Shown here: piece after piece, positions 1-64,000 of the stretch
How positions within the stretch are numbered: the first letter of the stretch is position 1
How the letters are laid out: the number at the start of each line of letters is the position of its first letter
Source of the DNA: Isoetes taiwanensis
Taxonomy: Eukaryota; Streptophyta; Lycopodiopsida; Isoetales; Isoetaceae
Direction: 5' to 3'
Length of the DNA: 64,000 nt
NCBI GenBank assembly: GCA_021234155.1
Contig: JAJEKV010000035.1
Coordinates: forward strand, 10,106,407-10,170,406
The notes under the pieces: generated by a model
What the model was told of the DNA's origin: nothing
The model's database searches: none
Seen by the model: only the letters and a program-made list of their open reading frames with translations
Position numbers and translations under genes: made by a program

Positions 1-1389
1 CCACCTACGATTCACCACATGATTCACCACATGGTTCACCAAATGCACCACATGATTCACCACATGCACCATTTGCATCACCACATCTATCACGACATGT
101 AACACCACATTGTCATGAATCTTTGAATACATCAATTTCTTCTGGAGATTTGAACTCCACCAGAGTGTTGCTCTGGTCAGCCAGAAAAGTCTATTGTATA
201 CAATAGTATACAACAATGTACATTAGAGTGTCAATGAAAGAATAGGTTACAAGAATAACCTCTTTGGTTACAATAATACAAACATGTGATTACAAGTAAA
301 GATCTATTGATCTCACAACCTCGACTTCATTACTACAAAGAATCGTGCTTCACAACATCAATCATCATTCTCATACGTCCAACGACTCGCGCAACTAGAA
401 ATTGGTACACCCCGCAACAAACATATCAGGCCTCACATTGGATGAGTAATACCTTCAAATTCTGAACTCACCTTGCATTGGGATAGTATGTCCAAGTCTC
501 GCGACATCGCAGCCACAACTTTCTTTACAAAGACACATATAGCGGGACCACACGACCAGCAATCGGGACCGAGGGGGAAACTTATAATTTTCTTGTGGCG
601 CAGCTTTTATGGTGCTTGGGAATTTTGTGTTTGCATCCTCAACAAAACTCATGACAGTGCTCGAGCCCTTGTACATTTCTAGGTCATCAAAATGGTACAC
701 ACCGGGCCGACATTTAACCGGGTGACCTCCAAGACCTACAATGACATACAACGCCCGGTCTTGGCGATAACATCTTTGGCGAAATGGTACATTCCGAAAT
801 TGCAAGTTGAGGGTGCAACAGCTTTGTCCTTTGAAGCAAGCTCGCTCGACAAGAATGTGTAAATGAGCGGATCCATGAAATGGAACCTCTGTTCCATGTC
901 ATGCTTGATGCGTAATTGGTGCATACACCGCCAAAGTCCAAGGTCCGGTAAAACAAGATGATTTAAGAAACAAATGTAAGACTTCAAATCTGAGTTGTTT
1001 ATATTAAATTACCGACCTCATGAAGAAATGGACTATCCCGGCCACCGAACCAATCCCTACTTTTCTCCAATATTCTCGATTGCCTCTTGATCAAGCACAA
1101 GAGGCTCCCCTCATCCTTTAAACACTTCAAGTGGCAAGTGTTCTGGTCGGGATGTGCTCTTAACAACTGCGGTCCCTCGTCTTGGGTGGTGTAAGTTTAC
1201 ATTCAAAGAAATGGAAGATCATTGAAAACCTTGAGGAACATTGAAATAGCCAAGAAATGAACAATTGAAGTAAAACTTTGTTTATATTAAAAAGTCAAGA
1301 GAGGTTACATCATATACACAATAATACTATTTCTAGGCTTTAGTTCTATGTTTTTTCATCATATTAATACAAATTTGACTCTCGATTGT

Positions 1390-2060
1390 CAAACATATTC
1401 TCGTTTGCTTTCGACATAACTTTGCACATTCCCCGCCTTCAAAGAACCCCCGAAGCCAAACCTTTAGATCATTCATGAGGAAATTGCCATCTACTCGCCG
1501 GGGCTCCAAATTTGCTTGGACAGATCATGGTGTTTTAAGATTGAGGTACCCTTTGTATCTGGCTGGCCATCAATGAGAAGCACGTTCTCTTTTTTGTGAA
1601 ACACGGAAATTAAATCAGAGACCTTTTTCAGTGCTTCAAAAAATTGGCTTTTAATTGTTAAATAAATTTGTGTTGGTACAAATGATCCCGACTCCATATG
1701 AACTTGAATTTGTCCTTGTGTTTCATCAATGCTCCCTTAACTATGACTCTCAAGTTTTGAGCCTGCAGGCTGGACCAAAGTGCTATATGAAAATTCTGAC
1801 TGCACCAATCTATGAACTCGGCCCAGCCTGGTCTAGTTACTACCAACTTGGTTCTGTTAAGTGTGATCAACTGCACATCATCTTCTTTGGCAGTGGGTAG
1901 TAACTCACTCTTGTCATAGCTTCTACCCAGAACTCCATTGTAGTAAAAAACAAGCAGGATTGGGCTTAACCTTGTAGTCTTCTGCATGGACAGAGTTGGT
2001 GCGGTGGTTGGAAACTTCGCCCCGGCATTTCTTGGTGCAGTGGCTGGAAACTTCGCTTCA
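1390..2060 (-). pseudogene. FCP1/NIF-type phosphatase-like domain, decayed, inside E1
   Basis: FCP1/SCP phosphatases (HAD superfamily) remove phosphate from proteins using an N-terminal DxDxT motif. The minus strand at 1987-1658 encodes VTRPGWAEFIDWCSQNF and then ALWSS, the typical RPG-x2-EFL and WSS region of plant NIF-like domains. The next frame (1697-1491) continues with FFEALKKVSDL and ENVLLIDGQPDTK, matching the conserved K-x-L and LLIDD-x-P blocks, and about 1480-1380 encodes WLRGFFEGG, matching the domain end. The catalytic aspartate motif is not visible: the expected place reads LLVFYYNGVLG. At least one frameshift lies near 1680-1700. The domain lies in the 1.56 kb that E2 lacks, so it may be a host fragment captured by this transposon family. 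Confidence 0.6.
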
Positions 2061-2100
2061 AAGATCTATTCGTGCGGGGATGGAAACTTCGCTTCGAGTA
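2004..2100. repeat. Short minisatellite, three imperfect units
   Basis: The motif tggaaacttcgc occurs three times with roughly 35-40 base spacing, next to the E1/E2 breakpoint at about 2102. Confidence 0.6.
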
Positions 2101-2805
2101 ATGTCTTGGAGGTGTCTTTTACTTGAATTCGCTCTTGCTTTTTCTCCCGAGACACTTCCAAAATGCAAAAATTTAACAGATTCGGTAACTATATGGGTCA
2201 AATTAAAAAGAAGACAGGCACAAAAGGTTGGAAGTTACCTTGTGACTTACATTCACGAAACGATTTGTTCAGATCATAACCTGATGCATCTGGCCGATTT
2301 GGCGATTGGTGGAGCATGACTTAATGCATCCGTTGATCCGCAGATTCTTGTCCGATTGGAGCACCTATTGGAGCTTGACTTGATGCACCTACCGATTTGT
2401 TGACATCTACTGATTTGTCTGACTTCCTGTAACCTGATGGATCTTCTGATTTGCCCGAGTTTCTATCTGTGTCTAATGCTTTCGAAGGGGTGTGAGTGTC
2501 TTGTCCCCCTAACTGACCACATTGTACATCTATATCTACAAAGTAGGGATGAAGAAGTAAGCTACATATCCCAATTGCATCAAACAAGACTTGGTTACCT
2601 TTGAGGGTAGAAAATAATTCCCTTTTTGGTGTGCTAGATGGACTCACATAGTCATTGCCACCAAGATGAACAGCTTAGACTGAATTAGTAAACGGCACCA
2701 TGCTCGCAAACCCGAATTGAATCACAATTGATTGTAACTATACTTTGGTTTTTTTTAACTAAGCTCCAGACTTTTTACTCTCTTTACGATGTTCCTGTTT
2801 TTATA

Positions 2806-3008
2806 TATCTAAAGTGTCCCCTAAAATGAGCGAGCGATCTCATCCCAGGGGGCACTTTAGATACACAAAACAGGAGAAGCAAAAGAGACTAAGCCAGCCA
2901 GGATCTTGTTTTATGTGGGCTTACTTACTTTTTCGAAGTTTCCTGCTTGAGGTATCTAATTCGCCACCTGAGTGAGCGATGTCATCCTAGGGGGCAAATT
3001 AGATACGA
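2806..3008. repeat. Two hairpin units in E1
   Basis: Two imperfect inverted repeats with arms tatctaaagtg/cactttagata and gtatctaattcgcc/ggcaaattagatac enclose a shared core with gagcgat-x-tcatcc. The same hairpin unit is present in several copies in E2 (45883-46715). Confidence 0.7.
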
Positions 3009-3894
3009 TAAACAGAAAACGAAGGAGACTAAGCCAGGCTTACTCTCTTTTCGAGCTACCTATAAGTGCTCACCTGTAAGTGCCTCAGTAGCTTGAAGTT
3101 GCTTTTGATCCTCCCTACTCACACCTAAGGCTTGTACCCATGCTGTAGAAAATTCATGACAAAGAATTCTCAATGCAATGTTGATTACAAATCCTGCAAA
3201 GTGAACATAAATTTGACAATGAGAATACAATTATACTAAGCACTTCGTGAATTTTGTTATGAAGTACCTCAAGAGGCTGAAAGGACATGGAAGATGGTAT
3301 TGGTGATCGCATTCAAAGAATCAAAGTTGGTAGTGGTTTCCCCATCCACCGGAGGATCTTGCCACGCAAATGGACAGCCACTACCATAATCTTCAGCCTT
3401 ATCAAGGTCTGGAAGTAGTGGATCCAAGACAAATAAAGGAAGACGGTCCTTGCAAGACGCGAACCTCTCTAACCTTGGTTCCAAAGACTTTCAATGTTTG
3501 TTGTTCCGCTTTCCACGCCGACAGATTAAGCTCCTCGATTTTTGTCTCCGCTCAAGTTCGGTAATAGTTCCTTCAAATTTCCTGTATCTTGGCATATAGC
3601 CCGAATACCGCCTCACGCATCGACTTGGTTTATCCTTAATCATTCCTTCCCATTTTTTTAAATCTTTATTCATCTTCTCGATTGCGAACTCAAGTTGCTT
3701 GAACCTTCATTTGTAGCACCTTCAGTGCTTTGATCACAAGTTTGCAACCTTGCCTTACACCAATCACTTCGATCTTGTAGAGTTGATCCATTCTCCCAAA
3801 GGTCCTGTTGAATTCATCCGAAAGTAATCCAAGGTTAGTACCACATGACACAACAGCACCCACTTTACACACCACAAATTCCATCATGACAAAC

Positions 3895-4240
3895 TTTGCA
3901 CCACAAATGGCGTCATATTCACCACATGTGGTGTGGCATGTGGCACCAAACAGAGTCCACATGCCACACCACATATGGCACCACAATGCACCCAAGGCAC
4001 CACATATGGCAATCCATTACTTCGCACCACAAATGGCGTCAAAGACCCCACATGTGGTGCAAAATGTGGATCCATAGTGGTGCCACATTAGACACCACAT
4101 GTGGCACCACAATGCAATGTAAGGCACCACATCCGGCAGCATCCACCACCCCATATGTGGCAGATAGCGTGGTGCAATATTTAGCGCAGCGAGCTTGGCA
4201 CCACATATGGCAGACAATCCACCATTCACAAGTATCACCA
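3895..4240. repeat. CACATGTG palindrome array in E1
   Basis: Irregular array built from caccacatgtggtg, atggcaccaca and gtggcacc modules. The 8-base palindrome cacatgtg and near variants (cacatatg) recur about every 20-60 bases. The inverse copy is at 45240-45625 in E2. Apparent ORFs across it on both strands are low-complexity by-products. Confidence 0.75.
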
Positions 4241-5425
4241 TATCAAACATCACATATGTATGACACTAAGTATAGAAACATATGGAAGCCAATTCACTAT
4301 TCAGAAAAGGTACCATGTTTGGTACTATATGTGACACTACATATGCTGAAATTATCCACCACAACTCGAAATTATCCACCACAACTTCGAAACTAGCAAA
4401 GACAAATTTCCTACACATAACTTACAACACACCCAAATGAAGAAGTAAGTGGTGTACCCGATTGTTCAAGCTTGCTAGACCTTCTTTGGAAAATAACGTT
4501 CCAATATTAAATTGCATCATATGGTGGTTCCAGAAGAAGAGGGTTGAAAAGTACCTATTTTTTCAGTGATTTTCCCCGAGATTCTTCTTACAGCTTTAGG
4601 AGGCTTGAATTGTGGCCTAGTCATTTCAAGAGAGGAAGCATCATCTGTGGCAGGTTGCTCTGCTTCCTCACTATTTGAAATGCTTGCATGCTTCCTCTTA
4701 CGTTGGGACGGAGAGGCTTCAGACCCTTTTTCTCTTAATCGTTGCCCGGAAACTCAACCAGGTTTATTTCTTTTCCTTTTGTGTGAAGGTAATACGCAAC
4801 AGCCATAGTCTGTGAGGCCATGCCTCCCCAGGCACACTTCCTGCCTGTGATTTTTTTGTAAAGGCACATAAATTCATTATACCTCTCCTTGCTCATATTC
4901 TTCAACCTGCATGATGAAACAAAACAATATTCTAAACAACAGAGAATCATGGGCATCCCCGAATCTAGAATGCAACCCACCAGAATTGGATTTTCCTAAT
5001 ACTTTCGGTCCCCAAACATACTCGATTTCTTCTTGTGTGGCGTAATGCTTTTCTTGCACTCAGACATTTCCTTGTAGGTGTATCCCGTGGGCATTCAAGT
5101 CCCAGATGATCGAGCCATTTAAGTGGATCGATCTTCTTGCCGAAATCGAAATGGTCTTGCGGATTAAGGGAGCGTGATCGAGTTTTGAGGGAAAATGAAA
5201 ATTCAGAATCAGAAATGGTCTTGCCGGATTAAGGGAGCGTGATCAGAGTTTTTGAGGGAAAATGATCGTGTACGTTGCTGAATAAGCCTGAATAAGACTG
5301 AAAGGACAAAATTTTGAATAAGTAATCATGTGTATTTTTGAAAAAATAACTCCCTCTCCCACTACAAATTCGGTAGTTCCCACCACACTTAGCACCCAAA
5401 AATGTGGTGCTAAAATGCACGTTTT

Positions 5426-5451
5426 TGTTCCACTACTACATGCTTTCTCCC
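5426..5451. repeat. E1 terminal inverted repeat
   Basis: This 26-base terminus reads outward as tgttccactactacatgc followed by tttctccc. The E2 termini at 43924-43949 and 55261-55286 differ from it at two positions. It marks the end of detectable similarity between E1 and E2. Confidence 0.75.
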
Positions 5452-7655
5452 ACAAAAATAACTGGGCACAATTCCCATGCATTTGTTAAACTGTCCTGAA
5501 GTAAACACTCAAGTTGCATGGGTCTTTGTAACATACTAAGTGTTCTATATTATCAATGCACCTTCTCCATCTTCATGCATCATGATCCCATATGTCCATT
5601 GAACTGAATACTATAGAAATACATGAAAATTCACAGCCGAGACCAGCCATTTTTGAAGATTAACTACTTGCTGTTTTTCCTCTGATTTTGCGACACCTAA
5701 CAGCATGTAGAATCCGGAGGATGCAATAAGATGATAAATGATGCTAAGAAAAAGGGTTGAACAAAAAAAAAACAGTATACAGAAAGAAAAAATTAAACAC
5801 ATGAATTAAGAAGCTACAATATCAAATAAAAATATAATGTTTATCTAGATCAGAAGCGCCCACCTTGCAAATGCTCCTAGCAGTGGAGGTAGAAGTTACA
5901 GGTCTAGAATTGGAGAACGGGATTGCAATAAGGCATACGTTTGCAAACCAAACTGTTGTTTTCGGATATGTTAGATGCCAAACTGGATTAAGCTAGGTTT
6001 TTGGCCGCTGTTTCTGATATACTGGCAACGAATATGGCCTAAGCATGTACAACAAACGTAGAGCAAGTTAGACCTAGAGCTTTTAAATGGCTGGCTTCGC
6101 ATTCTAAACAACCACAAATCATCTCCTCAAACTTCCTCTTCCTTGCAGCCATAGTCCCTCAAGCCCATCTCCCAGTCGGTTAGATGGTTCGAACAGCGGC
6201 CCCCCAGCAACAGGGGGTGACCGCCAGTTTACTGTCAGTAGCAAGTTTGTAGCAGTTTTCTGCATATTCTAGGAATATACTAGCATATATCAAGAATATG
6301 CCAAAAACCCACACAAGCAGGGATTGCCCCCTAGAGGCAACTCAAAAAACATAGATTCATCAGAAAAAGCAAGTGAGTTAGCTCGCTAGTTGCATTAATT
6401 AAAGCATTCTTATTAGGAGATATTGGATTACTTTGGTAGAAGTTCGAGTCTCCACATTTCATATTCTAAAACCTTAAGTGAACCCATAGAAAGATGAGCC
6501 CCCATATTTCAATTCCAAAACCTTAGGCGAACATGTGTTTCATATTTTAAAATCATAGGCACCCCCAATTATAAATCACCATAATCGAAACGAGAGGCAC
6601 CCAGAGGCTCTAACATACGATCTGGAGCATAGGATGAAGAGATCCAACGATTAAGGTTATCTGGGGCGCATCTTGTTTAGAATATGTCACCTCATTTATG
6701 AAACCATTTTTTGTCTTGTTTGTTGTGATAATTATTATTAATTGTCACAAAACTCTTGCATTTCAGCTGGGGTCATTTGCTCAACTTCTGTTGTGAGAAT
6801 AGTATGCAGTGGATCTTGTGGTAATCCTGCTCTGTTAGGGCTGGTGTCACAAAAATTAAAAATTTTACATATAAATTAATGCAGTTTCCAATTTTTCATT
6901 TCTGTTTTTTCACATCTAATTTTTTCGCACCACAATCTATGTGTCTATTTGCTTGCCACATTTTCGTCTTACAAATTTAATCCATCAATATGCTTATATC
7001 CAGAGCAACTAGCATTTTTATAGAGAAGCCCGTTCTGTAGTATGTGAAATTTTTTTGGCCTTGGACAATGATCTGCATAATAAATTATAGTCGCAGTGGT
7101 AACCTAGCTACTTATCTGACAAATGTACTTGACAAACATGAGATGTGGTTTTTGTATTGTCGATGACATAATTCTCGAGGTAAAAAAAAGATTTTAGAAA
7201 TATATTCTAGGGAATATTACACAAAGTTCTTCATAATGCTGTTTTGATTTTGGCAGGGGGAGAAAAACATGACTTTGTGATTAGATGAAACCTTTGTGCT
7301 CTTGTGGTATTGAGATAGTGGAAGAAAAACCTGAATGTTCTTTTTGTGTGCAAAAACCTTGGAGAATGAAAAAAGCCTTTGTTTGTTCTCATTGGCATAC
7401 ACTTTAAGGGCGTACACGCCGGCTGGATTCGCATTTTGTGTAACAGGTTCAATTCCTCTAGCTTGTGCTCTCTGTTTCATTGTCTTTGCAACTACTTTAT
7501 CTTCATGCAGTTGAGCACAGAGGCATACATATATTAAACAACACTGTCAGATGAATTTGCCACTCTTGTCAAAAAGGCAGGCTGCCATTTTAGGTGTTGT
7601 TTTAATTAGCTTCTACATTAGACATTATGTCATTCAGATTTTCACTTACAGATAA
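5452..7655. other. Intergenic, AT-rich, no gene seen
   Basis: No ORF here shows a recognisable domain; small minus-strand ORFs at 5611-5802 and 7217-7480 look like chance frames. The only structured item is the repeat at 6171-6341. A T-arm-like motif near 7445 (ggttcaattcc) does not fold into a full tRNA. Confidence 0.5.
6171..6341. repeat. Dispersed SINE-like repeat, copy 1
   Basis: About 170 bases that match the reverse complement of 29708-29876. Conserved features are cggttagatggttcgaac (containing a pol III B-box-like GGTTCGAAC), a central aatatgccaaaaacccaca stretch and a terminal hairpin around attgccccctagaggcaac. This could be a tRNA-derived SINE, but the A box is not clear and no target duplication was identified. 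Confidence 0.5.
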
Positions 7656-8411
7656 GAGCTGCCCAAAGGTGCAGAATCTTGCTTTCTTCTTATTCATATT
7701 TCATACATGATAATTTGGTGCACTCTTTATGTCCTATATTTAGAATGGCATGGTGGACAAGCAAGCCCTTGTTTTCCAAAGACCATAAAAGGAAGTTGCT
7801 ATTTCAAGTGAAATTGTCTAATAATAAGTCAGACTTGTATTTTAATTATGCCCAAAGGTTGCAATCCCTAAATTATAGAACCACGTAAGCGATTGACGTC
7901 AATTGCATAAGTGTACAGTTGTAACGAAGTACGCGGGCATATGGTAGGGAATATGCCATCATCTGATGGTTCTAATGCTACTATAAGATACAGGAATGCA
8001 AACATTGAGTCGTATATTTTTTCAAGAAGAATGAAAATATGTCGAACATTGTGCATCTTGTCTACACTATAAATTAGTTTAAAAAACAAAAGGTGCTAAG
8101 GCACTAGAGATTGTCCCAATGTCATGCATAAATACCTCAAGAATGGACAAATATGAATATAAAGTTGCTTAGATAGACTAAACACCAATTTGCTTAGTTG
8201 CGACTAAACACCAAGTCCATGTATTCTAGTATAAGATAGAGCATATGCACATGGTCTATAAGAATTCTTATTATAGACCATCTCTATATCTATGTGGTAT
8301 GATGTAAGAAATACTGTCTCTCTATATATCTAATAATTCTCATCGCGTGAAATAGTGTGTAGTTGAAAAGAAGAAATAGGTTCAATAATTGAAATATAAA
8401 GGAACAACATC

Positions 8412-9284
8412 GTGCCTAGGAAGCAAGAATTAGGGAATGGGGAATTGTGTTTTCTGTTTAAATTAATGCAGCGAAACTGGTTAACGCAACGTCGGTGGCG
8501 AGCAGCAGGTGTGCTCACGGTATCTGCATGGTATAATGAGACAAGATTGTTGACGTGGAATGAGTTCAAATTGAAGTTCCTTCTCCTTCGGTGGGACCGG
8601 GCCATTAGGGAAAAAATAGCTGCTACACTTCCTCCACACCCACAAGACGTGGCTCCCCAGCTCTGGGTGGTTCATGGCAGTGTTAAGGAGGAGCACCTAG
8701 TGCACTCGATGTATGTGGTCCTGCTTCATCCTGAGGTGTTGCCTCCATCGCCAAAGTGGCCTTTAGTTATCCCCGAGCCTCATCGTAAAGCAGTCTGGCG
8801 ATGGGTATGGGATAAATTGCTTCATCCTAAGCTATCCATTTTATGGTGGCAGATCACTCATAGATGCGTGCGGGTAAACACTGTTGTTCATCGATTTCGT
8901 CCAGAAGTCTCTGTGATCTGCCCTCTTTGCACGCGGAGGGATGAGACAATTGAGCACTGCTTTTTCTTGTGTCACCATGTTCGACTTGCTTGGCAGTGGC
9001 TTCTGAGTCTTTTCCATTGTGACTTGAATAGTCAGCAGGTCCTATTGTCAGTCTATCCTAGTTCTTGGGACAAGTTGGCAAAGAGGGCTTTCCACTTAGC
9101 ATCTGCTTGGATCATCTGGAAGAGACGAAATCTCTTCATCTTCAAGGGACTGCTATTTTCAGATATGCAAGTGCTTAGCGATGCCGGTAGTCGCATTGTG
9201 AAGGCGTACAAGTGTTCTTCCTTAAAGGATGACATCAAAAGTGTCATTTGGGAGCAATATCTTCAGATTCACACCTACTCATAG
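8412..9284 (+). pseudogene. LINE-A ORF2 C-terminal fragment with zf-RVT domain
   Basis: The frame is open for 290 residues, but the first ~25 codons are target-site sequence upstream of the insertion point, so the start codon is not that of the retrotransposon. The LINE part carries a zf-RVT (reverse transcriptase zinc-binding) region: KAVWRWVWDKLLHPKLSILW, then CPLC, a DETIEHCFFLC segment and LAWQWLL, a typical arrangement in plant L1-type ORF2 C-termini. Endonuclease and reverse transcriptase domains are absent through 5' truncation. It cannot mobilise itself. Confidence 0.88.
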
Positions 9285-9449
9285 CAAACACTTGTGCTCA
9301 TGGTGATCTGTGTTCTCTGTTTTTCTATGTTATGTATGTGGTGGGTAGTGTTGCTCTAGTGGATATCTTCTCCACTGGGTTTTGAGTCCCCCATGTACTC
9401 TTTGTATTCTTTTGAGTAATAAAGGTCCACGTTCATAAAAAAAAAAAAG
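8486..9449 (+). mobile_element. LINE-A: 5'-truncated L1-like insertion with poly-A tail
   Basis: The 964-base insert is flanked by the 15-base duplication gcgaaactggttaac (8471-8485 and 9450-9464). Its 3' end has taataaagg followed by a 12-13 base A tract. Copy B at 11752-11785 shows the unoccupied site. The insert retains the C-terminal part of a non-LTR retrotransposon polyprotein without stop codons, so it is young relative to the other LINEs in the window. Confidence 0.92.
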
Positions 9450-9760
9450 GCGAAACTGGTTAACAGGTTAAACTCTTGGCTAAAAACTTATTTGAGTATC
9501 TGCATTTTATTACAAATGTTTGGTTTGGATTTGTTCATATGCTTGTCTGCATAGACTGGATAGGCAACAAAGGTTTTTACTTGTTTATAATGAATGCTTT
9601 CATGACTTTATCCAAATGGGCTACAAAGTAGGCAAAAATTCTCCATCAGTCTACATCAGGAGAACAAGTAGCAATAACATTTTACATCAGGAAAAACAAG
9701 TAGCAATGCAGCCAAACTGGTTTTGTTTTGACATTCATCTATAAATTAGAAACAAATTTA

Positions 9761-10459
9761 ATGCCATCGATCCGAGCCCTCGGATCGAGATTCTAGAGGG
9801 AGCGAGCATGCATGTCTTTTGCATGCCTTCTCTGGTTGGGAGATCGCTATATTAGGCGGGATTCTTCATCAACGTCTCATCGGCGTTTCCTCTTCTCTCT
9901 CAGCAGTACCTTATTCTCTATTCTTTGAAACCCACCCTTCCCCTCTTAATCGTTTAATGTATTTGTTGCCTGGCACGTGTGACCAGCCCCTCTATTTGAA
10001 GAGGTTTTTGTTTTGTTGTCGCATGGCACGCGTGATCAGCCCCTCCACTTTGGGAGGTTTGTTTTATCACATTTGTTCTCGTGTTGGTGATGTGCAGGTA
10101 CAGGTTGGCAAGTGGCAGCAGCTTCGACATCTCCATTCGTGGGTTTTTTGGGAGCAAATTCTCAGCCTTACGTTTGTCCAAGCCCCGTGCCGAAGGCTTA
10201 TCACTAGGGTTTTTCCTCGAAACCCGGCGGGGGGAGTTTATCCTGGTGATAAGCTTTTGGCAGGTATACAAACAAACATCTATTAGCATTGTATTTCATG
10301 GGGTCCAAGTTGTATAATTGGACGTTCCCTTTATTTTTCTTTGTGGGTAGTTCGCATGTGCGCGGACCCACTATCCACCATTGTAGAAAATCTGCTGAGA
10401 TGAATGAGAAGCCTATCTTCGAGGTTTTTGTCGTTTTCATGCGAGCTCCATTCTAGAAT
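9761..10459. mobile_element. Unclassified ~700-bp insertion in copy A
   Basis: Copy B reads straight through from caaatttaa to tagatacatc (12058-12072), while copy A has about 700 extra bases. The ends show weak inverted similarity (ctagagggagcgagcatg against catgcgagctccattctag). Inside at about 10207-10247 is ggtttttcctcgaaaccc then a G-run and tttatcc, similar to the LINE-B 3' stem-loop. No coding domain is visible, and no clear target duplication was seen. Confidence 0.6.
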
Positions 10460-10567
10460 AGATACATCATTTCAATGGCTTCACGATCTTAAAAATATGA
10501 TGAGCATGTATCTAACAAGTTTGTGAAGGAATATTTGATCTGCATAAAGGAAAATGTTTTACAGAAT

Positions 10568-10732
10568 TTTTTTTTTATTGAAGGACGTCAATCTATTAAT
10601 CATCACATCATGAGTACATTCTACTTCACTTTATTCTACATATCAAATGGAAGCCAATCCACTACTGAGGCGCGATATACTAGAAGCTGATTTGCATGTG
10701 ATTATCGAGTACATATGGCAGGTTTACAGAAT
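10568..10732 (-). mobile_element. 165-bp retroposon with reverse poly-A
   Basis: The insert starts with a T tract (a poly-A tail read on the minus strand, preceded by aata) and is bounded by the 10-base duplication tttacagaat (10558-10567 and 10733-10742). Copy B at 12164-12180 lacks it. It could be a SINE or a strongly truncated LINE; no coding sequence is seen. Confidence 0.8.
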
Positions 10733-10956
10733 ATGGTATTACTATTATTGAATCATTTTGCATATGTTCGGATACAATCATATGTCTATCGCATCCATGA
10801 ACAAATTATCTCTAGTCTGTGCAAGTAATTTATTGGAGGTATTCGTTGAATTTGTGCCATGTTCTAGAGTTCCTTTACAGAAAAAATAGCGCAAAATTTT
10901 TGAACTTGCCATTTTTGAACTCTAGACAAGCTAGAATCTTAGCATACTTTGGAGGC

Positions 10957-12400
10957 AGCCCATAGGCGCAGAATCTTGCTTCCTTCTTATTCACGCTTCA
11001 TACGTGATGATTTGGCGTGCTCTTTGTATCCTTTGTTTAGAATAGCATGGTGGACAAGCAAGCCCTTGTTTTCCGCAGACCATAAAAGGAAGTTGCTATT
11101 TCAAGTCAGACTTGTATTTTAATTATGCCCAAAAGTTGTCAATCCCTAAATTATAGAACCCCGTAAGCAATTGATTGTCAATTGCGTATGTATATAGATG
11201 TACTAAGGCACAACGGTAGAAAATATGCCATCATCTAACGTTTCTAATGCTATCATAAGCTTTAGGAACAAGAAATGGCAACCATTAAGTTGTATAATTT
11301 TTCAAGGATGAAAATCTGAATAGGACACTCGAACATTCTGTATCTTGTGTACGTGGTCTACGCTATGAATTGGTTTTAAAAAACAAGATGCTAATGCACT
11401 AGAGTTTGCCCCAATGTCATGCACAAATACTTCAAAAATATATAGGTATGAATATAAAGTTGCTTAGATAGATTAAATGCCACAGCTATTTATTCTAGTA
11501 TATGATAGAGCATATACACATGGTTTATAATAATTCTTATTACAAACCATTTTTGTATCTATGTGGTAATAGATACTATCTTCGTGGATGATAAAAAATC
11601 TATTCTATTCTATTCTATATATCTAATAATTCTTATCGGATGAAAGCGTGTAGTTGAAAAGAAGAAATATGTTCAATATTTGAAATACAAAGGAACTGCA
11701 CCATGCCGAAGAAGCAAGAAGTAGAGAAGGGGGAGTTGTATTTTCTTTTTGAATTAATGCAGCTAAACTGGTCAAATAGGTTAAACTCTAAGCTAAAAAT
11801 TTATTTGATTATTTGCATTTTATTACAAATGTTTTCATAGACTGAATAGGCATCTAAGGTTTTCACTTGTTATTTTTGCTATGTGCTCAAGAATAATGAA
11901 TGATTTCATGACTTTGTCCAAATGTGACTACAAAGTACGCAAAACTTCTCCATCAGTCTACATCAGAAGAACAAGTAGCAAGGACATTTTAGATCAGAAA
12001 AGCAAGTAGCAATGCAGTTAAACTGGTTTTGTTTTGACTTTCATTTGCAAATTGCAAACAAATTTAATAGATACATCATTTTAATGGCTTCAGAATCTTA
12101 AGAGTATGATGAGCATGTATCTAACAAGGTTATGATGGAACATTTGATTTGCACAAAGGAAAACATTTTACTAAATATAGTATTACTATTATAGAACCAT
12201 TTTGCATATGTCCAGGTATCAATCATATGTCCATCGCATCCATGAACAAATTACCTCTAATCTGTGCAGGTAATTTGTGGAGGTGTTCCTTGACGTCCTT
12301 ATATGTTATAGAGTTCTTTCACATAAAAAATAGTACAAAATTTTTGAATCTGCCATTTTTAAACTCTAGAAAAGCTAGAATCTAAGCATATATTGGAATC
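10957..12400. repeat. Tandem segmental duplication, copy B
   Basis: Copy B matches copy A along its length and lacks the three copy A insertions. Near 11586-11624 it carries a cttcgtggatgataaaa segment and an (attct)n run that copy A lacks; this resembles a LINE-B tail. Confidence 0.8.
11586..11624 (+). repeat. LINE-B tail-like relic
   Basis: The sequence tcgtggatgataaaa followed by (attct)n matches the terminal tcgtggacgttaaaa plus (attct)n of LINE-B copies at 17600 and 40030. Nothing else of the LINE is seen here. Confidence 0.45.
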
Positions 12401-13962
12401 GACCCATAGGAGCCTAGCTTCTTGAGCATTGGAGTAGGCAAATTAATATATCAATTCCACTGCATTGTCTGATCAAAGCCTTGACAAATTGTTGCCTGCT
12501 GGGAAATAATTGACTACCAAAGGCGTAGTAGATTTACGAATCTTTCTAGAAGAGAGCTTGGATTTGATAGATATTTTCTGGTCTGAAGTTTTGTTTGAAG
12601 GGCGAAAGAGCTTCTGAAACAACCTCTTAATTAAAGACGGTTTGCGCATTATTTGATTAACCCCCATGGCTGAACAATAGAAGAAATGAATGCAACCTTT
12701 TTACAAGATCACTTTAAGGAGGAAGATGAAGATAAGAAAATGACAAAAATAAGACAGAAAAGCACCAATTTATAGCAATGGGATGACTTGTGCCTGAAGA
12801 AATGGTCTGCAGAAAGCATGAAAGAAGTCTGTATATTGAATTCCAAGTAACATAAACTCTGAACAAGGCATTATGTAGTGTGTGCCTTTTTGAACAAGTA
12901 AACAAGGCATTCTGTTTTGTGGTCATTTTGATGTGGGCCATATAAATGTTGATGAATACGACTTTGATGAATTACATATATTAAAGAGCATGATCTTTTT
13001 CGTTTTGTTTTAGATATGAAGATTCTAGAATATTCCACAATTGCTATTGGTAGTTGTAGAAAGAGTGTGAGTTCTTTAGGTGTTAGGTAGTTGTCGAAAG
13101 AGTGTGAGTTGTCTAGGAGTTCCTTTATGGACAATTGAACACCTAGATGACAAGGGCAAATATAATAGACGAATGTTGAAGTAGCCAATCATTTCCTTTC
13201 TTCAATGTAAAAAGGATAAGGCTAAAATTTGCCAAATGGCAATTTTTTTAGACCTTTAGTCAAATTTCATGTCTTAAGTTCATAAAGGTCATTTTTTAAG
13301 AAAAAAATAATTTAGCCATTCCAAAAAGAGAAAAATTCTGGATGCCTAGGATGTAGTTCGAATTGGATGGCTAAAGCGCTAGAAAGGTTGGGAGAGTGGC
13401 ACAAGCGACCACAAAGGGAGTGGCTCAAAGATGGCTGATGAAGATGCAAGAGATGTATAAGGCCTTAAATACTCTAAGGAAAATCTTACTCTAAGAGGAA
13501 CCTGTCAACACAGCCTCAAGAAGTGGATTTATCTGCTGATCTTGAAACGCAGATAAATCATACATATACTCAGTCGCCAAGCAGGCGGGATATTTTAGTA
13601 TTTTTTTCTATTGTCATATATTTGGTTTTCATAACATAAGAATGCAAATTAGAGGCAGCAGTAGTTGACGAGGAAGAAAGAAATTAGACTGGTTGACCTT
13701 AGTGGTGGGAATGTAAATGACTGACAAAGATGACTGAAATTTTTTTAACCTTGGCATTAAAATAGAATATTGTCTATTAATAGTAAGGTAAAATATCGAT
13801 GTTCCAACACAATAAGACGACCTAGTTAGGTATTAATGGAATGGATCAAATTGGCCCTCACACGTTCCATGACTAATGAAATAGGCTGTAAATGTTAATG
13901 GTTTTGGTGACTATATCAAATGAAGTAAAATGTGAAGGTTGTGATAAACACGGTTGCATATT

Positions 13963-13990
13963 AAACGGGAGTGTTGCAGCACTCCCGTTT
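13963..13990. repeat. Perfect hairpin, 11-bp arms
   Basis: Arms aaacgggagtg and cactcccgttt enclose the loop ttgcag. It could be a back-to-back pair of MITE ends; there is no coding context for a terminator. Confidence 0.6.
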
Positions 13991-14157
13991 ATTTAAAGAT
14001 TCCCTTCTAAAAAACATAGTCACCGCTAGAAATGGCCCTTTTGAGGGTGAAGTTCAAAAAACCATGGTGATTACAATTTAATATGTGCTTTTTTGTATTT
14101 TACCATATTGGATTTGTAGTGAATGCATCCCAATCGAGTACATGATTCCTAATGTTG

Positions 14158-14200
14158 TGGTGGACGATAAAATTTATATTCTATTCTATTCGGCAGGTAA
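14158..14200 (+). repeat. LINE-B tail-like relic
   Basis: The sequence ggtggacgataaaa followed by tatattctattctattc resembles the LINE-B 3' terminus. No LINE coding sequence precedes it. Confidence 0.4.
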
Positions 14201-14619
14201 GACATAGGCCATACTTTGTGAATGGACCAATGCAAAATGATAGTATTAGGGGTCACTACTTTAGAACCTTAAGGCACTAATTTATCCATCTAACGATGAA
14301 GATGATGTATCTCATCTTGACTGTTGCGTTTTCCTTCTTTCGTATCCAGATCAAAGAAACTACGTAACACAATTGATTCAAACTACGTTTAAACATCCCA
14401 GGAACGGGGCAGACAGAGGGCCCATGTAGCAGACGATGCTGAATAGGGAATTTCCCGTAGAGTATACGAGCACAAACAAAGAAACTACAAAGAAACTATA
14501 TAAGTACATTATGTAGAATCACCCAATTGCATTTCTGAGACACTTAATATGGACGAGCATCTCTAAGACACCTAATGTGGATGAGAAGCTCTAAGACAGC
14601 TAATATGGCTATAGCTTTT

Positions 14620-17250
14620 ATAAATTCTTCTGATGGCAGGGTTATGTTGCTTGGCGACTTTAATGCACGCACAGGAGCCGAGCAGGTTCCAAAATTTGAG
14701 CCCCTGGCAGAGGACGTCTTGCAGTTGAACCCCACAGAGGTGGCTTGGTCAAGGATATCAGACGACAGCCATATTTCGCGCTATGGCAGGCAGTTGTTGT
14801 TGCTGGGTAGTATCTTTGGCCTGGTTATCTGTAATGGGTTGGTGCAATGGCCGTCTTCCGGTTCTTGCGACTTGTAGACGGGGAGAACCAAGGGGTGGCT
14901 CCAGGTGGATTATCCGCCGTTGAGGAACGGGTCTACACCGGTTACTCATTTTTCCATCGGGACGTATTAATTCGGGGACGAGGAAGTAGACTCACCACCG
15001 CCCCCTCGCTCATGCATCTGCAGTGGGAGGCTCCCCGCACCCATCGCCTCAACACACCGGGTGCCCCATGCGCTGGACTACGACCGTCGGTGGGACCTAT
15101 GCCCGCTACTTGAGCATGATCTCGAGGGGATCGCCGCAACTCCCCACACTTCAAGAACAATGCGCCACCGGTGACTCACCGCTTCGACGGCCGCAGAAAG
15201 ATGCTTTGGGAGAGGCCGCCACGGCAAAGCCTCGTGCACCGCCACCTTCCCCGCAAAAATGGTTTGATGATGAGTGTCGGGAGCTCAAACGCGACACTCC
15301 GGCAAAGTCATCGATCCCATCTCTCGCCCGCAGGCCGCCAGTCAATACCGCTCCTTTCTCAAGAACAAGAAGGCCGATACCTCGCAGAGCATCGCCAATG
15401 AGATGTTTGGTCTCTGGGACCGACACCCCGTGACATTCTCGAGAAGGGTCTTGAGCAAGCCCGCACGACCCACGGGAACATCACCTCGAGCAATGGGTAC
15501 AAGACTTGCAACAGCCGTATGATGACCCGGGCCAGGCGCACCAGATCCCTCCACGATAGGCATGGCTCGGGTTATCACAGAGGGGGATGTCATCATGGGC
15601 CTACAGCGCCTAGCTAATGGAAAGGCAGCAGATTTTTCTCACGACATTGTTCAATAAAGCATTGCGAGAAGGCTTCCCTACGCAATGGACCACTAGTAGA
15701 GTAGTGCCCATATACAAAGCAGCAGGGGACCCTCAATGTCCGGCCAACTACCGTACTATTATGGTCAGCTCTCTTTTGCAAAACTGTTGGCGGCATCCTT
15801 CAAAGAAGGGGCTGACAATATGGGCAGAGGAAACGAGGTGCGAGCTCTTACACAGGCAGGTTTTCGGCCCAGACATTCCACCATTGATCATATCTTCACT
15901 CTGCGCACATTGATTGAGGATAGCAGGAATCGCCAGCAGAACCTGTACTGTTGTTTCATGGATTTTGCAAAGGCATTCGATACACGATTACCCGCAATAA
16001 GCTATGGGACAGATTAGCGGCAAATACCGGGGACCCCCGACTTGCGGAAATGCAAGATATAGGCTGTATTGTCTGGCATGCTCATGCTAGTATCACATCA
16101 GCAGCACAGCCCGGTGACCCGGTAGCATTGGAGTCGCGGGGGTTGCCCCCTCTCCCCCACACTCTTTGGCCTGTACATTGATCGGTTGGAAGATTGGCTC
16201 TCGAGCATGGAGGTGCGGGCGACATCTCATGCATCACACAATCCGCAACTCATATATGCTGACGATGTCAACCTCATGGCCTATACTCCGGAGGACATGC
16301 AACGCCACCGGATGCTCTTGACACTTTTGCCAATTCACCGCATGCGAAGTTAACTTGGCCAAAACTAGGGTGCCGCTAGTTGCATCATCCCGTCACCAAG
16401 GCTTCCCACATTCACTTACCGTGGGCAAGAGGTGGAGCTGGTCTCACCTACAAGTACTTGGGGATTGAGTTCTCAACTACCACCCATTGGGATGCTACTA
16501 TCGCTGCGGGTCACTCTGCGGGGTTGGAAAGCACTATATGCCATGCGTAACAAATGACCACAAGGCAGAGTTGTATGCCCGGGTCACCAAATACATTTGT
16601 TTCGGGCCTTGGTTGAGCCGGGTCCTTTTGTATGGGGCAGAAGTGTGGGGTCCCCAGATATCCCTCAACACCGGAATGACCTCGAAGGTGCAAAGGCCTT
16701 CTTGGCACGGCCCCGGGGTGAAGTCCACGGCCCGCACGCATCCTACTTCAGAGACAGGCTTCTTACCCCTTCAACGGGCGCATTGGAACGCCATATCGTT
16801 TACTTCCAAAAGGTGGTCGCTATGGCTGATACACGCTTTGCCCCCGGGCCTTTGCTTTGGCCACGGCAATGGGTCCCCAACGCCAAATCCTGGCTGAAAG
16901 ACAAGCGGCTCGCTGGTTCTCACGCCGGGGTGTCAGCAAAAGCAGTCGACAAAGAAAGATCGCGAGGCACTTAAACTATACCTTGATGCTACTTTCCTTC
17001 GCAAGCCGTGGGATGCGAGAGGCTCGACGCATGTTAAGCCGGGCACACTATCGCCAGCAAGTCAATCCTAGGCTCACAAGAGGCCCACACCAAGATTTGT
17101 ACACCCAAATACCCATGAAGAAGCGCAGCTTATAGCTTCCATTCAAGACGGGGGCACATCGCCTCGCATTGAAACAGGCGCTGGGCTCGGGGAAGCACGA
17201 GAGCAAAGGCTTTGCTGTGTTGCCACCCGTAGGGCGATTGAGGATTAATG
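14620..17250 (+). pseudogene. LINE-B1 ORF2 (endonuclease-reverse transcriptase), frameshifted
   Basis: Motifs appear in order across shifting frames: LLGDFNARTG (APE endonuclease, about 14643-14672), WFDDECRELK (about 15258-15290), ANYRTIMVSSL (reverse transcriptase, about 15744), QAGFRPRHSTIDHIF then FMDFAKAFDT (about 15855-15985), and YADDV at 16255-16269, which is the catalytic reverse transcriptase box. A C-terminal part at 17150-17330 resembles the zinc-binding end seen better in LINE-B3. At least six frameshifts or stops make it non-functional. I cannot settle the clade. Confidence 0.85.
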
Positions 17251-17469
17251 TCATGCCCTCCGACCGCCCAAAGATTTGCCCATATCCGAGCCGATATGTT
17301 CGACATTAGTGCCTAGCCAGCCGTTGCATCGCTTATTGACTACTTCTGGCGTCGATGGGTTTGTTGGGGTCGTACCTCCGGGAGGTTATGGATGCACGGA
17401 CTCGCTTGTGTCCTATGGGGCCGGTATTGAACTGGCCCTATGCAATTGTATGCTGTGTGCCCCAGCGGG

Positions 17470-17637
17470 TTTATTATCGCTAAGGTTTTTCCCTCGAAAA
17501 CCCTTCGGGGCGGGGGTTTTTTAATCCTGTCAGTAATATGCTTGCTGCTCTCTCTTTTTTGTTTGGGTCCCATAGGCCAATTGGTCTCCGTGGACGCTAA
17601 AAACCTATTCTATTCTATTCTATTCTCATCATTCAAG
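17470..17637 (+). other. LINE-B 3' end: stem-loop and pentamer tail
   Basis: The block holds ggtttttccctcgaaaaccc, then a G/T run ggggttttttaatcc that can pair with it, then gggtcccataggcc, ctccgtggacg and (attct)n. The same order recurs at 25090-25275 and 39925-40062, so it marks the 3' end of this family. Confidence 0.75.
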
Positions 17638-17640
17638 AAA

Positions 17641-20206
17641 TGGATGAGCATCCCAAAATATAAGACACCTAATATGGCTTTGGCTTTTCCATCTCTTAAG
17701 AAAAGACTGGACCTTGTGGCTTGAGTCCAGAATGCCTTTTCCATAGAACGCCTGAGGAGGATTTTTCCAATTAATTTTCTCTCTGATCTGCTGTGATAAA
17801 ACACCAAATGTTACTTAGCCATAATTTTTTTTCCAGCTTTCTAGCTCTAAATCATGTGGATAAACTCATAGGTAGCATGCACGGATCAAGCTATAAAACT
17901 CAAAGCAATATATTCGGAAAAGCAAGGATCTAGATACATTGGACTAATGGCTAATGGCTGTCTCTTACTTGATTACATGCAGATGCATGAGTTTCGTTCA
18001 ATATTGCATAAAAGTATACTTGATGCATGGGAACACTTTTAAGGTCAACCAATCCAAACGTAAGCCTGATTTTGTGGCTACAAATGCATGATCTTATCAT
18101 TGAACTGCAAATCAATGGCAATATTATCTCTTTTAATATGGCCAGATAAACCACACTTTCAACAACAGCAAGTATCTTGTTCTCAACTATGCAGTCTTCT
18201 CTTTTGCTTAATAGCTCCCTTCAAGGTAAAAAGGTCCTCTGTACCTTATTTCTTCTTTCTACTTGCAACATACCAGAAACACTGAATCAATTCGTTGAAC
18301 AAGATATGAATGCGTTTATAGAGTACGCATCACATTTACAAGACAATAATTTATGGCAATTAGAATCTTGAATGGATTCTCATACTAATAATCAATTATG
18401 CAGCCCAACTAAATCCCTCTTATATTTTTCCTCTTTGGTACAACTACTAAAAATGTTAACAAATTGCAAGCGTAAATTGGCCAGAAAGGCTGGGATTAAT
18501 TCCCCATCTTACCCATGATTCTGATGTTGATCCAGCATGGTGCCAGTTCTAGAGCCAATTCTGCTCCTTGTTTTACCAGATTAGAACAAGTTGCAAATGT
18601 TTTGCTTAAGCTTCTAAATCCGAGATCCGTCTGGCAAGCAAAGGGGAATGAAACTCTAGTATAACTTACCAATAGAGTAATATTTTTGAGATTGTTAGAT
18701 TATAGGCACTCTTCTCGGCCACAAGAACTCTGCATGTTTTAGTCAAAGCACATAAGTTCTCCCAAGGCAAGATTTATTCCAAACTATCAGAGTTTGCAAA
18801 CAGTCTGCAAGATTTCTTCCAAACTATTAGTCTGCAACAGAGTAAGACTAGCTCCCATAAACGAAATGAAGATGTGAACCTACTCTGAACACAAAGGGAC
18901 AGCCATATTTCCGTTGTCGGAGCTCTGCCTTCAAACAAAGTAATCCCTGGTCTTCTAGTCCCTGGTCTGTGCAAACGAGGTATTCTACCCCTCATGAACC
19001 TACTCTTCTTCCTTGTCATATCAAGGTTCCTTAGGGCGGGCATCTCCCGACCTGCCTATCCGAGCATTATTGATCAACCCTGATGGAAAAATGATTTTTG
19101 AAGACGATGCAGCTAGCGCCCTGGTTAACCTATAGATAAAACAAATGCCAAAGCCATCACAAGACAGAAATGGTGGCGCAAGGTCCCCAGAGAAAAATCG
19201 CCGGAGCGAAATCAGCAAGAAAAAATACGTCTCTATCTCTATAAAAAAAAATATATTCTGGAATACAAAGTGTATACAAAGTGTATTCCAGAATACATTT
19301 CCCTCTATCATTTGCAACCGAGATACAGTATCCCTAGTTCTTACAAAACAAAAAACAAAAATCCCTTTATTATTTAGATCCATGATCCTGTATCTCCAAA
19401 AAACAAATAAAAAAATCGCAAGGTCATTGAAATAAGTTGAAAATGCTAAAAAAACCCCGTTCATGTTGCTTTCTTTCTCCCTTTCGCTATTCCATAATAA
19501 GATGTGTATTCCAGAATACAAAAAGGTTTCACTACTTTTTCTCTCTTTCGCTATTATGGAATAGCAATTGTATTCCAGAATACAAAAAGGGTTTCACGAG
19601 TTCAAATACAGTATCCCGTTTTCGCTATTATCTCTGTTGTTTAAACAAGAGAAATTTGCTATTTTCTAAGATACATGGAAAACTGGATATTTGTTGGCCT
19701 TTTTGGATCAAAAAACTCTAATTGTTGTTTTTTCTGCTCGATCATTCTCTCATCACTCCTCACACTTCTGCACATAACTGAGTACTGTAAAAATACTTTA
19801 AGTTGTGCATTTGAATATCAAGATTTTATCTTCAACTTTTAAATATACTATAATTTCAGTTACTACTTCATGTCTATTTTCGATTAAAAGTTATGTTCTC
19901 TTAAAACATGAGCTCTTTCAAAAAATATACTTGGGGAAAATTGTAACTAGCTGAAAAATTGTCACTTTCACACAGTTAATTCTCTTTTTTTACAAAAAGG
20001 GGGCTATTTTGGGAGGGTCAAAATACAGTTTTATGTCTTCTTCTTTTTTTTTAGCCTCAATTCAACCCTTTTTTGGGGAAAAAATGAAATCTTTGGGGAA
20101 TATTCTTTCTGCTCCCGTTTAGATGATATGGTCCCATTTAATATGCAATAGTGTTGGTAGCTCTATAAATGTTAATAGTTTTGGTAACTGTATTAATGCA
20201 ATAAAA
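17641..20206. other. Intergenic, no gene seen
   Basis: ORFs here (for example 19021-19521 minus and 19437-19721 plus) run through repeat-like AT-rich sequence and show no domain. The notable structure is the palindrome cluster at 19254-19584. Confidence 0.5.
19254..19584. repeat. Cluster of TGTATTCCAGAATACA near-palindromes
   Basis: The 16-mer tgtattccagaataca occurs at 19282-19297, 19505-19520 and 19569-19584, and its inverse tattctggaataca is at 19254-19267. The first two form an inverted pair around gtatac. The copies at 19505 and 19569 share downstream aaaaagg-tttcac and upstream tttcgctatt, suggesting duplication of a longer unit. Confidence 0.7.
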
Positions 20207-20234
20207 CTAGAAATGTGTGCCCGGCAATGCCGGG
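20207..20234 (-). mobile_element. Helitron-type 3' end (minus strand)
   Basis: On the minus strand the sequence reads hairpin cccggcattgccggg, a ~9-base spacer, then CTAG followed by T. This is the canonical Helitron 3' terminus (hairpin, ~10 nt, CTRR, inserted before T). The element body would run rightward in plus coordinates; its 5' TC end was not located. Confidence 0.6.
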
Positions 20235-20889
20235 CAATATCCGAGGGCGTCTGTAATGGGCTGCGAGTCATACATAAGACAAAATGTTGAATTAGATTTA
20301 GAGCTATATTATCATACAAATGAATAGTGTAGTTAAAGCTATCCATGTTATTAATTGAGTGAGGAGCCTATGGAGTGCCATCATAATTCAAGTAGTTAAC
20401 GTTAAAGTCTCTCTAATTTGCAAGATACAAGTACAATTTATGCATGAGATTCTTAGGTTTTTCTTCTCTTATATGTCACAAACATACTGAATTGGAAGTT
20501 AAGATTTCTTTTGAGACTATACTTAATTAATTTGCATGAACATAACTAGCATTATGGTTTCCAAATGGTCATCTCTACTTGCCCTACTCAACCCAACCAA
20601 ACAATAACAAAAGAGCTTGGATATGTGATAAAAGAACTGAAGAATTAATTTTGTTTCGTTCACCGTCCCTATCTTCCATCACATGGGAGGAAATTAAACC
20701 CTCAAAAGAGAATGCATCCACCAACTATATGCTCCAAAAGGCTATTACACATGTATTAACTGTCCGGATTCCGGTGTCAGATTCAGGTGTTCTTGGGCTC
20801 GTTGGAAAGCTTATCGAACGAGCTTTCCGTCGGTGTATGATTTGTATGCTGTTTCCTCTGTTTTAGTCGACGGAATCCACCTGACAGTC
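20235..20889. other. Possible Helitron interior, no gene seen
   Basis: AT-rich sequence next to the Helitron-type end. An ORF at 20579-20866 has no recognisable domain. A small hairpin (gaaagctt-x-aagctttc type) lies near 20800-20830 just before LINE-B2. Confidence 0.4.
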
Positions 20890-20899
20890 CCGGCCCTCT

Positions 20900-21860
20900 A
20901 TGGCAACCCCTAACAGCATGCATGCGTTGAAGAAAAGAGCCCGCAATTTGGATACCTCGTCCCCATCAGAGCAGGTATCACAGGCTGAGGCAATCAGGGT
21001 TGTAGAGGAACAGCCGCTTCCCTCCGTGCTAAGTCGGCAAGCTTGAGGCATCACGGACCATCTCCCTGTGGGCTACCAAGAAGCAAAATTTTCTCCAACG
21101 TAAGGAGCAAATTTCCTTTGTGGAAGTTCGCCTCGGGATTATGATTGCAGGGGAACCCAAAAGGCTCATGACCGATAAGAGGGGAGATACAAGCAACAAC
21201 GCAGCTAGTCACGGAGATGGGGCACCGCTTGATAAGGTCCACCAGCAAAGGATGGAAGACATGGCGCAAGCACGGGCCGACATGAAGGGGTTGCCGCAGC
21301 CAGATTGTACAAGTCACAAGCATGGCTGGCCTGATAGATGCTAAGGAAAAGGATGTGGAAGCTGCGAGGGAGGCTCCAATTCCTTGATGAAGCAAAGGCA
21401 TACAAAGGTGAGATGTCGAAAGATGCTCACATATAGAGAACCATATGGCCCACTTACGCCAGAAGAGATGCGGACCTCCAATGGAGGTGCAACGAAGTCC
21501 CGAGTGCACCACGCCGTCCCGCACCAGCACCCCCCCATGCCGCAGGCCGAGGTGGCTCGTGGAATCAGCGGGTACTTCGTGAGGAGCAAGACATCCGTGC
21601 ACGCCAACCTTATTATTGTGGGATTGCCGGAGGAGCAAGGCGAGGATTTGCAAGGTAAGCTTACCACCCCGGTACTTGCAAAGCTCCAATTACGCGATTT
21701 GGTTATCAAGAGTCCAATCGTGGCCTGAGGACCCAACATGAAACCTCGCCAGTTAAGTTTGCGCCTTTTGGATTGGGAGGCAAAATCTTTGTTGTTGCAC
21801 CGCACTGGGCCGCTTGAAAGGTACGCCCATATACCCGATCCGATCTCACGCCACCGCAAC
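20900..21860 (+). pseudogene. LINE-B2 ORF1-like remnant
   Basis: An ATG at 20900 opens a frame starting MATPNSMHALKKRARNLD that stops at about 21045. Later frames carry VHANLIIVGLPEEQGEDLQ (about 21598-21655), which resembles the RNA-recognition core of L1 ORF1 proteins (niiivGlpE), followed by a stretch ending YAHIPDPISRHRNNGKK, similar in position to the ORF1 C-terminal domain. ORF1 proteins bind LINE RNA in the ribonucleoprotein. The reading frame is interrupted several times. Confidence 0.6.
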
Positions 21861-22189
21861 AACGGAAAGAAGCCAAGAGTTGGTCAAGATAAGAGAGATT
21901 CGACAAGCCGGAGGGGCTGCTGGTTTGGTTAATGGCAAGATGAAAGTATATGTGCCTCCTCGCCGACAGCCATGAGGCAAAGACTTACCGAACAAATGGG
22001 CGTCCGCAGGGCAGAGCGTCCAGGGCATCAAAGCCAGCAGGCCGTGGAGAGGGCGGATTGAGGCCTTCCACAACCGCAAAGACATCCATCGTGGTCCCAT
22101 GAGCAAAGCCCGAAAGTTATTCCAACCACGCCAAATACCCCCTCGCACTCGATGGGTCCACAACCACATTCAAAGATAGGGAAAGTGTC

Positions 22190-25070
22190 TTCGCATTGTT
22201 TCCCTCGAATTGTAGGGGCTTCCCGTGGCGTATGGGCGCTGGGCTTGAATGGGATCGCATGGACATCGCACAACATGGGAGTATGAAGGGCATTTCTCTT
22301 GCTAATGAGCCATGGCGGCGACGCCGTAGTACGGTGGGAGTGGCTTGCTACTTTAGGGACGCCTTAGCATGCAAGATCACACTTCGTGGTTCGATGCATT
22401 TAACCGCTACATGTGGGTAATTGTATAGAGCCCGGTCATGTCCCATTGTTTCTTGCTAGTCGCTACATTCCCCATGCAGCTCTAAGTTCTACTGTACATG
22501 ATGATGCATTACGCATGTCCGTGATGCCGTGATAGGGAACTCAGTATGATGACATAGACCGCCATAGACAGCAGGGATGTGTTTTTGCTAGAGATTTCAA
22601 TGCTCAGACGGCCAGCTTGGTACGGCTGGGGACCTTCCAAGGTGACGCTTAATGCCGATCCGCTTTGGTTTGACATCCCACGCCATCGTAACCGTGGACA
22701 AGATGAATCTTTATGGTTGGTGCGGGAGTTACTGGGGTTTGATAGCTTCTACACACCGCAAGACAAGATGAATCTCAAGTGCATGGCTAGTGAGGGCGCC
22801 GCTTTACCGCCGGGTGCTTCCTTTACAAAGGAAGGGCCCTCCAAAGAGGGACACCGCGATTTTCCCCGAGAACCCGTGGATTTGAAGTCGATTGCAAGGC
22901 TCTAAAGAGCCACCGCTTGGTCATAGATCCACAATTGCGCCATAGGTCCCGCAAGACTATAAGCTCTTCCTAAAAGCCAAGAAGGGGAGATACATGGCGT
23001 AAAACCCGTGAGCGCTCGCTTGACATGCTCATGGCAGAGCCAAAAGCTTTTGGCATAAGGTGTTATACCGTAAGCCGTGGCTGGTAATGTAAGTGTGGAG
23101 CAATGGATGCACCGCCAGGAGTTATATGACCCTCCGTGAGCTAATGCCGTGGTCCCTGATCGTAGGAGAGGTCCCGCAACTCACGCCGAGGATGTCCAAA
23201 GCAGGGTCTCGTGCATCCGCGAATGGCAAGGCAAAGGATTTACAGGGCCGCAGTCGAAGCCGTTGAAATGGGGTGGCCCATCCGCGGGTAGGGCCCCGAC
23301 GGTGATCATTAACCGTGCTCGAAATAGGGCTCCCGTGAGTGGATGGTTAGTAAGGTTGTTCCCGCTCATAAAGTTGGTAATACTGGATGAGCCGGGCGAA
23401 TTACCGGATGATTATGGTAAGCTCATTGTTTGCAAAGCTCCCCGCGTGGGTGGTGGAGAAGAAACTCACTAAGTGGGCCGAGGAGGCAGGGTGCGGGCAA
23501 TTGGCCAGTAGCTTTCCAGCCCACTCCACGAATCGACCATATCTTCACTTTGAGAGTGTTGATGGAGGCAAGCCGGATGTGCGACACAGACTTGTATTGC
23601 CGCTTTGTAGATTTTAAGATCGCATATGATACCGCCCCCGAGACATGCTATGGCAAATGGGTTGCAAGAATTGGCGAAGTTCCACAGAGTTGCGTAATGT
23701 GGTGCACCAGCCTTTATGATGGGATTTATGCCGACCGCCTTATGAAGATCGGGCGGTAGCTAGCACTATGGGAGTTAAGCACGGCGCCCGCTGTCTCCAA
23801 CGCTTTTGGGTTGTACATTGATAGCTTGAGACGGGATGCAAAGACCATGGGGAGCCGGGTGCAATTATCCGATGCGACCTCGGGAGCCGCTTACTATATG
23901 CGATGATGTAGGTTTGCTAGCCCACACGGCCAGCAAAGATGCAACAAAGATTTGATGCCCCTCGGGGTTCCCCGTGGAGGCAACGGAATGACAAAGAACT
24001 TGCACAAAACTAAGCTTCGCGATCCCCGCCCTCGCAACACCCTATCTCGGAAAGTTATATTACAGGGGAGAAGTGAGATGGTGCGAGCTTCAAGTATCCG
24101 AGAATTGATTTCACTACTAACATGTTGTGGGATGAGTGTGTGGAGAGGAGAGCCAAGCAGCTAGAAGGCTCTATATGCGATTACAAAACGCTGTTGCCTG
24201 ATAGATCTCGCGGATCAAGCGAGGAGAGCACACCCGCTTAGGGCTTTGGTCGAGCCGGTGCCGCTATATGGGGTGGAGGTTTGGGGCCAAAGAAGCTAGC
24301 AAAAACACGGGATAGGTTGGAAAGGGTGCGTAAAGCTTTCTTGACATATAGCTTGGGAGTGAAGGACACCGCACCGTATCGATTTTGTTGTATGAGACGG
24401 GGTTCGCCTTTACAAAGATTCCCGCTATGCGTAGGCATCTTACTTGCTTCCATAAGGTGGATGGAATGGATGAGCATCGCTTGCCTCCACAGCCGCGGTT
24501 GTTAACGCAGGCCCCAAATACCGAAGAGGGGTATGGCACGAAAGCACTATAAGGGATGGTTTAGGAGGTGGTCTATGGATTACCAAATGATGGTGGCACC
24601 GCGATTCGATCGCTGCAGAATGGGCAATTGGATGCGGGCTATGCCGCCATTCGCGGGATGCCTCTACTCTTGCAAAGCCCAAGACAGAGCACTATCACGC
24701 CGATTAATCCCTGCTGAGCATGGACCCCATCGGTACTTGAAAGCACACATCTCTCGGAAGAAACGGAGAGCTATTGCTGCCATAAGGACGGATCCCATTA
24801 CCTCGCAATTGAAACAGTCACCGGGGTGAATGGCGGGCACCTGATCCCCGCAGAGGAGAGGATATGTCGTTGTTGTGAGATGCACGGATAGAGGATGAGC
24901 ACCATGCCCTCCAAATGGCAGGCCCAAAGATATGCCCATGTCCGGCAAAGGCACACCGATCTTAGATGCTCGACACACCGCTACATCGCCACTCGCATCA
25001 CCTATGGTAGCGCCGACCGGGAGCTTACATCCTGCAGATTTTGGCCGTCAGACTTGCTCTTCGGGGGCAT
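22190..25070 (+). pseudogene. LINE-B2 ORF2 remnant
   Basis: A FARDFNAQT-like motif (about 22583-22610) corresponds to the endonuclease GDFNA-x-T box. Reverse transcriptase pieces follow at 23387-23760 (ANYRMIMVSSLFAKLP, LYCRFVDFKIAYDTAP). Around 24790-25070 is the decayed zinc-binding end. The catalytic YADD region is reduced to ICDDV-like sequence near 23900. The copy is clearly dead. Confidence 0.75.
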
Positions 25071-25275
25071 GGTATTTGAGACCTACTGTTAGGGTTTTTC
25101 CTCCCAAGTGGGGGTTTTTTCATCCCGGTAGTAGGGATCTACTGTACAGTTACATTGTTTGTTTTTGGTGTTGGGGTTTTTGGCTTTTTGCCTGTCTCTG
25201 CATGTACCGTCTCATAGGCCTCTGGCCTCCGTGGACGTTAAAATAAACTTCCTTCCTTCCTTCCTTCCTTTGATG

Positions 25276-27039
25276 TTAATTACACACTACCCTCCTCCCA
25301 TTCTTTATTGTTCCCTTGACCTTATCTACTTTTCAATTGGAAACAATAAAGAATGTCAAGCAAAAGCAATGTAAAGTAATCTTATTGCAAAAGTTTTTTC
25401 CAAAATGTGACTATACCTGGTAATCCAAAGTACAAACTATTTTTGCTTCTTGGATGTTCCTTGCTTGATACTTAAAACAAAATTCTTTTGTATGGTCTGC
25501 GCTTTGAGAATGCCAGAATCCCTTTGGAGTTCTAAAGTTTAAAATTCTATTGAGAATGCCTTTGGAGTCCTAAAGTTTAAAATGCTATTCAGTGGTATCA
25601 AACCAATTCTAGATGTTGTGTAGATTTGTGTTACATTGGATTGCGTTCAACAACCTCAACTTTTAAGCTTCCAAACTGGACTATATATACAACATGGGAA
25701 AGAAAATGACGGGTAGCAAAATTCGCGACAAAGTGATTACACTACTTGTATTGTTACACCTCATAATTGTCCTATTTCAAACTGTCATGAAAGCGTAACC
25801 TGCATTTGTGATCTTTTGATTGCCCCAACAAAGCCCTAGACATGTACTAATGTCTTAAAATAAATGGGCTACATACTCACATCAACACGTTCGACACGAA
25901 CAATAAAATGAAAATACCTAATATGAACTTAGGGGCAAGAAGAAGAGGTAAAGAGTAGTTTCACAGCAGAAGCTAAAGAAGAACAAAACCCAGAAGTCTC
26001 TAGTTACCAAGTTGCAAATGATAACTACAGTTCCTGCATGTGCATTACAATAGAGACGGGCATTTGAAGAAGTACGAATGGGGCTTAATTCTATCTACCC
26101 CTAAAGCCAAACTACCTGCCCACAATGCAAGTAGAGTCTAGAGAATAGCCAATAGGAAAGATGCCAAAGTCAACGATTGCTACAATAGCATCGCGCGTAG
26201 CTACTAAAGTTACTAAGGGATCACTACGTGCTCAAGTGTGTAGTAATAAGAGCAGCACTCACATTTTCTATTCCAGACAATCAACAACGTAAAAGACTCA
26301 TTACCAACAGCAAAGCAAGGACTAAGTAGATGTGCCAAATCTCCTCAAGCATGCTTAGAGTCGAAAGTTTAATGCTAAGTAAGAAAAGTGATTTTCTAGA
26401 AGTAATAAGCTCTAATGCTAATATATAAAAGCAATGCACAGCAGTAGAGTTAAGGCCCGTATGTATTAAAACCACATGCACCTCCTGCTGCAAAATGCTC
26501 TGCAAATGGAAGATGTTGAGAAGCTTTCTAAAAACTGCACATATGAACTATTTTATGTTCAAAACAATTAACTTCAACCAAGACGAATACTACATGACTA
26601 TATTACATGAAAGAGTTATTGCTGCTCCTCTCAGCACCTCAGCAGCAAGAGTACATAATCTCATTTTACGTCTCCTTCAACCATTATCGCACCTGCGATA
26701 TTATTGACTCTAGTTTGAAGCATGAGCCCTCATATGCAATATTCCTAATGCCCCAGTGCATAGAATTTTTGGGGTATTGATATATTTGGCAACAAATGGA
26801 TACAAATGCTTAACGTCTACAGATTTAGAGCTGGCATGCAAAAGGACATAATGATAATGAAAAATCCAGCAGCCAACAAACATAGAATCCCTTTTTAGCA
26901 TCTTAGATAGAGCATGTGCATACAATATTAGAATGGCATCAGAGAGTGTACCTGGCAGTAAACTCTCTAAGCACTTCACAGATGAAACTAATGGACAAAG
27001 CTTAAAAGTTTTAACATGAATATAATATCTGCTGATATG
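25276..27039. other. Intergenic, no gene seen
   Basis: AT-rich sequence with a tandemly similar phrase (ggagtcctaaagtttaaaat twice, 25525-25585). No ORF has a recognisable domain. Confidence 0.5.
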
Positions 27040-27783
27040 CAAGTGTAGACTCAAAGCGCAGTGGTAGATTTTAAAATTAAAATTTCTCTTGTGAGATATA
27101 TAGGTTTAAGTGGCAGGGGATACGGTGGACCCTTTTTGGTCCATGGACCAAAAATGGTCATTGGGACAACTCTAGTGTTAGCAGATGGTCACAAGCAAGT
27201 GGATTTGCTTATAAAGATTGGGAGGGAGCATTTACCATTGCACTGCATGTAGGTCGTAATTTTTGAAACGAACTTGCTTTTAGGGCTACTTGAAGGAGCG
27301 ATCGGATAACGTTTCTCCTTTCCTTTTTTTTTTTTTTTTTTTTTTTGGCAAGGTATGTTAACATGGAAGGGAGTACATGGAAAAAAAAAAACAATTTACT
27401 TTCATTGGTACGTACACATCATTCCAAACACATTATATCAAAATTAAAATTTGCTAAGCACCCGAAATTTTAGGGACCTTGAAATTTCGGCCCAAATCAA
27501 CAAGTTTTTATAAATCGAAATCCTCTATCGATTTACTGAAAGAAGCTGGAGCAACCTCACGGAACGCCAAATTTCAAGCTCCCTAAAATTTTCAGAAGAA
27601 TTTTCATGACCAAAAATTTCCCTCAAAATTTTAAATCGCCGCCGGCTGGCGATGGCGGTTACGGGCTTACCACTCGCCACCGCCACGTCGTCTGCCCGCG
27701 TCGCCGTAAAAATTTCTTCGCGAAATTTTTTGGTCATGAAAATTACTCCTTCCAAAACAATTGAGATGGGTTCACAAAATCCT
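27040..27783 (+). repeat. Dispersed SINE-like repeat, copy 1 (interrupted)
   Basis: Matches 40691-41137 in direct orientation. Near its start, agcgcagtggtaga followed about 40 bases later by ggtttaagtgg resembles a pol III A box and B box, so the head may be tRNA-derived. A long T tract (27327-27350) and a short A tract follow. Similarity is interrupted by the insert at 27464-27751 and resumes to 27783. Confidence 0.6.
27464..27751. mobile_element. Fold-back insertion in the SINE-like repeat
   Basis: The second copy of the repeat (41101-41115) reads straight through this point, giving an empty site. The 288-base insert contains nested inverted repeats: ttttagggaccttgaaattt against aaatttcaagctccctaaaa, and ttttcatgaccaaaaatttc (27601) against gaaattttttggtcatgaaa (27722). 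The core at 27640-27710 is GC-rich. It looks like a non-coding fold-back MITE. Confidence 0.7.
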
Positions 27784-28900
27784 CATATGAGTAAACATGA
27801 AGCATCTTCCTATGTGTTGTGACGTTCCAAGAAAAGCGTGCCCTTTTGCGTGAGAGTTCAAAAGGACAGGAACCTTAAAGGTGTTCCTTTTGGATTTCAA
27901 CCCTAGAGCGTGCATTGGGAGGAGTGCATGATAGAATCCGGATATTGGATTAGACCAGCCTATTAAAAAACTAGAGCAATATATGCATGCTCTATTCTAA
28001 GTTTAAATTCGATTTTGATTCTTTAGACTCTTACAATCTGTACATACGGGGGCTAAACATTTACAAAGCAAGGTTGCGCACCATAAATAGTGTTTATCTA
28101 TGTTTAGAAAGATTTAGCTTCAACATAAATTCAATTCGAGAACACTTTCTACACCGTATTATCTAAGTAAGTGTAGCTGGGTGATTTGATGTGGTGTCAT
28201 TTCATAGCTTTGACATCACTATGTGCTCCACGGTGTGGCGGCATTAATTTGTTGTCTTGTATATGGCACCACATGAATGGGCAGATGTTGAGGTGGTAGA
28301 AGATTTGAATAACAAAAAGGCCTCAGTAATATCACACGAAGAAGCAGAGCTAATTTGCTCTTCAACATGTCACAAATGTGGGGTTAAGAATACGTCCAGT
28401 ATTTCGGTCAAGTGACTCTATTACAGACGACAAAACCGAGCCCACAAATCCTCCTGGGATGACGCTTGTCTCATATTAGCTTTTTGAGTCAAGGCAGTAA
28501 CAGTTGGTTTGAATCAATCCAACTTTACTTAGTGAGGAAAAACTGAAACGCATCTGAAACTCCTTCTTAGTCCACGATTTCGTTAGACCAATGCTTTCTA
28601 GAGAATTTCGTGGCCAGGGAAACTGCATACCGAGCTCGCTTCGAGAATCAAGCGAAATATTAATAGTGTATCATCTTGACACGAAACATAACATCTCGGT
28701 CGGCAATAGGCCTAATGACTCCATAGAAGAAGAATGTCTTAATTTGAGCCAAGACTTTGAACAGATTGTTTTTCTAAATCGATGTGGACTTGAGCAAGCA
28801 ACCAATCCTCTTAATGACATTTTACAAGTGTCATCAGTCTAGCAATGACTATTTCAGTAGAAGATAAGAGAAGAACGAGCTATAGAGATATAAGGGAAAC
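27784..28900. other. Upstream of dirigent gene, no other gene seen
   Basis: An ORF at 28591-28842 (83 aa) shows no recognisable domain. The stretch is probably promoter-distal sequence of the gene at 29038. Confidence 0.4.
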
Positions 28901-28935
28901 TGAATGGTGGGCCTAAACAAGGGAACCAAACCCCC

Positions 28936-28943
28936 TATATAAA
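28936..28943 (+). promoter_or_regulatory. TATA box of the dirigent gene
   Basis: TATATAAA preceded by a C run and followed by aaacaccacccc lies about 100 bases upstream of the ATG at 29038, leaving a plausible transcription start near 28965-28975 and a 5' leader of about 65 bases. Confidence 0.7.
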
Positions 28944-29037
28944 CACCACCCCGGATCACCAAAATACAAAGCAGCACTTGCTCTTACGATCCTTCATTTG
29001 AGAGCCAGGCTAGGAAGAATCAATCAAGCACGCAAGC

Positions 29038-29541
29038 ATGGCAAGCTTCAAATATGGTGCCTGTCTCGTTGCAGCGCTTATATTTGCGCTAGGATGCCAG
29101 GCAAAGTTTACAAACCTGGAGTTTTATTTTATGGGAGGAGCATCCAACACCACCAACGCAATTGTGGCAGGCCCTAACAACAATGTCACTGTTGCACAGT
29201 TTGGCACAATTTTTGTGTACGATGATAAGATCTGTGACGGCCCAAACAACGCCACTTGTACGATTCTGGGCAGAGCACAGGGCATTGTTGTAGTGTCAGA
29301 TGTTGCCACTGGTAGTGCTACCTATTACATGACTATTTTGTATGACTATGGTGGTCTCAAAGGTCAGTTCCTGCTGTTGGGCAGAGATACTATTGGAACT
29401 GGTGGAGTTAGTGAACTTGCTGTTGCTGGTGGAACTGGCGATTTTCAATTTGCTTCTGGCTTTGCTAATTTCACATACTCCACCTTCTTACAGCTATCTC
29501 TCACTGCTTATGTTTCTGCTACTATCTACCAGCCCATATAA
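29038..29541 (+). CDS. Dirigent-like secreted protein
   Basis: Dirigent proteins are secreted beta-barrels that steer stereoselective coupling of phenoxy radicals in lignan and related pathways; the substrate of this one cannot be inferred. The 167-residue product starts with a signal peptide (about residues 1-22, ending GCQA). The mature part has LEFYFMGGAS, then FGTIFVYDDKICDGPN, LGRAQGIVVVSD, the ILYDYGGLKGQFLLLGRD stretch and ELAVAGGTGDFQFASGFA, which is the characteristic dirigent C-terminal pattern. Length and the single exon are normal for the family. The ATG context is aagcATGgca. The 3' region contains gaataagtg near 29625 as a possible poly-A signal. It has no disabling change and is the best host gene in the window. 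A relic of a paralogue's 3' end is at 38072-38253. Confidence 0.93.
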   Translation: MASFKYGACLVAALIFALGCQAKFTNLEFYFMGGASNTTNAIVAGPNNNVTVAQFGTIFVYDDKICDGPNNATCTILGRAQGIVVVSDVATGSATYYMTILYDYGGLKGQFLLLGRDTIGTGGVSELAVAGGTGDFQFASGFANFTYSTFLQLSLTAYVSATIYQPI

Positions 29542-30127
29542 AGTATTGATTAACTAATGAGTTCCATATTTATATTTTTTATCTTCATTTGTAAGGACTA
29601 CTTAGTGTCCTTGAATTAATGGCAGAATAAGTGCAAAAGATTTCCAATCATAATTGTTATGTAGTTTTGTTATATTCCGTATTTCTGTATTCGGTATTTC
29701 ATTTTTTGGGTTGCCCCTACGGGGGCAATCCCTTGTTTATGTGGGTTTTTGGCATATTCATGGTATATGCTAGCATATACCTAGAATATGCCAAAAACTG
29801 CTAAAAACCTGCTGTAAGCTGTAAATGTTAGGTCATCCCTGTTGCCAGGCGACTGCTGTGCATACCGGCTAACCGGAAGTTTGGATGCATGGAGGCCATC
29901 GGCATGAGAGAAATGAAGCAAAAGGTCCTGCATTATTTTACCAAGCTGATTTGGGTCCAGATCTGATTTGATCTGGCTTAACTTCGCTATCTAGGAGTTG
30001 GCACCCTCTCTCAAACTCGGCGGTGCAATTTATGAAGCAAAAGGTCCTTTTCTTTTCTTGTGGTACTTTGTGTTGAAAAAATAAGATGATTTATCAACTT
30101 TGCATTAGGTTTTAACCTAATGTGCAG
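29542..30127. other. Dirigent 3' flank plus repeat
   Basis: The dirigent 3' untranslated region runs to about 29705, where similarity with 38072-38253 ends. It is followed by the dispersed repeat 29708-29876. Nothing recognisable follows up to 30127. Confidence 0.5.
29708..29876. repeat. Dispersed SINE-like repeat, copy 2
   Basis: Reverse-complement match of 6171-6341, beginning with the hairpin gggttgcccctacgggggca and ending accggctaaccgg. It abuts the dirigent 3' end. Confidence 0.6.
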
Positions 30128-30212
30128 CTCACAGCACAATAATCAATGCAATTGATGGTTGTGGTGGCTTGGGCATTGGATATGGCGGATCAGAAATTGT
30201 CACAATGAACCA
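30128..30212 (+). other. Orphan exon-like segment
   Basis: An 85-base open stretch encoding INAIDGCGGLGIGYGGSEIV is bordered by a good acceptor (taatgtgcag) and donor (gtaagt). I do not recognise the protein. It may be a fragment of a host gene carried here by a transposon. Confidence 0.35.
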
Positions 30213-30435
30213 GTAAGTTCTATGGCTATATTGGCCTTTTGAGGACTAAATGCTTTAAATTGCTAAGAAACTTTGTTTTCTTTGCACATTAGATTGCATG
30301 TTTTGAAAATGATCAAATGCCGAAGTTTATAGCATCCGATTATATCCAGATCTGCAACAAGGGTTCTCTTTCTTCACAGTTCAGGTCTTAAGCCTTATGT
30401 TTCTTCTGTCTTCTATCAGGATGAGGAATACAGCC

Positions 30436-30750
30436 ATGTCCAACCATATGTTCATGATCAAATTGAGAAAACCCTTATATCCTCTACTCTGTTTACTGAT
30501 CACCTATGCATATGCTCAAGACATTACCTTTTCCTACAGTTCATTCGATGCTTCTTCAAACCTAACATTACATGGAGACTCCATGCTCAGCAATGGAAGC
30601 ATAGAGATAACTAAAGACTCTGCAGGCATAAGCATAGGCAGAGCATTGTATTCCCAACCTATCAGGCTCTTCTACAGAGAAGCCAACTTCACACCCTCAT
30701 TTTCTACATCTTTTTCCTTCTCCATTATAAATGAAAACTCTATCCACTGG
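30436..30750 (+). pseudogene. L-type (legume) lectin domain fragment
   Basis: Encodes a signal-peptide-like start (KLRKPLYPLLCLLITYAYAQ), then DITFSYSSFDASSNLTLHGD, IGRALYSQPIRLFY and FTPSFSTSFSFSI, a clear match to the first third of plant L-type lectin domains (Lectin_legB), as in lectin receptor kinases. It ends abruptly after about 100 residues and abuts helicase-derived sequence at about 30750-30770. The carbohydrate- and metal-binding residues, and any transmembrane and kinase parts, are absent. The frame from 30397 is open, but the likely start is at 30436 or 30448. Confidence 0.75.
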
Positions 30751-30770
30751 GATCGGGCGGCTGGCTAGGG

Positions 30771-32394
<1,624 letters not shown>

Positions 32395-35300
32395 TTCTTG
32401 AGAATGATAGTTTTAACTTTGTACAGTGCCCTATCAGCTCCTGGGAACTATCCAGCTATTGATCTGCATGATTCTTTGGGCACGCACTTAAGGCCGTACT
32501 TAAGAAGCTGCTGTTAAACATTCTGTGATGTGCAACAGCTTAATTCCAGTGTATATTTTATATATGTGGCATATTTGCCTCTCGAGCTTTTCCCACAGAT
32601 CGAAATTGTTAAAGGAATCTCAAACAAAACAGATGATGGATATCCAACAGATTGAGTTTCTTGTTGGCATGTCAAAGTTCGTGCGATCATTTACAACCAA
32701 GGCAACAAAAGAACTTTCTTAGGCCTAGATGAAAAATGACAAATTGGTCCAGCTTCTTCTGCTCCTTTTATGGAGATAATTCTTGAAATGGATGGTAAGA
32801 TATTCTAAACGATTTGAGAGGGCAGAACAGGGTCTTGGAGAAAGGCTAAGGAAAGTAGGGCATGAAGATGAAGACACTAATACCAACTTTTTCACTGCAA
32901 GTAAGATTCCAACCTTCTTTGTAGCCTTTGTTGCAACTCCACTAGCTACCAGTTCTAGTAAAGCAATCTCTTCCATAATGTTTGCAGCAAAGAGAAAGAA
33001 AAAGAACATAAAATGATATACTCTCAGGTTCTTAACCACTCTGAACACATTTTGTGAGGAACAATATTGGTGTTATTCATATACTCTGTGTCTTGGAAAT
33101 ATTTTTAGCAGTGGAAGTGGCTAGCATATTGATGGGAGCCATTGACTCTACACCATGTAAATATTTCCATCATCAGGTTATTGTAGACTCACCCTTTAGC
33201 TTCAATCTTTGAAGTTCCTGGAACAATGGACCTTAAAAAGCTTCTATACACCATCTTAAGAAGATAAGATACTGCCAAGGTGTGCTAGCAAAGCTTAGGC
33301 AAGATTGTATCTGCAAGCATCATCAATATGCCATTGTAGTTCTAATGTAGAAGGTGCTTGCATTCTCAATATGCCATTACAGTTCTAATGTAAAAGATAA
33401 GGAATATCTTATCTTATAACGTAGATGTTGCAACAATCTAAACTGAAAACATAATGCATTTTCGATAGTGTTTGAAGTTGAACTAAACTTGATGCTTGGA
33501 GAAGTAATGTCATCCTCTAGATTCCAGAGGTTCTTTTTGCAATTTTAGAATTGATTGAGGTGTTCGCAAATATCCACTTTGCTGTTGTATCTGCACCCAG
33601 CCAATCCTTGTTTGTTGTACATGTCCGCTTTTCAGCTCTGCTAAAAGGGGGTCATATGATTTTCATGCGTTTTCGAAATGACAAAAAATGACAAACTTCC
33701 TTAAATCCAACGGCATAGTTACCAGTTTGTATATTTGGTTTTGCATACTGTTTGTTGGTCTGAATTATAAGTGGTCTTATTCAGATGAATTGAATTTTAT
33801 CATATCCATGGAGACCACCCATGGGAACCACAAATATTAGACACTTTTTTGTCAATTAGGATCCGTATGATTAGATGGAGAAAACTGTCTCCTAAGTAAT
33901 TTCATTTTTTTTCACTCATATGAGATTTCTTTGTAGATTAGGTAAGACTGCCAACTTAATTACATTGAAAAATGGAAAACTTACTATGCTAAAATTATCA
34001 AAATGCCCTCCAAAATGAAGGGCACTTTAGTAAACAAGGCAATTATCGATAATTGTAGTCATATAAAACAGTAGATAGGTAAAAGATCACAAGTCTGAGA
34101 GATGGAGTATTTATCTAGGTTCTCGCGTAGTTCATATGATTAGTAAATTTATCTAGGCTCTAACCTAGTTCATGTGATTAGTAAGATCATGTGATATTAT
34201 ATTACCTAGGTTAGGTGGTATGGTTGAGATTGAAAAATACATGTTCGAAGCAACCATTGAAGATTATGGTAAATATTTCTAAGCACTTTTAATAGCAAGA
34301 ATTACCAAATACACGATCTTATTTGTTTTAGGGTTCGAGCCAATTTGAAACTCAAACTATTGTCTGGCCAGCGGCCGAATCGACCAATTTAAATACAAGG
34401 CGAAGCTATAGATAACATTCTCGATCCATACACAGTTTTTTAAACGAAGAATCGAACAACAAGAGCTTGAGATTAGGACAATTTCTTCAGTGATGTGCCA
34501 ACCAAATGGAGGGTTAGATATGCACTTGATAATGGTCTTAGGAGGAGGAAAAGGATTTTAACGACTAAGCTTGCCAAGTTAAAGTTAGAAACTATATTTA
34601 TAGAGTTAAAAGTGGAGGTCAAAAGCGAGATTATATGCTATATCTAACACTTGTCAAATGGAGTTAAATTCAAGTATGAAACTTATCTATTCTATTCTCC
34701 GCATACATTTCCAGTATCTTTCCCGTATTGTTTTTGGTTTTAAATTTGGACTATCGGTGGTGCAAAGTTTGCTTCCAGGTTCTAACATGGCATTCGTATA
34801 GTATTTGATCCTGAGCATATGATCGTGGTATTAGGTTACATAGAGATTGGTATTCCTGAGAATTTACTAGCAAATGAAAATGGTGTATTTTCTGGAATGG
34901 TTCGTTGATGATAGTATCTTTGGCACAACGTTTTATAAAGCTTGCAAAGCCTGATTCTTTAACTTGCAGGCAAGTCGTCCTAAATTCATTCTCTTAACAA
35001 CCATTGGTAATTTCTGAATCTCTTAAATTTAGGAAGTAATGTGATTTTTTATGAAGTAGCCGTGCAATTTCTGAAGCTCTTAAGTTTTTTCTCTCTTCGT
35101 GGTTCTTATTACATCATTTTGCAATGTGCAGTGCATTGGCTGCCTTTTATTCACGAGGCATATTGGATAAGCGTAATGGCAATGTTAGACCATGATCTCT
35201 TGAGGTGCATCATCATATGCCAAAGTTTCATCCATATTATGCACAGATTAGGAACAATAGAGTATAAGCATGTAGAATAGATTAGAAACATATCAGCTGC

Positions 35301-36170
35301 ATATGCAAATATTACACTTCTTTTGTATATTCTTATTGGTATGAGATATATGGCAATTAGATATTTCTGTTGTGTCTATGCTCTTTAGACTTATGTCACT
35401 TGTTTGTATGGCATGTGGACAAGGCATATCCAGTATTCCATGGCTATGGACATAACTGTTGTTTTGGAGTTTTAGATTGTGCATTTCTTATAGGGATCAT
35501 TGTATCCATGCTTGGCAAGGGATCAGACATAATTGTACAGTTCTTTATATTTTGTCTTAAAGTTATGTGCAACCTGGGTTGTTGGTTACATGGTTTTGAC
35601 TGTTGTAGTAATCTGACAGGTATGTAAAAGACCGATAAATAAAAAGGAATTGTCTCGTAAAGAAGAAGACATCATCACAATCGAAGATAGTGATTGTGCT
35701 ATAATGGTTCATGAACCAAAGTTGAAGGTTGGTTACTCACTTCAAAGAGGACGGCTCACTACCTTAGACCAATGTCGTAGCGGAACTTACCAAACGTTTT
35801 CCATATATATAGGAAATCAGAGAATCCTACATAGTGAATCTTAACTAAACTTTTGTTGATATCTTTAGGTCCTGTGTGCCAAGCTCACCTAACTCCATCG
35901 CTAGAACCCCTGATAAAGAGTTCTCTGCGAAATTGCTGGTGCAAAGTTAAGAATACTTGCTAGTCCATGAACAAGTGGAACCCCTTGTTCCATGCCGAGC
36001 ACCAAAGATTTCTTCAGGCAATTCCCATAAAGTCATGGTATCAAGTATTCTATTGTTATTGTTTTGAAGTAGCAATTTTGATTGATTGTGAAAGCATGAC
36101 TTCGAAGTACGATTTAAGCCACTTTACTCTCCGGCCATGGGCGGCAACCCTCCGTGCGCAGCACCTTGTT
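32395..36170. other. Intergenic, no gene seen
   Basis: The first part may be 3' untranslated sequence of the helicase copy. The ORF at 32783-33016 and the short ORF at 35650-35844 (EEDIITIEDSDCAIMVHE) show no domain I recognise; the latter has a coding-like look and could be an exon relic. Confidence 0.4.
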
Positions 36171-37973
36171 TATTATATCATCTTTTTCTTCTAGTCAGAT
36201 ACTATTCAGTTACTATTCAGTATAGCCTAATGGGTAATGGGTTTTTTCTTGCGCAACGGGCCTATAAAGTATAATTGTGGAAGCTTGGGCCCATATGAAG
36301 AAAGGGGAAGCTTTACTCTTGTTGCCATGATCCTTTGTAACGTTGGAAACTTGTCAACAATACGTGGCCTTTATTGAGATGAGGTCTTTTTTCACACATG
36401 CAAACTTACTCAAAAACTTGCTATATGACCAAATGGATGCTAAGGCAAAAAGAGCATAAGTAGTGTGCTTTATCTACTTATAGCAACGATGTCTAACCTA
36501 GAGGGTGAGATAAGTTGGCGTAGTTAGCATTGGGCTAAAGCTAGAAACTGGTAATTGGAGTTCATTCTACTTTAGATTGTTGAGACTATGTGCATGTCTT
36601 CAAATGTTTAAGTTTATTGTATGTTAGAACTATAGAATGCATATTGCGTTTTTTACATGTCTTGTTTTCCCTTGCATTGAAGAAGTTGAAAGAAGTTATT
36701 TATGTGTTGTAGAGGTCATTTGGTAACTTTCTCTAAATTAGATTCTGTCTCTTTCTGCTCTTACGGCAGTTGTTCAAGCCTTTTAAGTTTAAAAGTTAAA
36801 TCAACTATGCTTTCCTAAACAAAGGATTCCTTTAACGAAACACACGACCTGGTCGGAAAATATACATGGGCCAGATGCTTACATTCCATTCTGGATGTAT
36901 TTTCCATGTCTTTAAACTCATTGGCTGCAAAATAAAAGCTCAATTTATGGTCAATGCATTACAACAACAACCAGACATGGAGAGAATGTAAGCACTTTCA
37001 AAATTGCAAGTATAGAGGATCAAGCTCACCCAATATGCAAGAAAAGATGCAACATGTATGCTCAATCGAGATCATATGAATTAAAAGGATTCTCCAGAAA
37101 CAAATTGAGTAAGTGTGTCTACAGCTTATATGGAAACCTGTAAATGCTTGCAAACACATGGGACTCTTGTACTAAGGAGAAAAGAATCTTTAAGCAAATA
37201 TTCTTTTGCAAAAAAAAATATTGAGATTCAAGTATAACCAAATCTTGATGTACCTCCAGCAATATCCACTTCCTTTGTGCTTTTGCTGCTTGAGATTTAG
37301 CATTCTGGAAGCTGTTAAAATCGTTTTGCAAGCTTGAAGAAGCATAATATTAACCAGAACCTTGAAACAGAGGTTTGCTTCCATGTGAAATTTGAAGGTA
37401 AACATTCTAAAGCAACAACTCTGGTCTTACAACACAGAGCTTTTGTTATGTGTCTATCGAAAGCAAAGGCAAGCAGATCCGAGATTCAGCGCCCATAGCA
37501 ACACCCAATAACCTGTTTTTTTTAGGAAGACTGTCGTTGCCCTAATTTGCCATGAGCTTGAACGAAAAACCGACTGGGCTAGGGGCCTGGCAGAATGGAA
37601 GTTCTGCGCCATTTTGCAAGAGCTCTAAGAAAGCCCTCTGTTTTCTAAAAACATTATAAGCCCTACTCTATTCAGGCATAAGCACTAGCGACCACAACAA
37701 ACCAGAGCAAACCCTGTTCATCACAGCATGCTTCACATCATGATGGCAAGTCGCTCCGCTCCCGAATCTAAGACTGCCCATTTTGGCCTTTCCTTCTCCA
37801 TTCCGGTGGCCTCCTTTTTTTTTTCCTATATGTCGTATATTCGCCCTGTTTGGATAGTGCCGCACCTTTTCAAAAAAAAAAAAAAACACACTTGGCATGC
37901 CATGTGGCACAATCCGAGCCGCCCATGTTTGATGCATGACATACTTACAGGATAATTTTATTATATAAAGACT
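36171..37973. other. Intergenic, no gene seen
   Basis: No supported gene. At 36175-36196 there is a copy of the 22-23 base motif that also brackets 37997-38258. Near 37846 the phrase gccctgtttggatagtgccg resembles ends of plant MITEs, but no partner end was found. Confidence 0.4.
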
Positions 37974-38281
37974 ATATCATCTTTTTCTTCTAGTCTATAG
38001 GGTCTAATCTAGTGCTAAGAGTCTGAACTTTGTTGTCCTTCTGCCCTAGTTGAACTAGCATAGCCCACAATATCTATCTACCAGCCTATATAAAGTATTG
38101 ATTAACTACGTAGCTCCATATTTAAATTTTTTATCTTCACTTGTAAGCTGTGTCCTTGAATTAATCGCAGAATAAGTGCAAAAGATTTCCAATCATCATT
38201 GTCATGTATTTTTGTTATATTTCATATTTTTGTATTTAGTATTTCATTTTTTTTTATTATATCATCTTTTTCTTCTAGTCT
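37974..38281. repeat. 23-bp direct repeats flanking a dirigent 3' relic
   Basis: An identical 23-base sequence starting atatcatctttttcttctag lies at 37974-37996 and 38259-38281, and 22 of its bases occur again at 36175-36196. The enclosed 262 bases contain the dirigent-derived segment. The pair could be a long target duplication or ends of a repeat family. Confidence 0.6.
38072..38253 (+). pseudogene. Relic of a dirigent gene 3' end
   Basis: This stretch matches 29521-29705: the last codons (encoding about IYQPI and the stop) and the 3' untranslated region of the intact dirigent gene, with small gaps. No upstream dirigent coding sequence is present. Confidence 0.8.
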
Positions 38282-39631
38282 TTTTTTTTGTCGTCAATTA
38301 ATAATGTCATCAAATCTGTTATACATAAGCTTTTACTTCATTTCTCTGAGCCTGTTATTTGGACATGCATAATACTCTGTATTAGTATAATTGGTCACCA
38401 ATGTGTTGTAGTTGTAAGAACACAACTTTCTTTTTGAAGTTATGCTTTAACAATTGGCCTCTGGGCATGTATTCTTCAGAATGTGCATCGATTCTTGAAG
38501 CTGACTTCATTATCCTTTGTATGAAAAATGATCAAAGATGTTAGAAATGTTACTTTCTACTCCAACGAAGTTCTGAATTATGGAAGCCGTTATTGTATCT
38601 TAGAAGGTAAGTGTCTACTACGAACTTATATTAATAGTAGAATGCTTAATTGAATTTTACATTTAGTAACTTTTGCATTTTATACATATCAATATGCTGC
38701 GATGTTGGAAAAAGTAACTACATCCCTATCAACAAGAGGGAACAGAAAATCTCAGGGAACAAAAATTCTCAATTCAACATGGCTCAAATTGCTGATTCTG
38801 AAGGTGTTTATATAACCCTCCATATTTGACTCGAAGCTGGCATTTTGCAGGTCAGTTGTAGCTCATCCGCCATTTGGTTTACCTTCCTCTCTTCTTTATA
38901 TTTTTATTTTTTTTACTGGTGTATTATCGCAAATGGCAATGGAACATTGTTCATCAGCAAAAAAATGCATATGAATTAGGCGTACTCAAAGCCATTGATA
39001 CACCATGCCATTTTATTTCATGCATAGATGCTCTAAGCAATCATAGAAGACACGAGAACTGTTTATCCTCCTCTTTCTGTGCTTTGGATTTAAGTCCAAA
39101 CCAGAACGGTCTTACGAGTACCCATTCTTATAACTAGAACAATTTCATTGATTTGCCCACTTAGTAAAATAAGCTTTTGGTTTATTTATTAACTAAGCCA
39201 TATAGGCTGCACTTTCCATGTTGCTCATTGTTTGCTCAGTCATTGCATGTAGAATGCTTGATTTTATCTATCATATGTTTTGGTTTTAGATGAGGATTAA
39301 ACCAATGTTATTGCAATTGTAAGTCCACTGGCGAGCAAGATGCAGAATAGATGTCAATTTGGCTTACGCTCTCTTAACTTATACTTAGAGATTCTAAATA
39401 TATGAATTCAGTGCAATGTTTCAATGGGTGTGATCGCAATCGAACTTATAGTTAGAGATATCAAATATTCTAATCCAATGCAGTTTTCCCATGGTGTAAT
39501 CTTACAAAACAATGCAGCCCTTATAGATATATTGCTATGCCATAAGCCATAGCAATCGTTCTTTGATCCAATATGTTGGGTGCTTGTAGCTATTGCATCA
39601 ATTCGCATGGGGTCCCACAGGCTACAGATTT
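38282..39631. other. Intergenic, no gene seen
   Basis: ORFs at 38874-39137 and 39408-39608 have no recognisable domain. Confidence 0.45.
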
Positions 39632-40062
39632 AGACAGGTAGATGGGAGCGGCCGCAATTGCCGCGAGAAGCGAGACTATGTACCTGTTGCCAGTTACAGG
39701 TTATTGAAGATGAAAGCCATACTCTTCTGAGTTGCCCTGCTTTTGAGATAGTCCGAAATCATTTTTTGACCTTAGCATTCCATTCCACACTTCCACAACT
39801 TCTCAGAGCACCATCTGTGCATGACTTGGCATTATACATACTTGAGGTTCTAGATAAACGTCTGCAATTACTGAGCCCTCAGTAGTCATTATCTCCGCTT
39901 GTCTAGTATCATCATTACTACAAAGGTTTTTCCCTTGAAAACCTTTTGAGGCAGGGGTTTTTTAATCCTAGTAGTAATGATTGTACTAGCCCATTGTATG
40001 GGTCCCATGACCTATTGGTCTTCGTGGACGTTAAAAAAACCATTCTATTCTATTCTATTCCT
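39632..40062 (+). mobile_element. LINE-B3: 5'-truncated 3' fragment
   Basis: An uninterrupted frame to 39885 encodes the LINE-B C-terminus: GRWERPQLPREARLCTCC, then VIEDESHTLLSCPAFEIVRN, a Cys/His zinc-binding pattern. The LINE-B 3' block follows: ggtttttcccttgaaaacc, ggggttttttaatcc, gggtcccatgacc, cttcgtggacgttaaaa and (attct)n ending near 40060. The frame is cleaner than in LINE-B1 and LINE-B2, so this copy seems younger. Confidence 0.85.
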
Positions 40063-40500
40063 AAGGAATTTGAGCTTGGTGTCTGGACAAACAATTATTA
40101 TACCTAAAGGAATTTGAGCTTGGTGTGTGGATTTAAGATCACCTAAGAGGTTCAATTGACATAAGCATCTAAGGGATTTAAGATCACCTAAGATGTTCAA
40201 ATGACATAAGCATCTAATGTATTATGAAATTGGCTACAAATTAAATACTATAGAACCTAACAATTAAGGGGAGACACACAAACTACAATTGCATATACGT
40301 CATGGGCTATGAAAACGTAAGGGTTCACCACATCAGAAAAAGAGGATTTAGAATGGACTTTGCAATATCTCATAATAAGATTCACACTACACTTTAAATG
40401 CAATTATTGATCATGCATTCCATTACATCTATAGATCTAATTACATGTAGTGCTTTAAATTCATCTACAATCTACCTATTCCACACGTCCATGATTAATA
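40063..40500. repeat. Short local tandem repeats
   Basis: Two ~50-base direct duplications: ggaatttgagcttggtgt (40068 and 40108) and aagatcacctaag with gacataagcatcta (40135-40215). The remaining bases form the likely interior of the Helitron ending at 40528. No gene is seen. Confidence 0.5.
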
Positions 40501-40528
40501 CCCGGCATCGCCGGACACACGTTTCTAG
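40501..40528 (+). mobile_element. Helitron-type 3' end (plus strand)
   Basis: A hairpin ccggcatcgccgg (40502-40514) is followed by ten bases and CTAG (40525-40528), then T. It closely resembles the reverse-strand end at 20207-20234, so both belong to one family. The body lies to the left; its 5' end was not located. Confidence 0.65.
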
Positions 40529-40690
40529 TTATTTTCATATTTAGCAAGGTTTAAATATTTTTATGTTAGAAAATTGAAGAATGCAGTTCTAGAGTGTTGT
40601 AAAAACTGTCAAATTCTCCAAAGTTTAAACAATCATACCAACATAAAGGTGAATCCAATGGTTATGAAATTCTCACACATCATTAAGAAT

Positions 40691-41137
40691 CAAGTGTAGA
40701 CTCATAGAACAGTAGTAGATTTGAAAATTAAAATTTCTCTTGTGAGATATATAGGTTTAAGTGGTAGGGGATACGGTGGACCCTTTTTGGTCCATGGACC
40801 AGAAATGGTCATTGGGACAACTCTAGTGTTAGCAATGGTCACAAGCAAGTGGAATTGCTTATAAAGATTGGGAGCGAGCATTTATCATTGCACTGCATGT
40901 AGGTCGTAATTTTTTAAACGAACTTGCTTTCAGGCTACTTGAAAGAGCGATCGGATCAGGTTTTTCCCCCCTTTTTTTTTTTTTTGCAAGCTGTGTTAAC
41001 ATGGAAGGGAGTACATGGAAAAAAAAAAACAATTTACGCGCACATTCATTGTTACGTACACATCATTCCAAACACATTATATCAAAATTAAAATTTGCTA
41101 CGCACCCAAAACAATTGAGAATGGTTCACAAAATCCT
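40691..41137 (+). repeat. Dispersed SINE-like repeat, copy 2 (uninterrupted)
   Basis: Direct match of 27040-27783 without the fold-back insert. A T tract (40974-40985) and an A tract (41020-41029) are in the same places. Confidence 0.65.
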
Positions 41138-41698
41138 AGGTGGTGGCCCCGTCAATGGTGACGTCCCCATCGTGAGCGCTTATTTGGCCGTCGTTTTTGT
41201 GAACTGGAGGCTTCAGATTGGTTCATCTTGGCACCTACATGGCGCAACCGTGGAATAGAGGTGGCGCATACCTGTACCTTCATGGTCCTGAAGCAGCATC
41301 GATGTGGCATACCCTGTTTCAACGGAAGGATTTCCCTATTCTTGGTGATGGAGGGAGAGAGCTCTGCAGTGGTTAAGGCAGTTGTTGCCGTTGGAGATAA
41401 CAGCGCCATTGATGGCGCTTGCTTTTTGCTTGCTTGGCGCCAAGGGTTTCAATGGTTTTAAAAGGATCCAACAAGGATTTCTCATGGAAAACCATGTTCT
41501 TCATGGATTTCGCATCTCTTGCTTCATTCCCTCCATTTTTTTGAAGCTTGTTCATGGATTTGGCGCTTATTTGGCAAGATCTTAGCTTCGAATCCCCTGG
41601 ATCGATGACTTGGCAACTGCAGGGCCTTTGATTCTTAGTTATCTTGTTTTAGTCCATGATCCCTGATCCATTTTCTCGGTGCACACAGATATAAATAT
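41138..41698. other. No supported gene
   Basis: Overlapping ORFs on both strands (for example 41228-41461 and 41382-41585) have no recognisable domain. This may be the 5' part of the pogo-like element; no terminal inverted repeat was identified. Confidence 0.35.
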
Positions 41699-41915
41699 GT
41701 TCAATATTCAATGGAAACTCGTGCTTCTCTCATTTTCGTAGTGCTGTTCTCCTTACAGCAGTAATGGAATGAGAGGTGAGTTGTTTCTCATTTTGTTTTC
41801 TATTTCTATATGTTTTTAGCTTTCTAGTGTTCAATCTTCAATGACAACTTGTGCTTCTCTCATTTTCGTAGCTCCGTTATCCTTACAGCAGTAATGGAAT
41901 GAGAAGTGAGTTGTT
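41699..41915. repeat. ~130-bp tandem duplication upstream of pogo-like gene
   Basis: The blocks at about 41699-41780 and 41825-41910 share tctctcattttcgtag and ccttacagcagtaatggaat, each followed by gtgagttgtt. It probably lies in the leader of the transposase gene and duplicates a splice-donor-like gtgagt. Confidence 0.65.
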
Positions 41916-42006
41916 ATTTTGTTTTTCATTTTAATATATTTTGAGTTTTCTAATATAATTTTCTGTTGCATGCAGGTGTTCTTTTGTTGCATTTGCTGTT
42001 GTTTAA

Positions 42007-42465
42007 GTGATCATCTCAGAGATGAATTTAAGAAGCAATCGCCATGTTGCCTTTCCTCCAAATAGAAATCCTGATTTTGTAGTTGGCAATGAACCACCAC
42101 CCCCACGTAGAAAGAATAGATCCTCCAGACCTCTGATTTCAGCCCCAAAGACTCCTAATGCTGGAAAAAAGATTGTTAGAGGACCTGCTAGAGTTCTTGG
42201 ACAAAGGAAGCTTTAGAATCTGCTATAGATGACATAGAAGATGGTGTGTTCTCCATAAGAAAAGCAGGTCTGCACTATGGTATTCCCCAGACCACTCTTA
42301 GAAACCATCTCTATGGCAAATCCAAGAATGAATTTGGTAGTGTTCCCAAAGCATTGACTGTAGAAGAAGAGAAATTATTTGTTGAATGGGCACTCAAACT
42401 TGCTGATGAGTGTCGTGCTGTAAACTTAGATATTATGAAGCAAAGGGTTGCTCAGATTAAGAGCA
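42007..42465 (+). pseudogene. pogo/Tigger-like transposase, N-terminal half
   Basis: Encodes a basic leader and then, after a frameshift near 42190, WTKEALESAIDDIEDGVFSI, RKAGLHYGIPQTTLRNHL and ALTVEEEKLFVEWALKLAD: the HTH_psq/CENP-B-like DNA-binding region that precedes a DDE_1 catalytic domain in pogo-type transposases. Homology stops after about KQRVAQI, where the family would continue into the PGRKWW block; that block is found at 61760, about 19.3 kb away. The simplest reading is one gene split by nested insertions. Translation then runs out of frame into the HGKG fragment. Confidence 0.8.
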
Positions 42466-43319
42466 TAAGATCAGAATGCACTGGAATTTCTTTGGCTCAG
42501 GACATGGGAAGGGCACACATGACGGAGAAGGAGCCATAGCCAAACTATGGCTCGAGGCAGAACAAAGAAAAAAGGATGGGAAAGTGATAAAAAATGCAGA
42601 AACTGCATGTGAGGTTCTTGAAGAGAAAATTTCTGATGTGGAAAGGGTATTTTGGAAGGTGTCTGACATTGACCGTTCCCAAAGATTTGATGTGCTCCCA
42701 GTGAAAGGGGCGCAATCTCTTCATTGCGTATCATCCATAGATCCAAATGATCCAACAAAGTTAATGTGTAGATCTCTTTCATGTTTTTGTAAGGCATGCA
42801 TCAATTCTGATTGGCCTGCTTGTGAGAATGCTGATGGGAGTTGAGAAAACTAGAGCCTACAAACAGGGGACAATGTTGAAGAAGATGGGTAGTGCAGGCG
42901 AGGACTTGTGGGCAAATGGCGTGGACAATGTGGATGAGACAAAGTCGCAGGTTGGAGATTATTTTGCATCATTCACATCCCCGACACAATTATGAAAGGG
43001 TCCCTTATTATCTCATCCAAAGGTACGTAAGAAACATGCCCTCGAAGAAGACACCAAGGATGACTATGGAAATGAATTTTATTGTGGTAATGAAGTTATA
43101 GCTGATAACTACTTTGAATTGATTCCTGGTTGCCATCAAAAGTACAAGCTTATTCAAGGAAAGAAAATTCTTGTCCATCCCGAGTCAGTAATTGGGGTGA
43201 GATTTCCATTGGAGCCAGTCAAACATAAGATTAAAGGTACATCTTATGCATATGAACTGACTAACTATTGGCATGAAATGTTGCTGGGAAATTTGACAGA
43301 GATTGTAGAATCTCTGTAA
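42466..43319 (+). pseudogene. HGKG-type transposase-like gene, 3' fragment
   Basis: Starts at about MHWNFFGSGHGKGTHDGEGA and continues with a KLWLEAEQRKKDGKV stretch, VFWKVSDIDRSQRFDV, a LMCRSLSCFCKACI segment and C-x4-C patterns to about 42842. After a break it resumes near 43020 and ends in KGTSYAYELTNYWHEMLLGN (stop at 43317). The same motifs occur in E2 on the minus strand (53575-52220). I recall similar uncharacterised proteins from transposon-rich genomes but cannot name the superfamily. His, Lys and Asp of HGKG-x2-DG may be functional. The fragment is plus-strand and abuts the pogo N-terminal half without a recognisable transposon end. Confidence 0.6.
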
Positions 43320-43499
43320 TACGTTAACCTGTTGTTGAAGTAACTTTTCTATGCACTAAGGCATGGACTTGCAAACTGAATGTAATCAGAATGTGAATTA
43401 GATTAAAACACAAACATTAATATATTGTTTATATAGTTCCAAGACTGTTATACTTAGTGTAAGTTGTAAAAAACACTGTAAGCAGAAGGTCTCAAGATT

Positions 43500-43886
43500 C
43501 AAGATTCAAGACTCAAGATTCATCCAGAAGGTCCTCGGCAATGGTCCTGTTCCCGAAAATTGTGAGAAGAGTGTCCAGGACAGCTGTTTGGAAGTTGGTG
43601 AAGTCTAACAGAAGCAAGACATGTGCTTCTCGCTTCTGTTGCCATTTATGATAGAGATTGGTAAAGTATGGTTTGAGGCTATTGAATCTCTAAACCTCAG
43701 CCCTTTTCAGCACTTTGTTGATTGCTTTTGCATGCACAACTTCCTGTTTAAGTTGAATGAGAATACTCTCTAGTTCTGCTTTAGATAATTGGGATTCCTC
43801 ATCTCCCTTGGCCGCTGCTACTCCCATAGCTCGATCCATGCTTCCAACATTGTTAAGTCTCCTCTGTGCATCTGTGTAGAACATCA
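43500..43886 (-). pseudogene. Gene Y, second exon (outer copy)
   Basis: On the minus strand an acceptor tgttctacacag (ending at about 43875-43887) opens an exon encoding a DAQRRLNN start, KAELESILIQLKQEVVHAKA and, after a break, EAHVLLLLDFTNFQTAVLDT. E2 contains a homologue at 49500-49920 with the same acceptor and the segments HVLVLLDFTNYSAKNL and IELKQ. The function is unknown; the first part looks like a coiled coil. The first exon lies at 55297-55385, separated by the E2 insertion in the intron. Confidence 0.6.
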
Positions 43887-43919
43887 TAAGCAATTGTTAG
43901 ATTAGGAACAAAAGCATGT

Positions 43920-43949
43920 TTAAGGGTGAAAGCATGTTGTAGTGGAACA
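43920..43949. repeat. E2 left TTAA + terminal inverted repeat
   Basis: TTAA at 43920-43923 is followed by the 26-base repeat beginning gggtgaaagcatgttgtag. It is the exact reverse complement of 55261-55286. Confidence 0.92.
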
Positions 43950-44089
43950 AAAACGTGCATTTTAGCACCACATTTTTGGGTGCTAAGTGTGGTGGGAACT
44001 ACCGAATTTGTAGTGGGAGAGGGAGTTATTTTTTCAAAAATACACATGATTACTTATTCAAAATTTTGTCCTTTCAGTCTTATTCAGGC

Positions 44090-44235
44090 TTATTCAGCAA
44101 CGTACACGATCATTTTCCCTCAAAAACTCTGATCACGCTCCCTTAATCCAGCAAGACCATTTCTGATTCTGAATTTTCATTTTCCCTCAAAAACTCTGAT
44201 CACGCTCCCTTAATCTGCCAAGACCATTTCTGATT
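44090..44235. repeat. Two-copy ~75-bp tandem repeat near E2 end
   Basis: The phrase tcaaaaactctgatcacgct followed by cccttaat and agaccatttctga occurs twice. E1 has the same pair at 5150-5260 in reverse orientation, so the duplication predates the split of the two copies. Confidence 0.7.
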
Positions 44236-45239
44236 TCTGGCAAGAAGATCGATCACGAAATGGCTCTGATCATACCGGACTTGAATGCCACGGGATACAC
44301 CTACAAGGAAATGTACAGGCAAGAAAAGCATCTTACGCCACACAAGAAGAAATCGAGTCTGTTTGGGGACCGAAAGTATTAGGAAAATCCACTTACAGGT
44401 GGGTTGCATTCTAGATTCGGGGATGCCCATGATTCTCTGTTGTTTAGAATATTGTTTTGTTTCATCATGCAGGTTGAAGAATCTGAGCAAGGAGAGGTAT
44501 AATGAGCCTTTACAAAAAAATCACAGGCAGGAAGTGTGCCTGGGGAGGCATGGCCTCACAGACTATGGCTGTTGCGTGTTACCTTCACACAAAAGGAAAA
44601 GAAATAAACTGGTTGAGTTTCTGGCAACAGTTAAGAGAAAAAGGGTCTGAAGACTCTCCGTCCCAACGTAAGAGGAAGCATGCAAGCATTTCAAATAGTG
44701 TGGAAGCAGAGCAACACGCCCGCAGATGATGCTTCCTCTCTTGAAATGACTAGGCCACAATTCAAGCCTCCTCAAGCTGTAAGAAGAATCTCGGGGAAAA
44801 TCATCAAAAAAATAGGTACTTTTCAACCCTCTTCTTCCGGAACCACCATATGATGCAATTTAATATTGGGCTGTTATTTTCCAAAGAAGGTCTAGCAAGC
44901 TTGAACAATCGTGTACACCACTTACTTCTTCATTTGGGTGTGTTGTGAGTTATGTGTAGGAAATTTGTCTTTGCTAGTTTCGAGTTGTGGTGGATAATTT
45001 CAGTTCCACAATGAGTATGTAGCTCAAATGTGTTCTGGAGACAGTCATATGGTGCCAATTATATGTTAATAATGTAGTTTGTAGCATATGTAGTGTCACA
45101 TATAGTACTAAACATGGTACCTTATCCGAATAGTGAATTGGCTTCCATATGTTTCTATACTTAGTGTCATATGTGATGTTAGATATGGTGATACTTGTGA
45201 ATGGTGGATTGTCCGCCATATGTGGTGCCAATCGCTAAT

Positions 45240-45625
45240 GCGCTAAATATTGCACCACGCCATCCGCCACATATGGGGTGGTGGATGCCCGCGGATGTGG
45301 TGCCTTCTTTGCATTGTGGTGCCACATGTGGTGTCTAATGTGGCACCACTATGGATCCACATTTTGCACCACATGTGGTGTATTTGACGCCATTTGTGGT
45401 GCGAAGTAATGGATTGCCATATGTGGTGCCTTGGGTGCATTGTGGTGCCATAGGTGGTGTTTCATGTGGCACCCGGTTTGGTGCCACATGCCACACCACA
45501 TGTGGTGAATATGACGCCACCACGGTGCCACATGCCACACCACATGTGGTGAATATGGCGCCATTTGTGGTGCAAAAGTTTGTCATGATGTAAAGTGGTG
45601 CCTGTTGTGTCATGTGGTACTAACC
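45240..45625. repeat. CACATGTG palindrome array in E2
   Basis: Inverse of the E1 array 3895-4240, with units such as cacatgccacaccacatgtg and gtggtgaatatg. Overlapping ORFs on both strands are by-products of the palindromic composition. Confidence 0.75.
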
Positions 45626-45736
45626 TTGGATTACTTTCGGTTGAATTCAACAGACACTGGGAGAATGGATCAACTCTACAAGATCAGAAGTGATTCAGTG
45701 TAAGGCAAGATCAGAAGTGATTCAGTGTAAGTCTGC

Positions 45737-46800
45737 TCAAGCTACTGAGGCACTTACAGGTGAGCACTTATAGGTAGCTTAATTTACATGCTAAGGGCCT
45801 GATGTAAGGGACAGATGCCAATTAGGATTAGTGGACTTCCTAATCTTTCACCCTGGCTTAGTCTCTTTCGTTTGTCCTGTTTGATGTATCTAATTTGCCC
45901 CCTAGGATGAGGTCGCTCACTCATTTTAGGTGGCGAATTAGATACATCAAGCAGAAACTTCAAAAGAGAGTAAGCCCAACTTAATCTCCTTCGTTTTTAC
46001 GTTTGATGTATCTAATTTGCCCCCTAGGATGACATCGCTCACTCAGGTGGCGAATTAGATACATCATGCAGGAAACTCGAAAAGGGAGTAAGCCCGACAT
46101 AAAACAAGATCCTGGCTGGCTTAGTCTCTTTTGCTTCTCCTGTTTTGTGTATCTAAAGTGCCCCCTGGGATTGCTGAATGCGGATTGCTGAATGCAGTCA
46201 CCAATACCATCTTCCATGTCTGCTCAGCCTCTTGAGGTACTTCATAACAAAATTCCTGAAGTGCTTAGTATAATTGTATTCTCATTGACAAATTTGCGTT
46301 CACTTTGCAGGATTTGTAATCATTGAGAATTGCTGTCATGAATTTTCTACAGCATGGGTACAAGCCTTAGGGAGGATCAAAAGCAACTTCAAGCTACTGA
46401 GGCACTTACAGGTGAGCACTTATAGGTAGCTTAGTTTACATGCTAAGGGCCTGATGTAAGGGACAGATGCCAATTAGGATTAGTGGACTTCCTAATCTTT
46501 CACCCTGGCTTAGTCTCTTTCGTTTGTCCCCGCTTTGATGTGTCTAATTTGCCCCTAGGATGAGGTCGCTCACTCATTTTAGGTGGCTAATTAGATACAT
46601 CAAGAAAACTTCGAAAGAGAGTAAGCACAGCTTAGTCTCCTTCGTTTTCTGTTTGATTTATCTAATTTGCCCCCTAGGATGACATCGCTCACTCAGGTGG
46701 CGAATTAGATACATCAAGCAGGAAACTCGAAAAGGGAGTAAGCCCGACATAAAACAAGATCCTGGCTGGCTTAGTCTCTTTTGCTTCTCCTGTTTTGTGT
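45737..46800. repeat. ~656-bp tandem duplication with a hairpin array in E2
   Basis: The block starting gctactgaggcacttacagg at 45737 recurs at 46393. Each copy contains hairpins with arms gatgtatctaatttgcc and ggcgaattagatacatc around a core with gatgacatcgctcactca (45883-45948, 46005-46065, 46537-46601, 46655-46715), plus truncated half-units near 46143 and 46796. E1 has only two such hairpins. Confidence 0.7.
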
Positions 46801-47499
46801 ATCTAAAGTGCCAAGTCAAGTCAAGCTCCAGTAGGTGCTCCACACCAATCTGCCAAATCAGCAGATGCATCAGGTTATGATCTGAACAAATCGTTTGGTG
46901 AATGTAAGTCACAAGGTAACTTCCAACCTTTTGTGCCTGTCTTCTTTTTAATTTGACCCATATAGTTACCGAATCTGTTAAATTTTTGCAGCTGGAAGTG
47001 TCTCAGAGAAAAAGCAAGAGCAGAATTCCAAGCAAAAGACACCTCCAAGACATTCTGAAGCATATATGTGTCTTGCTATATGTGTCTTTGTAAAGCATGT
47101 TGTGGCTGCAGTAATACGAGACTTGGACATACTATCCCAATGCAAGGTGAGTTCGTAAATTTGAAGGTATTACTCATCCAATGTGAGGCCTGATATGTTT
47201 GTTGCAGGGTGTACCAATTTCTAGTTCTTGAAATTTGTTGGACACGAGAATGATGATTGATGTTGTGAAGCACAGTTGCTGTAGTAATGAAGCTGAGGTT
47301 GACAGATCAATAGATCTTTACTTGTAATCACATGTTTGTATTATTGTAACCAAAGAGGTTATTCTTGTAACCTATTCTTTCATTGACACTCTAATGTACA
47401 TTGTTGTATACTATTGTATACAATAGACTTTTCTGGCTGACCAGAGCAACACTGCGGTGGAGTTCAAATCTCGGAAGAAATTGATGTATTCAAAGATTC

Positions 47500-48215
47500 A
47501 TGACAATGTGGTGTTACATGTCGTGATAGATGTGGTGATGCAAATGGTGCATGTGGTGAATCATGTGGTGCGTTTGGTGAACCATGTGGTGAATCATGTG
47601 GTGAATCATAGGTGGCATGCTGGAGCTTACGTGGCATGTTGGAGCCTAGGTGGCATGTTTGAGCCACCTTGGCGTGTTTGAGCCTAGGTGGCATATTGGA
47701 GCCACCTTGGCATGCTTGAGCCTTTACATGACCTTTGTTACATGTTTGACTTTCATTGACCAACATGTTTGGTGATGCAAATGGTGCATGTGGTGAATCA
47801 TGTGGTGCATTTGGTGAATCATGTGGTGAATCATAGGTGGCATGTTGGAGCTTCGTGGCATGTTGGAGCCTAGGTGGCATGTTTGAGCGACCTTGGCATG
47901 TTGGAGCCTAGGTGGCATATTTGAGCCACCTTGGCATGCTTGAGCCTTTACATGACCTTTGTTACATGTTTGACTTCCATTGACCAATATGTTTGGTGAT
48001 GCAAATGGTGCATGTGGTGGATCATGTGGTGCATTTGGTGAATCATGTGGTGAATCATGTGGTGAATCATAGGTGGCATGTTGGGGCTTACGTGGCATGT
48101 TGGAGCCTAGGTGGCATGTTTGAGCCACCTTGGCATGTTGGAGCCTAGGTGGCATGCTTTTCGGTCTATGTGGCATGCTTGACCCTTTATCGTGGCATGT
48201 TGGAGCCTAGGTGGC
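47500..48215. repeat. Satellite-like array, ~224-237-bp units
   Basis: Three units, each starting ggtgatgcaaatggtgcatg (47534, 47771, 47995). Each has a gtggtgaatcat section followed by several gttggagcctaggtggcat repeats. E1 positions 1-100 are the reverse complement of the first unit's start. Minus-strand ORFs (47464-47880, 47724-48176) with His-Asp-Ser-Pro repeats are read through the array; I do not regard them as genes. Confidence 0.8.
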
Positions 48216-48391
48216 ATGCATGCAAGCGTCCCTTTCCTCTTCTCGCCTCATTCCCAAAATCGTTATGGATGCCTACGATTTGCATCCCTTTATTCCCAAA
48301 ATTCTGCCCCTCTGACTTCATTCCGTCCCCATCGTCTATTCCGCCATCTCCTTCACTCCTTCCTCATTCCGTCCATCTCCTTCACTTCGCC

Positions 48392-48716
48392 ATGGCCAAG
48401 TTCAAGACTACACTCAGCGGGAACACTATCCCGCCATTGTGCACGCTCCTTCGCAGCCAAAGACACGGTCGAATCCGTGGCTTCTGCTGGAGGATCCGCG
48501 GTCTTCCTCCACCAGAGGGAGGCCGCCCTTACGATGGTGGCCAAGTTCACTCCACCGAGAGGTGGAGAAGCTCATCATGGATCATCAAAGGCGTAAACCG
48601 TTGCGGGTGCTTCGAGTGGGTGCATGCGGGTTATGATGACGGGGAGCGACTCCTAAATGAAGATGTATGCTGCGGGGGCGACCTCCATATAGAGCTCAAG
48701 ATGGCCCCACCATGAT
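48392..48716 (+). pseudogene. Small MAKFKTTL gene, E2 copy
   Basis: I do not recognise the family. An ATG in good context (ttcgccATGgcc) opens MAKFKTTLSGNTIP, but the frame breaks soon after; an alternate frame carries VEKLIMDHQ. The paralogue at 56766-57076 is better preserved. Both are followed by the shared 3' sequence with aatccacggtttcaattttt and agtccttgt. Confidence 0.5.
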
Positions 48717-49499
48717 TAGTTTAGATTTGTATTGTAATCCACGGTTTCAATTTTTTTTGGCAATAGTCCTTGTGACTATTCTTTGTAAAACTTTTCATTA
48801 ATGATGAACTTGTTTTGCAATAGTCCTTGTTTTGCAATAGAACTTGTTTTGCTTTAAGCTGTTCTCACGAGTTTCCATTGTTCTTTCGGTTAGCTGAACT
48901 TTTGTCATTAATTATAAAATGCAAACAAGGAATTTGAAGGTGCAGAATCTATGATCCACACTAACAAAAATATGGTAACCAAAATCGACAAATAGGAAAA
49001 TATGAGATGGGTGGCTCGGGTTCAAAAAGAAATAGAGTTCAAAAAGAAACTAAAAGAAAAACGCACGAATTCCACGAAGCAAAAGTTAGTGGCCTTGCAA
49101 GAATCTTTGCACAAAGCGCTCAATGAATTTTGGCCTCATATCAATTCGGGGACCTAATTTGGGATCCATATATTGCTGTCCACCAAAATCAGTCAAGATA
49201 CTATCAAGAATCCCCGAGCCATTCCATTTTTACGTAGGGTCAAAAAATGGTCAATGCCCCCGCTGATTATGGTGACATCGTGGTGAAAAGCGTGGTGAAA
49301 AAATGTGGTGAAAAGCGTGGTGAAGGCGTGGTGATGCAAGCGTTGTTTTTATATTTCAAAGGGAGAAAAATACATATGGATATCTACCACACCGGTAGAA
49401 TAGTTCATACTTCTTATGAAATGAAGTATGCGTAAAAATCGAGGAAAACTATAACCTGAGCTTCTAGTATTATCAAAATGCATTAGAGATATAATAATA
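48717..49499. other. Spacer in E2 with a short TGTGGTG block
   Basis: The 3' flank of the MAKF gene is shared with 57080-57560. At 49258-49340 gtggtgaaaagcgtggtg-type repeats occur. The ORF 49247-49435 crosses them and is not supported. Confidence 0.4.
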
Positions 49500-50312
49500 G
49501 TCAAGTTTTGAAGAGGTTAATGATGACATACGATTCTTGGGCCTCAATCCGGATCACGCATTGTGAGATCTGTAACTCTTGTTCTTCAAGTATGTCCAAG
49601 ATTTCATCAAGTTTTTTGCTGAATAGTTGGTGAAATCCAGCAACACTAAAACATGAGCTTCTGGATTTACGCTCCCACTTATGATCTGATTCACAAAGTA
49701 TTGTCTCGAGGTTGTTGTGTGTCTCCATGCGGTGGCCTTGTTGAGCACTTTTAATGGCTGAAGCATGGATCATTTCTGCTTTAGTTCGATGAACATATCC
49801 TCTTCCTCAAGCATGGGGAGAGCTGCGAACTCATCCTCGAGAATCATAATGCCACCCCAGAACCACAGCCGGGCTGCACCGGCTACACTAAGTCTCGGCG
49901 CATCTGTGTAAAACAACATCATTAGTAATAAGAAAGGCAACCGCCTATCACCGCCTTGGCTTCTAATTCTTTAAGCCCATCGAGAATTAACCTATGTTTT
50001 AAGCCTAGAATACCTCGAATTCATGGGTCCTCCGCTCCTCTAATATCCGCCTCGTTCTGGTTTATTTGCTCGGTATAGGTCTTACCGGATCTTGGCGCAT
50101 TTAGGCCGCGAAATTGTTTGTGCCGTGTTCTCATACGTTTTCTTCGCCATAGGCTTGGATCGGGATAAACCAATATGCGCATGCAAAACTAGATTTAGGG
50201 TTTCCCTCCAATCTTTCTGCCTGACCGACTTTTGAATGATTGAACTTGCATTTGATGTGGCGGTTTCGGTGGTGGGTTTCATCATGTGTTTTCTCTGTCC
50301 CATTCCGTTCAT
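49500..50312 (-). pseudogene. Gene Y, E2 copy
   Basis: The minus strand has an upstream exon (50312-50012) encoding MNGMGQRKHMMKPTTETATS and later RSKPMAKKTYENTAQTISR, a donor GAG|gtattc near 50010, a ~90-base intron containing TTAA, and an acceptor ttttacacag at about 49912. The second exon encodes MILEDEFAAL, IELKQ, a HVLVLLDFTNY segment (with frame change) and LEEQELQISQCVIRIEAQES, stopping at 49501. It matches the outer gene Y (43500-43886 plus 55297-55385). The function is unknown; one or two frameshifts are needed. Confidence 0.5.
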
Positions 50313-50429
50313 CCTTAATGTAATTTTTTACATTGTGTCACTTTCACCACAATCAATTAAGCGGTAAAGATTGAAGAGTGAAGATTTATATTAAACATAT
50401 AAAATTATTACATAAGGTTACATTTCAGA

Positions 50430-51291
50430 TTATATACACTTGTTTTCATTCACGTGGGTCTATCAAAAGAATCGGGTCCAGCTCCTCCTCGTCATCTTCT
50501 ATGATCACCGGATCGGTGTGGCCGGGTCAGCTTCCCGACCTATTTGCTCCCATTCGGAGGGAAAGCAAAAACCATAATGGTGGAGTGTTACCAAAGCGAG
50601 AATAGCGGCTTCTCCATGTCCATCACCGCAAGGCCTTGTGATGATAGTACATATCCACGAAGTGAAGGAATTGGTCCTCTGTAAACAACCTATCATAACA
50701 AAGAGGAACACATTTTAGCGTAAAGGCTTGGTAGCCATTAAGCGAAAAAGGTCTCAACCTTGCAGATCCTGGTCAATAGTATGAGGAACGGGCCAAAGAT
50801 CTTTGGTGTGTAAAATTTCATTGGAGGCGAGTAAGTTGAGAGGTCCGAGGGCGTGGTGTACAATTCAACCTCACGGTGAGTTTTCGTACATTTCTCGTGG
50901 TCATATTCTCATCCGGTGAATAGAGTAATTTACGTATCTGAGCATGTCCATCCATTACGCATGGCTGAAAATCGGGACAACAACGCCTAGGTATTATGGG
51001 CTCTTCTTCTCTCGGTCACATTGTCCCATTCGGCACTCCATCGTTTTTGCGGCATCAAGAGGTGAAGTTGGCCATGTCTGCAGTATAGTAATTTCTTTAA
51101 GTAAAATCGTATTCCCACCCAGCTGTGGTATGGTAAATCGCTTCCCAAGGACTGCTTCTTGTAATATACGCTCCCGAGCTAGCTTTGTAATAAACCAGTA
51201 AACTTCGCTTCGGAGCAAGAAGAATGGCATCTCGGGCCTTTTGGGTTGCCGAGGTCATTAATTTTGCCATCCCATAATGATTTTTTCGCAC
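50430..51291 (-). other. Unrecognised minus-strand coding-like segments in E2
   Basis: Pieces such as RLFTEDQFLHFVDMYYHHKA (about 50690-50630) and ARDAILLAPKRSLLVYYKAS (about 51255-51180) look coding-like but match nothing I know. They may be 3' exons of the HGKG gene or a separate gene between it and gene Y. Confidence 0.35.
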
Positions 51292-51414
51292 GGGCCGTCG
51301 AAAAAAGGGTGATGAGAGGAATTGATGGGACCGAGAGAATTTAAGGAAAAGGAAAGTATTTCATTAGAAAAGGCTGTTGAAAGGATCTATCCGTGTCGGG
51401 AGAAGAGGCAGAAA

Positions 51415-51505
51415 AGTGAAACACGTGGTGAAACATGTAGTGAAACACATGTGTCACCACATGTGGTGAAACACATGTGGTGAAACATGTGGTGAAACAT
51501 GGTGA
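51415..51505. repeat. gtgaaaca/CACATGTG short array
   Basis: Repeats of gtggtgaaacatgtg, with central cacatgtgtcaccacatgtg forming palindromes. Confidence 0.7.
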
Positions 51506-52219
51506 ACACGGGGCATGTTACATTAGGGACATCAAAATACAATTACATATTACATCGAAGCAAACATATTACATTGAAACAAGGGACATCAAAATACAAT
51601 TGAGCATGGAATTGGGTTTCTTATATTATTCCCAAACAAGGCAAGACACAACAACATATTCAAAATTTCTGAATCATTTCCTAACTTTTAAGAATGTGTT
51701 CAGCTATTCTTCATCGGACATGCTATCTTCATCGGATAAAAAGCTTCGGGCAAGTTTTCTAGAATCTTTTCCTCATCTGCTGGTCTAGCACATGCAGATT
51801 CGAGCACCTTTCTTGATCTGTTGCATGGGAACTCGAATAGCACAAATTTGAGAAGAGAATACAAGTGACTTTGGCTCGTTTGTCCAACAACTCATACATC
51901 ACACAGTGACGGGAGGCTTCTTTCTATAGTAAATGCCCTCCACAGCGGTTTCACCTCTCATAAACAAGTTTCCGTTCTGCTGAAGTCATTTTCAACTTCA
52001 AATTTTGGCTTGGTGCATAGCAACATCCAAAATCTGATCCTCCTCGTTCCCTTTAGGTGCGACAAGCTAATTTGTCTCCTTCTCTAAGTGCTTACGCAGA
52101 GTACATTTTGCCAAGGTTAGTATAGTGGCCTGGTAGACTTGCGGGTCTCTTCCACATCCGCATGAACATTGGAGGATGGTTCAAGCGACTTCTAAAGGTC
52201 CCATTCATCTACATACAAT
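51506..52219. other. E2 interior, no gene named
   Basis: A tandem phrase gggacatcaaaatacaatt occurs twice (51525, 51582). The remainder may be the 3' part of the HGKG gene on the minus strand, but no motif was recognised. Confidence 0.35.
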
Positions 52220-53575
52220 TAAGTTCTCACACATGTCCCATTTTCCATCAAACAATTCTTTGCAAAAACATGATAGCTTTCTGGTATGTAGGCGTGTTGG
52301 ATTTCTGTCTTGAATCCATGGACTGAATGAATTTGCACGGTTTTGGAATTGTCTCTACCCCAAACTTTTTCTGTTGATATCCTCGGGTTTTATTTCCCAG
52401 TATCTCAGAACTTTTCTTCCATTTTCAATCCACTTTCGGATGTACCACATTGAAATTGTTTTTCGCAATTTTCACCACATCATGGGCATTATCTAGTTTA
52501 ATGTCGGGATGTTTAAAAATTTATGAACCTCATTATCCATCTTTTCAATTCTGCTGCCTTCCCATCATGTTCACCTTTTCCATGGTTTGATCCAAAGAAG
52601 TTCCACATCATGTTGACCTCTGTATCACAAAAATTTGTACCTTCCAACAAAATAAAATGATGCGGCTGCTTTGAATTGTGATGCGACACCATCTGAAAAT
52701 ACATAGTCTTTGTTTGGGGACATTGCCTTTACGCTTTAAATTACTCAAAATGTTTCATAAAACAATGTTGAACAAAAAGTGTGTCATGTTCCTATCATCA
52801 GACACATAGTAGTGTGTTTCCTTCTCAATGGTGTGCAATGCGTGGATCAACACGATAGGTTATTTGAACAAATATAGTTATCACGGTTGTTGACCCAGCG
52901 CATGGACTGAACTTCATTACGCTCCTTAAAAGTATAATTCTCTGCCCGAAGTCAACCACGGATAGGTAAGCATCTCGGGCAAGTTATCAAGGAGTTCTTT
53001 ATGCTTGGCACGCACGCCACTTATATCACGAAGTTGTGTAAAGGAAAATTTGGAAGCTTCTCCAACATTTTGTTCACCGATTGGAAGACTTGCGGTTTCA
53101 TTGTGTTGGTGAGCGAGCTTAGACTTCTTCTTTGCCATCTCTGAATCTGAGTTTTTCATAGTCTAGGTATTCCCACTTCACCATGCCACTATCACTAGAT
53201 TGTTCATGTGGGCGGATAGGGAACTTCTTAATCCCACACTCTTTACACTCACCCGAATGCATTCCCTCTTATGGTAAGGTTGGAAGCTAGTTTTCTCACA
53301 TAAAATTCCACGCCCACGGACTTCTTGTGCTACTTATTTTGTATTCAGGGCATGCATTCACCATGTATGTCGCACGCAAAGGCGACAAGTGCATTTCGCG
53401 GCTTTTTGGGTGCTTAGTTCTCATACTATTGAAGCCATCTATTAGCATCTGCATTCTAACATGGTATATCTGGCGGCAACTATTGAAGTCCTTTAATTTT
53501 ACAACAAACCATGGTTTTACTTTTCAAACATCCCCTCTTTTGATCATAACACTAGGATGTTCCGTCTTGAATTTC
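52220..53575 (-). pseudogene. HGKG-type transposase-like gene of E2
   Basis: Candidate transposase of the element. Minus-strand pieces in order: FKTEHPSVMIKRGDV and KPWFVVKLKDFNSCRQIYHV (53573-53440); GECKECGIKKFPIRPHEQ and MVKWEYLDYEKLRF (53265-53150); FSFTQLRDISGVRAKHKELL (about 53050-52985); VNMMWNFFGSNHGKGEHDG (about 52620-52560); and LSCFCKELFDGKWDMCEN (about 52275-52225). The order of Cys/His motifs, the HGKG-x2-DG signature and the terminal CFC-x-C block parallel the copy at 42466-43319. The catalytic role is inferred, not known. Frameshifts separate the pieces. Upstream basic ORFs (54331-54125, with PKKKRV) could be an N-terminal exon. Confidence 0.55.
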
Positions 53576-53634
53576 TGAACAATTGCAAACGCAAGGAAGA
53601 TAACAAGGTGATCGGCATATTTATTGCACACTAC

Positions 53635-54125
53635 ATTTTCCACCACACTTTAGGCACCACATAGCATATATTACAGGACATTCATCTTACACCTCCTTAT
53701 TCACCACACTAGGCACCACAAGCATATATTACATAATTTATTGTACACCATATTTTTCACCACACTAAGCACCACATAGCATATATTCTGGGACATTCAT
53801 CTTACACCTCGTTATTCACCACACTAGGCACCACATAGAATATATTCTGCATTTTTTACACCATATTTTTCACCACACTAGGCACCACACACTAGGCACC
53901 ACACTGGACACCACACTAGGCACCACACCATGTTATTCACCACACTAGGGACCACATAGCGTATATTCTGACATTTATTTTACACCATGTTATTCACCAC
54001 ACTAGGGCACCACATAGCATATATTACGACATGTATTTTACACCATGTTATTCACCACACTAGGCACCACAAAGCATATATTGACACGGCATTTATTTCA
54101 CACCACGTTGCCTCACCACGGCAAT
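53635..54125. repeat. CACCACACTAGG satellite, ~55-60-bp units
   Basis: About eight imperfect units of caccacactaggcaccacat followed by agcatatatt and a tail ending caccatgttatt. A denser run of caccacactaggcac without the tail lies at 53870-53925. Confidence 0.8.
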
Positions 54126-55260
54126 TACATATCACAAGCAATCACTAACCACATACCACATACCACATTAACAATAAAAATGTGGTGAAGATGAAGAAAA
54201 TGAAATAACCCAGTGATTCTTCCGGATAGTGAGTGGCATGATCCTCTCTTACATTTAGTTCCAATCTTGAACTTAACATCCTTTGCATTTGGAGAGACCC
54301 TCTTTTTTTTAGGTCCAAAATTGCTGCACAAGTTCTATGGCGGTGGGGGAATTGCATCCGCTCTTCTAACTCTTTTGTACAAAACCCATTTCCCCCCTTT
54401 GCAATCTATCTCTTCCCTCTTCAATTTTGCTTTGGTAAGATTCCTAGGATGAACACCCGGCCAGTTTACCAAAACCCCCAGAAGCATGAGGGATTAGCAC
54501 TTTGGTATTAATGCTTCCTCTTCTGGCCATAGCAAGGCAACTACTCTTGGTCTGCTAAACCGTCATTCTTTGTTGAGACTTCTTCACAAGTTGAATGGAA
54601 GCCACGAGGTTCTTTGACCACAATGCTCTTGGCTTGCAAATCTTTTCGACTCTTAAGCCAAGTCTGTTGTCCATTGTGTCATCCTGCTTGAGATAATCTA
54701 GTAAAACCTCTTTCTTATCATTTGTTAGACAAGCCTTTAGTGGTGCTATGAAATGAAGATAACAATTTTAATACCATCAGAGCGCCTAGTAGAGGCCGTT
54801 CCGGTGGATCCTCCCTCTAGATGCAATTTTTTGCTAATTCTTCTTTAGCTTCCCTTTGTCTTTTTCCTTTGGCGTCTTTTATGATCCCGTCTTGTTAAGG
54901 TTCTCTTTCTCTTACATTGCTCGGTTTGAGATTTTAGGCGATTTGCTTCCAAATTAAATGATTGAAGGTATGAACCTGGATTGATCCACAACCGGATTAA
55001 AGCGCCATAGCCGTGTGCTTCAGGAAAGGCGGGTGGGTGTCGTGGGTTTAGAAATCGGGTTCGGTGGAGATTGGATTGGGGCCGGGTGGCGTAGGAAATG
55101 GAATGGGGCGGGTGGCGTAGGGAATTGGGTTGTTGCGGTTCAAGAAATGATTGAATCCGGGCAAAGACATGCACTAGAAGCCAAACAAACATTTAAAATC
55201 GCACCACAAATTTGATATCTCCCACCACATTTTTAGGGGGGATAGGGGGGACACCCAGGG
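54126..55260 (-). other. E2 right subterminal region
   Basis: Minus-strand ORFs at 54125-54357 and 54845-55192 are basic; neither has a recognisable domain. A short duplication ggcgtagg-aatggggcgggtggcgtagg lies near 55088-55125. CACCACA motifs recur at 55201-55228 close to the terminus. Confidence 0.35.
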
Positions 55261-55290
55261 TGTTCCACTACAACATGCTTTCACCCTTAA
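55261..55290. repeat. E2 right terminal inverted repeat + TTAA
   Basis: Exact 26-base inverse of 43924-43949, followed by TTAA at 55287-55290. Confidence 0.92.
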
Positions 55291-55296
55291 GAATAG

Positions 55297-55385
55297 GAGT
55301 ACCTCTGAACTCGTGACTGCCTCTCCGTTTGATTTTGTTCAATTGGTTTCCCTGTTCGGCATTGATCTCCTCAAGAATCGGGTGC
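55297..55385 (-). pseudogene. Gene Y, upstream exon (outer copy)
   Basis: On the minus strand the sequence encodes ILEEINAEQGNQLNKIKRRG and then HEFR, ending at GAG|gtactcc, which aligns with the donor GAG|gtattc of the E2 gene Y. Removing E2 and one TTAA leaves an intron of about 65 bases to the acceptor at about 43887. The plus strand also has an open frame here (SELVTASPFDFVQLVSLFG, ending at gtgagt), but the paralogous splice sites favour the minus strand. Confidence 0.55.
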
Positions 55386-56765
55386 GCCAGGTGAGTTTGC
55401 ATTTGAATTGGGGATATGGATTGTGATCTAGTCGCTCGATCTCCTCCCCGCCATCGGAATCGACCGGTCCACCGGGTAAAAAAAGGAATTTTTATCCCTG
55501 TCTATTCCCTTCTCCCCTGTTTCTGATATGGCTCGTAGCATGCCAATGATTTGTTCCTTAACCAATGATTTGTGCCAATGATTTGTTCAACATCTTTCCC
55601 ACTGTCCTCTTTTTCTGACTCAATTGGCCAATGGTTGATGCTGGCATATATCCCACAAGCCTAGCTCAAATGAAAGGGCTATACTCAATGAGGAATATTC
55701 CTTTCAATATAATAAGGAATATTCCTTGTAAGTATGGGTGCACTTAAACAAACTAAAGAATATTCCTTTGAAGGTAATAAGGAATATTCTTGATAACTAG
55801 GCACTAAGGAATATTCCTTTCAATGCAAAAAGGAATATTCCTTTCAATGTAATAAGGAATATTCCTTGTAACTATGGGTGCAGTTAAACAAACTAAAGAA
55901 TATTCCTTTGAAGGTAATAAGGAATATTCTTGATAACTAGGCACTAAGGAATATTCCTTTCAACGCAAAAAGGAATATTCCTTTCAAGGTAATAGGAATA
56001 TTCCTTGTAACTATGGGTGCACTTAAACAAACTAAAGAATATTCCTTTGAAGGTAATAAGGAATATTCCTGATAACTAGGCGATAAGGAATATTCCTTTC
56101 AATACAATAAGGAATATTCCTTTCAAGGTAATAAGGAATATTCCTTGTTATCTCTATATTGTTGACTCACGCTTTACCAAACACAATATGCATAGGTACA
56201 CAATATGCCTTAACATAATCCATTCATTTGGCATTTGTTGATTTGGCAATTGTTGATTTGGTAACATGTGGAACATTGAATGCATGTGGGATATTTGAGC
56301 CCATTACTAAAAAAGGGTGGACTAGGATTACATCTTGGGCCGAGTTATGACCGGAATGGCGAAGATTACAAGCCAGCGAGCCATAACTTTTCAACATCTA
56401 ATCTCTATCCACACTTATCAATGAAGCAGCAAAACCCTATTTATATATGCGCACGATTTTTGTGATATATGCATGTGGGATATTGCTAACTTTGTGTTAG
56501 GGTTGTGCTAACTGCATACCAAGCAATTGGTCTCATAATATGGTTCAACCTATACATTTTACATTTGCAAAAATATTGAGGTGGGTGGATCGGCTCCCGA
56601 GGTGTGAAATCGTATGCATGGATACATCCCTTTCCTCTTCTGCCTAATTCCCAAAACAAAATCGTATGCATGCAAACATCCCTTTTATTCCCAAAATTCT
56701 GCCCTGCAGCTTCATTCCGTCCATTCCGTCCCCATCGTCTATTCCGCCATCTCCTTCACTCCGCC
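55386..56765. other. Spacer with GGAATATTCC tandem array
   Basis: No gene seen. The array at 55670-56150 is listed separately. ORFs at 56280-56465 and 56486-56671 show no recognisable domain. Confidence 0.4.
55670..56150. repeat. ~140-bp tandem array carrying GGAATATTCC palindromes
   Basis: The anchor tatgggtgca-x-ttaaacaaac recurs at about 55733, 55873 and 56012 (period 139-140). Each unit holds four to five copies of the palindrome ggaatattcc or one-base variants, spaced about 25-40 bases. Confidence 0.85.
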
Positions 56766-57076
56766 ATGGCCAAGTTCAAGACCACACTCCGCAGGAACAC
56801 CATCCCGGCCATTGTGCCTGCTCCTCCCCCGCCAGCACGGTCCTCCTCTTTCTCCGGAGAATCCGTGTCTTCCCTCGAGGCCACCGGTTCTGATCGAGGT
56901 ATGGTTCCTCCACCGAGGTGGAGAAGCTCATCATGGATCATCAGTACATCGCCGTTGCGGGTGATCGTCAGTGGGTGCATGAGGCTTACCTCCGATGAGG
57001 AGGCGACTCCTCGAAATGAAGATGTATGCCATGGAGGGCGACCTTCATATAGAGTGAAGATGGCCCTCAAGATCAA
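56766..57076 (+). pseudogene. Small MAKFKTTL gene, second copy
   Basis: The ATG at 56766 (ccgccATGgcc) opens MAKFKTTLRRNTIPAIVPAP, a proline/serine-rich stretch and FSGESVSSLEATGSDRG; a second frame carries VEKLIMDHQYIAVAGDRQWV and EAYL. Its paralogue is at 48392. I do not recognise the family. A frameshift near 56910 is implied if both parts belong to one protein of about 110 residues. Codon use is GC-rich compared with the flanks. Confidence 0.5.
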
Positions 57077-57679
57077 GCCTTGTTTTTGTAATCCACGGTT
57101 TCAATTTTTTGGTAATAGTCCTTGTTGTGACTATTCTTTGTAAAAAGCTTTTTTTAAATCAAATGAACTTGTTGCAATAGTCCTTGTGACTCCATTTTTT
57201 TTAAAAAGCTTTTTCATTAATGACAGAACTCCTCTTCTCTCAAATTTGTGACTATTTTTTTGCTTTAATTGTTCTCTAAGTTTCCACTTTGTTCTTTTTA
57301 GTTAACTCTGAACTATTTCTATCCTTTTCTCAGATAGATATAAGAAACATGTTTGGTACTTAGTTTGCAACTCAAGTTTTTGGTGCAACTCAAGTTAATG
57401 ACGTTTTGTCATTAATTATAAAATGCAAAGTACAATTCTTGAAATAGTATACCAAAACAAACATTAAAGCCAACAAGGAATTTCAAGGTCTTGAATTTAT
57501 GATCTGCACACTAGGAAAACCAGTTTATGGTAACCCGGCAGCCAATAGGAAAATATGTTCGGTATTTTTCTTTAAATGCATCTTGAAGCATCACGAAGCA
57601 TCACCCAAAAATTTCGGATGTTGGTCCAAAACCTCTTGAACAATACCATCTACACTAAAACCTGTTGGGGTGTGTATAC
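57077..57679. other. Shared 3' flank of MAKF copies
   Basis: The sequence parallels 48717-48990 in order (ccacggtttcaattttt, agtccttgtgact, cattaattataaaatgcaaa, aataggaaaatatg) with insertions. No gene is seen. Confidence 0.5.
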
Positions 57680-58235
57680 CACACCAAACCATGCACCATA
57701 CCATGCCCCACACTATCATATTCACCCGACGAGGCACATCCCACCACACACCACACCATTCACCACACACCCCACCACACACCACACCATTCACCACACA
57801 CCATACACCATAGACCATACACCAACTATCATATTCACCCGGGCGAGCACATCCCACCACACACCACACATTCACCACACCCCACCACACACACCCCCAC
57901 CACACATCACACCATTCACCACACACCATACACCATAGACCATACACCAACTATCATATTCACCAGAACGAGCACATCCCACCACACACCACACCATTCA
58001 CCATACTCCCCACCACACACCACACCATTCACCACACACCATACACCAAATGGTGGAGTGTGGAGCAGTGGTGGAGTGTGGTGGTGGGGGGTGGTGGTGT
58101 GGTGTGTGGTGGTGGTGGGGTGTGGTGGTGGGGGTGGTGGTGGTGGTGTGTGTAGTGGTGTGTGGTGGTATGATGTGGTGTGGTAGAGTGTGGTGGGATG
58201 TGGTGGTGTGGTGTTGTGGGGTGGTGTGGTAAAAG
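57680..58235. repeat. CCACA satellite with strand switch
   Basis: 57680-58048 is C-rich (caccacacaccacaccattc units; ~100-110-base higher-order copies beginning tcatattcacc at about 57716, 57829 and 57954). At 58050 it flips to G-rich gtggtgtgtggtgg sequence up to 58235. The two halves are roughly complementary and could form a long imperfect hairpin. Long ORFs across it are compositional. Confidence 0.85.
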
Positions 58236-58650
58236 GTCACAAAATATATCAGTCGAAACAATCAAGTAACTGTTTTGATTGACCAAAAAGGGTACAAGGC
58301 TTCTTTAAATCAGAAATCTTTTTTCTTCAAAATTAAAATAAAATTACATAGTCATAAAGTATACTATCAGTAGTATACTATTCAGCATAGTGTCATTTAC
58401 ACATTCCTTATGATAGGAAATGTGAACACAAGTGTGAACAAAAGATATATATAAGCCTATTACATAGTTCATCTTGCAAAATCAGATACTTTCGGACTCA
58501 TGATCATTTCGTAAATCGAGGAGGGCTGGCACGATCGTTCTTTCATTAATATCACAATGCATGACCAAAGCATCTATTAGAAATTGTCAGCGTGGATGGG
58601 CTTATTCATGAGAGAACCATTTAGATGTAATGTGACATCCATAAATAAGG
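58236..58650. other. Spacer, no gene seen
   Basis: AT-rich sequence between the CCACA satellite and the Ulp1-like gene; it may include that gene's 3' exon. Confidence 0.4.
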
Positions 58651-60005
58651 TTAGAAATATTTAAAGGAACATGAGATCACGGTACATACAAGGGAAGGCA
58701 TACAACTTACTTCCATATCTCTACCGGAGACAAGAGCTTCAACATATTTGTGCATAAATCCCATCACATACAACCCACACGATGTTAAATCAGGCTCTTG
58801 TGGCACCTCTACTTCTTTGAATCCGATTAACATTATTTCTCTTCATGAAATCGGCGCCTCTAGATACTTGACCGATCGATGTGGTTAACATTTGTGTGTG
58901 CAACCTACATATCAATTTAAATTTAGGAGACCAAATTAGCGAAAGAAAAGCAAAGCAAAAACTTAAAGTATTACATACCCTTTGATTGCTTTCTCGTTAG
59001 ATACGATAACTTTGTAAGAGGATTCAAGGCGTGAATTCACAGTGCGGGTAGGATCTTGAATCGAGATGGTGCGGCGTAAAACGACCAAAGACAAAATGGT
59101 CATTCTCAAGGATAGGTGCAAGGATATGATGGCATTTAGCTACGACAATCCCCTTCATCCCCGATTTCACTATTTCAATGACATTCGGTGATCCTTCAAA
59201 TGATTCACCCTTTCTTTTCTTTGCTGGTAGCTTCTCTAAACCTTATATAGTTGTAAAGGTGGGGATAAAAAAGATTTTGCTCTTCCACTTTCGAAGGCAA
59301 TGTCTCATACAAGCACCGGATTAGATTAAGATTAACATCGAGACAAGGAATAGCAACAAATACAAATTCGGTTACAACCAAGTTATTACACGCCATAAAG
59401 ATCCACTAAGCGGCTACTCATTTTAGAGTTAGTTGCACATAAAATTGCTATGTCGAGATGCAACCACTTTCATTTCAGCCCGTGACGGTTCTTGAATGGC
59501 GTGAATTCCATAAGTTTATCCTTGTCATCATTTCTGTTGTCAGATCCAAGATTAGTGTCATATTAACAATTGATCCATGACAATAAAGCATAAATTGATA
59601 CCTTCCAATCTCTGTTTCCAGTGGTTTAGACCTGCAAATTATAATAAGCTACTGAAATATAAGTAAGTCAATGTAAGCTAGCAATTACCGTTTTGCAGCA
59701 GATGTCCCTGCTCTGGTTTGCACTCTCTTTTTTCCAGCTGTTTTGGCATCAGCTTTGACCATAAATTTAGTCGTTGCCTTGGCTGCAATCTCCAAGGCTT
59801 CTTCAACATCATCTAGCTCCTTTGAATCGTCGCAAGTCTCTGAAGACAAAAAAGTGCTTCATTCTAATGTTTTGAAAGCAAGACAAAAAAAGAAACACGT
59901 ACCTGCCAAAGAACAAGCCTTTTCCTCAACTTGAACTTCAACAGCAGCTTCAGGACTGTTTTCAATGTCGTCACCAACATCTTCAGTAATTTTATCTGTA
60001 AACAC
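58651..60005 (-). pseudogene. Ulp1/SENP-type cysteine protease-like gene
   Basis: Ulp1-family (C48) proteases cleave SUMO-like tags; copies are often carried by plant DNA transposons. Minus-strand pieces in order: acidic TDKITEDVGDDIENSPEAAV (60001-59905) with a gtacgt donor; an exon after cttcag with DDSKELDDVEEALEIAAKAT and KKRVQTRAGTSAAKR (59845-59692) with a gtaatt donor; YETLPSKVEEQNLFYPHLYN (about 59310-59240); HILAPILENDHFVFGRFTP (about 59130-59070), which fits the catalytic His region; and VPQEPDLTSCGLYVMGFMHK (about 58800-58740), which fits the catalytic Cys block (usually DCG, here SCG), ending in a gtaagt donor. Splice sites look real, but frame changes occur between 59210 and 59050. 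E1 and E2 gene X ends (CVFVK..) may be distant relatives. Confidence 0.6.
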
Positions 60006-60700
60006 GTCAACGTAAGTTTCAAAATACAAAAAAAAAAAAATAGAAACCTTGAAAAGGAGAGGGTTGCTGCTATTATTGCAAGCTATATTATCGAAGATGA
60101 TCCTCGAATCAGGGCTGTGAGTGCGAATAAGGATCAGAAGCTGGTGGAGTCAAAAGTGGCCTAGGTTTAGAGTTTTGGCCTTTTATGTATTACGGTTCAC
60201 ATGAAAGGTCACTTGGCTCCAATAGGGTGCATCCATGTTGCGGGTCACCTATAGGATGAAGGCATGTGGAAATTGGTTCCTTCCTTAGGTATTTGGTGCA
60301 TACAAGTCTACTAATGTAGATTTGCATGGTGACGTGGCCTAGGATATACGTATTTATACTATTTATTATAGGGGAATGTCATAGATGATGATGATGAGTT
60401 GGATGACATTGAGCATGATATCGAAGACCAATTCCATGCTTTGACAATGTTATGTTGAATATTTTGTAGAAAATTGCTTTAAATTGCTTTTCTTGCAATT
60501 TCATTAGCTATATAAGACCTAAGAACATACACGCATACATACAATGATATTGGATGTAATGTTTATACAATATTTCTATTGTTATTTATACGGTATAAAT
60601 GATATTAGTCTAAAAGAATATTATAAAATGTCTATCTGCAAGGTTGTTTCCCTCATACTAGTGGCACTTTTGTGTCAAACTTAGCCCCATTTGCATAAAG
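60006..60700. other. Spacer, one short coding-like stretch
   Basis: On the plus strand 60029-60164 encodes LEKERVAAIIASYIIEDDPR and a short tail before a stop. I do not recognise it. The remainder shows no gene. Confidence 0.35.
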
Positions 60701-61747
60701 ATATCTATGTATTTCTACTTCACAATGTCACTACTTGCTTGGGGCAATTGTATGACGTAAGTGCCACAATAGAAAACAGAGAATCGATGTAAGATTGTAG
60801 ATATGTTTGGCACTATCAAATGATACAAATGTTTTACAAAAGATGACAAGAAACTATCACAAAGTGTGACGCAAATGCGTAACAAAATTGACCCAAAAGC
60901 TTAGCATTGATGACGTTATGGTAGGCACAAATCTAGTGCTAGATTTGATTTTAACTTATGCCTTAATCTTTCTGTAATATATGACGCAATCATCATTACA
61001 AAAGCTAACGAAAATGTACCAAGAATCTGACACAAATATGTCACAAACACGACGTTGCTATTGACATAACTATACTGCAGGGTTGCCCTTAAGGCCATAT
61101 CTGCATAGGCGGGATTTAGAAGGTGAGGCGAATCATAAGCTTTCTATATTAATTTTGTAGGCGATTACTTTTTGCGACTTGAACTGTTTCATAGAAACTC
61201 TGGCAAACCTTGCCAACGTTAATGTGGTAATTGAAATAAATAAATTAGATGTCAATTCACATACGACTTACAGGATTAAGGAAACCTATTATGTTTAGCA
61301 AAATTTGAGTAGTTGTTGATTTTTTGAGTATTCTACTATGGTCCACTAGAGCTAGCAAACAATTACGTGATCTACAATGTTGTTAAGGGGATAATCTATG
61401 ATCCTAAGCACTTAGATCCATGGAACTGGAGGCGAAACTCTAGATCTGAGCTTAAAAATGCATGGCTAATTTAAGAAAGGCGGGTGGACGAAATGGTGAA
61501 ACTTTGGCGAAAGAATATAATTTATTTTCAATAGTAACCTATTCAGATTTAGTACTCATTTTTGAAAATATTCAAAATATAGCCATTTGGCTATAAATAG
61601 CCCCTTAAGGGCAACCCTGCTATACTGACACAAGATCTAACGCATTCAAATTAATTTGTGTCATTTTCAAGCTTTTGACACAAATCTGACAAACCTTAGA
61701 AGGTAGTGACGCAGGGTTTGACGCAAAAACCCTATCCTCTTGTAGTG
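60701..61747. mobile_element. Right end of a CACTA (EnSpm-type) element
   Basis: The minus strand at 61747 reads CACTACAAGAGGATAGGG, the classic CACTA terminus, followed by subterminal repeats of gcgtca and tttgtgtca type (61630-61735; also 60830-61065 on the other side of an embedded MITE). It joins directly to the pogo DDE coding sequence. A matching left CACTACAAGAGG end was not found in the window, so the element's extent is uncertain and the left limit here is only where such repeats begin. Confidence 0.7.
61077..61620. mobile_element. 544-bp MITE with 18-bp TIRs and 6-bp target duplication
   Basis: The terminal repeats gcagggttgcccttaagg (61077-61094) and ccttaagggcaaccctgc (61603-61620) are perfect inverses. 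The duplication tatact flanks both sides (61071-61076, 61621-61626). It has no coding capacity. It interrupts the CACTA subterminal region. Confidence 0.9.
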
Positions 61748-63813
61748 TGACAATTAACAGATCCACATGCTTCAAAAATGGATTACCAGGAAGGAAGTGG
61801 TGGAAACATTTTAGGGGCAGACATCCAGAAATATCTTTCAGGACACCCCAGTGCATTGAGTTAACAAGGATCAAAGCAATGACTACATCAAACCTTAAAA
61901 ATTTCTATTCCACTCTTAGAGCTGTTTATGATGAACACAATTTTGATGCTTCAAGAATCTGGAACTGTGATGAATCAGGAGTTCAGGCAGGGTGTCGAAC
62001 TGGAATGAGAGTGGTTGCAAAAAAAGGGCAAAGGAATGTTACTGAACACATTCCTAAAAGTAGGGAATGGATGACAGTTCTTGTATGTGTGAATGCATCA
62101 GATAAGTTAACAGATTTACTTTCTCTTATTTAGGGTTTTTGGTGTAATAGTGACTAACATTCTTTGTTTGTATGCAATAGGTAACAAGATTCCTAATCTA
62201 TATGTGTTTAAGGGCAAAAGAATGAGGGATATAAACCTCATTTCTGGTTGTGAACCTGGGGCTTCAATGGCTTTTCAAAAGAAAGCCTGGATTACTGATC
62301 AATTGTTTGAAGCATGGCTAGATCACTTTAGGAACAATGTTCCTAGAGGGGTCAGCAAGGAAAAGCCACATCTACTCATTTGTGATGGGCGTGGCAGCCA
62401 TGTGAACATGGCCACAATTATGAAAGCAAGAGAAATTGGATTGCACATTGTCCAATTACCTCCTCACACATCCCATAGGTTACAACCTTTGGATGTGTCA
62501 TGCTTTCGTCCTTTTAAATTAGCATTTAGGAAACTAAGAGCTCATTTCATGCATAGTAAGTATGGAGTGGAGCCTACAAAGGAAGATCTGGCTACAATTG
62601 TGTCAAATTCATTGATTCAGGCTCTTAGTTCTAGTAATATTTGTGCCGGCTTCTCAAAAACTGGCATATGGCCTTGGGAACCTTCCAGGGTTCAGCCAGA
62701 ACCTTTGGCTGAAGAAATGGAAGCTGAGAGATTAGCTGCTCGTATGCCTAACTTCCTACTTGTTAAGTAATGTCTATTGAGTCATGCATTAACTTAATAT
62801 TCTACTTTCCTTGCAGGTGGAACTGCTGCCACACGAGATGAAGGTAAGTTAAATTAAATTAAATCCTCAATGATTTTATTTTTGTTGCATGGATTATTTT
62901 AAGTACACTTGTTGTCTTGAATTTAGGTGGTGCTGCTGCTATTAATAGACCTGCTACAGATCAAGAAAATGATGTTGCAGATGAATCATATGGAGATGAT
63001 TCACATGTTCAGGATATATTACATGAGGAGCAGGTAGCTGCAATTGATGGAGATGCAACAGAACTAGAAGCACCAAATGAATGTGCAGCTGAAGTAACTG
63101 CAGATAGTAGCTTAGTAGCATTAGCAGATGTTGCAATAGGTCTTCCTCCAAATGCACCTTCCACAAACAACAATGAATTCAGAAAACTTAAACCTAAGAG
63201 ATTAAGGTTGCCTGAGAGTTTGAAGGGAAGGCTTTTAGTAACATCTGATGAGATGGTTAGGGCAAAGTTGGAGCATCAAAGGCAATGTGAAAAAGCAGCT
63301 AGGATCAGGCATGAACAGTTGGAAGAGAAAAAAAGAGTGCAGGCTTAGAGAAAGGAGGCCAAGGAGGCTGAAAAGAAGAGAAGAGAAGAAAACAAGGGGC
63401 TAAGGGAAGAGAAAAAGGCCGCTTTAGAGAAGGAAAGAATTGAGAGACCTGAACCTTCGTCTAGACCCAAAAGAACAAGAAAGAGGACTTTGAAGATGAT
63501 TGAATATGAAGAGGACGATTCTGATGAGTGTTACCTTATTGCAGGGAATCAGGAGGCACAAGTGGAAGAGAATCCAGAAATGCAAGTTGGTGAAGGATGT
63601 GAAAGTCAAGGACTAGATCTGTTCGTGGACATTTCTCTACCTACCATCCAAGTAGATCAGATGGATGATGAGGCAGACTTGTGCAGGAAGAAAAGAAGGA
63701 TGCATTCTCCTAATGAAAGCAGTGATGAATCTGATGCACCAAAAAGAATTAAGGCATTAGATGACTTATATAGAGCAGAGGCATATGCTCATTTTCAGAG
63801 TTTAGGATTATAA
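61748..63813 (+). pseudogene. pogo/Tigger-like transposase, DDE half
   Basis: Pogo transposases cut and paste DNA through a D-D-D catalytic triad. The frame starts with CFKNGLPGRKWWKHFRGRHP (link region), then IWNCDESGVQAG (first Asp), an intron to about 62179, GNKIPNLYVFKGKR, HLLICDGRGSHVNM (second Asp), LPPHTSHRLQPLDV (third Asp) and FSKTGIWPWEPSRV. Two more introns follow (ends at cttgcag 62817 and gaatttag 62926), then a long charged, coiled-coil-like tail to 63813. Defects: the first-intron donor reads ATAAGT where GTAAGT is expected (62101-62107), an in-frame TAG at 63346-63348, and separation from the DNA-binding half at 42007. The triad itself is intact. Confidence 0.87.
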
Positions 63814-64000
63814 ATTCAACTTGATTGTAACAATGTTTGTAATGATATGCAAGAACACCTCTATGCAGAGGTAACTTAATTTATTTGATGAGAATTGTGC
63901 TTTTCTCATGTAAAATGTCTATGAAATGTGTTCTTTCATAGTCAATAATATTCTGTTTGATCTTTAGGGCAGCAGATTTGGGATTGTTGTTAAAATTGAA
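63814..64000. other. 3' flank of the pogo-like gene
   Basis: Probable 3' untranslated sequence with aataatat near 63944. No terminal inverted repeat is reached before the window ends. Confidence 0.4.

Follow-up and report, generated by a model that had tools for sequence, protein, structure and literature searches.

The window analysed here, 64,000 nucleotides of Isoetes taiwanensis DNA, contains an element, E2, which has TTAA on both sides and appears to carry in its interior the very site into which it inserted. This raises the questions of what kind of transposon E2 is, whether TTAA has a role in its target choice and how an element can come to hold its own empty site. We suggest, with a probability of about 0.82, that E2 inserted recently and belongs to a high-copy family of large cut-and-paste transposons with terminal inverted repeats, that it is nested, and that Sola is the most likely superfamily.

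Ends and copies of the E2 family

E2 had been delimited at base resolution in a preliminary description by perfect 26-bp inverted termini and TTAA, and an inverted-repeat search of the window recovered the same arms, 43920-43949 and 55261-55290, as 30 nt with 100% complementarity, each arm comprising the 26-bp terminus and the adjoining TTAA, which is self-complementary (Table 1). E2-family termini start with GGGTG and close with CACCC. The genome-wide search for the terminus that had been proposed covered 1,658,258,908 bases in 1110 contigs, and it returned 659 exact copies of GGGTGAAAGCATGTTGTAGTGGAACA compared with 0 for the reversed control pattern, which excludes a chance origin of the terminus; with up to three mismatches 838 places are found. 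Left-type ends, in which the terminus is followed by AAAACG, occur at 293 places and right-type ends, in which CC follows, at 313. Among the places listed, 53 left/right pairs less than 30 kb apart face each other correctly and none wrongly, and the correctly facing pairs have a median length of 11,425 bp, outlying values including 297 bp. E2 is a transposon with a real terminal structure, and its family is present in high copy, with about 300 copies that have exact ends.

Two further copies may be mentioned. At G000:C908:4010835-4011131 left and right ends lie 297 bp apart, apparently forming a miniature derivative of the family. Within the window itself, positions 1-5451 are occupied by a second copy, E1, which lies on the minus strand, is 94% identical across the first kilobase and has a terminus altered by mutation (GGGAGAAAGCATGTAGTAGTGGAACA); the opposite end of E1 falls beyond the window.

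Table 1. Coordinates of E2, its internal parts and the adjoining outer repeat (positions in the window;., no strand)
Feature	Position	Strand	Basis or remark
Outer repeat, related transposase-type gene, 3' part	42461..43316	+	34% identical to L078; high copy
Gene Y of outer repeat, left of insertion	43516..43896	-	
Left target site duplication, 4 bp (TTAA in E2)	43920..43923	.	Single-TTAA empty sites at C1105, C1059
Element E2, 11363 bp	43924..55286	+	Repeat search, copy alignment; family median 11.4 kb
Left 26-bp terminal inverted repeat GGGTGAAAGCATGTTGTAGTGGAACA, left-type end, then AAAACG	43924..43949	+	Repeat search, genome terminus counts
Left-hand gene remnant	44258..47160	+	Alignment to copies
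TGTGGTG-rich repeat block	45295..45577	.	
TGTGGTG-rich 224-bp repeat block	47506..48218	.	
Diverged gene Y homologue, including homologue of the site where E2 inserted	49504..50188	-	Alignments
Downstream reading frame, conserved among copies	50449..51340	-	
Transposase candidate, exon 2, DDD motifs; reading frame broken in the assembly	51707..53523	-	Copy alignments, consensus
CACCACA-rich repeat block in intron of transposase candidate	53619..54119	.	
Transposase candidate, exon 1, basic N-terminus	54176..55008	-	Copy alignments, consensus
Right 26-bp terminal inverted repeat, right-type end; read inward, CCC after GGAACA	55261..55286	-	Repeat search, genome terminus counts
Right target site duplication, 4 bp	55287..55290	.	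Empty sites
Gene Y of outer repeat, right of insertion	55291..55501	-	

Target site duplication and landing locus

Both ends were read for 14 non-redundant insertions, nine from a set of ten pairs (overlaps being counted once) and five others including E2, and at least 13 of them have an exact 4-bp duplication. All ten paired insertions are exact (TGGT, GTTG, AGAT, CAAC, AGAG, GATT, CTAA, GAAT, TTAC and CTTG). A second set comprises eight elements, three of which (C33, C64 and C67) correspond to the insertions L017/18, L023/24 and L028/29 of the first set; among the other five, four show exact duplications, namely CATA, ATTG, CACT and, in E2, TTAA, and C674 is mismatched with TTTG/CTTG, the one inexact case of the 14. 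The inner two bases of the duplications are A or T at 53 of 64 positions (p=6e-5), whereas the outer two are not AT-rich, which gives the pattern NWWN; apart from this the duplicated 4-mers are for the most part unrelated.

These results bear directly on TTAA, which the preliminary description had taken as a feature of the target that might always be duplicated, a claim that by its own account would fall if most insertions had other flanks. Most of them do, GTTG, CAAC, GATT, TGGT and AGAG being among those sequenced, and no duplication read other than that of E2 is TTAA. Directly before the 659 exact ends TTAA stands only 6 times, compared with 3.6 expected from its frequency in the window, and these ends reject a TTAA specificity of the family; the TTAA borders of E2 are a coincidence of one copy. 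We therefore give next to no weight to the reading that E2 is a TTAA-specific element of the piggyBac or Kolobok type. Kolobok is defined by a TTAA-specific 4-bp duplication, and its RR...YY termini are shared by the GGG...CCC ends of E2 (PMC9587614), so that the termini, the duplication length and the TTAA on both sides of E2 would all suit this reading; however, TTAA is not required in the E2 family, and because the flanks are mostly other 4-mers both superfamilies, as defined by TTAA, are ruled out. In addition, C/DxxH is absent between the second and third acidic residues in alignment A1 of the transposase candidate described below, which speaks against Kolobok, and the profile search of the coding parts that had been proposed for piggyBac gave no DDE_Tnp_1_7 match in Pfam.

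When the flanks of E2 were joined with one TTAA and searched against the genome, 40 scored matches were obtained, at least 38 of them nearly end to end and with 97-99% identity across about 300 bp, and the two that were read over the junction (C1105 and C1059) match base for base with a single TTAA. These matches, at least 38, are true empty sites of the landing locus, and since the joined flanks match so many places end to end, E2 must lie within one copy of a high-copy repeat. This outer repeat contains a transposase-type gene, about 34% identical to the transposase candidate of E2 itself, which is convergent with gene Y and about 1.1 kb from it. The transposase-type gene has 5990 candidate places in the genome and gene Y 2535, and the overlap of the two lists places them together at at least 33. 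Gene Y, for which Pfam and PDB searches gave nothing significant, can on these copy numbers not be regarded as a single host gene interrupted by E2, and it proves to be a gene of a high-copy transposon: E2 is a transposon nested in a related high-copy transposon. Around this locus, an HTH_psq domain (42192-42536) adjoins the transposase-type gene of the outer repeat, and positions 56614-57557 are 74% identical to 48216-48830 in E2 and probably form a further part of the outer repeat, as probably does a CACCACA/TGTGGTG block just downstream (57742-58230).

It had also been stated that E2 contains its own empty target site. This holds in so far as a homologue of the interrupted sequence is present inside the element: E2 at about 49880-50140 aligns collinearly over the insertion point of the joined flanks with a score of 79.2, compared with 52.6 +/- 7.3 for shuffles, 1 of 1000 of which reaches that score, and when the flanks were aligned singly to the E2 interior, the left was equalled by 0 and the right by 14 of 1000 shuffles. 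However, this homologue is a diverged cargo paralogue, and the real empty sites are the copies of the outer repeat. Y-like cargo is present in the other E2-family copies examined too, and the paralogue is therefore a property of the family; the Y proteins of the outer repeat and of copy C554 are 53% identical. With Y cargo inside and a landing place in the Y gene of an abundant transposon, E2 therefore appears to hold its own empty site. It is very unlikely that it does so through targeting of Y-type genes. Although E2 has both a Y gene around it and a Y homologue inside it, the flanks of the other insertions share nothing beyond the weak NWWN pattern, and the great abundance of the outer repeat means that chance insertions into it are to be expected.

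The transposase candidate and other internal parts

From 23 copies we derived a consensus of 882 aa, with approximate splice sites and an intron full of CACCACA repeats, for a gene that, in 14 of 29 copies checked, begins 1.8-2.6 kb inside an exact right end and is read towards the interior. This gene is the predicted transposase gene of the E2 family. The conserved blocks in alignment A1 are VDFAENY, SDDxxHDTLFVQHC, FSDGxASQFK and WNxFGSNHGKGEHDG, and the order VDFAENY / FSDG / HGKGxxDG is RNase-H-like. Three aspartates (D, D, D) are invariant in this alignment, and since the outer relative keeps the D of its HGKGTHDG but has lost the neighbouring acidic residues, a DDD triad is indicated. 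Comparison of the subfamilies gave a pS of about 0.8-0.95, which is saturated, vs a pN of 0.2-0.35, a pattern of strong purifying selection on the candidate between subfamilies. The 882-aa protein has no Pfam or PDB match, exon 1 searched alone against the same collections gave nothing significant, and prokaryote genomes, viral contigs, plasmids and phages yielded no relatives.

The reading frame of the candidate is interrupted in E2, and the quality of the assembly has to be considered here. The group-A copies differ from their own consensus at 13% of positions at CpG, at 7.6% within 4 bp and at 2.1% beyond 16 bp. As about half of the differences are transversions and 1-bp indels are abundant (L045-L057), deamination alone is insufficient as an explanation, and the clustering is likely to reflect base-calling error at methylated CpG in this Nanopore assembly. 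Because of such CpG-linked errors the frameshifts of E2 are no proof of decay; they may in part be Nanopore errors, and we have set aside the notion of E2 as a pseudogene. The same caution applies to other such copies in this assembly, whose apparent decay may partly be base-calling error at CpG.

The copies differ in which internal parts they retain. Group-A copies of about 10 kb have the left gene and are without exon 2 of the transposase candidate, whereas in E2 and C357 the left gene is mostly deleted and the candidate is retained; both types seem to be pieces of a single, larger ancestor. At the position of the left gene, the longer group-A copies carry a phosphatase domain of the NIF type, together with a stretch that resembles Ulp1 protease. 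The former, detected in copy C790 (L052/L053) as PF03031 (NIF/CTD-type phosphatase; E=2e-9), is probably a captured piece of a host gene. The likeness to Ulp1 consists of the motif QSDCWSCGP only, the stretch having no significant Pfam or PDB match, and a majority consensus of five group-A copies was too noisy for clean left-gene frames. Nothing significant was found in Pfam or PDB for the downstream frame. The genes in the window are of plant type (dirigent, legume-type lectin, helicase), and a fragment of a DDE_1 (pogo-like) transposase lies at 62111-62767 (E=8e-20).

Superfamily placement and proposed model

The preliminary description had found no fit to CACTA, MULE, hAT or PIF, and this is borne out, as CACTA, MULE and hAT each fail on the features tested. 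CACTA/EnSpm elements have CACTA/CACTG termini and a 3-bp duplication (PMC10741241), so that a giant element of this type, which the large size, the captured sequence and CACTACAA inside the terminus might suggest, is refuted by ends of the form GGGTG...CACCC and a duplication of 4 bp; in addition, no Transposase_21-type match was found in Pfam, and we consider this reading exceedingly improbable. In having large copies with gene fragments, such as the NIF phosphatase domain of group-A, the E2 family resembles Pack-MULEs and gene-capturing CACTA elements, but it is unlike them in duplication length, termini and transposase. hAT and MULE elements have 8-bp or 7-12-bp duplications and a C/DxxH signature, whereas the duplication here is 4 bp and the signature is absent. 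Ginger elements, which have TG...CA termini and an integrase-like transposase, were likewise set aside, as the E2 termini are GGG...CCC and no rve match was found in Pfam.

The Sola superfamily, which has been described as having a DDD transposase, 4-bp duplications and a size of 2 to over 15 kb and as being found in moss (PMC10741241), and which has been reported in ferns (PMC6786969, PMC6890710), is the most likely home of the E2 family. The 4-bp duplication is borne out by 13 exact cases among 14 insertions and by the empty sites, and the family further resembles Sola1 and Sola2 in its predicted DDD triad, its size and its variable terminal sequences. Sola2 elements of Dictyostelium have AT-rich 4-bp duplications, and one reported Sola2 transposase has 888 aa compared with 882 aa in our consensus. 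A difference is that E2-family elements carry large cargo, the Y gene and CACCACA repeat blocks. All the features checked are compatible with Sola, and the placement, made from described features, is probable, not proven. The Pfam search of the candidate gave no Sola match, which says little, since to our knowledge Pfam holds no Sola model.

Alternatively, the family could belong to a not-yet-described superfamily of DDD transposases other than Sola, as the lack of matches to the 882-aa protein in Pfam, PDB and the prokaryote, phage, plasmid and viral collections might suggest. We regard this as unlikely, though deserving some weight: AT-centred 4-bp duplications, the predicted DDD triad and the size all fit Sola, absence from Pfam is a weak argument for the reason just given, and animals too have proteins with comparable motifs. 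Somewhat more doubtful still is the specific proposal that this very abundant DDD protein family, with its thousands of candidate places in the genome, defines such a superfamily, made up of large plant transposons that carry cargo and produce 4-bp duplications of the form NWWN.

Under the model that we favour, the candidate transposase would bind the ends of E2-family elements, and perhaps also the TGTGGTG/CACCACA repeats, excise the element and insert it into target DNA cut with a stagger of 4 bp. Group-A copies of 10 kb, and perhaps E2 as well, would be examples of copies whose genes are deleted or damaged and which move in trans. E2 landed in an intron of the Y gene of an older transposon that is related to it and present in high copy, and since its family carries a diverged Y cargo, it holds a paralogue of its landing site through nested insertion and not through special targeting.

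DNA transposons of lycophytes have been little described. For a young lycophyte family of transposons 10-60 kb in size, this analysis defines the ends to the base, the length of the duplication and a candidate transposase, and it shows that the family carries and spreads pieces of genes. If the family belongs to Sola, it would represent a large expansion of a superfamily that has been called uncommon in flowering plants; if it does not, the E2 family would be a new superfamily.
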